A DNA stretch of 50,614 bases from Pseudomonadota bacterium. Lineage in GTDB: Bacteria > Pseudomonadota > Gammaproteobacteria > Pseudomonadales > Moraxellaceae. The position numbers and the translations under genes were made by a program. The stretch covers positions 1-50,614 of the forward strand of contig JAJZHP010000003.1 in assembly GCA_021804355.1 (NCBI GenBank), in the 5' to 3' direction. This document shows, in pieces, positions 1-50,614 of the stretch. The notes under the pieces are model-generated. The model was not told where the DNA came from, did not search any database, and saw only the letters and a program-made list of their open reading frames with translations. Each line of letters begins with the position of its first letter. Position 1 is the first letter of the stretch.

Positions 1-111
1 TTTTCGGACATGCCCGCATTCAGGACACGTCTGGCTTGGCTTGAGTTTTCTTGTCGGTGCTTCTGCCCACATTCCACCAGTGTCCAAGACTTTGTAGCGG
101 AGCAGTTGCAT
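1..111 (-). pseudogene. tnpB: TnpB (IS200/IS605 OrfB) C-terminal fragment, cut by window edge
   Basis: Reading leftwards from position 111, an open frame gives MQLLRYKVLDTGG, then MWAEAPTRKLKPSQTCPECG and HVRK before the window ends. The SQ-T-C-x2-C core is the zinc ribbon of TnpB, the RNA-guided nuclease of IS200/IS605 elements, and the LLRYK stretch just before it also fits the family. The rest of the ribbon and the stop codon lie outside the window. I find no RuvC-like N-terminal half in any minus frame of 112-640, so the gene looks truncated or frame-disrupted at its 5' side. Family assignment is good; whether any product is made is unknown. Confidence 0.7.
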
Positions 112-639
112 AAGTAGTGCCGGGGCCAAGGAGCACGAGCGGGCGTGGCACAGCGATGACAGTAGCCACGACCTTGAGTGCTGCTAATTTTGCTTTGGCT
201 TTAACGATGGTGCTGAGACGAGGCATGAGGCGGCTCCCTTGGCTGATGACGATAGGGGTCGCCCGAAGGGATTCCCAAAAATAGAGCAAAAACTCTAATT
301 TTGCGATTATTAACAGAATGAGTTTTTTAAGTCAAGCGTGATGGGGTATGGACAGCAATTTTCATTATAACAAATAATGATGGCAATTTGGACACACTAA
401 GCCATTTTGAGTTTCCCTGCGCTGATTGACGATCTGCGAGGGCTGATGCGCTTGTCTTCCGGACAAGCGCACCAGATGGCCATGAATCTGAGCTACAGAA
501 AATGAGCAGCAGAGTCTGCGGGTTCATCGTATTGGCCTGTCCATAACAGACCAAAAACGCGGGCAAATAATCTTCGTGTCTAAGTGACTGAAAGCATGAA
601 AGCTGCAGAATCAGGCGGTTTTATGCCTGCATTAACACA
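112..639. other. Gene-poor, IS-derived debris
   Basis: About 530 bases with no convincing gene. Short open frames on both strands have no recognisable domain and no good ribosome binding site. The stretch between the TnpB fragment and the MFS gene has stop-rich frames, an AT-rich patch near 290-380, and at 602-623 a 22-bp sequence that recurs inverted at 17184-17205. I read it as the decayed remains of mobile elements. Confidence 0.5.
602..623 (-). repeat. 22-bp repeat, possible IS21-type end remnant (copy 1)
   Basis: The complement of this stretch is identical over 22 bases to 17184-17205 and contains TAAAACCGCCTGATTCTGCA. It is preceded by tgcaggca, so the local pattern is TGCAGG-Y-ATAAAAC-Y-GCC. 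The same pattern occurs a second time next to the other copy (about 17214-17231). Short multiple repeats ending in AAAACYGCC are typical of the ends of IS21-like elements. That identification is an inference; the repeat itself is directly visible. Confidence 0.55.
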
Positions 640-1911
640 TCAAGAATATGAGCCTGAGCTGCTTCGGTGCCTCACTAGGTAGTATATCCCTATCAGGGCT
701 GCGCCAAAACCAGATGCAGCTCCTACGATCAGTGCCCAGCGCGGACCAAACCGATCGGCTACCCATCCCACCAGAGGAGCACCCAGCGGGGCACTGCCCA
801 GCATAATAGCCAGCAGTATGGCTAAAACCCTGCCCCGCAAGGCGGAGTCCGTTCCCAACTGCACCAAACTGTTCGTCGTCGTGGTCAGGGTCTGAACAGA
901 TATCCCTGTTATCACCAGAATCAGGCCAAAAGACCACTCATTGGGCATCATCGCCGCCAAGACACAGCAGATACCGAAAGCTGCAGCACTAAGCGGCAGG
1001 GCTAAAAACTTAGGATGGGCTCGTTTGGCTACCATCAATGCACCAACAACGGAGCCCATCGCCATACAGGACGTCAGCATGCCGTAACGCCCTGCTCCTG
1101 TGTGAAATGCCGTAACGGCCATGGTTGAAATGAAAATTGGGAAATTAAGCCCGAACGTTCCTACCAACAGCAACATGAGCAAAGCCGCCTTCAACTCAGG
1201 ATGATGCCAAGCATAATGAAAACCTTGCATGAATCTACCCGGTGATCTGTCAACCTTGAGCTTCCCATACAGTTCCTCCTGGCGAAGTTGACTTAAAGCC
1301 AGCAGTACCGCCATAAAAGACACTGCATTAATTAGAAATGCCCAGCCACAGCCTACCGCAGCAATCAGTATTCCTGCCATAGCAGGCCCTATCATCCGCG
1401 CTGCATTGAACGAAGATGAGTTCAATGCCACCGCATTGAACAAATCCTGCTCACCTACTAGTTCGGATACGAACGCGTGACGAGCAGGGGCGTCGAATGC
1501 CGATATGCAACCCAGACCACCGGCAAACATGTATAACTGCCAAAGTTGGACCCTGCCTATTATGGTCAATATGCCTAGACCCAGAGCCAGCATACCCATG
1601 CCTGTTTGAGTGACCAACAACAGTTTTCTGCGATCAAGCCGGTCAGTAGCCCAACCCGTCAAAGGCAACAAAAGCAACTGGGGTCCAAATTGCAGGGACA
1701 TCACCACACCCACTGCCATCGCATTGCCGTGCGTCAATTGCGTGAGCACGAGCCAATCCTGGGCGACGCGCTGCATCCATGTACCGATGTTGGAAACCAA
1801 GGCCCCGCTGACCCATAGACGATAGTTGTATTGCTGCAATGAACGAAACATGCCCTGCGACCAAAATTTCGAACCCGATAACTCACGGTCTAAAGAATTG
1901 TTCAAAATCAT
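640..1911 (-). CDS. MFS transporter, DHA3-type exporter (MFS_3 family)
   Basis: A 423-residue inner-membrane protein with about 12 hydrophobic segments. Loop 2-3 carries the MFS motif A as GWATDRLDRRK at residues 86-96, and a second copy, GWVADRFGPRW, sits near 382-392. The N-terminal SNIGTWMQRVAQDWLVL stretch (40-56) is characteristic of the EntS/MefA-like DHA3 group, which exports siderophores or macrolides by proton antiport; the substrate here cannot be told. The ATG at 1911 has a GGAG sequence six bases upstream. It stands alone, next to IS debris on one side and tRNA-Ser on the other. Length is normal for the family and the gene looks intact. Confidence 0.88.
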   Translation of the reverse strand: MILNNSLDRELSGSKFWSQGMFRSLQQYNYRLWVSGALVSNIGTWMQRVAQDWLVLTQLTHGNAMAVGVVMSLQFGPQLLLLPLTGWATDRLDRRKLLLVTQTGMGMLALGLGILTIIGRVQLWQLYMFAGGLGCISAFDAPARHAFVSELVGEQDLFNAVALNSSSFNAARMIGPAMAGILIAAVGCGWAFLINAVSFMAVLLALSQLRQEELYGKLKVDRSPGRFMQGFHYAWHHPELKAALLMLLLVGTFGLNFPIFISTMAVTAFHTGAGRYGMLTSCMAMGSVVGALMVAKRAHPKFLALPLSAAAFGICCVLAAMMPNEWSFGLILVITGISVQTLTTTTNSLVQLGTDSALRGRVLAILLAIMLGSAPLGAPLVGWVADRFGPRWALIVGAASGFGAALIGIYYLVRHRSSSGSYS

Positions 1912-2229
1912 GTAATCTCCATCAGCCGGGTATCACACATGTAGGTGTTGCCATGCCAGCAGATTTCGATTGTGATGCAGAATGAGGTGTCAAAAAATGA
2001 AGTAAAGGATAACGAATCAATCCTGAAATATTGTAATTCCGTTGTTTTTATTGAATTTATTTCGTGAATCTTGAAGGTTTATTTCTGATTTTGATTTAAT
2101 ATTCATCTCTTTCTAGGAGTTTTCGAGGCATCCGAAGCCATGGATACGCTTGATTTCGGCTCTATATGAGATTTGTAGATGGCAGTGGGCGATATGGGAT
2201 GGCCCGTTGAAATGACCTAATAGACTGAA
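1912..2229. promoter_or_regulatory. Intergenic region with MFS leader; no gene seen
   Basis: This 318-base gap lies upstream of the MFS gene and downstream of tRNA-Ser, both on the minus strand. It holds an AT-rich tract (about 2035-2115) and, on the minus strand, a TTGACA hexamer at 1988-1993 that could be the -35 of the MFS promoter, although no good -10 lies 16-18 bases from it. No T-rich terminator hairpin is obvious after the tRNA. Confidence 0.35.
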
Positions 2230-2320
2230 TGGCGGTGAGGGAGGGATTCGAACCCTCGATACGCGGTTAGCGTATACACACTTTCCAGGCGTGCTCCTTC
2301 AGCCGCTCGGACACCTCACC
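2230..2320 (-). tRNA. tRNA-Ser (anticodon GGA)
   Basis: The minus strand folds as a class II tRNA with a long variable arm. The acceptor stem GGTGAGG (2320-2314) pairs with CCTCACC (2240-2234), followed by discriminator G and an encoded CCA ending at 2230. The anticodon loop reads CTGGAAA, giving anticodon GGA for serine codons UCC/UCU. The T-arm contains GGTTCGAATCC. The gene is divergent from dnaX, 110 bases away. Confidence 0.97.
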
Positions 2321-2335
2321 CTGCAAGAGGCGCGA

Positions 2336-2364
2336 ATCTTAGCTGAAGGAAGTCACAATGGCAA
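2336..2364 (-). promoter_or_regulatory. Promoter of tRNA-Ser
   Basis: On the minus strand TTGCCA (2364-2359) and TAAGAT (2341-2336) are separated by exactly 17 bases. Transcription would start about 10 bases before the mature tRNA. The bases just after the -10 are TCGCGCC, a GC-rich discriminator typical of stringently controlled stable-RNA promoters. The match is by eye only. Confidence 0.55.
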
Positions 2365-2430
2365 GCTAGATCAGCTTTCATCGCGCTCTGCCATGGGCTA
2401 GCATAGGCGCTTCAAGCTGAGGGGTTGAAG

Positions 2431-4092
2431 ATGTCCTACCAAGTGTTGGCACGCAAATACCGTCCGCGTAGTTTTCGGGAACTAGTAGGTCAAGAGCATG
2501 TGGCCAAGGCTCTGGTTCATGCGCTGGATCAGGATCGTTTACATCATGCCTATTTGTTTACCGGTACGCGCGGTGTGGGCAAAACCACCATAGCCCGTAT
2601 TCTTGCGCGCTGTCTAAACTGTGAGACGGGTATCAGCTCTGAACCTTGCGGGGTTTGTGGTACGTGCCAGGAAATCAATGAAGGCCGTTACGTTGATTTG
2701 ATTGAAATTGATGCCGCTTCGCGTACCAAGGTCGAGGACACTCGGGAACTGCTGGATAATGTGCAGTATGCACCGACGCGGGGGCGTTACAAGGTTTATC
2801 TGATTGATGAAGTGCATATGCTGTCTGGGCATAGCTTCAATGCTTTGTTAAAAACCCTGGAAGAGCCGCCTCCCCATGTGAAGTTTTTGTTGGCGACGAC
2901 CGATCCGCAAAAATTACCGGTCACCGTGTTATCCCGATGCTTACAGTTTTCCCTTAAGCCGATGAGTGTCGAACGCATCGTGGGGCATTTGCAGAAGGTG
3001 CTCGATCAGGAAGTCATCACTTATGAAGATACTGCATTACAGCTCTTGGCCAGATCGGCACAAGGATCCATGCGTGACGCTTTATCGCTGACTGATCAAG
3101 CCATTTCATTCGGTGATGGTAGTTTACGCGGGGGCGATGTCGCCAGCATGTTGGGCAGTATAGACCGGCAGCTTGTGGTTCGTTTAGTACAATACCTTAT
3201 TCAGGGAACGGCCAATGATGTGATGGATGTTGTGGCGCAAATGGCTGAGCAGTCGCTGGATTTTGCACAAGTGCTGGCTGATATCGTCAGCTTACTCCAT
3301 CAAATGGCCTTGGTTCAGCTTTTGCCTGAACGCGCTGAAGATGACCCTGAGCTTGCTAGTCTGGCTGCTGCTGTCAGCGGCGAGGCCTTGCAGCTGTATT
3401 ATCAGATAGCCCTGCAAGGGCGTCGTGATCTCCCCTTTGCTTTTGATGCCCGCTCCGGGGTAGAAATGACTCTGCTGCGCATGCTGGTGTTTAAGCCCAT
3501 GCCGCAAAAAGTGGAAAGCACGCCGACGCCCTCGCGCCCTGCGACACGCAACCCGGATGTATCCCCCCTGCGCAGTGCGCAGGCAGCCGTGGATATGCCT
3601 GCACGTCAAGTTCGTCCTGCGCTAGCCTCCCCAGTTTTACCCTCTACGCCTGCCTCGCCCTCTACGGTGCCCAGGGAGGAAAGCCCGCCCATGTCCACAG
3701 CGACGGGCGAGTTTATGAGTGGGCAGGACTGGTGGGAAATCTTGCAAGCTAGGGATGATTTACAGGGCGTAGCCCGCACTCTGGCCATGAATGCTTTGCC
3801 TAGGCAAGTTTCCATCAAGCTCTGGGAGTTGCATACGCAAATGCCAGCATCCATGGCGGACATGGGACTAGAAGCGTTGCAACAAGTCATGCGGCGCTGG
3901 CAGAATCAGCCTGATTTGCAATTACAACTGGTCTACCAGGCACCTGTGGGTATGACCCCCATGGAGTTACAGGCAGAGCGACAGAAACAGGAGCATGCCA
4001 GCTTGATGGCTGGTTTTCATCAGGATCCCGTCATCGCCGGAATTATTAATCGATTTGGTGCTGAAATCACCGCGATTGAATCACGTCATTAA
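2431..4092 (+). CDS. dnaX: DNA polymerase III subunit tau (DnaX)
   Basis: Clamp-loader ATPase of the replicative polymerase, 553 residues. The AAA+ part shows the Walker A motif GTRGVGKT (45-52), a zinc knuckle C64-x8-C73-x2-C76-x2-C79, Walker B LIDEVH (124-129), sensor 1 LLATTDP (153-159) and the arginine-finger SRC motif (168-170). A Pro/Ser/Thr-rich linker (about 365-425) leads to a C-terminal domain that would contact the polymerase alpha subunit and DnaB. The ATG at 2431 follows GAGGGG at a proper distance. No A-AAA-AAG slippery heptamer was seen at the domain boundary, and a five-A run at 3506-3510 does not lead to a quick stop in the -1 frame, so a gamma form is not evident. First gene of dnaX-ybaB-recR. 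Confidence 0.97.
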   Translation: MSYQVLARKYRPRSFRELVGQEHVAKALVHALDQDRLHHAYLFTGTRGVGKTTIARILARCLNCETGISSEPCGVCGTCQEINEGRYVDLIEIDAASRTKVEDTRELLDNVQYAPTRGRYKVYLIDEVHMLSGHSFNALLKTLEEPPPHVKFLLATTDPQKLPVTVLSRCLQFSLKPMSVERIVGHLQKVLDQEVITYEDTALQLLARSAQGSMRDALSLTDQAISFGDGSLRGGDVASMLGSIDRQLVVRLVQYLIQGTANDVMDVVAQMAEQSLDFAQVLADIVSLLHQMALVQLLPERAEDDPELASLAAAVSGEALQLYYQIALQGRRDLPFAFDARSGVEMTLLRMLVFKPMPQKVESTPTPSRPATRNPDVSPLRSAQAAVDMPARQVRPALASPVLPSTPASPSTVPREESPPMSTATGEFMSGQDWWEILQARDDLQGVARTLAMNALPRQVSIKLWELHTQMPASMADMGLEALQQVMRRWQNQPDLQLQLVYQAPVGMTPMELQAERQKQEHASLMAGFHQDPVIAGIINRFGAEITAIESRH

Positions 4093-4107
4093 CTTTTGAG
4101 GTTATTT

Positions 4108-4437
4108 ATGAATATCCAGGAAATGATGCGTCAAGCTCAACGTATGCAAGAACAACTGCAGAAGAAAATGGAAGAGGCTCAAAAGGAGTTGGCGACTCTG
4201 GAATTGACGGGAGAGTCGGGTGCCGGCATGGTTAAAATTACCATGAATGGACGGCATGATGTGCGTCGAGTTACCCTGGATCCTGATCTGTTGCGTGAGG
4301 AAAAAGAATTTATCGAAGATCTTCTGGCCGCAGCTATCAATGATGCTGTGCGTAAAGTGGAAGCCGCCAGCCAGAGCCATATGTCAGGACTGACTGCCGG
4401 CATGGGCCTGCCACCGGGCATGAAACTTCCTTTCTGA
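4108..4437 (+). CDS. ybaB: YbaB/EbfC nucleoid-associated protein
   Basis: A 109-residue DNA-binding protein that starts [18 protein letters not shown]. It has the long amphipathic helix followed by the beta-hairpin region ([20 protein letters not shown]) and second helix of the YbaB/EbfC family. These small dimers coat DNA and are almost always encoded between dnaX and recR, as here. The ATG at 4108 is preferred over an upstream in-frame start because TGAGG lies 7 bases before it; the gap to the dnaX stop is 15 bases. Probably co-translated with its neighbours. Confidence 0.95.
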
Positions 4438-4449
4438 GGCGAGGCGTGC

Positions 4450-5055
4450 ATGAGTCCATTGATTGATGAATTGATTAAGGCTTTACGGGTATTGCCCGGA
4501 GTAGGCCCCAAGTCAGCGCAGCGTAGTGCACTGTATTTGCTGGAGCGACAGCGTGAGGGTGGCTTGCGTCTGGCTAAGGCTCTGGAGAAGGCTATGCGGG
4601 AGGTTAAACATTGCCGTGATTGTAATAACTTGACGGAGTTGGATGTCTGCAGTATCTGCTCGGATTCCTCGCGAGATACCTCGCTACTCTGTGTGGTGGG
4701 GACACCGCTGGATGTGATGGCTGTTGAAAATAGTGGTAGTTACCGCGGGTATTACTTTGTGCTGCAGGGACATTTATCGCCACTGGATGGATTAGGTCCA
4801 GAAGAAATAGGCATCCCCTTATTGCTGGAACGCTTGCATAGAGGCCAGGTGCGTGAATTGATACTGGCGACTCATTCCACCCTAGAAGGTGAAATGACAG
4901 CCCATTATTTGATTGATGCTGTCTCAGGCAAGGCTATTCATGTGTCACGGCTAGCCCAGGGAGTCCCTATGGGAGGTGAACTTGAATTTTTAGACAGCCG
5001 AACCCTGGCGCATGCGCTACAGAGTCGGACCTTGGTGCCACCCTCAGTGATCTAA
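4450..5055 (+). CDS. recR: Recombination mediator protein RecR
   Basis: A 201-residue protein of the RecFOR pathway, which loads RecA onto gapped, SSB-coated DNA. The N-terminal helix-hairpin-helix contains [17 protein letters not shown] (15-31). A four-cysteine zinc finger is C55-x2-C58-x8-C67-x2-C70, and a Toprim domain follows from about residue 80 ([15 protein letters not shown]). The length is that of E. coli RecR. The start has a strong GAGGCGAGG ribosome binding site, 12 bases after ybaB. Its 3' end overlaps the convergent rnt gene by 12 bases. The genome therefore encodes RecR of the RecFOR pathway as well as RecBCD. Confidence 0.97.
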
Positions 5056-5676
5056 CGGTCCATGGGGATTCATGAAATGGCTGTGGTTGACGATGAGACA
5101 GAACAGTTCTGCAGTCTTCTCGGCATCGTAGAGCGCTGAATGGGCTTCTGCGGGATCAAAGTCCATGCCAGCGGCTTTACAGGCTCTGGCCAATACGGTC
5201 TGGCCTAAGGCCATGCCAGCCAGACTTACCGTGTCAAACACTGAAAATGGATGCAGTGGCGATATGTTCTTGAAGTGATGGCGCTCGATCGCTGCGTTGA
5301 TAAAGCCCAGGTCAAAATGTGCATTGTGTCCGACCAGGATACAGCGCTTGCAACCTAGTTCTTTTTGACGTTTTCGCAGGGTATCAAATATCCGTCTCAA
5401 GGCAATGTGTTCAAGCTCGGCCTGACGTAAGGGGTTATACGGATCGATACCATTGAAAGCCAGGGCAGCGGGATCGAGTTGAGCGCCTGCAAAGGGCAGG
5501 AGATGAGCATGCACGCTGCTATCTTGTACCAGCTGTCCTGATTCATTCTCGTTGAGGATCACCGCCGCAACTTCCAGCAAAGCATCGGTGTTCGCATGAA
5601 AACCTGCGGTTTCAACATCGATGACCACAGGGAGAAATCCGCGGAACCTTTGAGCAATACCGCGGGGTTCAGTCAT
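5044..5676 (-). CDS. rnt: Ribonuclease T
   Basis: A 210-residue DEDDh 3'-5' exoribonuclease that trims tRNA and other stable RNA 3' ends. The catalytic residues are visible: D20 and E22 in [11 protein letters not shown] (ExoI), D122 in [11 protein letters not shown] (ExoII), H179 and D184 in [11 protein letters not shown] (ExoIII). The ATG at 5676 overlaps the end of pyrC as ATGACTGA, so the two are translationally coupled. A TTG six bases upstream is possible but less likely. The pyrC-rnt order is also found in Pseudomonas. Confidence 0.96.
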
Positions 5677-6706
5677 GGGCAAGTTTCCATGTCAGCGTCG
5701 AGCCTGCGCCCAAGGGAATGATGGCTCCTCCAGGGTAGGGTAGGGAGGCTGGAACGGTCCATGGGGAGCGAACCAGGGTGACTTGAGTCGTAGAGCGGGG
5801 CAAACGGTAAAAATCGGCTCCAAAATGACTGGCAAAGCCCTCTAGCCTGGCTAATGCACCTTGTTCATCAAAGATTTGAGCATACCGTTCCAGGGCCGTA
5901 GGTGCTGTATAAGAACCCGCACAACCACAAGCAGATTCTTTCGCTGACTGCGCATGGGGCGCACTGTCGGTGCCCAGAAAGAAACGCGGATCACCTGATG
6001 TGGCAGCCTGTAATAATGCCAAGCGGTGTTCTTTGCGCTTGAGTACAGGTAAACAGTAATAATGAGGACGTACACCACCTACCAACATGGCATTGCGATC
6101 AAATTGCAGATGATGTGCGGTCAGGGTCGCAGCGACTCGTCCGGTTTGCTCCCGGATAAATTCCACGGCCTGGCGGGTGGTGATATGTTCAAGCACGATG
6201 GGCAATTCAGGCAAGCGTTGACGCAGTGGAGCGAGTACCTTGTCAATGAAGACGGCTTCCCGATCAAAAATATCCACATCAGGGTCAGTCACTTCGCCAT
6301 GAATCAGTAACGGCAATTGACGTATAGCCATGCGCTCAAGCACGGGCATCACCCGGTCTAGGTGCGTGACGCCGGCATCCGAATGCGTGGTTGCTCCACT
6401 GGGATAGAGTTTAAGGGCATGGATCTGGCCGCTATCGACAGCTCGGTCAATTTCTTCGACGGGGGTATGATCGGTGAGGTACAGACTCATCAGCGGTGTA
6501 AAAGCTGCCCCGGAGGGACAAGCTGACAGAATGCGCTCCCGGTAGGCAAGCGCGTGCTCAAGTCGGGTGACAGGAGGCATCAGGTTAGGCATGATGAGTG
6601 CCCGGGCAAAACAACGTGCCGTAGCGGCGACTGTATAAGGCAGGGCCTCATGGTCGCGTACATGCAGATGAAAATCATCAGGAGTAGTTAAGCTTAACGT
6701 CTGCAT
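5669..6706 (-). CDS. pyrC: Dihydroorotase (class II)
   Basis: Zinc enzyme of pyrimidine synthesis that interconverts carbamoyl aspartate and dihydroorotate; 345 residues, close to E. coli PyrC. The metal ligands can be assigned: H13 and H15 in [12 protein letters not shown], the carbamylated lysine K99 in [19 protein letters not shown]136, H174 and D247 in [13 protein letters not shown] at 6706. It is the first gene of pyrC-rnt and is divergent from motY across a 256-base spacer. Confidence 0.97.
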
Positions 6707-6962
6707 GCAGGGAAATGCTCCGGATTAGGGTCATAGAACTTGCTCAGCCTCAACACTGCTTATGCTGGAGCCAGCCAGTTCTCTGGAAGTAACGACTTAT
6801 TTTGGAATCTGTCCGTATGTCTGTCTACACTAACAGGCACTCAGTAGGGGCCGTTATGACCACCAGCACCTTATGCATCAGGATGTATGACACGTCTGTA
6901 GTAATTCTCTCGCTCGTTCTGCATTCTGTCAATTTTGTTGGCAATACTCGGGAGTCATCCGC
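6707..6962. promoter_or_regulatory. Divergent intergenic spacer pyrC/motY
   Basis: This 256-base spacer separates the pyrC and motY starts and should hold both promoters. I could not pick out a convincing pair of hexamers for either. GGGAG at 6951-6955 is the likely ribosome binding site of motY. Confidence 0.4.
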
Positions 6963-7976
6963 ATGAGAGGGTATGCCATACTGCTGGTGAGCGTTTGGTC
7001 GGTCGTGGCTCACGCGCAACGGTATTGGGCGCGTGAGGATGTGGCTGAATGGAGCTTTCAAGATCATGCTGATCATTGTTTGATGACTCAGGTTATCCCC
7101 GATTTTGGCAGCGTTAGTTTTGACCAGGGCCTAGCTCAGCCTTTGGTGTTACGTGTCCATTCCATCTTAGACCTGTCAGGTGTGCATAGGCTGCATATGG
7201 CACGAGAATCAACACCATGGCAACCTGCCAGCCCTGCGGTGGTCAGCGAGGTTGCGGTGATGAATGGGGAGGGAGGACACGCTCTGGAGTTCGGGTCAGC
7301 TCCTGCAGAAACAGCGTTGGAAACCCTGGAGTCCAGTCACCAGTTGCACTTGACTCCTGATGTTCTGGTGCTGGGTGGCCGCGCTGATGTGATCATGCAG
7401 CCTGTGCGTATGCATGATGCGCTCCTGGCTTTCCGGGCCTGCCGATTGGCGCAGACGAAAAAAGAACAGGTCATGGCAGCCCAGACGCTGCGGCAGCCAT
7501 CGGCTGCACCTAAGGTGGTTCAGCATGAAGCTCCTAAGCCCAATCCCCCGGTAAGTCCGCCTCAAAAGGATGTGGAGAGATCTATCCATAGCCCCTATCA
7601 GGACTGGCTTAAGCAGCACGAAGCAGGTCATCATGGCCTGCCAGTGGTTACCCGGGGTCATGATAAAAGCGGATTGCCAACTCAGGTGGTCATGCATTTT
7701 GCCACCGGTAAATCCTCGATCAGCAAGGCCTTGCAGGATCAAATGGAAAGTATCGTCAAGGAATGGGAAATCCGCCGTGGCGAGAAACGCAGTATGTCTT
7801 TGTTGCTGCAAGGTGGCGCAGTCGCAGGTCAGGAGGTGCTGGTTCTGCATCGGTTGGATGCCGTTCGTAGCTACCTGCTAGCCCGGGGAATGCCTGCATC
7901 CAGGGTACATGTTCGCGTCAATAAGATGGCAGGAGCCCATCAGCCTGATGACATCAATGTGATCGTTGGTGACTAA
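6963..7976 (+). CDS. motY: MotY-like T-ring protein of the polar flagellar motor
   Basis: A 337-residue secreted protein. Residues 1-18 form a signal peptide ending AHA before QRYW. The mature N-terminus (RYWAREDVAEWSF, then a Cys, IPDFGSVSF) matches the MotY N-terminal domain that joins the basal body and recruits the stator. After a Pro/Lys-rich linker (about 165-225) comes a C-terminal OmpA-like peptidoglycan-binding domain (about 238-335). MotY is the T-ring component of sodium-driven polar flagella. In Pseudomonas aeruginosa motY also lies between argG and pyrC-rnt, which supports the call. The linker is longer than I would expect for the family. No other flagellar gene is in the window. 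Confidence 0.85.
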   Translation: MRGYAILLVSVWSVVAHAQRYWAREDVAEWSFQDHADHCLMTQVIPDFGSVSFDQGLAQPLVLRVHSILDLSGVHRLHMARESTPWQPASPAVVSEVAVMNGEGGHALEFGSAPAETALETLESSHQLHLTPDVLVLGGRADVIMQPVRMHDALLAFRACRLAQTKKEQVMAAQTLRQPSAAPKVVQHEAPKPNPPVSPPQKDVERSIHSPYQDWLKQHEAGHHGLPVVTRGHDKSGLPTQVVMHFATGKSSISKALQDQMESIVKEWEIRRGEKRSMSLLLQGGAVAGQEVLVLHRLDAVRSYLLARGMPASRVHVRVNKMAGAHQPDDINVIVGD

Positions 7977-8071
7977 ACCGGTGCGAAGCTGAAGGCTGGA
8001 CTTAGATTTGTAGGTAGTTCCTGCTGTCATGAGGGTGGGTAATTTTGTAGAATATAGCCTTTATCACCGGC

Positions 8072-9304
8072 ATGGACACGAACATGGCAGCAATTAAGAA
8101 GGTCGTTCTGGCTTATTCAGGCGGACTGGATACATCCATCATCCTCAAATGGCTGCAGGAGCAGTACGGTTGTGAAGTCGTTACCTTCACGGCTGATATT
8201 GGGCAGGGGGAAGAGCTGGAGCCGGCTCGTGCCAAAGCCCAGGCTATGGGGGTCAAGAGCATCTATATCGATGACCTTCGGGAAGAGTTTGTACGTGACT
8301 TTGTATTTCCACAGTTCCGCGCCAATGCAGTTTACGAAGGTGAGTATCTGTTGGGGACGTCTATCGCTCGCCCGTTGATAGCCAAACGACTGGTTGAAAT
8401 TGCTGAACTGACTGGAGCTGATGCCATTTCACATGGCGCTACGGGGAAAGGCAATGATCAAGTACGTTTTGAATTAGGAGCGTATGCGCTTAAACCGGGT
8501 ATCAAGGTCATTGCTCCCTGGCGTGAATGGAGTTTGAACTCGCGTGAAGCTCTGATGTCTTATGCCCAGCAACATGCCATCCCCATTGATTTTGCCAAAG
8601 CAGGTAAAAAAAGTCCTTACTCCATGGATGCCAATCTGCTGCATATTTCTTATGAAGGGGGTGGACTTGAGGATCCCTGGTGGGAGCCAGAAGAAGCTAT
8701 GTGGCGTTGGACCAAGTCCCTGGAGGCTGCGCCTGATCAAGCAGAGTACCTGGAACTTACCTACGAACGTGGCGATATCGTAGCACTCAATGGTGTGCGT
8801 CTGAGTCCGGCTGCCGTGTTGGCTGAGCTCAATCGTAAAGGCGGCGAGCATGGCATAGGACGTTTGGATCTGGTCGAAAATCGTTATGTAGGTATGAAGA
8901 GCCGTGGTGCTTATGAAACTCCGGGCGGTACCATCATGCTGAAAGCTCACCGCGCCATCGAGTCCATCACCCTGGATCGTGAAGTGGCTCATCTTAAAGA
9001 TGAACTTATGCCGCGTTATGCTTCCCTGATTTACAACGGTTACTGGTGGAGTCCTGAGCGCCTGATGCTGCAGACCATGATTGATGAGTCCCAGCAGGTC
9101 GTTAATGGCGATGTCCGCGTTAAGCTGTACAAAGGCAATGTTATGGTCGTTGGACGCCGTTCGGAGGACTCTTTGTTCGACGCCAGCATAGCCACGTTTG
9201 AAGATGATCGTGGTGCTTATAATCAAAAGGATGCTGAAGGTTTTATTCGTCTGAACGGTTTGCGACTGCGCATCGCTGCGGGTAAAGGTCGTCGCTTAAT
9301 CTGA
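8072..9304 (+). CDS. argG: Argininosuccinate synthase
   Basis: Joins citrulline and aspartate using ATP in arginine synthesis. About 410 residues, normal for the family. The ATP-binding PP-loop is AYSGGLDTS near residues 14-22, and the conserved [15 protein letters not shown] motif lies near 120-134. The start is not certain: the ATG at 8072 has no clear ribosome binding site, and an in-frame ATG at 8084 ([14 protein letters not shown]) gives an N-terminus nearer to known homologues. The 3' end overlaps convergent nth by 9 bases. Confidence 0.97.
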
Positions 9305-9940
9305 AGGCTGCGAGGCATTACGACGGTAGTCGCACAGATCAGACACCAGGCACCGGTCGCAATGCGGTTGGCGAGCGGTGCAGGTGTAGCGACCATGCAG
9401 GATCAGCCAATGATGGGCATCCTGCATGAACTCTGCAGGGATGCGGGCCAGCAAGCCTTGTTCCACCGCACGAACATCGCGTCCAGGTGCCAGCCCCGTG
9501 CGGTTGCCTACCCGAAAAATATGGGTATCTACAGCCATGGTCGGTTGGCCAAAGGCTGTGTTTAGTATCACATTAGCCGTTTTGCGCCCTACACCGGGCA
9601 GAGACTCCAGCGCTGCTCTCTGGTCAGGTACTTCACCCTCATAGTCGTCAACCAGACGTTGGCAGGTGGCCACCACATGGCGGGCTTTGCTGTTAAATAA
9701 GCCTAGGGTACGGATATGGTCAGCGACGCCGTCGACACCCAATCGCAACATGTCGCGAGGTGTAGGGGCTTGGGCAAATAGTCCGGGAGTTACCTTGTTG
9801 ACACTGACATCGGTAGATTGGGCAGAAAGCATGACAGCGATCAAAAGTTCAAAGGTCGAGCGGTAATGCAACTCGGTCGTGGGGTGGGGATTGGCGGCGC
9901 GCAGACGCTCAAAAAAAAGTTGTATGTGATGGTTATTCAT
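9296..9940 (-). CDS. nth: Endonuclease III
   Basis: Base-excision-repair glycosylase/AP lyase for oxidised pyrimidines, 214 residues. The helix-hairpin-helix [13 protein letters not shown] carries catalytic K120 and the conserved D138 lies in AVDTHIFRV, both at the same numbers as in E. coli. The [4Fe-4S] cluster ligands C187-x6-C194-x2-C197-x5-C203 are intact. The start overlaps the stop of the upstream rnfB-like gene by 8 bases (ATGAATAA), so both are made from one message. Confidence 0.97.
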
Positions 9941-10703
9941 GTTTTTTTAACGGGGCTTCAGCTTGTTGTACGGCTATTTCCAAAGCAGAACGTCGTTCCT
10001 GCCAGGTGGGGTCGGATGCCTCGGGATATTGTCGCAGGAATTTTTTTAGCTCATGACGCGCCAGGGCAGCCGCGACGGTCAAAGCAGCTTGTTGGCTAAC
10101 CATGACTTTGGGGCGTGAGGCTGTTTTTTCTCGCTGTTGTTGGTCAAGTCTAGCCTGACGCTGTTCATGGCGTTGTCGCCAGCGTTGGGCCTCTTCAGGG
10201 CTAGGCAGGCGCGGTAAAGCCGTGAGGAGCATGTCGATACAGTCGACAGGACAGGGCGCTACGCAAAGGTCACAGCCGGTGCAGTCGTCGGCAAGCACGG
10301 TATGCATATAACCTGAGGCGCCGATGATGGCATCGACCGGGCAGGCCTGTATGCATTTGGTACAACCGATACATTCCTCCTCGCGAATGAAGGCTACTAG
10401 TCGGCCCTCTAGGGTTTGACCGCAATCAGGGTCCAGCGGCAAGGCTGGACGGCCCGTGAGCTCCGCCAGGGCTTGAATAACTTCGGGGCCACCTGGCACA
10501 CAACGGTTGATGGCTGCCCCTTCGGAGATGGCCTCGGCGTAGGGACGGCATCCGGGATACTTGCACTTCGTGCACTGCGTTTGTGGCAATAGCGCATCAA
10601 TCTGTGTTACTTCAAGTCGTCGAGCTAGCGACATGGTAGTCCATCTTGGCAACGTGATATCCAACATTTTACCATCATCATCAGGCTTGAGGACTGAATC
10701 CAT
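9933..10703 (-). CDS. RnfB-like iron-sulfur protein lacking a membrane anchor
   Basis: A 256-residue ferredoxin-like protein. The RnfB Fe-S domain has C44-x2-C47-x4-C52-x15-C68 (in [15 protein letters not shown]). Two classical 4Fe-4S motifs follow: C111, C114, C117, C121 and C141, C144, C147, C151. Unlike RnfB of the RnfABCDGE ion pump, there is no N-terminal hydrophobic helix: the protein begins with a charged stretch. No other rnf gene is nearby. Similar stand-alone RnfB proteins next to nth are known in several proteobacteria, which suggests electron delivery or Fe-S protection for Nth or another cytosolic partner (inference). The C-terminal 90 residues are Gln/Arg-rich and helical. The ATG at 10703 is preferred over the GTG before it. 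Confidence 0.85.
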
Positions 10704-10786
10704 CACCCTGATTTTTTGGATGCAGAAATTCGCAGGTGATGGTATACGGTGACACCGGGTAATCGTGGTACAAGGAGAAGTGATCT

Positions 10787-12214
10787 ATGCAAGCATGGTT
10801 GGAAGCATCGGCAGTTGAACTGGCGAAGATGATCAGGGAGCAACGTGTGTCTTCTTTTGCTGTGGTTGAGGCTCATATCCGTCGTGTGGAGCAAATCAAT
10901 CCTGAGATTAATGCTCTGGTGTTTGACCGGTTTGCACAAGCCCGGCACCTGGCACGTGCTGCTGATGCTGCGATTGCTAAAGCCAAACAAGACGGAACCT
11001 TGGCTGCCCTCCCGCCTTTGCTGGGTGTGCCCTGTACGATCAAGGAGAGCTTTGCCTTGCGTGGCGCGCCGAATACAGCTGGCTCGGTAGAGCGTCAGCA
11101 TATTATCTCTGATGACAATGCGGTGGCTGTTCAGCACCTGGAAGACGCTGGTGCCATCGTGCTGGGGGTGACGAATACCTCTGAGCTTTGTATGTGGATG
11201 GAGTCCTTTAACAAAGTTTATGGACTGACACGTAATCCCTATGATAACCGTTGTACAGCAGGAGGATCTTCCGGTGGTGAAGGAGCCATCATCGGTTCCG
11301 GGGCTTCACCATTTGGTTTGGGCTCTGATATTGGCGGTTCGATACGCATGCCTGCTCTGTTCAATGGTGTTTTTGGGCATAAAGGCTCCCCGGGGCTGGT
11401 ATCTAATCTAGGACAATATCCGTTCCCGAAAGGGATCGCCGAAGAGATGCTGTCTACCGGGCCTTTGTGTCGGCGAGCAACGGATTTACCCCTGCTGCTG
11501 GGGGTGATGGCGGGTAAGCCTTCGGCTTTTGATCATGTGTCGACGATAGAGGTAGGCCGCTTGCGCGTATTGCGACGCCATCCTGACCCCTTAGTGCGGG
11601 CTGATCGTGCTCAGGCCCAGGCGCAGTCACAGGCTATCCGGTTGTTAGTTGAAGCGGGCGCGCGCGAGGAGCTGATCGATCTGCGCGGTTTTTATCATGC
11701 CTTTGATATCTGGTCCAATACCTTAAGTTCTGCAGGCAGTACATCGTTTGCTGAGATGATGTACGGTAACAGGCAGATCTCGGAGGCATTGAAAGCCTTG
11801 ATTAATCTCCCTCGCGCGCAGTCAACGCATACTCTCCCGCTGGTTCTGCTTAGCCTGCTGGAGCGTGTGCCAGAGGTCATGCCGGCACGTATGCAACGTC
11901 TGGTGCGTCAGGGGGAGGCATTGCGTCAGCAGTTGATCGACCATCTCGGTACCGATGGGGTACTGGTGGATCTGGCTTATCCTACGACGGCTCCCCGACA
12001 CTATCGGGCCATGGTGCCGCCTTGGGGCTTTGTTCGTTCAGCGATATACAATGCGTTGCGCTTGCCGTCGACCGAGATCCCTATGGGACTGGCGCAAGGC
12101 TTGCCTACTGGAGTACAGGTCGTGGCCGCGGCAGGTCAGGATGCATTAGGTTTGGCGGTAGCGCAGTATCTGGAACAGCGGCAAGGTGGCTGGATTCCTC
12201 CCTGGAAAGTTTAG
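10787..12214 (+). CDS. Amidase, amidase-signature family (FAAH-like)
   Basis: A 475-residue serine hydrolase of amides. The Ser-cisSer-Lys triad is K86 (in VPCTIKESFAL), S161 (TAGGSSGGEGA) and S185 (GSDIGGSIRMPA). The spacings 75 and 24 equal those of mammalian fatty acid amide hydrolase (K142, S217, S241), and the residues around them are also FAAH-like. It is not GatA, which has different surroundings and sits with gatB/gatC. The start has AAGGAG at a good distance. It is monocistronic and divergent from the rnfB-nth pair. Substrate unknown; fatty or aryl amides are guesses. Confidence 0.9.
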   Translation: MQAWLEASAVELAKMIREQRVSSFAVVEAHIRRVEQINPEINALVFDRFAQARHLARAADAAIAKAKQDGTLAALPPLLGVPCTIKESFALRGAPNTAGSVERQHIISDDNAVAVQHLEDAGAIVLGVTNTSELCMWMESFNKVYGLTRNPYDNRCTAGGSSGGEGAIIGSGASPFGLGSDIGGSIRMPALFNGVFGHKGSPGLVSNLGQYPFPKGIAEEMLSTGPLCRRATDLPLLLGVMAGKPSAFDHVSTIEVGRLRVLRRHPDPLVRADRAQAQAQSQAIRLLVEAGAREELIDLRGFYHAFDIWSNTLSSAGSTSFAEMMYGNRQISEALKALINLPRAQSTHTLPLVLLSLLERVPEVMPARMQRLVRQGEALRQQLIDHLGTDGVLVDLAYPTTAPRHYRAMVPPWGFVRSAIYNALRLPSTEIPMGLAQGLPTGVQVVAAAGQDALGLAVAQYLEQRQGGWIPPWKV

Positions 12215-12647
12215 CTCATTGCAATCTGAGGTAGGCTATGAACGAAGTAGGCTTCCTACGAAGCGAAGACAAAGTTGCCCGAACTACTTCGGGGTGTTCA
12301 AGAAGGCAGTCGCTACCCCGCGTAAGCGGCAGCCATTGGCTGAGGGCGGGGAGGATGTCAAGCAAGCAAACACCTCGGTAACTGATATGGATATTAAAGA
12401 GATGATTAACGGGGGACGAATCCATCGGGAAAGGCTTACGCTGCGACGGTGCTAAAACAACTCAAACGGTCACAAGCTGTCGTACCGTCAATGATGACAT
12501 CTTAAGCGCCTGCTAAAGCAGATCCTTGTTTGCTTCCCACCTTGGTTTGCAAACAGCCAAAAGTTTAATCTGATGGCAAAGAGGCTGTCATGGGATTGCA
12601 ATGAGGTCAGGTTTTAATGGGGGAAATACTTCAAAGAGAATCTCAAC

Positions 12648-12758
12648 ATGGAATGTCAAGAATTTGTAGAAGAGTGGTTGCCTGATCGTGAGGAGTTGCT
12701 TTTGTTGTCGGGCTCCGAAGAAGAAAATGTCGATTTTGATGATGCTACGGAACTCTAA
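12648..12758 (+). CDS. Possible 36-residue acidic small protein
   Basis: The frame reads MECQEFVEEWLPDREELLLL and then SGSEEENVDFDDATEL, so it is strongly acidic with no basic patch. A purine-rich AAAGAGAA lies about 8 bases upstream of the ATG. A 10-bp hairpin follows 22 bases after the stop. No family is recognised. The composition looks more like a real acidic peptide than random frame, but the evidence is slight and the surroundings are scrap-like. Confidence 0.3.
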   Translation: MECQEFVEEWLPDREELLLLSGSEEENVDFDDATEL

Positions 12759-12780
12759 ATAACAGCCAAGAAATGCGCGG

Positions 12781-12804
12781 GTCAGGTCTTCAAAAAGATC
12801 TGAC
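12781..12804 (+). terminator. Stem-loop after the small acidic ORF
   Basis: GTCAGGTCTT (12781-12790) pairs with AAGATCTGAC (12795-12804) over ten positions with one G-T pair, around the loop CAAA. A run of six T begins 15 bases later, too far for a canonical intrinsic terminator. It may end or stabilise the transcript of the small frame. Confidence 0.4.
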
Positions 12805-13003
12805 TTGAGTAGCCAGAATTTTTTGCAGGTTGTGGCCCTATTCTCATTATTCTATCGCAGACTATCCTGCTGCCCTCAGATTGGCTAGACTGCTGGGGTG
12901 CAGTACTATTTTGTCAGTTTGTGAGACATTCCCTGTCAAGGATAGTGGGGGAGTGTCAAGTCCTTAAAGCTGATGCTGGCTCAAGATGGGGTCGTGAGAA
13001 ATT

Positions 13004-14473
13004 ATGTTTCAGGAGCAGACTGAATGGCGTGCGGTCATTTGCTTTTGGGATGGCCAGCATATATCGAGAGTATTGCTGTGGTCTGACTTTCAGGCTTGCC
13101 TGGATGGTTACGTGCCATTAAGCCCTTGTGCGGGTCAAACTTGGCGAGCAGCCTATGCTGAACTGGAAGAAGATCTTCAGCTAAAGGCGGTGGTTTTTTT
13201 TCAGATCGGTTTTGACGCCCAAGGATTCGCTGAACGCAGCTGGAATTTGCCTTTACCTCATATGGCAGAAATTGCAGGCCCTGGCCCTGATCTGGGAGGA
13301 GGTTGGATACGTTTGGCTTGCCGTAGTCAATGTCCGATTTCCTGGCATGCTTCCAAAATGTGGGATCCTTTACTGCATCCAGGCATTAGTGAATTTCAGC
13401 AGATGCAAGCTGTTCTGAAAGAACAGGCTATGCGCCTGGGGTTGCGCATTCAGCGACGTTCCGTGGCACCTGTACAAGAGCCAGTTATTTCGCATCAGGA
13501 TATTCCTTTGCTGGCGCAGCGAGTGGAGGCTGAGCGTGAACGAGAACCTTCGGAAGATTTGATGCGTTTGCAAGGCGAAAGGGATGCTTTGCAGCGCGAA
13601 CTCGAACAGCGTGATCTGCGTCTGCGCTCTTTTGAAACCGAGCATGTAGAGAAGCTAGCGCGTGAGCGGTTTGAGCATGAGCAAGCTCTGGCCATCCTGC
13701 ACGCGCAACATTCCAAATTGCTGGCGCAGCAAAAGAACCAGCGTGAACTCAATGATTCTTTGCATGAGCAAGTGATGGCTTTGCAGGGGCAGGTTGAGAA
13801 TCTGGATGCACAAAAGCGAAATCTGGCGATGGATGCTGAGGTGCATGGACAACTGCAGCTACAGAAGCTGGAAGCTACCCATGAGGAAACCCTCAAGCAG
13901 CATATTGAAGTTCTGGAACAGCGCTGGCAGCGTGAAGCTCTGATACGCGAGCAATCGCTGCTGGTAGAACTTGAAGCGGAGCGCGCGCGATTTCGGGATC
14001 GAGAGACTAGACTGCAGGAAGAGCAGGATGCGTTACAGAAGATTGTCATGGCTCGGGATGAACAAGTGTTACAGCTAAGTCAACGTACGGAACAGTTGTT
14101 GTCACAAACCGCCGAGAAGTTTTTGCTGGAATTAGAAAAGTTAGGCATGAATTTTCTGGTCTATCACCCGGGGGCGGGTCATGTATCTATCCCTGTGAAG
14201 GATCTGGCGGCTTATGTTAAAAACCCGTTAGCCTATGCCGCTAATTTATGTTTTGTCGGTGAAGATCATTATAGACACTGGCTTGAACACTATAATGACC
14301 CACGATGCAAGATCGATGTGGGAGAAGCGGGAGCTTGCGGAGCCCGTATCATTCGCGTGGACTCGCCGGCACGATTTGTCGTCGGCGAATCCGACCGATG
14401 TGCTCGTCATCATAGCGATAGAAATATTGATGCGGTGCTGAAGTTCAGGCCGCAAGATACCTTGAGAGGATAA
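13004..14473 (+). CDS. Coiled-coil protein of unknown function
   Basis: A 489-residue cytosolic protein with three parts. Residues 1-150 form a globular domain rich in Trp and Phe (CFWDGQHISRVLLWSDF; WNLPLPHMAEIAGPGPDLGG). Residues about 165-390 are a long, highly charged coiled coil with Glu/Gln/Arg-rich heptads. Residues about 395-489 form a second globular domain with Cys and His (FLVYHPGAGHVSIPVKDLAAY). There is no signal peptide, ATP-binding loop or membrane span, so it is not an SMC ATPase. The stop lies 2 bases before the next gene, so it is the first gene of an operon with the cNMP-rhodanese fusion, nadK and yeaC. A scaffold or tether role is only a guess. Confidence 0.8.
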   Translation: MFQEQTEWRAVICFWDGQHISRVLLWSDFQACLDGYVPLSPCAGQTWRAAYAELEEDLQLKAVVFFQIGFDAQGFAERSWNLPLPHMAEIAGPGPDLGGGWIRLACRSQCPISWHASKMWDPLLHPGISEFQQMQAVLKEQAMRLGLRIQRRSVAPVQEPVISHQDIPLLAQRVEAEREREPSEDLMRLQGERDALQRELEQRDLRLRSFETEHVEKLARERFEHEQALAILHAQHSKLLAQQKNQRELNDSLHEQVMALQGQVENLDAQKRNLAMDAEVHGQLQLQKLEATHEETLKQHIEVLEQRWQREALIREQSLLVELEAERARFRDRETRLQEEQDALQKIVMARDEQVLQLSQRTEQLLSQTAEKFLLELEKLGMNFLVYHPGAGHVSIPVKDLAAYVKNPLAYAANLCFVGEDHYRHWLEHYNDPRCKIDVGEAGACGARIIRVDSPARFVVGESDRCARHHSDRNIDAVLKFRPQDTLRG

Positions 14474-14475
14474 AT

Positions 14476-15552
14476 ATGACCAGTCCTGCCTTACGTCGAG
14501 AAGTGCTGGAGACCTTTGTCCCTTTAAATGCACTCCCGGTAGAAAGACTTGAGTACCTGCTTCACGATGTGACGGTCATGACCTTAAATCCAGGGGATGT
14601 GCTGGAAGACTGCCGCGAGGGCAGCGGCCAGACGGTCTATCTATTAAGTGGAAATTTGCTGTTCAGCGATGAATCAGGGGAAGTGGCCAGAATTTGTGCG
14701 GGCGAAGTTCAAAGCTGGTATCCGGTGACGACGCCTCGGGGTGGACGACAGACGGTCCGGGCGGAAACAACCGTCAACTGTATTTGCCTGGAAAGTGAGC
14801 GCCTGGATCGTGTCTTGGCCTGGGAGCAGTCGGCTCGTTATTTTGAAGCTGAACTAGCCTTTGAGCAGGGTTTAGAGGATAGCCGTTGGTTGCGGCGCTT
14901 GTTGCGGGCTCCCATATTCTATCATTTGCCTGCAGCCCATGTACGTGAGATGTTTCACCGCATGGTTCCACGCAAAGTTGAGGCGGGTGAGGCCGTGGTC
15001 ATCGAAGGAGAGTTAGCGGATGCCTGTTATTTCATCAAGCAGGGTGTGGCTGAAGTGGTAGTCGGATTACCGGATGGTGGTCAGCGTTGTCTTGCCTTGC
15101 TGGAACCGGGACAGTATTTTGGTGAAGAGGGGTTGCTGTTTTCAGGGCGGCGGAATGCTACCGTACGTATGGAAACCAACGGTGAATTGTTGCGCCTGGA
15201 AAAGCTGGATTTTGATGAACTTATCAAAGCCCCTGTGGTCGCTGTCGTTGATGCACATGAGGCTATGGAGCGTATACAGGCAGGCGGGCAATGGCTGGAT
15301 GTTCGTCTGGTCGATGAATACCGAGGCGAAGGTTTGCCGGGTGCCGTGAGTGTGCCCTTACAGAGTTTGCGCATCAAAGGTCGTTTGCTGGAGAAGAGCA
15401 GACATTATGTCATTTGTTGCGATACCGGACGGCGTAGCGCAGCAGCAGCCTTCATTCTCTGTGGTGAAGGGTATGATTGCAGTGTGCTGGACGGCGGCCT
15501 GAATAGCCTCGGTGAGACGGATTTTCAAACTATCATGCAAGGCCAAAATTAA
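14476..15552 (+). CDS. Double cyclic-nucleotide-binding domain / rhodanese fusion
   Basis: A 358-residue protein. Residues about 15-130 and 150-255 are two cNMP-binding-like beta-barrels; the second is the clearer one, with YFIKQGVAEVVVG and GQYFGEEGLLFSGRRNATV, the phosphate-binding-cassette region. Residues about 260-350 form a rhodanese domain: WLDVRLVDEYRGEGLPGAVSVP, then the active-site loop CDTGRRS with C315. There is no helix-turn-helix, so it is not a CRP-type activator. It may let a cyclic nucleotide or another ligand control sulfur transfer or a partner protein (inference). Strong GAGGA site before ATG; spacing to nadK is one base. Confidence 0.85.
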   Translation: MTSPALRREVLETFVPLNALPVERLEYLLHDVTVMTLNPGDVLEDCREGSGQTVYLLSGNLLFSDESGEVARICAGEVQSWYPVTTPRGGRQTVRAETTVNCICLESERLDRVLAWEQSARYFEAELAFEQGLEDSRWLRRLLRAPIFYHLPAAHVREMFHRMVPRKVEAGEAVVIEGELADACYFIKQGVAEVVVGLPDGGQRCLALLEPGQYFGEEGLLFSGRRNATVRMETNGELLRLEKLDFDELIKAPVVAVVDAHEAMERIQAGGQWLDVRLVDEYRGEGLPGAVSVPLQSLRIKGRLLEKSRHYVICCDTGRRSAAAAFILCGEGYDCSVLDGGLNSLGETDFQTIMQGQN

Positions 15553-15553
15553 G

Positions 15554-16438
15554 ATGGGGCAGCGCTTTCGTCATGTCGGCGTGGTCGCACGCCCGGGTAG
15601 CGAAGAAGTGCTGGGTACTTTGCGTGAACTGTTGAGAATCCTCAAAGAGCTCATGGTACATGCGGTCCTGGAAGTTGAGACAGCCGAGCTTATCGGTAGC
15701 CAGGAGCAGTGTGCCAGCATGGTCATGCTCGGTGAAACGGTAGATATGGTAATTGTGGTGGGCGGTGATGGCAGTTTGCTGCGCGTGGCCAGAGCCATGG
15801 CGCGTTTTCACAAGCCTGTGTTGGGTGTCAATCGAGGGCGTTTGGGTTTTTTAACCGATGTCAATGCACATGCTCTCTACGACGGCGTAGCCGCGGTATT
15901 GTCCGGTGACTTTACCAGTGAGCCTCGTTTTTTATTCGAGTGCCAGATCAAGTCAGGTGAAGACCAGATAGAACAGGGGCTGGCCCTGAATGATGTTGTG
16001 CTTTATGCCGGTAGAACGCTGCATATGGTGGAGTTCGAACTTTTTATTGATGGTCATTTTGTGTACCGTCTGCGCTCGGATGGCCTGATCATCGCCAGCC
16101 CCACAGGTTCTACCGCGTATGCACTGTCAGGCGGAGGACCCATCATGCATCCGCGCATGGATGCCATGGTGTTAGTGCCTATGCATCCTCATACCCTGAG
16201 TAGCCGGCCTATCGTGGTGGATGGCAATAGTGAAGTGAAGATTCGGGTTCGTTCGCGAGAATTTCAGCCCATGGTCAGTTGTGACGGCCAGGAAGGGCGT
16301 AGCCTGGCTGCCGGTGATTGGATTTATGTGCGAAAATATCCGCACAAGCTGCAACTCTTGCATCCTCCGGGACATGATTTTTATAAAACCTTGCGGACCA
16401 AGATGGGTTGGAGCAGTGATAATCAGGTAACCAAATAA
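15554..16438 (+). CDS. nadK: NAD kinase
   Basis: Phosphorylates NAD to NADP; 294 residues, normal for the family. Signatures are VVGGDGSLL (69-76), the NDVVLY motif (146-151) and SPTGSTAYALSGGGP (182-196), which forms the NAD-binding and catalytic site. The ATG at 15554 is chosen because the MGQRFRHVGVVARP start matches the family and lies one base after the preceding stop; longer starts would overlap that gene. The stop overlaps the yeaC start by one base. Its placement with a cNMP-binding protein may link NADP supply to signalling (inference). Confidence 0.96.
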   Translation: MGQRFRHVGVVARPGSEEVLGTLRELLRILKELMVHAVLEVETAELIGSQEQCASMVMLGETVDMVIVVGGDGSLLRVARAMARFHKPVLGVNRGRLGFLTDVNAHALYDGVAAVLSGDFTSEPRFLFECQIKSGEDQIEQGLALNDVVLYAGRTLHMVEFELFIDGHFVYRLRSDGLIIASPTGSTAYALSGGGPIMHPRMDAMVLVPMHPHTLSSRPIVVDGNSEVKIRVRSREFQPMVSCDGQEGRSLAAGDWIYVRKYPHKLQLLHPPGHDFYKTLRTKMGWSSDNQVTK

Positions 16439-16725
16439 TGCAGAATCTTCTTAAACATGCGGTGTCCTTGGATGCCGATATCATAGCTTCCCTGCGTCGG
16501 GCCATCGAACTGGGAAAGTTTCCGGACGGAAGGCGGTTGACCACTGACGAGTTTGGTGTGTGTATGCAGGCCGTGATTGCTTGGGAGGCACAGCACTTGC
16601 CTGCCGAACAGCGTACCGCGTATATCGATCGGGGCAGCAAGCAGGAGGGTGAGTCCTGTGCCTCGGATCATGAGCATGAAGCTGTTATCGATATTAAGCC
16701 GGCGTCCAGCGGTTCAACGCGCTGA
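16438..16725 (+). CDS. yeaC: YeaC family protein (DUF1315)
   Basis: A 95-residue protein whose first 70 residues match the DUF1315 family: LRRAIELGKFPDGRRLT, then CMQAVIAWEAQHLPAEQRTA. The final 25 residues are polar and variable. The function of the family is not established. It overlaps the nadK stop by one base (TAATG), so it is translationally coupled. In pseudomonads a yeaC gene sits between nadK-side genes and the DUF2797-pepN pair; here an efflux operon and toxin-antitoxin debris separate them. Confidence 0.85.
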   Translation: MQNLLKHAVSLDADIIASLRRAIELGKFPDGRRLTTDEFGVCMQAVIAWEAQHLPAEQRTAYIDRGSKQEGESCASDHEHEAVIDIKPASSGSTR

Positions 16726-16764
16726 GCTTTTGCAAGGCGTTGCCCCGTCCGTATGTCCGCATTA

Positions 16765-16815
16765 CTATTCTTGCTGATCCTGGGCTTGCGGACTAAAAAC
16801 GACGCGATAGTTCAT
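16765..16815 (-). pseudogene. parE: Truncated ParE-type toxin remnant
   Basis: The ATG at 16815 overlaps the antitoxin stop (ATGA), exactly as in intact parDE operons. The frame reads MNYRVVFSPQAQDQQE and then hits TAG followed by TAA. The opening matches the usual ParE start (YRVVFSPQAQDQL-like), but the remaining roughly 80 codons are missing: the sequence beyond the double stop runs into the yeaC 3' end. The toxin has been lost. Confidence 0.75.
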
Positions 16816-17081
16816 GGGGTCCTGGTGCGTTCAGCCATCAGGCGAGCATGTACCTGATCAGCGCTGAGGGCGCTGGAAGGATCTGCCTTCAGTGCATCGT
16901 AAGCAGCACCGACTTGGTTGTGCAGCCAGCTTTCCATGGCACGATCCCGGGCTATCAGCACCCTCAGTCCATCGCGAATGACCTCGCTTTCACTGGCATA
17001 TTCACCAGCACGGACCTTGGCTTTGACGATGTCTGCCATATCGTTGGGGAGGGTGATGCTCATCTGCTGGGTGGTTCGCAT
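16812..17081 (-). CDS. parD: ParD-type antitoxin (orphan)
   Basis: An 89-residue ribbon-helix-helix protein: MSITLPNDMADIVKAKVRAG begins at residue 7, followed by YASESEVIRDGLRVLIARD, the classic ParD/CC2985 N-terminal DNA-binding and dimerisation region. The acidic C-terminal half (AYDALKADPSSALSADQV) would wrap the toxin. The ATG at 17081 or 17063 is the likely start; an upstream in-frame start adds an atypical leader. Its partner toxin is reduced to 16 codons, so it is now an orphan that might still bind its operator or neutralise a related ParE elsewhere. Confidence 0.8.
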   Translation of the reverse strand: MRTTQQMSITLPNDMADIVKAKVRAGEYASESEVIRDGLRVLIARDRAMESWLHNQVGAAYDALKADPSSALSADQVHARLMAERTRTP

Positions 17082-17183
17082 GAGGACAGTCCCATGAGTG
17101 TTGATAAGATTTAATCCTACTCCCTTCATAGAGCATCGTCCAGCAGGGTCGACGACGTGTTGCTCTTGTTGTTAGCGGCTGTG

Positions 17184-17205
17184 TAAAACCGCCTGATTCT
17201 GCAGC
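17184..17205 (+). repeat. 22-bp repeat, possible IS21-type end remnant (copy 2)
   Basis: Identical, in inverted orientation, to 602-623. It is followed by a related unit, gtATAAAACTGCCCCC, near 17219-17234, so two AAAACYGCC motifs lie in tandem here. This layout is like the multiple terminal repeats of IS21-type elements. It sits upstream of the orphan antitoxin, consistent with an insertion/deletion scar. No transposase is present. Confidence 0.5.
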
Positions 17206-17281
17206 GTAATTTTGCAGGTATAAAACTGCCCCCATGGCGCGTGTGGCCTGGAGGCAGTCAGGGTTAGTTGATGGGGTAATC

Positions 17282-17470
17282 TCAGAAGGGTTCACCGCGT
17301 TCTTCAAGTAAGGCTAATGCTCGCAGCCAGGGTTTATCTGCTCTTGGAGATAACTGATTTTTCTTGGTTTTCTCCATGGAGTGAATATGGCGCAACAGAT
17401 CTTGAACGCGTTCGGCAGTATCGGTGTAGTTGATCTGCACAGTGATTTTCATAGCGTTGGTTCTGCTCAT
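17282..17470 (-). CDS. Small hypothetical protein
   Basis: A 62-residue (or 56 from ATG 17452) frame ending in KPWLRALALLEERGEPF. It has no signal peptide or membrane span and is basic in the middle (SMEKTKKNQLSPRADKPW). It lies 50 bases after the HlyD gene on the same strand and could be the last gene of the efflux operon or an independent accessory gene. No family recognised. The ribosome binding site is weak. Confidence 0.4.
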   Translation of the reverse strand: MSRTNAMKITVQINYTDTAERVQDLLRHIHSMEKTKKNQLSPRADKPWLRALALLEERGEPF

Positions 17471-17519
17471 GTCAGGCTTTTGTTCGTGTTCATGTGTCCG
17501 TGACGGCTTAAGGCGCGGT

Positions 17520-18392
17520 TTACCGCTTCGGATGCGGTTGAATGATGATGGTACAGGTCATGCCAGCAGCAAGAAATTCCTGTGTGGGAAGGTGGTCGAG
17601 ATGAATGCGTACGGGAATGCGTTGGGCTAGGCGAACCCAACTGAAGGTTGGATTAACGTCAGCCAGTAACTCGCGCCCCTGCGTATTGTCTCGGTCGGTA
17701 ATGCCATACGCCAGGCTTTCGACATGGCCGCTTAGTTCAGGTCCACCACTCATCAGTTGTATGTGAGCCGGATCGCCGATATGGATGGCGGCAATTTTGG
17801 TCTCCTCAAAATAGCCATAAGCGGTAAAGGAGTGACTGTCTATCAGTGCCATGAGGGCTTGCCCGGTGGTAGCATAATCACCGGGATGAACTTTGAGATT
17901 GCTGATATAGCCATCCACAGGAGCACGCACCCAGGTTCGGTCCCGATTGAGTTGGGCCAGTGCCATTTGAGCAGCAGCGGCTTGTAGTTGACTCTCGGAT
18001 TCTTGTACCTGAGTCAGGGCATTGCTGACATTCTCGGCAGAAACAAGGCTATTGACCAGTGGATTGCGGCGGGCAAATTCTTCGCGCTTAAGTTTCAGGT
18101 CGGCCTGACGCTCTTTATAGTGGGCCTGTGCCAGCTGTAGAGCGAGTTGATAACGTTGTGCATCAATACGCAGCAGGACATCGCCTCGGTGGACAAACTG
18201 GTTGTCATAGACTTCAACGTGCTGCACCAGACCGGCACTGTCGGCCGCAATATGGATGACGTCAGCCTGTATGCGGCCATCCCGGGTCCACGGACTGAGT
18301 AAGGACTGATGCCACAGTCGTGAGCCAAGAAATAATGCTACCAGCAGCAGCGCAAGTGTCAGGCTGGCCTGGAGTCCTGATCGAAAGTTCAT
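17520..18392 (-). CDS. HlyD/AaeA-type periplasmic adaptor of efflux pump
   Basis: A 290-residue membrane-fusion protein. One N-terminal membrane anchor (about 8-27) is followed by a lipoyl/beta-barrel half (SPWTRDGRIQADVIHIA; GLVQHVEVYDNQFVHRGDVL), a short coiled-coil hairpin (about 75-140, Gln/Glu-rich) and the second lipoyl half (RTWVRAPVDGYISNLKV). This is the EmrA/AaeA architecture. The ATG at 18392 overlaps the DUF1656 stop (ATGA). It would bridge the inner-membrane FUSC protein and the outer-membrane factor of the same operon. Export of aromatic acids is a family-based guess. Confidence 0.9.
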   Translation of the reverse strand: MNFRSGLQASLTLALLLVALFLGSRLWHQSLLSPWTRDGRIQADVIHIAADSAGLVQHVEVYDNQFVHRGDVLLRIDAQRYQLALQLAQAHYKERQADLKLKREEFARRNPLVNSLVSAENVSNALTQVQESESQLQAAAAQMALAQLNRDRTWVRAPVDGYISNLKVHPGDYATTGQALMALIDSHSFTAYGYFEETKIAAIHIGDPAHIQLMSGGPELSGHVESLAYGITDRDNTQGRELLADVNPTFSWVRLAQRIPVRIHLDHLPTQEFLAAGMTCTIIIQPHPKR

Positions 18393-18595
18393 GTCGAAAC
18401 TCCATTCTGGTAAAAGATCCATAAACCCAGAGCTGCATACAGGCTTATGAACAGTCCTAACCTAAATAGCGAGTGGTGCCAGATATGTGTATATAAATCC
18501 AGGCGGGCAAGCATACTGTCCAGAACCCAGAATAATGCAGTAAATACCACGAGTAAGGTGATTAAACTGGGAACTTCGATGCTGAACAAGGCCAT
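18389..18595 (-). CDS. DUF1656 small membrane protein (AaeX-like)
   Basis: A 68-residue protein with two membrane helices (about 10-27 and 43-62) and the family start FSIEVPSLITLLVVF. DUF1656/AaeX proteins are encoded between FUSC and HlyD subunits of AaeAB-like pumps, exactly as here. The ATG at 18595 lies one base after the FUSC stop, and the 3' end overlaps the HlyD start by 4 bases. Longer upstream frames are rejected because they run into FUSC. Confidence 0.88.
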   Translation of the reverse strand: MALFSIEVPSLITLLVVFTALFWVLDSMLARLDLYTHIWHHSLFRLGLFISLYAALGLWIFYQNGVST

Positions 18596-18596
18596 T

Positions 18597-20705
18597 TCAA
18601 GGGGCAAAGGAAACTCCTTCCAACGGTTCAGTGGCATTCGATAGGGCATTAAAGCGAGCCAACCAGGGGTCGTCTCTAAAAATGTGTAGGACACGTCGTA
18701 GATCACTGCCGGGTATTGCTGGATGATCACCCGTGGCTGACATGCGTATAAGGTCAACCAGCGCATCAATGGTGAGTTGACGTTGTTCCTGTAGTTGGGG
18801 GTGACGTAGACTATGTTCGAGTTGACGCAGCACTTGCTTGAGGCGATGAGGGGGCGTTGTGGATCCTGGTAGGGAAGCATGTTGGCGCAGCTGGACGATA
18901 GCATCGCCGAGTTCAAGCACAGCAAGCGTGCAGGGGATGAGCTCCTGAACCAGATGGGGCGCGTGTATCATAACCTGACGCATCAGGTCGCGGGTACGTC
19001 CATCAAAACTATGTGGAAGCTGCTGCAAAGACCTTCGACAGGTTGCAGCCAGTTCATGGGCAAGGTGTCGGATGTAGTAGCGTCGCTGTTGCAGTAACTG
19101 GCCACGCCGAAGCACAGAAAAGGCGATGCCGGCGATGCCGAGACCTATCAATTGTGCCAAACCGCTGTTCAGCAGCAGAACACCGTCGTAATACATCCTG
19201 TTATGTAGCGGCAGAGCGTTACCCAGCATCATGCAGTAGGCAATGCCTATGCCATAAGTACGGGTTCGAGAAGCTATCCATAATCCCAAAATGATAAAGG
19301 GGAGCATGCCCATGCCCAGATAGACGAAAGAATGCATGTTAGGTAGAACCATCAGGTTCATCACCATGGCAGCGATCAGTCCGAGGGTAAAGCCCGTCGC
19401 CATGTGAATAACGGCGCGCTGGGGTTGCGGCGCAGCAGCGAACAAGGCACAGGCGATACAGGCTATCGTTGCTGCCAGAGAACCTTGCGGCCAGGCGGTG
19501 GCAATCCAAAACGCACTCAGAACTAGCATGGCAAGTACAGCACGTACGCCAGTCAGTATGACTTCCTGCGGAGGTGTAAAGAAAGCCGGTGCAGGGGCAG
19601 GACGCGTGGGTTGGTGACGATTATCGAGCAAAGACGCATAAGTACTGGTGAGATTAAACAACTCGCTGACCATTTGGATCATGAGTTCAGCGGCATCATC
19701 AAAAGCATCAAGCTCCTGAGGCGAGGTGACTCGTTGCTGTAATCGATGGCGTATATCATGCAGGTGTTGGGCGAGCCAGGGTTGATAGCTACCTAACTGA
19801 CGAAGTAGGGTTGTGGTTTCAGCAGCACAGCGTGGAATCTGACCTTGCTGGGTTAGTTCGGGTCCCAGGGACTCAACCACCGGTCGTAATGCCTTGAGTG
19901 CGTGTACCTGCTTTCCGGTACGCATACGGTGTCCCAATTGTTCTAGGGCATGCAGGGTTGTGGTTAGTCGCATGAAGTCGGCACTGAACAGGCGCAAGCG
20001 ATCACTGCGGATACGCGAGCGAGGGTCTTCGAAGATAGCTGAAGCCCGTAGAGATTCAAGTTCAAGAATCTGAATAACAAAGCGCAGTGGGTCATGACGA
20101 TGAATGGATATGTCGAGTGGGGTGGCGACCGCTTTGACCAAATATGCAATGAGGTCGTAATAGTGTTGACGAACCGTCTGGATCAGGCGTGGTGTGATGT
20201 GTTGAGGCCAGAATAAATCGCTGACGACGGCTGTACATAGAATACCAATATAGATCTCGCTGACGCGGGCGATGGTGAGGTCAAAGGCCATTTCCGGGTG
20301 CTGCACGGCAGGAAAACCAATGAGACAGGCGGTATAGCCTGCAAGTACAAAGGCATAGGCCTGAAAGTCCCGAAACCATGCAGCGCAAGCGACACAGAGC
20401 CCCACCCAGAGGCTGAGGCTGATCAGAAATAAGGCTTGATTCTGGGCAAAGAGCGCAAGCATCAACAACGTGACCAAAGAGCCCAAGGTTGTTCCTAACA
20501 GTCGGTAGAAACCTTTGGCAATGATCAGACCACTTTGCGGTTGCGCGACAATAAAAACAGTCACCAAGGCTGTACCAGGGGCTTCGAGTTGCCAACGAAA
20601 AGAGAGATACAGGGCCAGCATGCCGGCCACAAAAGTCTTGGCAATAAAATTCCAGCGGAGCGCTTCCTGCCGCAGCCAGGCTGACCAGGCAAGAGGCTCA
20701 CTCAT
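18597..20705 (-). CDS. FUSC family inner-membrane transporter (AaeB-like)
   Basis: A 702-residue protein with two blocks of about six membrane helices (about 20-180 and 400-540), each followed by a long cytosolic helical region: the FUSC/AaeB fold. Typical segments are TALVTVFIVAQPQSGLIIAK and the second-half ATIACIACALFAAAPQPQR. Family members export p-hydroxybenzoate and other aromatic acids or drugs with an HlyD partner. The start MSEPLAWSAW (ATG 20705) overlaps the outer-membrane-factor stop as ATGAGTGA, so the operon is tightly coupled. Confidence 0.92.
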   Translation of the reverse strand: MSEPLAWSAWLRQEALRWNFIAKTFVAGMLALYLSFRWQLEAPGTALVTVFIVAQPQSGLIIAKGFYRLLGTTLGSLVTLLMLALFAQNQALFLISLSLWVGLCVACAAWFRDFQAYAFVLAGYTACLIGFPAVQHPEMAFDLTIARVSEIYIGILCTAVVSDLFWPQHITPRLIQTVRQHYYDLIAYLVKAVATPLDISIHRHDPLRFVIQILELESLRASAIFEDPRSRIRSDRLRLFSADFMRLTTTLHALEQLGHRMRTGKQVHALKALRPVVESLGPELTQQGQIPRCAAETTTLLRQLGSYQPWLAQHLHDIRHRLQQRVTSPQELDAFDDAAELMIQMVSELFNLTSTYASLLDNRHQPTRPAPAPAFFTPPQEVILTGVRAVLAMLVLSAFWIATAWPQGSLAATIACIACALFAAAPQPQRAVIHMATGFTLGLIAAMVMNLMVLPNMHSFVYLGMGMLPFIILGLWIASRTRTYGIGIAYCMMLGNALPLHNRMYYDGVLLLNSGLAQLIGLGIAGIAFSVLRRGQLLQQRRYYIRHLAHELAATCRRSLQQLPHSFDGRTRDLMRQVMIHAPHLVQELIPCTLAVLELGDAIVQLRQHASLPGSTTPPHRLKQVLRQLEHSLRHPQLQEQRQLTIDALVDLIRMSATGDHPAIPGSDLRRVLHIFRDDPWLARFNALSNATEPLEGVSFAP

Positions 20706-22185
20706 GCTGCACCGTGGGTGAACTGTCCTCGCTCGGTCGGGCTCCACCCAGAGCTCTGATCAGGTGAACCTCGGCGCGTAACCGGGCGACATTGACGCGC
20801 GCAAGCTCCTGTTCACGTTGAATTCGGGCGATGCTGCTCAGTTGTTGCTCGGCTTCATCCATCAGTCCGGAGTGGTAGCCTTTTTGAGTGAGTACTTCAT
20901 CCTGCTGTGCCAGGGCATAGGCTGTTGCCGCGGCCTGATACTCATCATCCAGTCCATGCAGGGTAAGCAATTGTTCGCTGACTTCCTGCATGGCTTGTAG
21001 CAGTTGTTGGTTATAGTTGGCGATATCAGCATCGCGCTGGGCAGCGGCGATATTCAGGGCTCCCTGCAAGTGTCCTCCTTCAAAAATGGGCAAGGACAGC
21101 GCCGGCGTGATGCCATACATCAAGGCATTGTTTGAAAACAGTTGAGCAAAGCCGAGCGCCTGATAGCCTGCAAAGGCATTCAGATTGATGTCGGGGTAGA
21201 AGCGAGCTTTGGCGACTTTGATGGTTTGTGTGTCAGCTTCCACCCTCCAGTGCGCAGCTATAATGTCTGGGCGTCTAGCCAGCCAGCGCAAAGGAATTTG
21301 GGTAGGTGGATGTAATGACCGGGTGAGTGAAACGGTGGGAGGCTGCAGGTGAAAATCTGCCGAGGGAGGCCTGCCGCACAGCAAGGCAAGCTGGGTGATG
21401 AGCAGCTGACGATGTGTCTGCTGGCGTGCCAGTTGGGTCTGAACCTGAGTGCGTAACCCCATGACTTTATTGACGTCAAGGTCGGTACCCAGTCCCGCTT
21501 TGCGGCGCATTTGTGCCAAGGCGAGCAGTCGGTTCTGCCCATGTAATATGGTTTCAGTTCGTTCTGACAGGGCTTCTTCCAAGGCTAGCTGCAGATAAGT
21601 GTCAATCAAGTCACTGATCAGAACCTGTTCAACTTGCGCTGATTCAGCCTGGGTAGCATGCAGTTGATCCAGCGCCGCAGACAGGGAGGCATGATGCTTG
21701 CCCCAAAGATCAAGCTCGAACCGGCTTTCAAGCAAGGTTTGATTATCCCAATAGGTGTGAGCACCAAAAGGAGGGGGGATGAATTCATCAGCGGTAAAGC
21801 GTTCATAAGTGGGGCTAACGTTAGCTGAGACTGAAGGTTTCAGCGCCGAATGCTGGATTTCGGCTAACGCAGCGGCTGCTTGAACTCGGGCTTTGGCCTC
21901 ATCTAATGAGGGAGCCTGTTGTAAGGCTTGGTCCATCAGTTGGTCAAGCTGGTGGTCTTGCCATTGCTGCCACCAGTGCAGCCCTGGCCATTCCTTGATA
22001 AGGCTTGCTTGATGGGCATCATCAGGGATCACGTGATGGCTTAGAGATTCTTCAAGGGATTTGACCCGAGAGGGAGGGGTCTGCGGAAGCGTGCAGCCCG
22101 TCAGGATATACGCAAAGAGCCCCCATCCGAGGCTGAGCCGGAAAGTTTGGACTCTTAACTTGAACCACAGGCTAAAATCATTCAT
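20698..22185 (-). CDS. Outer-membrane efflux lipoprotein (NodT/OprM-type OMF)
   Basis: A 495-residue TolC-like channel. The N-terminal signal ends in the lipobox ILTG-C31, so the protein is a lipoprotein. Two OEP repeats follow, with signatures such as LESRFELDLWGKH and WLARRPDIIAAHWRVEAD. It should form the outer-membrane duct for the FUSC-HlyD pump downstream. The ATG at 22185 is the only start that puts the signal peptide at the N-terminus; an open frame continues upstream to 22320 but adds an unsuitable polar leader. No ribosome binding site is seen and the promoter lies so close that the message may be leaderless. Confidence 0.9.
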   Translation of the reverse strand: MNDFSLWFKLRVQTFRLSLGWGLFAYILTGCTLPQTPPSRVKSLEESLSHHVIPDDAHQASLIKEWPGLHWWQQWQDHQLDQLMDQALQQAPSLDEAKARVQAAAALAEIQHSALKPSVSANVSPTYERFTADEFIPPPFGAHTYWDNQTLLESRFELDLWGKHHASLSAALDQLHATQAESAQVEQVLISDLIDTYLQLALEEALSERTETILHGQNRLLALAQMRRKAGLGTDLDVNKVMGLRTQVQTQLARQQTHRQLLITQLALLCGRPPSADFHLQPPTVSLTRSLHPPTQIPLRWLARRPDIIAAHWRVEADTQTIKVAKARFYPDINLNAFAGYQALGFAQLFSNNALMYGITPALSLPIFEGGHLQGALNIAAAQRDADIANYNQQLLQAMQEVSEQLLTLHGLDDEYQAAATAYALAQQDEVLTQKGYHSGLMDEAEQQLSSIARIQREQELARVNVARLRAEVHLIRALGGARPSEDSSPTVQHE

Positions 22186-22191
22186 TTGTGT

Positions 22192-22220
22192 ATTATAAGC
22201 ACGCTTCTTACATTTGCCAA
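22192..22220 (-). promoter_or_regulatory. Strong promoter of the efflux operon, six bases from the start codon
   Basis: On the minus strand TTGGCA (22220-22215), a 17-base spacer and TATAAT (22197-22192) form a near-consensus sigma-70 promoter. Only ACACAA separates the -10 from the ATG at 22185, so transcription would begin at or within a base or two of the start codon. No repressor-like inverted repeat was picked out nearby and no regulator gene is adjacent. Confidence 0.65.
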
Positions 22221-22390
22221 GTTTAAGTGGGCAAAGAGTGGGTCTTTGCGTTGGAGTGAGGATTACTTTTTGGTGTAAAGATAACTCATGGGCTGTCATC
22301 TGTTTTTTTGGGGCAGCCACAAGGCTACACGCCGGCGAAATTTTAGATGTAGTGATTCCGTCGTGCAGTCAGCTTTGCCTGATCTGAGGA

Positions 22391-22843
22391 TCACCAGCGG
22401 TGATGCCCCCAGTTCTCAGGGTTAGCCCAAAAGCGGGCATTGAGCCAGTCAGGTACTTGCTTGTAAGTTAAAATATCAAAGGTCCAGACAAGCATGCCGG
22501 AGTCATGATGGGCAAGTTGGGTGTAACCTAGGGCGTCTGGGTGTATAAGCTGGCTATCTTTTTCTTGCAAAAAGATCAGCACATGGCGCGCCAATAAATC
22601 ACGAGCTTCGGCCAAAGTCTGTCGCAAGGCACGGTCCGTCAACCCTGTGGGACGTTCATAGAGCAGGGCCAGATCTAGGCGTTCCTTAAATTCTCCGGCC
22701 CTATGGTGGTGCAGGGTGAGGGGAAGTAGCTCATCAGGCAGGTTCTGTAGCAAGGCTTGAGCTTCTGTATTTAAACAAAGTACATGCCGGGCTCGGCAGT
22801 CCATGAGTACTTGCGTCATAATGACCTGACGATAATCGGACAT
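22391..22843 (-). CDS. DUF6231 family protein
   Basis: A 150-residue cytosolic protein resembling a small uncharacterised family found next to DUF2797 genes in gammaproteobacteria. Visible blocks are DCRARHVLCLNTEAQALL (15-32), LLYERPTGLTDRALRQTLAEARDLL (mid-protein, helical) and the C-terminal ILTYKQVPDWLNARFWANPENWGHHRW region, rich in Trp. There is no signal peptide or known catalytic motif. Its start is only 12 bases from the divergent DUF2797 start, so the two promoters must overlap. Family naming is from memory and moderately sure. Confidence 0.6.
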   Translation of the reverse strand: MSDYRQVIMTQVLMDCRARHVLCLNTEAQALLQNLPDELLPLTLHHHRAGEFKERLDLALLYERPTGLTDRALRQTLAEARDLLARHVLIFLQEKDSQLIHPDALGYTQLAHHDSGMLVWTFDILTYKQVPDWLNARFWANPENWGHHRW

Positions 22844-22855
22844 GATGTAAACTCT

Positions 22856-23671
22856 ATGATCGTACAGGGAACGATAAGCAAATTAAGAGCAGAGGTCAAA
22901 GCACCTTTGGCCTATGTGATGCCTGTGGGTGCAACCCAGGTGCCCTTACAGCCCGGCCAGCATCTACGGTTGCGTGCTATGGGCAGTATACGCTGTCTGC
23001 ATTGTCAGCGCGCGACGCGCAAGAGCTATAACCAGGGCTATTGTTATGTTTGCTTTACCAAACTCGCTGCTTGCGATATGTGCATCATGCGTCCAGAGCA
23101 ATGTCATTTTGCAGCGGGCACCTGCCGGGAGCCGGTTTGGGGTGAACAGCATTGTATGGTTCCGCATGTGGTTTATCTGGCCAATTCATCGGGAGTTAAG
23201 GTAGGTATTACACGGCAGACCCAGGTGCCCGTACGATGGATAGACCAAGGGGCAAGTGCCGCCCTGCCGTTGTTTCAGGTGGGTTCCCGCCTGCATTCAG
23301 GTTTGATCGAAGTGGCCTTGGCTCAGCATGTGGCAGACAAGACACAATGGCAGGCTATGTTGCGTGGACAACCTGAGCCAGTGGACTTGGTTGGTCGTGC
23401 TGAGCAGCTGATGCAACTCTGTGCCCGAGAACTTGCTGATCTGGAGAGTCGCTTTCCTGGCGACAGGGTGAACCTGGTGCCTCAGGTCCAGCATTTTGAG
23501 TACCCGGTATTGCGCTACCCCACCAAAGTCAAGGCACTAAGCCTGGATACCCAGCCTGAGATTGAGGGGCTGCTGGAAGGTATCAAGGGGCAGTATTTGC
23601 TTCTGGATACCGGGGTATTTAATGTGCGAAAGCATACATCTTATGACATTGAAATGGAGGTTGGAGCGTGA
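22856..23671 (+). CDS. DUF2797 zinc-ribbon protein
   Basis: A 271-residue protein. A cysteine cluster RCLHCQRATRKSYNQGYC, YVC and ACDMC (about 42-72) looks like a treble-clef or double zinc ribbon. The following part (VVYLANSSGVKVGITRQTQV, about 103-122) resembles the GIY-YIG-like core described for DUF2797: YLA plus VKVGITR. Function is not established. The ATG at 22856 is chosen because longer starts run into the divergent gene. The stop overlaps the pepN start (GTGA), so it is co-translated with pepN, an arrangement I recall from pseudomonads. Confidence 0.82.
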   Translation: MIVQGTISKLRAEVKAPLAYVMPVGATQVPLQPGQHLRLRAMGSIRCLHCQRATRKSYNQGYCYVCFTKLAACDMCIMRPEQCHFAAGTCREPVWGEQHCMVPHVVYLANSSGVKVGITRQTQVPVRWIDQGASAALPLFQVGSRLHSGLIEVALAQHVADKTQWQAMLRGQPEPVDLVGRAEQLMQLCARELADLESRFPGDRVNLVPQVQHFEYPVLRYPTKVKALSLDTQPEIEGLLEGIKGQYLLLDTGVFNVRKHTSYDIEMEVGA

Positions 23672-26226
23672 GCGTTGAACATGCCTTGAAAGATTATCAA
23701 GCCTTAGCCTGGCGGATAGAAACGGTTGAACTGGAGTTGGACATAGGTGATGACAGCACCCTGGTATCTTCCAGGATGCTGGTACAGCGCCTCAATCCGC
23801 AAGCTCGATCGCTTTGTCTGGATGGCGAGGGACTGATGACGTTGTATGTTGGCATGGATGGGCGTGAACTGCGCAGCGATGAATACAATCTGACCCCGAC
23901 CCTGCTGGAGATTCCCTGTGATGCCGATCAGGTGGTGATCAGCACGCGTGTGCGCATCCATCCAGCCACAAATACCTCGCTGGAAGGATTTTATGCTTCA
24001 GGTCCTTTGCTGTGTACGCAATGTGAACCTGAAGGTTTTCGTCATATAACCTGGTTCATCGATCGCCCGGATAACCTGTCACGCTTTACCACCACCCTGA
24101 TCGCTGATGCTACCCGTTACCCGGTTCTCCTGGCTAATGGAGATCGTGTTAGTCATGCTGATGTCGGGGATGGGCGTCACAGGGCAAGTTTTGTTGATCC
24201 CACCCTTAAGCCCTGTTATCTGTTTGCTGCCGTCGCGGGAGACCTTGCTGTCCTTAAAGATCAGATAGTGACGGCGGAGGGCAGGAGCGTTGCTCTCGAA
24301 ATTTATGCCGATGAGCGTGATATTCCGCAGTGTCATCACGCTATGGCGTCCCTCAAGGCGGCCATGCGTTGGGATGAGGTGCACTATGGTCGTCACTATG
24401 ACTTAAATACCTATGTGATCGTGGCGGTGAGTTATTTCAACATGGGAGCCATGGAAAACAAGGGGTTGAATATCTTTAATACGTCCTGTGTGCTGGCCGA
24501 TGCAAACTTGAGCACGGATGCTGGTTTTTCACGGGTCGAGTCGGTTATAGCGCATGAGTATTTTCATAATTGGAGCGGTAATCGTGTGACTTGCCGTGAC
24601 TGGTTTCAGTTATGTCTCAAAGAGGGCTTAACAGTTTATCGTGATCAGCAGTTTTCGGCAGATCAGGGGTCACAGGATGTACAACGTATCGATGATCTGG
24701 TGCGTCTGAAGACCTATCAGTTTGCTGAAGATGCAGGCCCTCGATCGCATCCGGTGCGTCCAGCTGTTTACCGTGAGATCAATAATTTTTATACCGCCAC
24801 GGTCTATGAAAAGGGGGCGGAAATTGTACGCATGTTGCATCGGGTCCTGGGGGATGCCGATTACCGTCGTGGTATGGATCTCTATTTCTCCAGGCATGAT
24901 GGGGAGGCGGTCACGGTAGAGGATTTTTTACAGGCCTTGGGTGATGCCTCGGGTCAGGATCTGACCCCCTTTATGGATTGGTACACACAGGCAGGCACGC
25001 CGCGTATTGAAGTACTTGAGTCTTGGGATCAGCAACAGAAGGTCTATACCCTGACCTTGCGTCAGGTGGGTAAGGTGTTGCCTGTTCCCTTTCGGTTAGG
25101 TTTCCTTGATGCATCAGGAGAGCCTCTGAGCTGGCAGTCTTCAGCTTTGCTCAGGGATGATCTGTTATTGCTGACCGAGGCGACCACGACAGTGGTTGTA
25201 GCCTCGGGGACGCATCGGCCAGTACCGGTTTTATTGCGTGGATTTTCAGCCCCGGTGATAGTTGAACGGGCTATGTCTGATGAAGAGCTGGCGCTTATTG
25301 TGGAACACGATAGCGATGGCGTTAGCCGCTGGCAGGCGCTACAGACCATGCTGGTCAATGCCCTGCGCCGTCAACTGGCAGGAGAGCAGGTGCCCGGAGT
25401 ACGGCTGGTGCAAGTATGTGCTGGAGTTCTTGCGAAAGCTGATCAGGATCCTGCCCTGGCTGCTCGCATGTTAAGTTTGCCTGCCTTAGCGACGATCACG
25501 GCCGGCATGACCTGTGTAGATCCGCAGCATGTCCATCGCGCCCGGGAGTCATTTTGCCGCGCACTGGGACGAGCTCTGGATTGGTCCGCCTGGGTTGCCC
25601 GCGGGTCATCTCACCATGCAGGGGAGCGAGCCTTGGTTGACCTGGCTCTGACGTATGTCACGGCTGCACAGGGCACGGCAGTGAGCGCGATGTTATTGTC
25701 GCGTTACGAGACAGCGCAAAATATGACCTCTCGTCAGTCCTGTACTTTGCCATTGCTGACCCTGGGTGGGGTGGCTGCTGCCCAAGTCCTGGCGGACTGG
25801 CGAGAGCGTTTTGCCGTGCATCCGTTAGTGATCGATCGCTGGTTCAGCATGCAGGCAGGTCACCCGCATGGGGAGGTTCAAGCGGTTGCCAAGCTTTTGC
25901 AGCATCCAGATTTTAACTGGACCTCGCCTAATCGTGTGCGAGCTGTCTTATCGGCTTTTGCGCAGAACAACATGAATTTTCATGATCGTCAGGGACAGGG
26001 GTATCAGGTACTGGCTGCTGCCATCGCGCGGCTTGATAAGATTAATCCGCAATTGGCAGCACGCTTAATGACGGGTTGGGATGGGGTAACTTCCTGGCCT
26101 GCCGAGTTGAAAGATCGGGTGCATGATGCTCTGGTTACCTGGCTAGGCGGCGAGGTTTCTGCTGACCTGGAGGAGATGCGTCGTCAAGTTATGACGGCTA
26201 TTCATGGAAGTAGGTCATGCGCCTAG
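23668..26226 (+). CDS. pepN: Aminopeptidase N
   Basis: Zinc M1 aminopeptidase for cytosolic peptide turnover; 852 residues, close to E. coli PepN (870). The substrate-binding GAMEN motif is at 260-264, zinc site HEYFH at 296-300 with the third ligand E319 in LKEGLTVYRDQQF. The all-helical C-terminal domain is complete. It starts with GTG at 23668, preceded by GGAGG, and overlaps the DUF2797 stop by four bases. No signal peptide. Confidence 0.96.
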   Translation: MSVEHALKDYQALAWRIETVELELDIGDDSTLVSSRMLVQRLNPQARSLCLDGEGLMTLYVGMDGRELRSDEYNLTPTLLEIPCDADQVVISTRVRIHPATNTSLEGFYASGPLLCTQCEPEGFRHITWFIDRPDNLSRFTTTLIADATRYPVLLANGDRVSHADVGDGRHRASFVDPTLKPCYLFAAVAGDLAVLKDQIVTAEGRSVALEIYADERDIPQCHHAMASLKAAMRWDEVHYGRHYDLNTYVIVAVSYFNMGAMENKGLNIFNTSCVLADANLSTDAGFSRVESVIAHEYFHNWSGNRVTCRDWFQLCLKEGLTVYRDQQFSADQGSQDVQRIDDLVRLKTYQFAEDAGPRSHPVRPAVYREINNFYTATVYEKGAEIVRMLHRVLGDADYRRGMDLYFSRHDGEAVTVEDFLQALGDASGQDLTPFMDWYTQAGTPRIEVLESWDQQQKVYTLTLRQVGKVLPVPFRLGFLDASGEPLSWQSSALLRDDLLLLTEATTTVVVASGTHRPVPVLLRGFSAPVIVERAMSDEELALIVEHDSDGVSRWQALQTMLVNALRRQLAGEQVPGVRLVQVCAGVLAKADQDPALAARMLSLPALATITAGMTCVDPQHVHRARESFCRALGRALDWSAWVARGSSHHAGERALVDLALTYVTAAQGTAVSAMLLSRYETAQNMTSRQSCTLPLLTLGGVAAAQVLADWRERFAVHPLVIDRWFSMQAGHPHGEVQAVAKLLQHPDFNWTSPNRVRAVLSAFAQNNMNFHDRQGQGYQVLAAAIARLDKINPQLAARLMTGWDGVTSWPAELKDRVHDALVTWLGGEVSADLEEMRRQVMTAIHGSRSCA

Positions 26227-26377
26227 TTCCATGATGTCTTCATGAAGGTTTTCGCAGCGGCCTTAATGCCCAGGACATCAGCAACAAAAAATCGCAAAAG
26301 AGGGTCAAGAGTGCCTCGTTACCGAATGCTACGACTGCATGGATGCAGGAGGTAGGGCAACACATGGAGCAGTTGCC

Positions 26378-26431
26378 GAGAACCTTGGCGTGTTTGTTAC
26401 GCACTCGAACATTTAGGGTCTTGGTTGCCAA
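26378..26431 (-). pseudogene. tnpB: TnpB N-terminal remnant
   Basis: The minus-strand frame opens MATKTLNVRVRNKHAKVL, which matches the standard start of TnpB proteins of the kind that begin MATKTLKVRVKDKHA. After this the frame continues with Cys-rich sequence unlike TnpB, so only about 18 codons survive. It is unrelated in position to the C-terminal TnpB piece at the left edge of the window. Confidence 0.65.
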
Positions 26432-26498
26432 CGTATCAATCCTCTTGATACTGTTATTATAGGCAGCTTAAAACAAGCAGTCAACAGCATGCTTACAT

Positions 26499-26518
26499 CC
26501 TCGCCATGAATGGCGGGG
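26499..26518 (+). terminator. Hairpin typical of IS200/IS605 ends; also a possible pepN terminator
   Basis: CCTCGCCAT pairs with ATGGCGGGG (one T-G pair) around GA, and TTTT follows directly. The motif acatcctc-hairpin-ggggtttt is the kind of subterminal stem-loop found at ends of IS200/IS605-group elements that carry tnpB. As it lies 270 bases after pepN on the same strand it could also act as an intrinsic terminator. Both readings fit the sequence. Confidence 0.5.
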
Positions 26519-26538
26519 TTTTACGCACAAACTGATAA
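26509..26538 (+). repeat. 30-bp dispersed repeat (copy 1)
   Basis: AATGGCGG, then GGTTTTACGCACAAACTGAT and AA, matches the complement of 49423-49452 at 29 of 30 positions. It includes the 3' arm of the IS200/IS605-like hairpin. The repeat supports a mobile origin for both neighbourhoods. Confidence 0.7.
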
Positions 26539-26719
26539 GTTGTGCTTAAGCACTGAATTGCTGCAAAAATGCACAGTCAACTTGCAAAATGCCAGCTTCA
26601 AGCTTTAATTACTGGGGAGATTATGTATAAATGGCGGCAGTCACCGTTTTGTCATGGGAGTGGCAACGGAAAGACACGGGATTGTCGGGTAAAATAATAA
26701 GCTACTGGGAGCGTTTGGT

Positions 26720-28936
26720 ATGAGTTCACCTTTTTTCATGCGCAGCAAGCAAAGGGTTCGCAGGAATCGCTGGCTGCTTACCCTGGTATTGCCAGGGCTG
26801 AGTGTGCCGGTCTGGGCGGTGAACTTTAATCTTGGGCCTGATCTGCAAGTCCAGGCTGATACCTCGTTGTCTTATGGGACAGGATGGTTGACTCATACGC
26901 CTCCTGATGTGTTGACTGAAATGCCCATCACAGGGCTGAACAAGGTTGATGGTCATGCCAATTTCGATCCTGGTGTGCCCTTTACCCAAGCCTATATGAT
27001 TCAGGAAAATCTATCTTTTAATTATCATGACAAATACGGCGCTCAGTTCAGTGGGCTGGCGTTTTATGATGCTACGTTGATGGGTGGTAAGCCGGTAGGT
27101 AATGATCCTTATCCTGCAGCGGCGGGGTGTAACCCCCAGGTCACGCCGGCAGCGCAATTGCAGTCTTGTGGTTTTGCCCAGGCAACCCGGGAGTTTGATG
27201 GTCGCCGTATTCGTGGTTATGACGCCTACGTCTGGGGTAACTTTACGCCGGATGAAAAACCTCTGAACGTACGTTTGGGTTATCAAGTGGTCAACTGGGG
27301 TGAAGCGCTCTATATTCAAGGTGGATTGAATGCAGCCAACCCGGTGTCGCTGGCGCAGCTGGATGTTCCGGGCTCTGAGATCAAGGATGCTCTGCTACCC
27401 TTGCCCATGGCTTATTTCAACTTAGGGTTAAGTGATGCTGTTTCCATGGAAGGTTTTGCCGAATTTGGCTGGCACTTCTCGGAAGCTCCGGGTATGGGTA
27501 CGTTCTACTCCACCAATAATTCTTTCGGTGGTTATGGAGCAGAACGTGTTCTGGTCGATATGTCGACCGCTTCAAGTCTGTTGCCTGGTCAGGTGCAAAA
27601 GCCCGGACAAAACGTCCCCGGTACCCTGTTGAATCAATCACAGATGAATCAGTTGGTGCAGGCTTACAACAGCCAGCTTTATGGCAACGGCTCTACCATG
27701 CTGACCAACTCCTGGAATGGTGATGTGCCCTCATCCATCCATGGCCAGTTTGGTTTGGCCTTGCGTTTTCAGCCAGGTGACAGCGGCAGTGAGTATGCCT
27801 TGTATGCCATGAATTATACCGATCATCTGCCCGTAGCTCAGTTCACCGTGGGACAGGCCTACGGTGCAAGCCTGAATCCCAATGTGGCGCAGGTGGCTAC
27901 CAATATGCTGGCGGCTACCACGGGGTCTTTGGGACTGGCCAGTGCCATTACGGGAGCCGTCTCCAAGTCGGGAGTAACCGGTTTGAATGGTATTGCCAAC
28001 ACGGCATCTGCTGTGGCTGGCGGCGCGGGTCTGGGTTTAAGTTCTGCGCAGATTAATACCATCGGACAGCAGACTGCTGGCCTGTATAACGGCCTGAATA
28101 CGATTAATGCGATCAATAGCACAACGTATAATCTGGTCTATCCTGCCAATCGACATTTGTTTGGTACCAGCTTTTCTACTACCGTCAGTAATTTCTCGCT
28201 CGCTGGGGAAGTATCCTATCGCCCCAATAAGATTGTATTGCGTGAGTTAGGTGACAATCTGGTGGCTGAGAACTCAGCCTGGGCCCCCGTGATCGGTAAC
28301 GGTGGGCAAGCCAGTTTGGCAGGATCCATGGCAGGTCAGCCTCCGGTCTCGGCGGGCCAGACTATTCAGGACTGGGCTCAGGTGGAAGAATATACGGCTG
28401 ACTTGTCAGCGGTACTTAATCTGAATAATGCCCTGCGTTCTGATGGCATGACGGCTATCGTGGAAGTAGGTGCTGTACACTATGCCAACTACAATCGCAA
28501 CCAGATATATGCCTCCACCAAGTCGTTGCTGAATACGTCACTGCCTAATTCCATTATATTCAATAATGGCCAGCCCAGTGCCGCAGCCTGTTCGCCGGGC
28601 AATGCCAGTTGTATAGCGGCTGTAGAAGGGCCGTTAGGTGATTATATGACACCGACTTCCTGGGGTTATCGCCTAGCCCTGAAGGCTACCTACGATGAAG
28701 TATTTACCAATATCAATATGGTGCCCCAGTTATTATTTGGTCAGGATGTGCAGGGTAACTCGGATTATACGGGAGCTTTTATGCAAGGTCGCCGTACGGC
28801 CATGCTGGGTTTGAATACGATCTATAACCAGTCGGTTGAACTGGACTTGGCTTACAACATCTATTGGGGAGGAGGTCCGGCTAATCTGATGGCAGATATG
28901 GATAACCTGACTTTGGCTTTGAAATATACCTTCTGA
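26720..28936 (+). CDS. DUF1302 outer-membrane protein
   Basis: A 738-residue exported protein. An unusually basic n-region (RSKQRVRRNR) precedes the hydrophobic signal; cleavage is likely after VWA at residue 33. The mature part has alternating, aromatic-rich beta strands and ends in LALKYTF, with the terminal Phe expected of an outer-membrane beta-barrel. A long Ala/Gly/Ser-rich, Asn-rich insert (about 395-475) probably forms a loop or plug. DUF1302 proteins occur with DUF1329 and MMPL genes, as here. Role unknown; a channel or receptor for hydrophobic compounds is an inference. First gene of a four-gene module. Confidence 0.88.
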   Translation: MSSPFFMRSKQRVRRNRWLLTLVLPGLSVPVWAVNFNLGPDLQVQADTSLSYGTGWLTHTPPDVLTEMPITGLNKVDGHANFDPGVPFTQAYMIQENLSFNYHDKYGAQFSGLAFYDATLMGGKPVGNDPYPAAAGCNPQVTPAAQLQSCGFAQATREFDGRRIRGYDAYVWGNFTPDEKPLNVRLGYQVVNWGEALYIQGGLNAANPVSLAQLDVPGSEIKDALLPLPMAYFNLGLSDAVSMEGFAEFGWHFSEAPGMGTFYSTNNSFGGYGAERVLVDMSTASSLLPGQVQKPGQNVPGTLLNQSQMNQLVQAYNSQLYGNGSTMLTNSWNGDVPSSIHGQFGLALRFQPGDSGSEYALYAMNYTDHLPVAQFTVGQAYGASLNPNVAQVATNMLAATTGSLGLASAITGAVSKSGVTGLNGIANTASAVAGGAGLGLSSAQINTIGQQTAGLYNGLNTINAINSTTYNLVYPANRHLFGTSFSTTVSNFSLAGEVSYRPNKIVLRELGDNLVAENSAWAPVIGNGGQASLAGSMAGQPPVSAGQTIQDWAQVEEYTADLSAVLNLNNALRSDGMTAIVEVGAVHYANYNRNQIYASTKSLLNTSLPNSIIFNNGQPSAAACSPGNASCIAAVEGPLGDYMTPTSWGYRLALKATYDEVFTNINMVPQLLFGQDVQGNSDYTGAFMQGRRTAMLGLNTIYNQSVELDLAYNIYWGGGPANLMADMDNLTLALKYTF

Positions 28937-28953
28937 TCTTCATGAAATATGTG

Positions 28954-28986
28954 GTAGATGCAGGCAAAATTCCTGACTGCATCTAC
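28954..28986 (+). other. Intercistronic stem-loop between DUF1302 and DUF1329 genes
   Basis: GTAGATGCAG (28954-28963) pairs perfectly with CTGCATCTAC (28977-28986) around a 13-base loop. No T-run follows, so it is more likely an mRNA-processing or stability element than a terminator. It would allow different amounts of the barrel and the downstream proteins. Confidence 0.6.
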
Positions 28987-29021
28987 ACTTCTTGCTGACT
29001 GTCCGTTCGAGGAAGATAACT

Positions 29022-30413
29022 ATGCTTAAACGACTTATGTCATGGGGTGCGGTTTTTTCGCTAACCCTGAGCCTGTCGGCAGTTGCCGGGGTGTCCCCCG
29101 GTGAGGCCAGCAAGTTGGGCGTGTCCCTGACCCCCTTGGGAGGAGAAATCTCAGGTAATGGGAAGAGTGGGTGGGATGGCATCCCTGCTTGGACGGGTGG
29201 ATTGACCGAAGCTCAGGCACCCAAGAACTACCGTCCTCCTGAGCATCATCCGGATCCCTTCGCCAATGAAAAGCCTTTGCTGATCATTAATTCAGCTAAT
29301 ATGGCTAAGTACGCCAATTACTTGGGTGAAGGCGTGCAAGCCATGCTCAAGCAATATCCGCAGAATTTTTATCTGCAGATCTATCCTTCGCACCGCACTC
29401 TGGCGGTGCCGCAGCGTGTTGCTGATAATACCAAACGCTGTGCGCTTACAGCCCAATTACGTGGCTGGGCTATGGATAATTGTGTGGGAGGTACTCCGTT
29501 CCCTATTCTTACAGGCAGTAATTCAGATCAGGCTCTGGAAGCGCTCTGGAACCATCTCACCCGCTTTCGCGGTGTTTACGTAATTCGCCGTGCTTCAGAA
29601 GTGGCCGTGCAGCAGAATGGTTCTTACTCGCTGACCAGTAATGATCAGGAGCTTTACTTCAAGTACTACGATCCCAAGATCAAGTCCTTGGCTGATCTGC
29701 ATAATATCCTGTTCTATTTTCTTTCGGTTCAGCTAGCTCCAGCCCGTTTGGCGGGGGGCGCCGTGCTGGTATGGGAAACCTTGGATCAACGTAAGGACGA
29801 ACGTAAAGCCTGGGGCTATAACGCTGGTCAACGTCGTGTACGCCAGGCCCCCAACCTTTCCTACGATACACCGATTGCCGATGCTGATGGGCTGCGTACC
29901 GCTGATGACACAGATATGTTCAACGGTGCCCCGGATCGCTATCAGTGGAAGTTCTTGGGTAAAAAGGAGATGTTGATTCCTTACAACGATTACGCCTTGA
30001 GCAGCCCCAAGATCAAATATCGTGAGTTATTGACACCTGATGTCATGAATCCACGCTATGAACGTTGGGAAATGCACCGTGTCATCGTCGTCGAAGGCAC
30101 TTTGCGGCCTGGAAAACGTCATATTTATTCCAAGCGTCGCTTCTATATCGACGAAGACAGCTGGCAAATTGTTGAAGCTGATCAGTATGACAGCCGTGGT
30201 GAGCTCTGGCGCGTAAGCCTCGCTTTCCCGAAAGAGTACTGGGAAGTTCCGATGATGTGGGCAACGGCTGACTCTTATTATGATTTGCAGGCACATCGCT
30301 ATCATGTGATGGGGCTGACCAATGAAGAATCGATGGAGTTTGATGCTACCAAGCCTACGCCCGGTGATGAGTACTTCACGCCGGCAGCCTTGCGTCGCCG
30401 CGGTACACGCTGA
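29022..30413 (+). CDS. DUF1329 periplasmic protein
   Basis: A 463-residue secreted protein. The signal peptide MLKRLMSWGAVFSLTLSLSA ends with AVAG near residue 23, and the mature start GVSPGEASKLGVSLTPLGGE is typical of DUF1329. Other family blocks are GWDGIPAWTGGL, YEKWEMHRV-like YERWEMHRVIVVEGTL, and KRRFYIDEDSWQIVEADQYD. The last resembles the strand-rich fold of LolA/LolB-like lipid or lipoprotein carriers, so a hydrophobic-ligand carrier is a fair hypothesis. The ATG at 29022 follows GAGGA; an in-frame start 30 bases upstream is rejected. Two hairpins separate it from the next gene. Confidence 0.9.
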   Translation: MLKRLMSWGAVFSLTLSLSAVAGVSPGEASKLGVSLTPLGGEISGNGKSGWDGIPAWTGGLTEAQAPKNYRPPEHHPDPFANEKPLLIINSANMAKYANYLGEGVQAMLKQYPQNFYLQIYPSHRTLAVPQRVADNTKRCALTAQLRGWAMDNCVGGTPFPILTGSNSDQALEALWNHLTRFRGVYVIRRASEVAVQQNGSYSLTSNDQELYFKYYDPKIKSLADLHNILFYFLSVQLAPARLAGGAVLVWETLDQRKDERKAWGYNAGQRRVRQAPNLSYDTPIADADGLRTADDTDMFNGAPDRYQWKFLGKKEMLIPYNDYALSSPKIKYRELLTPDVMNPRYERWEMHRVIVVEGTLRPGKRHIYSKRRFYIDEDSWQIVEADQYDSRGELWRVSLAFPKEYWEVPMMWATADSYYDLQAHRYHVMGLTNEESMEFDATKPTPGDEYFTPAALRRRGTR

Positions 30414-30419
30414 AAGTCT

Positions 30420-30447
30420 GGCTGCTTCCCTGAGGGGGGAGGCAGCC
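30420..30447 (+). other. GC-rich stem-loop after DUF1329 gene
   Basis: GGCTGC (30420-30425) pairs with GCAGCC (30442-30447), with further inner TCCC/GGGA pairing. It starts 6 bases after the stop codon. No T-run follows, so readthrough into the propeller gene is likely. Confidence 0.5.
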
Positions 30448-30461
30448 GCAGTATTCTCAAG

Positions 30462-30479
30462 CTCCGGCCTTGACCGGAG
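30462..30479 (+). other. Second stem-loop upstream of propeller gene
   Basis: CTCCGG (30462-30467) pairs with CCGGAG (30474-30479) around CCTTGA. It lies 24 bases before the ATG of the YCF48-like gene, close enough to influence its translation or to protect a processed 5' end. Confidence 0.45.
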
Positions 30480-30503
30480 TGCACAGCATAAGGCGGTTTT
30501 ATC

Positions 30504-31481
30504 ATGCTGAAACATCTTGTTTTGGGATTATGGGTGGGCACCACCTCCTGGATGGCTATGGCGGATACTGATCTTTCGCCGGCTCACTTGCCTGCCATCA
30601 TGACATCCAGAGCTGATCAGGCCTTGCTGCTGTCCGTGGCTAAGGCGGGGCAGCGCTTGGTAGCGGTAGGTGCGCATGGCGTTATTTTGCTCTCGGATGA
30701 TCAAGGGCGGCATTGGCAGCAGGTGCATACGCCCACTTCGGTCATGCTGACCAGTGTGGCCTTTGCTGATGAACAACATGGCTGGGCGGTAGGTCATGAA
30801 GGGGTCATTGTGGCTACCTCTGATGGTGGTCATAGTTGGGCTTTACAGCATGTGGCTGAAGGTTCGGATGTTCATAAAGGGACACCTTTATTATCCGTGG
30901 TCACGATCAATGCGCAGACTGCGGTGGCGGTGGGCGCTTATGGTTTTGTTTTACGCACCGACGATGGTGGCAAGACCTGGGTCAATATGGACAGCTCCTT
31001 GCCGAATCCTGATAACTTGCACCTCAATGCCATTACGATGTCATCCACCAACCCGCAATCCTTGTTTGTGGCTGGTGAAAAGGGACAGATATTCCATTCC
31101 GCCGATGCCGGTAAAACCTGGACAAAGTTAAATTCCCCAACCGATGCTTCCTTGTTTGGGGTGAGTGATCCGGTCAACGGACAGTTATATGTCTTTGGCT
31201 TGGGTGGTGGTCTGTTTCGTTCTACGGATGAGGGTGTGAGCTGGACCAGTATCAGTACGGGGTTGTCATCGGGTATCAATGCTCTGGTGGGCACCGGCAA
31301 CAATGAAGTGGTAGCTGTCGGTAATGGTGGTCAAGTCTTGATCAGTTATGACGCCGGTTTGCATTTTGAAGTACATCCCCAGGCTGATCGGCTTAAGTTG
31401 GTTGATGTGCTAGCTATGCATCAGGGGCAATTCCTCGCCGTAGGCGAGGGTGGTGCTCATCTTTTAAATCTAGGTCATTGA
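30504..31481 (+). CDS. YCF48/BNR-type beta-propeller protein
   Basis: A 325-residue exported protein with signal peptide 1-20 (ending AMA-D). It carries repeated propeller blades with the BNR-like motif S/T-x-D-x-G-x-x-W: SDDQGRHWQQV, TSDGGHSWALQ, TDDGGKTWVNM, SADAGKTWTKL and STDEGVSWTSI. Each is followed by an AVG-x-x-G strand. The closest named relatives are HCF136/YCF48-like proteins, assembly factors of photosystem II in plants and cyanobacteria. Here it is not photosynthetic; it sits between a DUF1329 gene and an MMPL transporter, so it probably assists assembly or substrate handling of that envelope system (inference). Confidence 0.9.
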   Translation: MLKHLVLGLWVGTTSWMAMADTDLSPAHLPAIMTSRADQALLLSVAKAGQRLVAVGAHGVILLSDDQGRHWQQVHTPTSVMLTSVAFADEQHGWAVGHEGVIVATSDGGHSWALQHVAEGSDVHKGTPLLSVVTINAQTAVAVGAYGFVLRTDDGGKTWVNMDSSLPNPDNLHLNAITMSSTNPQSLFVAGEKGQIFHSADAGKTWTKLNSPTDASLFGVSDPVNGQLYVFGLGGGLFRSTDEGVSWTSISTGLSSGINALVGTGNNEVVAVGNGGQVLISYDAGLHFEVHPQADRLKLVDVLAMHQGQFLAVGEGGAHLLNLGH

Positions 31482-31495
31482 TGCGAGGGTCCGAC

Positions 31496-33814
31496 ATGAA
31501 AAATCCGTCCATTCTGGAACGTTGGGTCTTTGCTGCACGCGGGCTGGTGATTACCGTATTCGCGTTATTGACCTTGGCTATGATTTTTGGGGTATCGCAG
31601 CTTAAACTTGATACCGGCTTGACCCGCATGGTTCCCCAAGGTCATGAGTATATTAAGAACCTGCTGGCCTATCAGGATGAGTTAGGGCTGGGGAATGATG
31701 TCCATATCGTGTTCGCTCTGAAAAAGGGTGGAAATCAGGACATCTTCAACGCTGATTACATGCAGAACCTCAAGCGGCTGAATGATCAGGTTGCTGAATT
31801 GCCTGGTGTGGACAAGTCTAAGCTCAAGTCGCTGTGGACGCCTAATGTGCGTTGGCTTGATGTCACCAAAGATGGTTTTGTCGGGGGAGAAGTCATTCCG
31901 GAAACCTACAATGGTGATGCTAATAGTCTTAGTCAGTTAAGGACTAATGTCCTGCGTTCCGGTCAGGTGGGAACCTTGGTGGCTGACGATTTTCGTTCCA
32001 GCATGATCGATGCGCCTTTGATTGAAGGCCAGTTTAACTATCAGGATCTTTCTGCCCAGCTCAATGCACTGAGCAGGCAGTATGGTCAGGGTGCTTATGA
32101 AGTTCATATCAATGGGTTTGCGAAAAAAGTTGGTGATTTGATTGCAGGTGGAAGCAAGATTGTTGTTTTCTTTCTCGCCGCCATGCTGCTGACTTTCTTG
32201 CTGCTATTGTGGGATTTTGGCGATCTGATCAGTGCTTTGACGGTGGTTTTCTGTTCGCTGATTGCCGTTATCTGGCAACAAGGCATTATGGGCTTGCTGG
32301 GGGTGGCTGGCATACATGGTTTTGGTATGGACCCTTATTCCATGCTGGTGCCCTTTCTGGTCTTTGCCATCGCGGTCAGCCATAGCGTACAAGTGGTCAA
32401 TATGGTGGCTGTGCAGTATCAGGAAGGAGACACCCAGCCTGAAGCGGCGGCTCGTCATGCCTTCTCTTCGCTGATCAAAGCAGGCTTTATCGGACTGGCC
32501 ATGGAAGCGCTGGGATTTCTGACCCTGTTGATGATACATATTCAGGTGATCCAGAGCATGGCTATCAGTGCCAGTATCGGGGTTGCCCTGATTCTGCTCA
32601 CCAACTTTATCCTGCTGCCTGTGCTGATGTCTTATTTTCGAATCAGCCAGCGCGCTATCGCCCGTGCACGTCATAAAGCGACGACGCGAGGCATTTGGGC
32701 CTTGATGGTGCATATGACGCGGCGCCCTCAAGCCATCGTGGCTATCCTGTTGGCCATGCTGATGCTGGGTGGTTCGATCTGGGTGGCTCGTGGGCTTAAA
32801 ATTGGTGATCTCGATCGAGGCGCTCCTGAACTCAAGGCAGATTCACGCTACAATCGTGATGATCGCTATATTACCGATCATTACTCCATTTCGGCGGATG
32901 TGCTGGTGGTGCTCGTAAAAACCCCGGCTCAGATGTGTGGTAGTTTTGCTACGCTGGAAACGATAGATCAGTTGCAGTGGTATCTGGATAACGTTCCTGG
33001 TGTGCAGTCTGCCAAATCCCTGGTGACGGGTACGAAGCGGGTGCTGGTGGGCTATAACGAAAGTAGTCCTAAATGGTCAACGATCGTCGATGATGATCGC
33101 GTCCTCAACGATGCTACGAGTCGATTGACGGATCTTTACTCTGCCAACTGTGATCTGGTGCCTGTGTTTGTTTTCCTCAATGATCACAAGGCCGAGACGT
33201 TGACACGCGTTACCGATGCGGTCAAGGCTTTCCGAAGTGCTCATCCTAATCCTAATGTACAGCTGCTTTTGGCCTCGGGTAATGCTGGAATTGAGGCGGC
33301 GACTAATGACGTGATCTCAGCCTCTAAAGACCCTATGCTTTTGCTGGTCTATGCCGTGGTTATCGTGATCAGCCTGTTGGCATTCAGAAGCTGGAGACCT
33401 GTGGTCTGCATTGTGGCTCCGCTGGTCGTAACGTCATTTCTATGCGAAGCGCTGATGACGGAACTGGGTATTGGGGTTAAGGTGGCTACGTTGCCGGTGA
33501 TTGCGCTGGGAGTAGGCATCGGTGTGGACTATGGTATCTATATATACGCTCGTCTGGAAAGTTACCTGAAACAGGGTTTGAATCTGGAAAAGGCTTATGA
33601 ACAGACTTTGGCTAGTACTGGTAGGGCGGTTAACTTTACAGGATTAACATTGGCAATCGGCGTTTGTACCTGGGTCTTGTCACCGATCAAGTTCCAGGCG
33701 GATATGGGCCTTTTGCTGACTTTCATGTTCCTCTGGAATATGTTGGGTGCGTTAATACTGTTGCCTGCCTTTGCTCACTTTTTGGTTAAAGTTAAAGTAG
33801 ACAAGGCGCCCTGA
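31496..33814 (+). CDS. MMPL/RND-family inner-membrane transporter
   Basis: A 772-residue protein with the two-fold RND layout: helix 1 (about 18-36), a periplasmic domain, helices 2-6 (about 215-385), then helix 7 (about 410-430), a second periplasmic domain and helices 8-12 (about 615-770). It is shorter than drug pumps of the AcrB type (about 1040) and matches MMPL/HAE3-like lipid or hydrophobe exporters. Characteristic text is VATLPVIALGVGIGVDYGIY in the second membrane block. ATG 31496 follows GAGGG by 8 bases and lies 14 bases after the propeller stop; the next gene starts 2 bases after its own stop. Confidence 0.9.
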   Translation: MKNPSILERWVFAARGLVITVFALLTLAMIFGVSQLKLDTGLTRMVPQGHEYIKNLLAYQDELGLGNDVHIVFALKKGGNQDIFNADYMQNLKRLNDQVAELPGVDKSKLKSLWTPNVRWLDVTKDGFVGGEVIPETYNGDANSLSQLRTNVLRSGQVGTLVADDFRSSMIDAPLIEGQFNYQDLSAQLNALSRQYGQGAYEVHINGFAKKVGDLIAGGSKIVVFFLAAMLLTFLLLLWDFGDLISALTVVFCSLIAVIWQQGIMGLLGVAGIHGFGMDPYSMLVPFLVFAIAVSHSVQVVNMVAVQYQEGDTQPEAAARHAFSSLIKAGFIGLAMEALGFLTLLMIHIQVIQSMAISASIGVALILLTNFILLPVLMSYFRISQRAIARARHKATTRGIWALMVHMTRRPQAIVAILLAMLMLGGSIWVARGLKIGDLDRGAPELKADSRYNRDDRYITDHYSISADVLVVLVKTPAQMCGSFATLETIDQLQWYLDNVPGVQSAKSLVTGTKRVLVGYNESSPKWSTIVDDDRVLNDATSRLTDLYSANCDLVPVFVFLNDHKAETLTRVTDAVKAFRSAHPNPNVQLLLASGNAGIEAATNDVISASKDPMLLLVYAVVIVISLLAFRSWRPVVCIVAPLVVTSFLCEALMTELGIGVKVATLPVIALGVGIGVDYGIYIYARLESYLKQGLNLEKAYEQTLASTGRAVNFTGLTLAIGVCTWVLSPIKFQADMGLLLTFMFLWNMLGALILLPAFAHFLVKVKVDKAP

Positions 33815-33816
33815 GT

Positions 33817-36800
33817 ATGCCGGATGACTGGTCGGGTTATGAAGCGGCTTTGAGATCGGCCTGTCGCCAGCTCTATGGTGAACAGGCTGATATCCATCGT
33901 TTTGATCTGTTCGTCCGCCAGGTTTTTCATGGTTTGCTTGATCAGGAGCTGCAGCGATTCAATGCCTTGAATCTGGCTCCTGAACTGGTTGAGCTTTGGC
34001 ATTTTGTGCATACTTCCGGGCGACACTCGTTGGAGCTCCAGGTTCGTTCTGCTATCCAGAGCTCAACGCTTCGTACCACCTGCATTGATGTGTTGGGAGA
34101 AGAAACTCCTTTCTTGCTGAATACCTTACGCATGCATCTTATCCGTCGAGGACATCGACCCCTGCTGGTTATCGATCAGTCGCTGGCGCATGCAGGTAGT
34201 TCCCGTTACCGGGTAGCCTTACAAATCCATATTCCAGAAATTTCTGACGAAGCCTGCAAGTTACTGCAACAACAACTTGAAGGGGCCATGTTTATCCTTG
34301 GCAAGGTGGTGCAGGATTTTGGTTTGATGCGTGAAACCCTGGCGCGGGAATCGATGCAATCTTTGCGTTTTGTAGAGCGCGACCAAAGCAAGGAAGAGAA
34401 TCTCGAGTTTTACGCTTTTATCAGCTGGATACTTCAGGAAAACATGTTGCTGCTGGGTATGAAATCCTGGGATATTCATGACGGTCAACGTGTACTGCGC
34501 CCTGATTCTGAACTCGGTTGGCTAGCCATAGAACCCTGTGTCGATTGTTTGCAGGAGCATGATCTATTTGCTCGACCCGGCTATGGACGTGTGGCTTTTG
34601 CACAGATCCCTGTGCGCTCTCCGGTTAATCATGATGAGTTTTGTGATCTGGTTGCTCTGCGACGTCGGGATGAACAGGGGCAGGTGGTTGCAGAACTCAG
34701 GTTGGTGGGGCTTTATACCTCGCGTATGAATCAGTCGGATCCTGCCAATATTCCCGTCATGCGAGAAAAATTGGCGACCTTAAGAAATCTCTGTGGATTT
34801 CACCCCTTGAGCGCTGACGCCCGTAACTTAGAACGGCTACTGCGGTTCCTGCCACGCAATCGGTTACTGATGGCAACAGCCTCTGATCTGGCACCTTCGC
34901 TGATGAGTATGGTGGCACAACGGCAGCCGCGGCGTTGTAAGTTTATCTGGTGGTCAGACCGCTATGATCGGTTTGTTTATCTGACCTTGTTCATCCCCAA
35001 AACTTGGTTTCGTGATGAACTTCCTCAACAGTTTCTGGACTGTCTTAAGCAGACTTTAGATTGTCGTGATACGCGTCATGATGTCCTCGTGTCAGCTTAC
35101 TTGTGGGTACGTGTTGATTATCGGCTGGTCATAGCCTCGGCTACTGATGATGAACAACGTCGGGTGATGGAAGAACGACTGGATGCTCTCTGTATTAGCT
35201 GGGATCAGCGTGTGCGGTGCGAGCTTGAAAAGCTGCAGGTGATCATACCGGAAGGCCAGCCTGTGATCACGGGACTAGCCCCTGAATATCAGCAATTGCA
35301 TGCTCCTGAGGAGGCGGCTGAAGATCTGAAGATGGTGTTAACTCTGCCTCAGGATTCTTCATGGGGTTTACATCTGCGTCAGCTGGATACCACGGCCAGA
35401 CGCCTCAAGGTGGTGATCCTGCATCGTGGCGAGCCTTTATGGTTATCCGATGTACTACCGGTCGTGGAGAGTCTGGGACTGCGCGTCATGGACGAACGCA
35501 GCTATGAGTTGTCCCTACCTGCAGGTAAGGGTTCCCTGCATGAACTTCAGGTCTCCTGGTCTGAAGAGGGAGAGATTGCGCAATACGAGCAGTTACATGG
35601 CGTGATGCTGGCCTGCTTACAGGGCAGGGCACCTGTGGATGGTTTTAATCGGCTGGCTCTGGTGGCTGGATTAGGTGCCGATCAAATTCAAGTCTTTCGA
35701 GCCTATGCCTATTATCAACAGCAATTAGGCTGGGCGCCTGGGCCGTCTTCTGTAGCCGATTTGCTGGTACAGCACCCTGATGCTGTGCTGGGGCTCTGGC
35801 AAAGATTTGCTGCTCGTTGGCAGGAAACCACAGATGAGCAGACGGATGACCTGGAAGGAGGGTGGAATCGCTATCTGACTACCGTCAGTTCGCGCAGCGC
35901 AGATATCGTGCTGCGGCGTTATGCTGCCTTGATCGATGCCACGGTACGCTGTAATTATGGGCGCGATCATCAGGGTGTTCTGGCATTTAAGCTGGAGCCT
36001 AGGCGTATTGCTGGAGTTCCACGGCCTTGTCCGCTCCATGAAATTTATGTCTATGCACATGAATACTCAGGCGTGCATCTGCGTTTTGGCGCTATAGCCC
36101 GCGGCGGGATACGATGGTCCGACCGACAGGATGATTTTCGTACAGAGATCCTGGGTCTGGTCAAGGCGCAGCAGGTCAAAAATGCTGTCATCGTGCCGGT
36201 AGGCGCCAAGGGTGGATTCGTCTTGCATGATCCCCAGCGTCGCCTGACGGTCAATAGCGAGGCATGGCGTGCTGCGGGTGTGGCCGCTTATGAGTCTTTC
36301 ATGGCTGCTTTGCTGGCGTTGACGGACAATCAGCATGAGGGTCAGGTGGTCCCCGTGCCCGGTTTGCGTCGTCATGATGGCGATGACAGCTACTTGGTCG
36401 TGGCCGCTGATAAAGGCACTGCCACCTTTTCAGATCGTGCTAACCGTATCAGTGAGGCCCATGGGTTCTGGTTGGGTGATGCTTTTGCCTCAGGCGGCCA
36501 GCATGGCTATGACCATAAAGTGATGGGGATTACGGCACGCGGCGCTTACTTGTCTTTGCAGCGACATCTTTGGACCTTGGGTCGTCAGGACGAGGCTTTC
36601 TCCTGTGTTGGCATCGGTGATATGTCGGGCGATGTTTTTGGAAACGGCATGCTGTTAGCACCCCAGATGCGACTTCTGGCAGCCTTTAATCATGCTCACA
36701 TCTTTATCGATCCTGATCCTGGGGTGGAGCGTGCCTATGCAGAAAGGCAACGCCTGTTTGCGCTACCCAGGTCGGGGTGGAGTGATTATGACGCGGCCTG

Positions 36801-38403
36801 TTTGTCTACGGGAGGCGCCATTTATGCTCGTAGTGAGAAGATGATCGAAGTCAGTCCTCAAGCTCGTGCTGCGCTCGATCTCCCTGCGGGGCCACTCAGT
36901 CCTGATGCGCTTATTCAGGGGCTATTGCGTGCACCGGTGGATGTGATCTGGAATGGAGGTATCGGTACTTACATCAAGTCCACGCAGGAAAGTCATGCGG
37001 ATGCTGGCGATCATGGCAATGATGCCTTGCGTGTCAACGGTGCAGAATTACGTGCCCGCATCGTGTGTGAAGGTGGCAATCTGGGGATGACACAGCGTGG
37101 TCGTGTTGAGTTTGCTCTGGCGGGAGGCTTGTGCCATACCGATTTTATTGATAACTCTGCCGGTGTTGATTGTTCCGATCGCGAAGTGAATATCAAAATT
37201 GCCCTGCAAGCACTGGTACAGCGGGGTAGTTTATCTATAGATGCGCGCAATACGCTCCTGGCAAGTTTGCAAGATGGGGTAGCTCATAGAGTGCTGAGTG
37301 ATAATCGTCAGCAAGCCTTGCTGCTCAGCGTCGCCGTGGCACAGCAACCTGCGCGCCATAATGAATTTGCCGATTTTATTACCTTTCTGGAGCATGAGGC
37401 CGGGCTAGATCGAGAGCTGGAAGGTTTGCCTGATGCCAGGGCCTGGTCAGTGCGCATAGCGCGTGAGCAATGGCTGACCCGTCCGGAATTGGCCGTGCTG
37501 CTGGCCTATGCCAAGAATGATCTTAAAATGCGTTTGACGGCGCTGAATCTGGCTGATGATCTGTCCTGTCGGGATGATCTCCTGCGCGCATTTCCTCCCG
37601 CCTTGTGTGAGCAATATCATGATGTGCTGATGCAGCATCCTTTGCGCCATGCTTTGGTAGGTACGGAGCTGGCCAATGATTTTATACATAAGCTGGGTAT
37701 TACCAGCCTGCAAAGAATACAGCAGCGGGCCGGGGTAAGCCTGGCAGATCAGGTCAGGGCTTTCGTTCGTGTACGTGACGTCTTCGAGCTTGAAGCGCTC
37801 TGGGCTGAGTTAATGAGTGATCAGCGCTTGTCTCATGAAGCATTCGGGCGTATGGCTGATCAATCCATGCGTTATGCGCGTTTGGCTGTACTTTGGTGGA
37901 CGGGTGAGGCGGATCTGGCCCTGACGACGGCTGATCTTGATGCTGTTGCCGATGCCTGGTCCGAGACCGACGCCACTATAGCGCTGGAAACTTCAGAACA
38001 TCTTTTGAACCGATTTACCAGGCTGAGGCGGGGTGAGCAGCTGCTTGAAGTAGCTAGATTAGCCCGAAGTTCTCAACGTCCGGTTAAGGAGGTCGTGCAA
38101 GCCTATGCTGACATTGATGAGATGATAGGATTCTCCCGTTTGCTGCAACGTATGCATGAACGCACCGTGACTAACACTTGGCAAGCCCATGCCAATGAGG
38201 CCTATGTGGAGCAATGGCGTGACCTGCATAGGCAGTTATGTGGGCGTCGATTGTCGGGAATGATGGTGATGACCGACAGTGCACGGGTAGAGTGGCAGGG
38301 CCTATGTTCACGTTTGCAGATGGCTGATTATCAGGAAGCTGGGCTCTACGCTGTCCTTACTCAGAAACTTCATCGTCTGATGCATCTGCCAGGCAGCGCC
38401 TGA
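33817..38403 (+). CDS. gdhB: NAD-specific glutamate dehydrogenase, large (L_1500) type
   Basis: A 1528-residue cytosolic enzyme that oxidatively deaminates glutamate to 2-oxoglutarate with NAD. An N-terminal regulatory part of about 700 residues (ACT-like, including HSLELQVRSA and YAFISWILQENMLLLGM) precedes the catalytic core. The core contains AFKLEPRRIAG, GGIRWSDRQDDFRTEIL, KAQQVKNAVIVPVGAKGGFV and the dinucleotide fold around CVGIGDMSGDVFGNGML. It is a little shorter than P. aeruginosa GdhB (about 1620). It starts 2 bases after the MMPL gene, so it may be partly cotranscribed with it. Confidence 0.93.
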   Translation: MPDDWSGYEAALRSACRQLYGEQADIHRFDLFVRQVFHGLLDQELQRFNALNLAPELVELWHFVHTSGRHSLELQVRSAIQSSTLRTTCIDVLGEETPFLLNTLRMHLIRRGHRPLLVIDQSLAHAGSSRYRVALQIHIPEISDEACKLLQQQLEGAMFILGKVVQDFGLMRETLARESMQSLRFVERDQSKEENLEFYAFISWILQENMLLLGMKSWDIHDGQRVLRPDSELGWLAIEPCVDCLQEHDLFARPGYGRVAFAQIPVRSPVNHDEFCDLVALRRRDEQGQVVAELRLVGLYTSRMNQSDPANIPVMREKLATLRNLCGFHPLSADARNLERLLRFLPRNRLLMATASDLAPSLMSMVAQRQPRRCKFIWWSDRYDRFVYLTLFIPKTWFRDELPQQFLDCLKQTLDCRDTRHDVLVSAYLWVRVDYRLVIASATDDEQRRVMEERLDALCISWDQRVRCELEKLQVIIPEGQPVITGLAPEYQQLHAPEEAAEDLKMVLTLPQDSSWGLHLRQLDTTARRLKVVILHRGEPLWLSDVLPVVESLGLRVMDERSYELSLPAGKGSLHELQVSWSEEGEIAQYEQLHGVMLACLQGRAPVDGFNRLALVAGLGADQIQVFRAYAYYQQQLGWAPGPSSVADLLVQHPDAVLGLWQRFAARWQETTDEQTDDLEGGWNRYLTTVSSRSADIVLRRYAALIDATVRCNYGRDHQGVLAFKLEPRRIAGVPRPCPLHEIYVYAHEYSGVHLRFGAIARGGIRWSDRQDDFRTEILGLVKAQQVKNAVIVPVGAKGGFVLHDPQRRLTVNSEAWRAAGVAAYESFMAALLALTDNQHEGQVVPVPGLRRHDGDDSYLVVAADKGTATFSDRANRISEAHGFWLGDAFASGGQHGYDHKVMGITARGAYLSLQRHLWTLGRQDEAFSCVGIGDMSGDVFGNGMLLAPQMRLLAAFNHAHIFIDPDPGVERAYAERQRLFALPRSGWSDYDAACLSTGGAIYARSEKMIEVSPQARAALDLPAGPLSPDALIQGLLRAPVDVIWNGGIGTYIKSTQESHADAGDHGNDALRVNGAELRARIVCEGGNLGMTQRGRVEFALAGGLCHTDFIDNSAGVDCSDREVNIKIALQALVQRGSLSIDARNTLLASLQDGVAHRVLSDNRQQALLLSVAVAQQPARHNEFADFITFLEHEAGLDRELEGLPDARAWSVRIAREQWLTRPELAVLLAYAKNDLKMRLTALNLADDLSCRDDLLRAFPPALCEQYHDVLMQHPLRHALVGTELANDFIHKLGITSLQRIQQRAGVSLADQVRAFVRVRDVFELEALWAELMSDQRLSHEAFGRMADQSMRYARLAVLWWTGEADLALTTADLDAVADAWSETDATIALETSEHLLNRFTRLRRGEQLLEVARLARSSQRPVKEVVQAYADIDEMIGFSRLLQRMHERTVTNTWQAHANEAYVEQWRDLHRQLCGRRLSGMMVMTDSARVEWQGLCSRLQMADYQEAGLYAVLTQKLHRLMHLPGSA

Positions 38404-38448
38404 ATGCGCTATGCTAGCGTCCCCGACTCCTGAGGAACGTAAAGGACC

Positions 38449-39483
38449 ATGTGGTACCCCCTGCTGCGTCAGCTGTTGTTCACCTTGCCTGAGGAGCAGG
38501 CTCATCGCGTAGCGCTGCGCATGATCAGCTTAGGCGCTAGCCTGGGGCTGGTTCAACGCCTGGTTGCTCGTCCTCCGACCTTGCCGGTCAACGTCATGGG
38601 TCTGGACTTTCCTAATCCGCTGGGTTTAGCAGCCGGGATGGATAAAAATGCCCAGCATATCCGGGGACTGGGGGAATTGGGTTTTGGTTTTGTGGAAGTA
38701 GGGACCGTAACACCTCGTCCCCAGCCTGGGAACCCCAAGCCCAGGTTATTTAGACTTCCTGAGGCCCATGCCCTGATCAATCGCATGGGTTTTAATAACT
38801 TAGGTTTAGACTATCTGGTGCGTCGGGTTGAAACGGCGCGTTATCCTGGCATTCTGGGTATTAATATCGGTAAAAACAAAGACACTCCCGTGGAACGTGC
38901 CCTGGATGATTATCAGTTGGGATTGGAGCGGGTCTATCCACTGTCCAGTTACGTGGTGGTCAATATCTCATCCCCTAATACGCAAGGACTGCGAGCTTTG
39001 CAGACATCCGAGTATTTGCGTGCCTTGCTGGAACCTTTGAAAGAACAGCAGGACAAACTGGCTACCCGGCATGGTCGTTATGTGCCCTTGGTGGTTAAAA
39101 TTGCTCCGGATCTCAGCAATGCAGAGATCATCGAGATAGCAGAGTGCCTGGTGGCCTGTCGTATGGATGGGGTAGCGGCAACTAATACCACCCTTACCCG
39201 ACCGGGTCTGGATAATGTGAAGCGTTCCTTGGAGACCGGTGGGTTAAGTGGTCTGCCGCTCAAACCTTTGGCGTTGGATAGACAACAGGCCTTGGTAAGT
39301 GCTTTACGCGGTCGTCTTCCAGTCATCGGCTTAGGAGGTATCATGACGGCTGATGATGCGTTAGAGCGCATGCAGGCGGGAGCATCCCTGTTACAGATCT
39401 ATACCGGATTTATCTATGAGGGGCCTGCTCTGATCGAGCAGATTCTGCAACGCCTGGCTCATAACACGCATCTTTGGCGCTGA
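38449..39483 (+). CDS. pyrD: Dihydroorotate dehydrogenase (quinone), class 2
   Basis: Membrane-associated flavoenzyme of pyrimidine synthesis feeding electrons to quinones; 344 residues. The N-terminal amphipathic helices (MWYPLLRQLLFTLPEEQAHR) are the membrane/quinone entry of class 2 enzymes. FMN/substrate segments are AAGMDKNAQ (61-69), INRMGFNN (110-117) and VNISSPNT (171-178), with catalytic S175 as in E. coli. ATG 38449 follows AAAGGA. Together with pyrC in this window it supplies two steps of UMP synthesis. Confidence 0.97.
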   Translation: MWYPLLRQLLFTLPEEQAHRVALRMISLGASLGLVQRLVARPPTLPVNVMGLDFPNPLGLAAGMDKNAQHIRGLGELGFGFVEVGTVTPRPQPGNPKPRLFRLPEAHALINRMGFNNLGLDYLVRRVETARYPGILGINIGKNKDTPVERALDDYQLGLERVYPLSSYVVVNISSPNTQGLRALQTSEYLRALLEPLKEQQDKLATRHGRYVPLVVKIAPDLSNAEIIEIAECLVACRMDGVAATNTTLTRPGLDNVKRSLETGGLSGLPLKPLALDRQQALVSALRGRLPVIGLGGIMTADDALERMQAGASLLQIYTGFIYEGPALIEQILQRLAHNTHLWR

Positions 39484-39606
39484 CCCCGGCGGGTGGACGA
39501 TATCTGCGTGTGCATGCCTAGAGTCTGGCAGCCTTGTGGAACTCATAAGCGAAAGCCGGCGACTTTATCGCCAGTTTTCAGGTTGGTCGATGCATTGAGA
39601 GTCTGC

Positions 39607-39873
39607 TTACGCGTAATGTGTCCACATGCGGAGGACACGAACTGTCTTCTCTTTGGGAAAAACTTCGTACACAATGCGGTGCTGAATATTGATACGGCGA
39701 GAGTATGCACCAGCAAGATCACCGACCAACTTTTCGAAGGGTGGTGGATTTTGAAAGGGGTCATTAGCAAGAACCGTGAGCAGTTCTTCGGCTTTTGCTT
39801 TCAGACCACTGGCAGCAAGTTTCTTAGCATCTTTTATGACTTGCTTGGCATAAACAATTTCCCAACTCACCAC
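39607..39873 (-). CDS. yoeB: YoeB/Txe-family mRNA interferase toxin
   Basis: An 88-residue ribosome-dependent RNase. The conserved residues match YoeB: E47 (FEKLVGDLAGAYSRRI), R66 (QHRIVYEV) and the C-terminal H86-Y87 (MWTHYA), equivalent to E46, R65, H83 and Y84 of E. coli. The start is one of two tandem GTG codons (39873 or 39870) that overlap the antitoxin stop, so translation is coupled. All active-site residues are present, so the toxin should be functional. Confidence 0.92.
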   Translation of the reverse strand: MVSWEIVYAKQVIKDAKKLAASGLKAKAEELLTVLANDPFQNPPPFEKLVGDLAGAYSRRINIQHRIVYEVFPKEKTVRVLRMWTHYA

Positions 39874-40109
39874 TTGAGCGTCTTCGAGCTTTTTGCGAGG
39901 GGTTCGGCCATGCCAGTCTTGATGGACTCACGCATGCCAGGCACAGCCAGTAGGTACAAGGTTTCTTGAATTGCGTTCCAATCCTCAGCGGAAAGCAGTA
40001 CGGCATTGCTGCGTTTTCCGGAAATGATGATAGGCTCATGAGACTCAACTATTTGATCAATGAGCCGGTACAGGTTTGCGCGAGCTTCGCTTGCGGTGAG
40101 TGTGTTCAT
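39867..40109 (-). CDS. yefM: YefM/Phd-family antitoxin
   Basis: An 80-residue antitoxin: MNTLTASEARANLYRLIDQI is the standard YefM/Phd start, followed by IIISGKRSNAVLLSAEDWNA. The C-terminal tail (ESIKTGMAEP) binds the toxin. ATG 40109 is chosen on homology; an upstream TTG would lie inside the leader. With yoeB it forms an autoregulated pair in which the YefM-YoeB complex represses its own promoter. Confidence 0.92.
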   Translation of the reverse strand: MNTLTASEARANLYRLIDQIVESHEPIIISGKRSNAVLLSAEDWNAIQETLYLLAVPGMRESIKTGMAEPLAKSSKTLKW

Positions 40110-40135
40110 TTTATCTACTTTTTTCAAAAGAAGTT

Positions 40136-40166
40136 GTTATAGTACGTTGTTGCGTACGTTTTTCAA
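40136..40166 (-). promoter_or_regulatory. yefM-yoeB promoter and palindromic operator
   Basis: Minus-strand TTGAAA (40166-40161) and TATAAC (40141-40136) form a likely promoter with a rather long 19-base spacer. Inside the spacer GTACG-CAACAA-CGTAC (40157-40142) is a perfect inverted repeat with 5-base arms. The GTAC cores recall the TGTACA boxes bound by YefM in E. coli, so this is the probable autorepression operator. Confidence 0.6.
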
Positions 40167-40361
40167 GTGGTTGTGAGAGAGATTCTTTCATTTAAGTCAT
40201 TCATCCCATTGATAAATAAAAGAATTTTTCATGCTAACAAACGTAGATTAAGAGCTCCGGTTAGTTGCCTACCAAGAGAAAGTAGGGCTGGGCTGCTTAG
40301 TTTGCCAGCATAGGAAGTTTCTTGGGCATATCCTCCCCGTTCGTGGTGGTAAACTCATTTC

Positions 40362-43300
40362 ATGCTGAAAGGCTCCCTAGGGATGTTGTTTATGTGTGCT
40401 CAACCTGTACCTGGCTTAATAGTGCTTCACGGCAATCAGATGGAACTGTTGCGCGATACTGTGATGGCTTGGATCAGGGATAACCCGCTGGGCCCTCTGG
40501 ATACCGAGTATTTTCTGGTTCAGTCCAACGGTGTGGCTGATTGGCTCAAGGGCAGTTTTGCCCGCCATGACGGCATCTATGCGGCAGCGCAAACTCAGCT
40601 GCCTGCACAGTTTATGTGGGAGGTCTACCGGGCCATCTTGGGGGATGATCAGGTGCCGGTAACCTCGGCCTTTGATAAGGATGACCTAACCTGGCGGTTG
40701 ATGCGTTTATGGCCGACCTTGTTGCAGGATCCCGTATACGCTCCGCTACATCATTATCTGGCGGATCAGGATGCATTAAAACGTTTACAGTTATCCCGCC
40801 TGATGGCTGATTTGTACGACAAGTATCAAGTATACCGCGCACCCTGGCTGCAAGACTGGTCAGCAGGCATGGATCAATTACAACGCCCGGGAAAAGAACC
40901 TTGTCCCTTGACAGCCAACCATCTTTGGCAGGCTCATTTATGGCGTGCCATCATGGGGAGTCAGCGGTCAGGTCCTGGTGTGACCCGATTTAGGGTGCAC
41001 CAACGCTTCCTGCAAGCGGTGGCTTCAGAATCTCCTCCTGTGCATCGTTTGCCTCAACGTGTCACGGTGTTTGGGATTTCAAGTTTGCCCTATCAGACCC
41101 TGGAAGGTTTGGCGGCACTGGCGAACCATGCTCAGGTTATTTTGGCGGTTCCTAATCCCTGCCAATATTATTGGGGGGATATCATGGATGGTAAGGAACT
41201 GCTGAAGGCTGAGAAGCGCCGTCAGCGTTTGAGAAACGATAGAGCACCGGCTCCCATGGAGCTTGAAGATATGCATGCCTTCAGTCACCCCTTGTTGGCC
41301 AGCTGGGGGCGGCAGGGTCGGGACTTTATCCGTCTGCTGGATGAGTTTGACCGAACCCAGGAGATGCAGCAACGTTTTCCCAGCTTGCGCATGGATGTCT
41401 ACGCTGAGGCGCCAGCAGCGACTTTACTTGAACAAGTACAGGCGGCGATTCGGGACCTGCTGCCACTGGCTGAGCATCCTCATAGTCCCCCCGATGCTGA
41501 CGATCAGTCCATCAGTTTTCATCGGGCGCATCATGCCATGCGCGAGGTTGAAGTGCTGCATGATCAACTTTTGCAATGGCTGGATCATAACGAAGGCGGG
41601 GCGTTGACCCCTAAGGACATCATCGTCATGGTGCCTGATATCGATGCCATGGCGCCCTTGATCCATGCCGTCTTTGGGCAATATTCCCTAACAGATGCTC
41701 GCTTCATTCCTTATGAAGTGATCGATACTCAGGATCGCGGCCATCATCCCATATTAAGGGCGCTTGAGTTGCTGTTGCACTTGCCGGAATCACGTTGTCG
41801 TCAAAGCGATATACGTGATCTCCTCGATGTACCTGCCTTAGCGCAGCGATTTGCTATGGATACTTCCTCCCTGTCACGACTGGCGGTATGGATGCAGGGT
41901 GCGGGGGTGCGCTGGGGATTGGATGAGGCGCACCGCCAAGGCTTAGGGCTGGGTGCTAGCGGTGAGCAGAACTCATGGTTGTTTGGATTACGCCGCATGT
42001 TGTTGGGTTATGCTTGTGGTCATGCTCCCGCCTATCATGGTATCGAACCTTATCCGGAGGTGGGAGGTCTGGATGCGGCTATGGTGGGGTCGCTGGCTGA
42101 TCTGGTAGAGGCTCTGATTCAGGCTCGAGCCTTATTAGCTACCCCGGCTACGCCTGAGCAATGGGGTGTCAGGATTCGTCAACTGTTGCAGACCTTCTTT
42201 GTTGGATCGCAGGATAATGATCAAATCACCCTGCAACGTCTGGATAGTGGGCTGCAACGATGGTTGGAGGTCTGTGAGCAGACTGGATTTGGGGAGCCTG
42301 TTCCCTTGGCGGTCGTGCGAGAATCCTGGCTGGGAGCTTATGATGAACCCTCCATCAACCATCGCTTCATCTCAGGGGGAGTTACTTTCTGTTCCTTGAT
42401 GCCTATGCGATCCTTACCTTACCGCCGGGTTTGTTTGCTGGGGATGAATGATGGAGCCTTTCCCCGACCTACATCCAAGCTGGACTTTGATTTACTGGAT
42501 ATGCCAGGTCTGGCTCAGCTCGGTGATCGTTCTCGCCGTGATGATGATCGTTATCTGATGCTGGAAGCCCTGCTGGCTGCCCGTGAAAAGCTCTATATCA
42601 GCTGGACGGGTTATCATGGTAGTGATAACCATGAGCTGGCCCCTTCTGTGCTGGTGGCGCAACTACGTGATTATCTGGTAGCAGGCTGGGATCTGGATCT
42701 CTCCGAGCGCACCTTCAGTTATCCCCTGCAACCCTTCAGTCGTCGTTATTTCGAGGCAGGTCATCGGCATAAGACCTATGCACGCGAATGGCGTGCTGCT
42801 CATGAGGGGCATGTTCTGAACGAGGATGTCTTGCCTGATTTTATACCTGAGCCAGGTTTTCGGCTGACCCTGGAGGCTTTGTCTCGTTTTGTACGCAGAC
42901 CTGTCCAGGCATTTTTTCGGACACGCCTTAAAGTCTCTTTTTTTGAAGAAGAGGGGGTCGGTGACGATGAAGAACCCCTGGATCGCGATCCGCTGCAAGA
43001 TTACCAGTGGTATGCCACCTTGTTTGAGGCCGTTCACCAGGCCAGGGATCAGCAGGTTCAGCAGGCCTTGACAGAGCAAGCAGACAAGCTCTCGCTGGCG
43101 GGTGATTTGCCGATAGGCGCCTTAGGGAAGATTCGCCAGGAGACACTGATCGAGCAACTCAGCCTGCCTTGCCAGGCCTGGCGAGCTTTATGTGCCCTAT
43201 ACCCTGAGTCCGCGCAGAAGGTTCAATTTGATAGGGTGGTACGGGGTCTGTGTTTGCAGGATTGGATGGATAGGGCTTTGCGTCAAGATGCCACGGGTAA

Positions 43301-43772
43301 GTTGGTGTGGCTGGATTGGTCAGCCAGCAACCTGCACGAGCACATGCTGATACCCGCCTGGATACGACATGTGGCGTTGGCAGCCCATGGCTATAGCGCG
43401 TTGGGATACGTGGTAGGCCGGGATAAAACCGTGCGACTAAATCCTTTGGTACCACAACAGGCCATCGAGACCCTGCAGACCCTGCTGTCCTTGTGGCTTG
43501 AAGGTATGCAGCGTCCTTTGCCTGTGGCTTGCAAAACGGCCTTGGCCTGGCTGCGTGAAGAAGATGCCAGCATTGTTTATGAAGGTGGTTACAAGCGTAG
43601 AGGAGAATGCCAGGATGATGCGGCCCTGGCGCGGCTATGGCCTGATTTTGCCGCACTGAGGCTTGACCCTGACTGGGAGAGATTCTCAAAAGCCTTGTAT
43701 CAGCCCCTGGTGGATTGGGTCCGTGAAGGCACCCAGATCATCGAACACCCTAACATCGTGATGGGAAATTAG
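40362..43772 (+). CDS. recC: Exodeoxyribonuclease V subunit gamma (RecC)
   Basis: Chi-recognising, helicase-like subunit of RecBCD; 1136 residues, near E. coli RecC (1122). Recognisable blocks are FLVQSNGVADWLK, YRAILGDDQVP, RVTVFGISSLPYQTLEGLAAL, SIVMVPDID-like IIVMVPDIDAMAPLI and LLGMNDGAFPR. There is no Walker A motif, as expected for RecC. The start could instead be the in-frame ATG at 40392, which has AGGGA 8 bases before it; the ATG at 40362 has a weaker site. First gene of recC-recB-recD; no ptrA lies between recC and recB, unlike in E. coli. Confidence 0.95.
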   Translation: MLKGSLGMLFMCAQPVPGLIVLHGNQMELLRDTVMAWIRDNPLGPLDTEYFLVQSNGVADWLKGSFARHDGIYAAAQTQLPAQFMWEVYRAILGDDQVPVTSAFDKDDLTWRLMRLWPTLLQDPVYAPLHHYLADQDALKRLQLSRLMADLYDKYQVYRAPWLQDWSAGMDQLQRPGKEPCPLTANHLWQAHLWRAIMGSQRSGPGVTRFRVHQRFLQAVASESPPVHRLPQRVTVFGISSLPYQTLEGLAALANHAQVILAVPNPCQYYWGDIMDGKELLKAEKRRQRLRNDRAPAPMELEDMHAFSHPLLASWGRQGRDFIRLLDEFDRTQEMQQRFPSLRMDVYAEAPAATLLEQVQAAIRDLLPLAEHPHSPPDADDQSISFHRAHHAMREVEVLHDQLLQWLDHNEGGALTPKDIIVMVPDIDAMAPLIHAVFGQYSLTDARFIPYEVIDTQDRGHHPILRALELLLHLPESRCRQSDIRDLLDVPALAQRFAMDTSSLSRLAVWMQGAGVRWGLDEAHRQGLGLGASGEQNSWLFGLRRMLLGYACGHAPAYHGIEPYPEVGGLDAAMVGSLADLVEALIQARALLATPATPEQWGVRIRQLLQTFFVGSQDNDQITLQRLDSGLQRWLEVCEQTGFGEPVPLAVVRESWLGAYDEPSINHRFISGGVTFCSLMPMRSLPYRRVCLLGMNDGAFPRPTSKLDFDLLDMPGLAQLGDRSRRDDDRYLMLEALLAAREKLYISWTGYHGSDNHELAPSVLVAQLRDYLVAGWDLDLSERTFSYPLQPFSRRYFEAGHRHKTYAREWRAAHEGHVLNEDVLPDFIPEPGFRLTLEALSRFVRRPVQAFFRTRLKVSFFEEEGVGDDEEPLDRDPLQDYQWYATLFEAVHQARDQQVQQALTEQADKLSLAGDLPIGALGKIRQETLIEQLSLPCQAWRALCALYPESAQKVQFDRVVRGLCLQDWMDRALRQDATGKLVWLDWSASNLHEHMLIPAWIRHVALAAHGYSALGYVVGRDKTVRLNPLVPQQAIETLQTLLSLWLEGMQRPLPVACKTALAWLREEDASIVYEGGYKRRGECQDDAALARLWPDFAALRLDPDWERFSKALYQPLVDWVREGTQIIEHPNIVMGN

Positions 43773-43775
43773 TCG

Positions 43776-46700
43776 ATGAGCCAAACTCTGGATGTTTTAC
43801 GTTTTCCCTTAAAAGGTTCGGCATTGATTGAAGCGAGTGCGGGCACGGGTAAAACCTGGACGTTAGCTGCCCTTTATCTACGTCTGGTGTTGGGGCATGG
43901 CGGAGAACATGCTTATCGACGTCCTTTGCAAGTTTCTGAAATTTTGGTCATGACCTTTACGCGTGCAGCAACGCAAGAGCTGGTGCAGCGTATTCGTGAA
44001 AGATTGCTCGCAGCCGCTGTGGGTTTTCGTGAGGGACGGGGCGCACCGGGAGATGCTTTTCTGCAGGCTTTGCTGGATGACACTCCTTCAGAGGAAGCCA
44101 AAAGATCTGCAGCCTATCGTTTGCAGCTAGCGGCTGAAGCTATGGATGATGCGGCCATTTTTACTATCGATGCCTGGTGTCAGCGCATTCTGCGCGAACA
44201 TGCTTTTGATAGCGGTTGCCGTTTTGATGAAACGCTGGTTGCCGAAGATGTTCAAATTTTTGAAGATGCAGCCCGCGATTATTGGCGGCAGCAAGTTTAT
44301 CCTATGTCCAGGCAGCAGTTGGATAGGCTGCTGCCGCATTGGAAAGATTTCTCGAGCTTAAAGCAGGAGGTCAATCGGCTGCGCAGGCATGAAGCGCTGA
44401 TCCCTGATGCAGACGACCAGCTCTCTGTCTTGCTGGATGGTTATTACCAGCGTTTGTCTACCCTGAAGCGAGGATGGGATCAGCGTGTCGTGAAGATGCG
44501 CTCCTGGTTTGAACAGCAGTGGGGTATCGATGCGAAATGTTTTAATGGCCAAAAGATTCGGGAGGGCTGGGTCAAGGGGTGGATGGATGGCTTGGAATCC
44601 TGGGCGAGTAGCGACACTCAGGTCCATCCTGTTTTGTCAGAATCGGCGTGGAATCGTCTGTCTTGCCAGGGCATTCAGGAGGCGTATAAAGGCAAAGATG
44701 CCATTCCTTCGGTCTTTGATAAGGTGATGGTACTGCGTGCTGAACTGGCCAAACTCCCTTCGCTTAAGTCGCTGATCCTGCAACAAGCTTCGCGCCAGAT
44801 AGTGCAACGTATGCAGTTCCTGAAGAATCAGGCCGGACAACTGAGCTTCAGTGATTTGCAGGACCGTTTGCACCAGGCTTTGCACAGCGAGCAAGCTGAG
44901 GTGCTGCGGATGCGTGTGATAGCACAGTATCCGGTGGCTCTCATCGATGAGTTTCAGGATACGGCGCCGGTACAGTATGACATCTTCAATCAGCTTTACC
45001 GTGTGGCAGAAAACCATGACGGCCTGGGGCTGTTTTTGATCGGCGATCCCAAGCAATCCATTTATGCCTTTCGCGGAGCAGATATTCACAGTTATATTTC
45101 CGCTCGAGCGGCTACCCAAGGGAGACATTACCGTCTTGATACCAATTTTCGCTCCAGCGCTTCCCTGGTAGCCGCCGTCAATGGCTTGTTTAACCACGCC
45201 GAAAAGGATGCCGTTCACTTTCCTCGCGGTGCCTTTGGATTTCGTGGTGAGACAGGTAATCCTTTGCCCTTTGAACCCGTGCAGGCCAAGGGGCGACCTG
45301 AAGTCCTGCAGCGGCAGGGTCAGCCGCTGGCGGCTTTGACCTGCTGGTATAGCCAGCCCTCTGAGGGCACAGACCAGGTTGACAGCAAGCAAGTGCTGGC
45401 GGAACAGTGTGCAGAACATATCGTAGGTTTACTTCAAGATACGACGGCCGGTTTTAGGAACCCCACGGGAGCGTTGGAGCGTATCAAGCCTGCCGATATC
45501 GCTATCCTGGTCAGGGATCGCCATGAAGCTGCCATGCTGCAACGTGCGTTGACAAATCGTGCGGTGGCCAGTGTGTACCTGTCGGATAAAAATTCTGTAT
45601 TCGCAACACCAGAAGCGGAAGATATCCTGCATTGGCTACGTGCTATGGCTGATCCCAGGGACGCTAGTCGGGTGCGCCGTGCTCTGGTCACCCGCAGTGT
45701 GAATTTACCCCTGAGCACGTTGCTGCAACGGATGAGTGACGATGTGGCCTGGGAAGCTCAGGTCAATAGGATGGCGCATCTGCATGAGGTTTGGGGCGGG
45801 CAGGGGGTCTTGGCTGCATTACGACAATTTATATTTCGACATCACTTGCCTGCACAGTTATTAGCACAGTCAGGTGGCGAACGTTGTTTGACTAATCTTT
45901 TGCATGTAGCTGAGTTATTGCAGCAGGCCAGTCATCAGGTTCAGGGCGAGCTGGCGCTTATCCGATGGCTTCAAGATCAGATCCAAAGTGATCATCCTTC
46001 CGCGGAGGAATCTTTACTGCGGTTGGAAAGCGAAGCCGCATTGGTCAAGATAGTGACTATCCACAAGTCCAAAGGGTTGGAGTACCCGCTGGTTTATTTG
46101 CCTTTTGCCGATGCGTTGAAACAGTCCTCATCATCTACTTTGTTTTTTTTACCCATCAGGCAGGAAGATAGCAATATCCTGGATTTCTCGCTCAGTGCTA
46201 GCGCCTGGCAAGCTTTTTATCAGGCTCAGCTGGAAGAAAACCTGCGTTTGCTCTATGTGGCCATGACCCGTGCCCGACATGCACTTTTTCTGGGTATACA
46301 AGACAACAAGCCGGAAGCTGAACCTAAGCAGATGGCTGCTTTGCAGTATTTGCTCAAAGGATCTGCTCAACCACCTGAAATCTTATGGTCCGATCATCTG
46401 CAAGCACTTCAGACTGAGTATGTTGATATTAATCTTCTAGCAATAACGGCCCCTGTGCCGGTGTCAGTGCTGAAGAACTCAGCCCAGCCGGAAGTTTTGA
46501 TCGATAGCCCCGTTTATCAGGCAAAGATAGAGAAAGACTGGAGTTTACGCAGCTACTCATTTTTAACACGTGCGCTGGTTTATCAGCCCCAAACCATGCC
46601 ACCTGCCATAGCCAGATTGCTAGAGGATGCGGACGAGGAATTCGATGACGATGGTCAGATGATCACTCAGGAACAGCTGGCCCCCTGGCACGCCCTTAAA

Positions 46701-47384
46701 GGGGGGGCTGAGCAAGGGAACTTCATGCATGCCCAGTTGGAGTGGTTAGCCCGAGAAGGCTGGAATAAGACCACAGACCAGGGTTTTCAACGGCGCCTGA
46801 CCAAGCAGGATTGGGCGCCAGCGCAGGACTTAAGCGCATGGCTAAGTCGGCTGGTATCCATGCCTCTGCCTGAGTTAGGGGTTTCGTTGAACCAGCTTGA
46901 CGTCACGATGCCTGAAATGGAGTTCTGGTTTTCCTATGGCCATGTGATGACAGCGCAGATCGATGCATTCTGTGAAACGCATCTATTTCCCGGTCAGCCG
47001 CGCCCCAAGCTACCGCCTCGGTCATTGCATGGCATGCTCAAGGGCTATATCGACCTGGTCGTTGAACATGAGGGGCGTTACTGGGTGATTGACTATAAGT
47101 CCAACAAGCTAGGTGCGAATGATCTCGCTTATCAAGGTCTGGCGTTGAGGGATAATATGCTCAAGCATCGTTATGATCTCCAGGGTATGATTTATCTGCT
47201 GGCCTTGCATAGACTGCTGCGCCAGCGTTTAAACGATTACTACGATCCCTCTCATCATTTGGGTGGGGCTCTTTTTTATTATCTGCGCGGTGTGAATCAT
47301 CCAGGGCAGAGCGTACTTGCTATGCGGCCCAGTCAAGACATGCTTGAGCTTTTCGATAGGCTGTTACAGGGAGAGACAGCATGA
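43776..47384 (+). CDS. recB: Exodeoxyribonuclease V subunit beta (RecB)
   Basis: 3'-5' helicase plus nuclease of RecBCD; 1202 residues. Walker A is EASAGTGKTWTL (19-30), followed by superfamily-1 motifs MTFTRAATQEL, ALIDEFQDTAPVQYDIF (Walker B), GDPKQSIYAFRGAD, KIVTIHKSKGLEYPLV and RLLYVAMTRARH. The C-terminal nuclease has GYIDLV and VIDYKSNKLG with D1106 and K1108, so the RecB nuclease site is intact. Starts 3 bases after recC; overlaps recD by four bases (ATGA). Confidence 0.97.
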   Translation: MSQTLDVLRFPLKGSALIEASAGTGKTWTLAALYLRLVLGHGGEHAYRRPLQVSEILVMTFTRAATQELVQRIRERLLAAAVGFREGRGAPGDAFLQALLDDTPSEEAKRSAAYRLQLAAEAMDDAAIFTIDAWCQRILREHAFDSGCRFDETLVAEDVQIFEDAARDYWRQQVYPMSRQQLDRLLPHWKDFSSLKQEVNRLRRHEALIPDADDQLSVLLDGYYQRLSTLKRGWDQRVVKMRSWFEQQWGIDAKCFNGQKIREGWVKGWMDGLESWASSDTQVHPVLSESAWNRLSCQGIQEAYKGKDAIPSVFDKVMVLRAELAKLPSLKSLILQQASRQIVQRMQFLKNQAGQLSFSDLQDRLHQALHSEQAEVLRMRVIAQYPVALIDEFQDTAPVQYDIFNQLYRVAENHDGLGLFLIGDPKQSIYAFRGADIHSYISARAATQGRHYRLDTNFRSSASLVAAVNGLFNHAEKDAVHFPRGAFGFRGETGNPLPFEPVQAKGRPEVLQRQGQPLAALTCWYSQPSEGTDQVDSKQVLAEQCAEHIVGLLQDTTAGFRNPTGALERIKPADIAILVRDRHEAAMLQRALTNRAVASVYLSDKNSVFATPEAEDILHWLRAMADPRDASRVRRALVTRSVNLPLSTLLQRMSDDVAWEAQVNRMAHLHEVWGGQGVLAALRQFIFRHHLPAQLLAQSGGERCLTNLLHVAELLQQASHQVQGELALIRWLQDQIQSDHPSAEESLLRLESEAALVKIVTIHKSKGLEYPLVYLPFADALKQSSSSTLFFLPIRQEDSNILDFSLSASAWQAFYQAQLEENLRLLYVAMTRARHALFLGIQDNKPEAEPKQMAALQYLLKGSAQPPEILWSDHLQALQTEYVDINLLAITAPVPVSVLKNSAQPEVLIDSPVYQAKIEKDWSLRSYSFLTRALVYQPQTMPPAIARLLEDADEEFDDDGQMITQEQLAPWHALKGGAEQGNFMHAQLEWLAREGWNKTTDQGFQRRLTKQDWAPAQDLSAWLSRLVSMPLPELGVSLNQLDVTMPEMEFWFSYGHVMTAQIDAFCETHLFPGQPRPKLPPRSLHGMLKGYIDLVVEHEGRYWVIDYKSNKLGANDLAYQGLALRDNMLKHRYDLQGMIYLLALHRLLRQRLNDYYDPSHHLGGALFYYLRGVNHPGQSVLAMRPSQDMLELFDRLLQGETA

Positions 47385-49213
47385 GAGCATCAGGGCAGTT
47401 GCAGCCATTAAGCCTGGCTTTTGCACGATTTATCGATAACCTGCACAGCACCTCATCGTCACCCTTGTTGCTGGCCAGTGCCGTGCTGGCTGAGTTGGAA
47501 AGCCGTGGTCATAGCTGTTTGCCCTTAGATGCGTTGCTCGAGCCGCCCTGGGCAGCGGAGGATCTGCCCCGTAGCCAGGCGGCTTGGGTTGAAGCTCTGA
47601 CAGCCTGCCCGCAAGTCTGGTCGACGCAAGATGAAGATGCACATCAACCTCTGGTTCTTGAGTATGGACGCTTGTATTTACGTCGCTACTGGCGCTATGA
47701 AACTCATATTGCACAGGCTTTGCTGGTGCGAGCCAATCGTCCTACCGGGGTGGCAGCAGCCGAGGTCAAAGCCAAATTGGACGAGTTTTTTTCCGCCTCG
47801 GCAGGTGTGGAGCCGGATTGGCAAAAAATAGCCTGTGCCCTGGCTGTACGCAGCCATTTATCGATCATCACCGGAGGTCCAGGTACGGGTAAGACCTATA
47901 CCGTAGCTAGGGTGATCGCCTTGCTTCAGGCCATGCATGAGGCTCCCCAGCGGTTTGCGCTGGCTGCTCCTACCGGCAAGGCCGCTGCCCGTTTGAAAGC
48001 ATCTATCGACTTGGCGATGAAATCACTGGAACTTGAAAGCACTCTGGTGGCCACGACTCTGCATAAACTGCTGGGAGCCCGTCAGGACACCCGATCCTAT
48101 ACCCATCATGCTGGATATCCGTTAGAGGTAGATATCGTTATTGTCGATGAGTCCTCGATGATCCCTCTGGAGATGATGGCCGCCTTACTCCATGCGCTAC
48201 CTGAACAGGCTATCCTGATTTTATTGGGCGATAAGGATCAACTGGCTTCGGTAGAATCAGGATCGGTGCTGGGCGATTTATGCCGTGAAGCGGAAATGGG
48301 AGGTTATACGCCGGAGACGGTAGCCTACGTCAGAGCCGCGGCGGGTGAGGAATTACCCCTGCAGTATCAAGGGCATCAAGGTGGACTGGCCCAACAAACG
48401 GTCATGCTCAGGCAAACGAAGCGTTTTGAGGCGGTCATTGGTGATCTGGCGACGTTGATCAACTCAGGACAACGGCAGGCTACCCTGAATTATTTACGCC
48501 AACAGGATGCAAGCCAGGCATTGCGCTGGATACAACATGCTAGGGTTGCCGACTTGCTGGATATCGCCTTGGAAGGCACAGCTACCTGGCCGGGATATCA
48601 CGCCTATACCCATCTGCTCTCATCATGTCCGCCGGCTGGTGATTTGCCCAGGCACGAAGCCTGGGTCTGCCAGGTGCTGAGCGCTTTTGAACAGGTACGC
48701 ATCCTGTGCGTGTTACGCGAAGGTCCCTGGGGGGTCAGCGGACTGAATGCTGCCATTGAGAAGCGTTTAACAGAACAGGGTAGGATAGTTCGCCAGGGTG
48801 AATGGTACTGTGGGCGCCCGGTGATGATCCTACGCAATGACTTTGCCTTGGGCGTAGCCAATGGTGATGTCGGCATGGCTTTGCCGGATGCTCATCACCC
48901 TGAGGTATTGCGCGTCTATTTTATGGAAGGCAAGCAGGTGCGTGGCATACTGGCTTCACGCCTGCGCGATTTGGATACCGCTTTTGCCATGACCGTGCAT
49001 AAATCCCAGGGATCTGAATTTGAGCACACCCTGGTGGTATTGCCTCCTGAGCCTGTACCGGTTCTTACCCGGGAATTGATTTATACCGGGATCACACGTA
49101 CGCGACGTTACCTGACCTTGGTAACCCCCCAGGTCTCGGTGTTGGAACAGGCCATCGATACACCGACCCGGCGCGAAAGTGGGCTCTATGAACGTATAGC
49201 TCAGGGTAAATGA
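47381..49213 (+). CDS. recD: Exodeoxyribonuclease V subunit alpha (RecD)
   Basis: 5'-3' helicase of RecBCD, 610 residues, as in E. coli (608). Walker A is ITGGPGTGKTYTV (163-175) with K171, Walker B IVIVDESSMIPLEMM near 248-262, GDKDQLASVESGSVLGDL next, and the C-terminal MTVHKSQGSEFEHTLVVLP. Completes recC-recB-recD. Downstream begins repeat-rich accessory DNA. Confidence 0.97.
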   Translation: MRASGQLQPLSLAFARFIDNLHSTSSSPLLLASAVLAELESRGHSCLPLDALLEPPWAAEDLPRSQAAWVEALTACPQVWSTQDEDAHQPLVLEYGRLYLRRYWRYETHIAQALLVRANRPTGVAAAEVKAKLDEFFSASAGVEPDWQKIACALAVRSHLSIITGGPGTGKTYTVARVIALLQAMHEAPQRFALAAPTGKAAARLKASIDLAMKSLELESTLVATTLHKLLGARQDTRSYTHHAGYPLEVDIVIVDESSMIPLEMMAALLHALPEQAILILLGDKDQLASVESGSVLGDLCREAEMGGYTPETVAYVRAAAGEELPLQYQGHQGGLAQQTVMLRQTKRFEAVIGDLATLINSGQRQATLNYLRQQDASQALRWIQHARVADLLDIALEGTATWPGYHAYTHLLSSCPPAGDLPRHEAWVCQVLSAFEQVRILCVLREGPWGVSGLNAAIEKRLTEQGRIVRQGEWYCGRPVMILRNDFALGVANGDVGMALPDAHHPEVLRVYFMEGKQVRGILASRLRDLDTAFAMTVHKSQGSEFEHTLVVLPPEPVPVLTRELIYTGITRTRRYLTLVTPQVSVLEQAIDTPTRRESGLYERIAQGK

Positions 49214-49226
49214 ACTCGAAGCCTCA

Positions 49227-49335
49227 TGCTTTACAGGGTGCGGTGTGAGTGGGAGATTCATTGAGAAGTCATGATATTGCCCCTGAAGGGTCATGTATGT
49301 AGAAGATGCTTGCAGGTAAGTATCTGATCATCCCA
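49227..49335 (+). repeat. 109-bp direct repeat, copy 1
   Basis: This stretch matches 50506-50614 at all but one of 109 positions (T at 49328 is C in the other copy). It begins TGCTTTACAGGGTGCGG, contains CCCCTGAAGGGTCATG and ends in CATCCCA, where the second copy is cut by the window edge. The copies lie 1279 bases apart and enclose the mazEF-type genes. It is probably part of a mobile element that I cannot name. Confidence 0.9.
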
Positions 49336-49422
49336 AGGAAGGGAACCATGACATCGACTTCAATGATGCAGCGGATATTTTTTATCACCCCATGCTGTCC
49401 CCCTGCCGGACGATCGGGTTGT

Positions 49423-49452
49423 TTATCAGTTTGTGCGTAAAACACCGCCATT
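49423..49452 (-). repeat. 30-bp dispersed repeat (copy 2)
   Basis: The complement matches 26509-26538 at 29 of 30 bases, including 21 contiguous (GTTTTACGCACAAACTGATA, then A). In this copy the 5' half of the hairpin is not preserved, so it looks like a partial IS end. Confidence 0.7.
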
Positions 49453-49597
49453 TCCTTCCTTACCACTGAGACGAGGGTGTCTATGGAGAGTGCGTAATTG
49501 TCAGGGAACTGCCTCATAGTGTAAATCCTAGTGCAGGAGCAGGCCAAGACGCAGAAGTTCGAGCGCGACAACTCAGCGGGCATGAGTCTTTAAATAC

Positions 49598-49647
49598 TCG
49601 TTGCATGTAACGAATGGATCACACATAATGTTTCATGTAACGAATGG
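49598..49647 (+). promoter_or_regulatory. mazEF promoter with repeated operator boxes
   Basis: TTGCAT (49601-49606), a 17-base spacer and CATAAT (49624-49629) form the likely promoter. CATGTAACGAATGG occurs twice, at 49604-49617 and 49634-49647, exactly 30 bases apart, so both boxes face the same side of the helix. The first box is the right half of a near-palindrome TCGTTGCATGTAACGA (49598-49613). One box overlaps the -35 and the other the transcription start, as expected for autorepression by the antitoxin or antitoxin-toxin complex. Confidence 0.65.
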
Positions 49648-49658
49648 GAGGCTTGGAG

Positions 49659-49877
49659 ATGGCAACCGTTAACCAGCGTGTTCAAAAGCACCGCGATGCA
49701 CTGCGCATGGCGGGGCTTCGTCCGGTTCAAATCTGGGTGCCAGACACGCGCCACCCCGACTTCGCGGAGGAGTGTCGCCGCCAATGCCTGCTTGTGGCTC
49801 AGGCCGACAGCGCCGACACCGCCATGCAGCAGTTTATGGATGAGGCATTAACCGACGTGGACGGCTGGACGGAATGA
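49659..49877 (+). CDS. MazE-like antitoxin (DUF3018 type)
   Basis: A 72-residue antitoxin: MATVNQRVQKHRDALRMAG, LRPVQIWVPDTRHPDFAEEC and an acidic tail ending DEALTDVDGWTE. This is the MazE-like DUF3018 family whose genes precede MazF-type toxins. ATG 49659 follows TTGGAG; an in-frame ATG at 49644 lies too near the operator. The stop overlaps the toxin start (ATGATG junction), so the pair is translationally coupled. Its codon use and sequence are typical of genes shared widely by plasmids and islands. Confidence 0.9.
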   Translation: MATVNQRVQKHRDALRMAGLRPVQIWVPDTRHPDFAEECRRQCLLVAQADSADTAMQQFMDEALTDVDGWTE

Positions 49878-50200
49878 TGCGCGGCGACCTTGTGACCATC
49901 GCCATGCAGGGCGACTTTGGCAAGCCACGGCCTGCGCTTGTGGTTCAGGCTAATCTGTTCAACGAGAACGGCAGCGTTACCGTGCTGCCCATCACCAGCA
50001 CTCTTGTTGCCGCGCCGTTGCTGCGCGTGACAATTCAGCCGAGTGCAGAGAACGGCCTGCAGAAACCATCACAGGTGATGGTGGACAAGGCCATGACGGT
50101 GAAGCGCGACAAGGTAGGGCCGACTTTTGGCCATATCGATGCGGATGCATGGGTGGAAATTGAGCGTTGCTTGGCCGTGTTCCTGGGGATTGCGAAATAA
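49874..50200 (+). CDS. MazF/PemK-family mRNA interferase toxin
   Basis: A 108-residue toxin. It begins MRGDLVTIAMQGDFGKPRPA, the PemK/MazF beta-barrel start with the conserved RGD-V and GKPRPALVV. Further family features are VTVLPITSTL (strand pair), the PSQVMVDKAMTV segment with catalytic-region residues, and GHIDADAWVEIERCLAVFLG helix. It cleaves mRNA at short motifs in family members. Start is ATG 49874 or 49877. Appears intact. Confidence 0.92.
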   Translation: MMRGDLVTIAMQGDFGKPRPALVVQANLFNENGSVTVLPITSTLVAAPLLRVTIQPSAENGLQKPSQVMVDKAMTVKRDKVGPTFGHIDADAWVEIERCLAVFLGIAK

Positions 50201-50255
50201 ACAGGGCATGGAAATTCAACTTGCTGGTTTTAAGGGGATTTCAAGTTGCTGCTAA

Positions 50256-50390
50256 CAGAGGTTGCTGGTGCAGAAGTTGGGTGAGATTCCGGCCGACGTG
50301 CAGCAACAACTGGAACATGCTGATAGTTTGCAATTGCAAAGCATATTGCAGCGTGTATGGAGTGCTAAGCAGTGGGAAGACTTGTTTTAA
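50256..50390 (+). pseudogene. C-terminal remnant of a DUF4351/Rpn-like nuclease-transposase
   Basis: An open frame bounded by stops reads QRLLVQKLGEIPADVQQQLE, then HADSLQLQSILQRVWSAKQW and EDLF before TAA. The pattern (arm ending LG-x-IP, then A-x-S-x-x-L, and a final short helix ending x-LF) matches the C-terminal DUF4351 tail of PD-(D/E)XK Rpn-like proteins. The catalytic N-terminal portion is absent. The call rests on a short match. Confidence 0.4.
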
Positions 50391-50505
50391 CTCTGGCCTG
50401 CTGCGTTTGAATGGATCAGGAACTTGAACCCTAATGCCTTGTAAGTAAGGTGTTTTGACCGAACCCAAGCAAGACTTTGCTTGAGCCACATCATGTCGAA
50501 GCGTC

Positions 50506-50614
50506 TGCTTTACAGGGTGCGGTGTGAGTGGGAGATTCATTGAGAAGTCATGATATTGCCCCTGAAGGGTCATGTATGTAGAAGATGCTTGCAGGTAAGT
50601 ATCTGACCATCCCA
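50506..50614 (+). repeat. 109-bp direct repeat, copy 2 (cut by window edge)
   Basis: Near-identical to 49227-49335 (one mismatch). The match continues to the last base of the window, so the true repeat may be longer. It closes the segment that carries the mazEF-type genes and the DUF4351-like tail. Confidence 0.9.

Follow-up and report, generated by a model that had tools for sequence, protein, structure and literature searches.

Four adjacent genes on one strand of a Moraxellaceae genome raise the question of whether their products form one transport system across the cell envelope, and if so, which molecules it carries and in which direction. They lie in a 50,614-nucleotide stretch of DNA (contig JAJZHP010000003.1, assembly GCA_021804355.1), referred to here as the window. 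The first-pass annotation, made from the sequence alone, had proposed an undescribed trans-envelope system. The operon is in fact of the AmeABCD type, known since 2018, and the account below concerns its distribution, its probable mechanism and the alternatives to it.

The four genes and their neighbourhood

The genes, denoted A to D, and their flanks are as follows.

23668–26226, + strand: pepN, conserved upstream neighbour (context, outside the machine); TIGR02414, E = 2e-296; synteny
26227–26719, + strand: intergenic region from pepN to the operon, 493 bp, candidate leader or promoter; weak promoter-like matches at 26425 and 26671
26720–28936, + strand: A, DUF1302 outer-membrane barrel (AmeA-type), 738 amino acids; PF06980, E = 3e-117, residues 17–738
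29022–30413, + strand: B, DUF1329 periplasmic LolA-fold protein (AmeB-type), 463 amino acids; PF07044, E = 4e-143
30504–31481, + strand: C, YCF48/PSII-BNR beta-propeller (AmeC-type), 325 amino acids; PSII_BNR, E = 7e-25
31496–33814, + strand: D, RND/HAE3-type MMPL pump (AmeD-type), 772 amino acids; PF03176, E = 1e-27
33817–38403, + strand: NAD-glutamate dehydrogenase (NAD-GDH), conserved downstream neighbour (context); PF05088, E = 1e-218; synteny in 25 loci
38449–39483, + strand: pyrD, conserved downstream neighbour (context); PF01180, E = 2e-87; synteny

Coordinates and profile matches confirmed the DUF1302, DUF1329, YCF48 and MMPL genes of the first-pass annotation, all on the + strand at 26720–33814, and the family assignment is strong for all four. 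The gaps measure ~85 bp between A and B, ~90 bp between B and C, and 14 bp from the stop codon of C to the ATG of D; NAD-GDH starts 2 bp past the end of D. B could start at 28992, with the ATG at 29022 preferred, and D at 31478, with the likely ATG at 31496 giving the 772 residues stated previously. Scanning the region before A for promoters and terminators gave counts no higher than in shuffled sequences, and no PsrA-like (fatty-acid regulator) sites were found upstream of A among 69 upstream regions.

The four products were also said to supply one part for each compartment, and the layout found here, with A in the outer membrane, B and C in the periplasm and D in the inner membrane, is supported by the barrel model of A, the LolA fold of B, the hydropathy of D and the N-terminal leaders, the last judged by eye rather than with a predictor. 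A has a hydrophobic N-terminal leader and ends in Phe, while the N-terminus of C is signal-peptide-like, with no lipobox Cys visible by eye. As previously reported, the pump has neither a HlyD-type adaptor nor a TolC-type channel (the HAE1 tripartite criterion) within 26720–33814. A separate, ordinary efflux cluster, in which genes for a HlyD-type adaptor and an outer-membrane efflux protein flank one for a FUSC pump, occupies 17520–22320 on the – strand of the window. Elsewhere in the window, consecutive recC, recB and recD-like genes lie at 40362–49213 on the + strand, and two open reading frames are free of any Pfam match (13004–14473, 489 amino acids; 39493–39969, 158 amino acids).

Structure models of A and B

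The AF2 model of A (pLDDT 74.5) contains a barrel that aligns with OprD/Occ at Z 22 (VIA-align). Residues ~387–467 form a helical stretch between barrel strands, modelled with moderate confidence; it is mostly matched in homologues, and only residues 437–446 constitute an insertion, rare among homologues. The AF2 model of B (pLDDT 90.3) shows a LolA fold over residues ~163–461, with Z scores of 20.1 to P. gingivalis LolA3 (9tp6), 19.4 to the DUF1329 structure 4z48 and 8.8 to P. aeruginosa LolA, in agreement with the LolA/LolB-like features that had been noticed in the DUF1329 protein. Profile comparison of A and B with solved structures gave no significant sequence homologue, the likeness being one of fold only, and the resemblance of these models to known proteins does not prove function.

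The family of B is PF07044 and not PF03548, and a match to LolA_like PF17131 is weak (E = 2e-7). The possibility that B is the organism's own LolA was rejected: the genome encodes a separate true LolA, so that B is a dedicated relative. The sole PF03548 match in the genome lies elsewhere (contig C165).

The propeller and the pump

C matches Ycf48 structures (E = 1e-18) and is clearly homologous to PRK13684 (YCF48/HCF136), with a score of 83 of 326 bits that is under the curated cut-off. The best family match of D is TIGR00921 HAE3 (E = 1e-46, 159 bits), which does not reach the curated NCBIfam cut-off of 351.9 bits, and the HAE3 label used here rests on the published AmeD assignment. D also matches MmpL pumps, and is far under the cut-offs for HpnN (74 of 752 bits for TIGR03480, 24 of 1100 bits for NF052374). 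Its hydropathy profile indicates ~12 transmembrane helices (TM) and two large periplasmic loops, near residues 35–221 and 432–611.

In an alignment of D from the window with its relatives, Ser295-His296 in TM4 and Asp678-Tyr679 in TM10 are near-invariant. MmpL3 and HpnN carry their proton-relay Asp in TM4. Given Ser-His at this position, the proton relay of D may differ, and the textbook coupling route is not assured.

Co-occurrence and gene order

Strong profile matches were counted in a class survey of 321 genomes. A was found in 48, B in 54 and D in 51, with all three together in 45, and B was present in every genome with A and every genome with D. For each pair tested across the 321 genomes, Fisher's p was below 1e-43, a value that ignores phylogeny. 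The best B matches in a 34-genome sample had A just upstream in every case, and D downstream within 3.5 kb in 31. Among 80 named loci, all brought in via B, the order A-B-C-D is kept in 52, and 25 of these have the whole block pepN-ABCD-NAD-GDH-pyrD, identical to the window; Alteromonas, Shewanella, Pseudoalteromonas, Rheinheimera and Ferrimonas are among the loci with the conserved arrangement. By co-occurrence and order, the four-gene arrangement is far beyond chance. A lack of conserved co-occurrence in other genomes had been named in advance as what would refute a joint system; the survey found the reverse.

Distances in the trees of the four genes correlate at 0.59 to 0.94, which was not counted as evidence, because shared species history accounts for it equally well. 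In the tree of D, the window groups with pepN-linked copies from Pseudomonadales, and the next clade up also takes in five plasmid copies.

Split and reshuffled arrangements

Where the operon is broken, the absent parts were found elsewhere in nearly all genomes checked. In eleven loci, chiefly from Marinobacter, Hahella and Saccharospirillaceae, A is missing and pepN-B-C-D is left; A was located elsewhere in seven of the eight such genomes that could be searched, with a second B beside it in the loci fetched. All nine Pseudomonas genomes picked for a locus with A-B alone have D elsewhere, in eight of them as C-D without A-B, adjoining pepN in four. The exception is P. nitroreducens, whose D locus is a complete pepN-ABCD, so its separate A-B is extra. 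The Pseudomonas split matches the P. putida layout of PP_0765/0766 and PP_2018/2019. The occurrence of B with only A at some loci and with only C-D at others fits a carrier common to an outer and an inner module.

A-B-C-D is also found on catabolic plasmids, in P. putida YC-AE1, Massilia WG5, Diaphorobacter and Cupriavidus N-1. Plasmid p1 of Cupriavidus pinatubonensis has all four genes in the order B-A-D-C, beside an arylsulfatase and a flavin oxidoreductase.

Published relatives of the operon

AmeABCD of Castellaniella defragrans was described in 2018 as an HAE3/RND exporter of apolar monoterpenes, whose deletion led to poorer growth on limonene and higher accumulation of Nile Red; its authors also remarked on the conserved gene order and on a new subfamily within HAE3 (PMC6394551). 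Studies of PAH, aromatic compounds, benzene and Tween 20 have come across the cassette as well. With this deletion phenotype in print, the description of the system as undescribed does not hold. Nor does the statement that the DUF1302–DUF1329 pair has no settled function: besides AmeABCD, comparative genomics found the four families regulated together within regulons for aromatic catabolism (PMC6449761), and in P. putida, PP_0765/PP_0766 and PP_2018/PP_2019 are all needed for growth on Tween 20 and were proposed, with AlphaFold contacts, to be a four-component transport system (PMC10866462). Contacts predicted by others in relatives are C-D, B-D and A-B. In the literature searched, Nile Red accumulation is the only direct transport assay found for any member.

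Proposed mechanism and alternative readings

We consider it probable that the operon is a chromosomal, vertically inherited transporter of the AmeABCD type for hydrophobic molecules. The proton-driven RND pump D would extract an apolar molecule, either out of the inner membrane or at its periplasmic face, with the propeller C docked on the pump and serving as adaptor or assembly factor. B would accept the molecule into the hydrophobic cleft of its LolA fold and cross the periplasm, and the barrel A would receive it at the outer membrane, placing it in the membrane or releasing it. We infer the handover from D to B to A, and that the substrates resemble alkanes or lipids. This best-supported reading of the mechanism resembles the scheme proposed for aryl polyenes, of an RND pump with LolA-like and LolB-like proteins (PMC8253772). 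The joint transport function put forward by the first-pass annotation is in this sense supported as a system, though not as a new one.

The genome encodes two AlkB alkane 1-monooxygenases (contigs C142 and C87; E = 1e-142 and 1e-146 to the solved AlkB 8f6t), from which the organism probably oxidises alkanes. Alkane-like molecules are therefore plausible as substrates or stressors.

If the four products do act jointly, the outward direction is modestly favoured, because established precedent makes RND pumps exporters and because the AmeABCD deletion mutant, with its raised Nile Red accumulation and lowered limonene tolerance, fits export. The same machine could run inward, with A admitting the hydrophobe, B ferrying it, and C-D energising or completing uptake at the inner membrane. 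Uptake keeps some weight because mutants of several relatives fail on hydrophobic substrates: their genes are required on Tween 20 (PMC10866462), a result that in P. putida fits both directions, and on limonene and other monoterpenes, and a need for growth on phenanthrene is reported second-hand. A Thalassolituus MMPL/LolA-type protein is increased 42-fold on n-C28, and the two AlkB in the present genome imply alkane use. The model of A is closest to OprD/Occ, which are uptake channels, but a barrel fold in common says nothing on direction. Set against the exporter precedent and the Nile Red phenotype, we regard the inward reading as rather unlikely.

A further reading concerns outer-membrane lipid homeostasis or vesiculation, in which an endogenous lipid is exported; the phenotypes on hydrocarbons would then follow indirectly from a weakened envelope. 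Delftia nanopods contain DUF1302 and DUF1329 proteins (PMC3110197, PMC3958437), disruption of the Delftia YCF48 gene phnL greatly lowers vesicle production (PMC3958437), and the window copy has a conserved set of housekeeping genes as its surroundings rather than a catabolic island. However, exogenous substrates are suggested by the many copies that belong to catabolic plasmids or regulons, and the C. defragrans mutants grow normally on acetate, leaving this explanation unlikely. That the four genes are mere neighbours, each with unrelated partners, is very improbable: A-B and C-D are unlinked in some genomes, but co-occurrence is near-perfect, the order recurs, a reshuffled plasmid retains all four, and the unlinked P. 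putida pairs give a shared Tween-20 fitness phenotype.

Returning to the AmeABCD-type transporter, we tentatively suggest, as an idea that is itself rather unlikely, that the pepN-linked form (Alteromonadales to Pseudomonadales) may serve housekeeping export of an endogenous lipid from inner to outer membrane, through an RND pump, a LolA-fold carrier and a His-based proton relay, and that the catabolic copies were recruited from it.

Comparison with known systems

There is only partial knowledge of how hydrocarbons and lipids move between Gram-negative membranes. Although this cassette occurs widely, the literature searched contains a single functional study devoted to it. The window adds a chromosomal copy, from a bacterium that probably oxidises alkanes, in a conserved location that many relatives share. 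With the operon unsplit at this site, the Tween-20 findings in P. putida and the terpene findings in C. defragrans can be taken to concern a single system. Two details are testable: B as a carrier common to two modules and, in D, Ser-His where a relay Asp would be expected.

AmeABCD shares with the window the four families, their order, one part per compartment, a pump assigned to HAE3 and an association with hydrophobic carbon sources; it lies in a monoterpene island, whereas the window copy occupies the chromosomal pepN-pyrD site. The P. putida set has the same four components but at two loci, while in the window they are unsplit, and in related Pseudomonas C-D adjoins pepN, as in the window.

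A benzene consortium expresses a related cluster, the ORM2a 'Nanopod' cluster (PMC13101534). This cluster and the phn-island/nanopod cassette of Delftia both include DUF1329 and YCF48, families of the window, and both are associated with growth on hydrocarbons; the further proteins reported are DUF1302 in Delftia and, in ORM2a, an MMPL pump together with a porin-like protein. Unlike the window copy, both clusters sit in hydrocarbon-degradation islands, and in that of ORM2a additional genes are present and DUF1329 is distant.

For aryl polyenes, transport by ApeM/ApeL/ApeN, comprising RND, LolA-like and LolB-like proteins, has been proposed in the work cited above. The Ape system resembles the window in its RND pump, LolA-like carrier and outer-membrane acceptor, with no HlyD or TolC, but its acceptor is a LolB-like lipoprotein and not a DUF1302 barrel, it has no YCF48 propeller, and it serves a dedicated endogenous product. 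The hopanoid transporter HpnN, like D, is an RND pump of the HAE3 group and moves lipids from the inner membrane; unlike the window, it lacks A, B and C partners (per PMC6394551).
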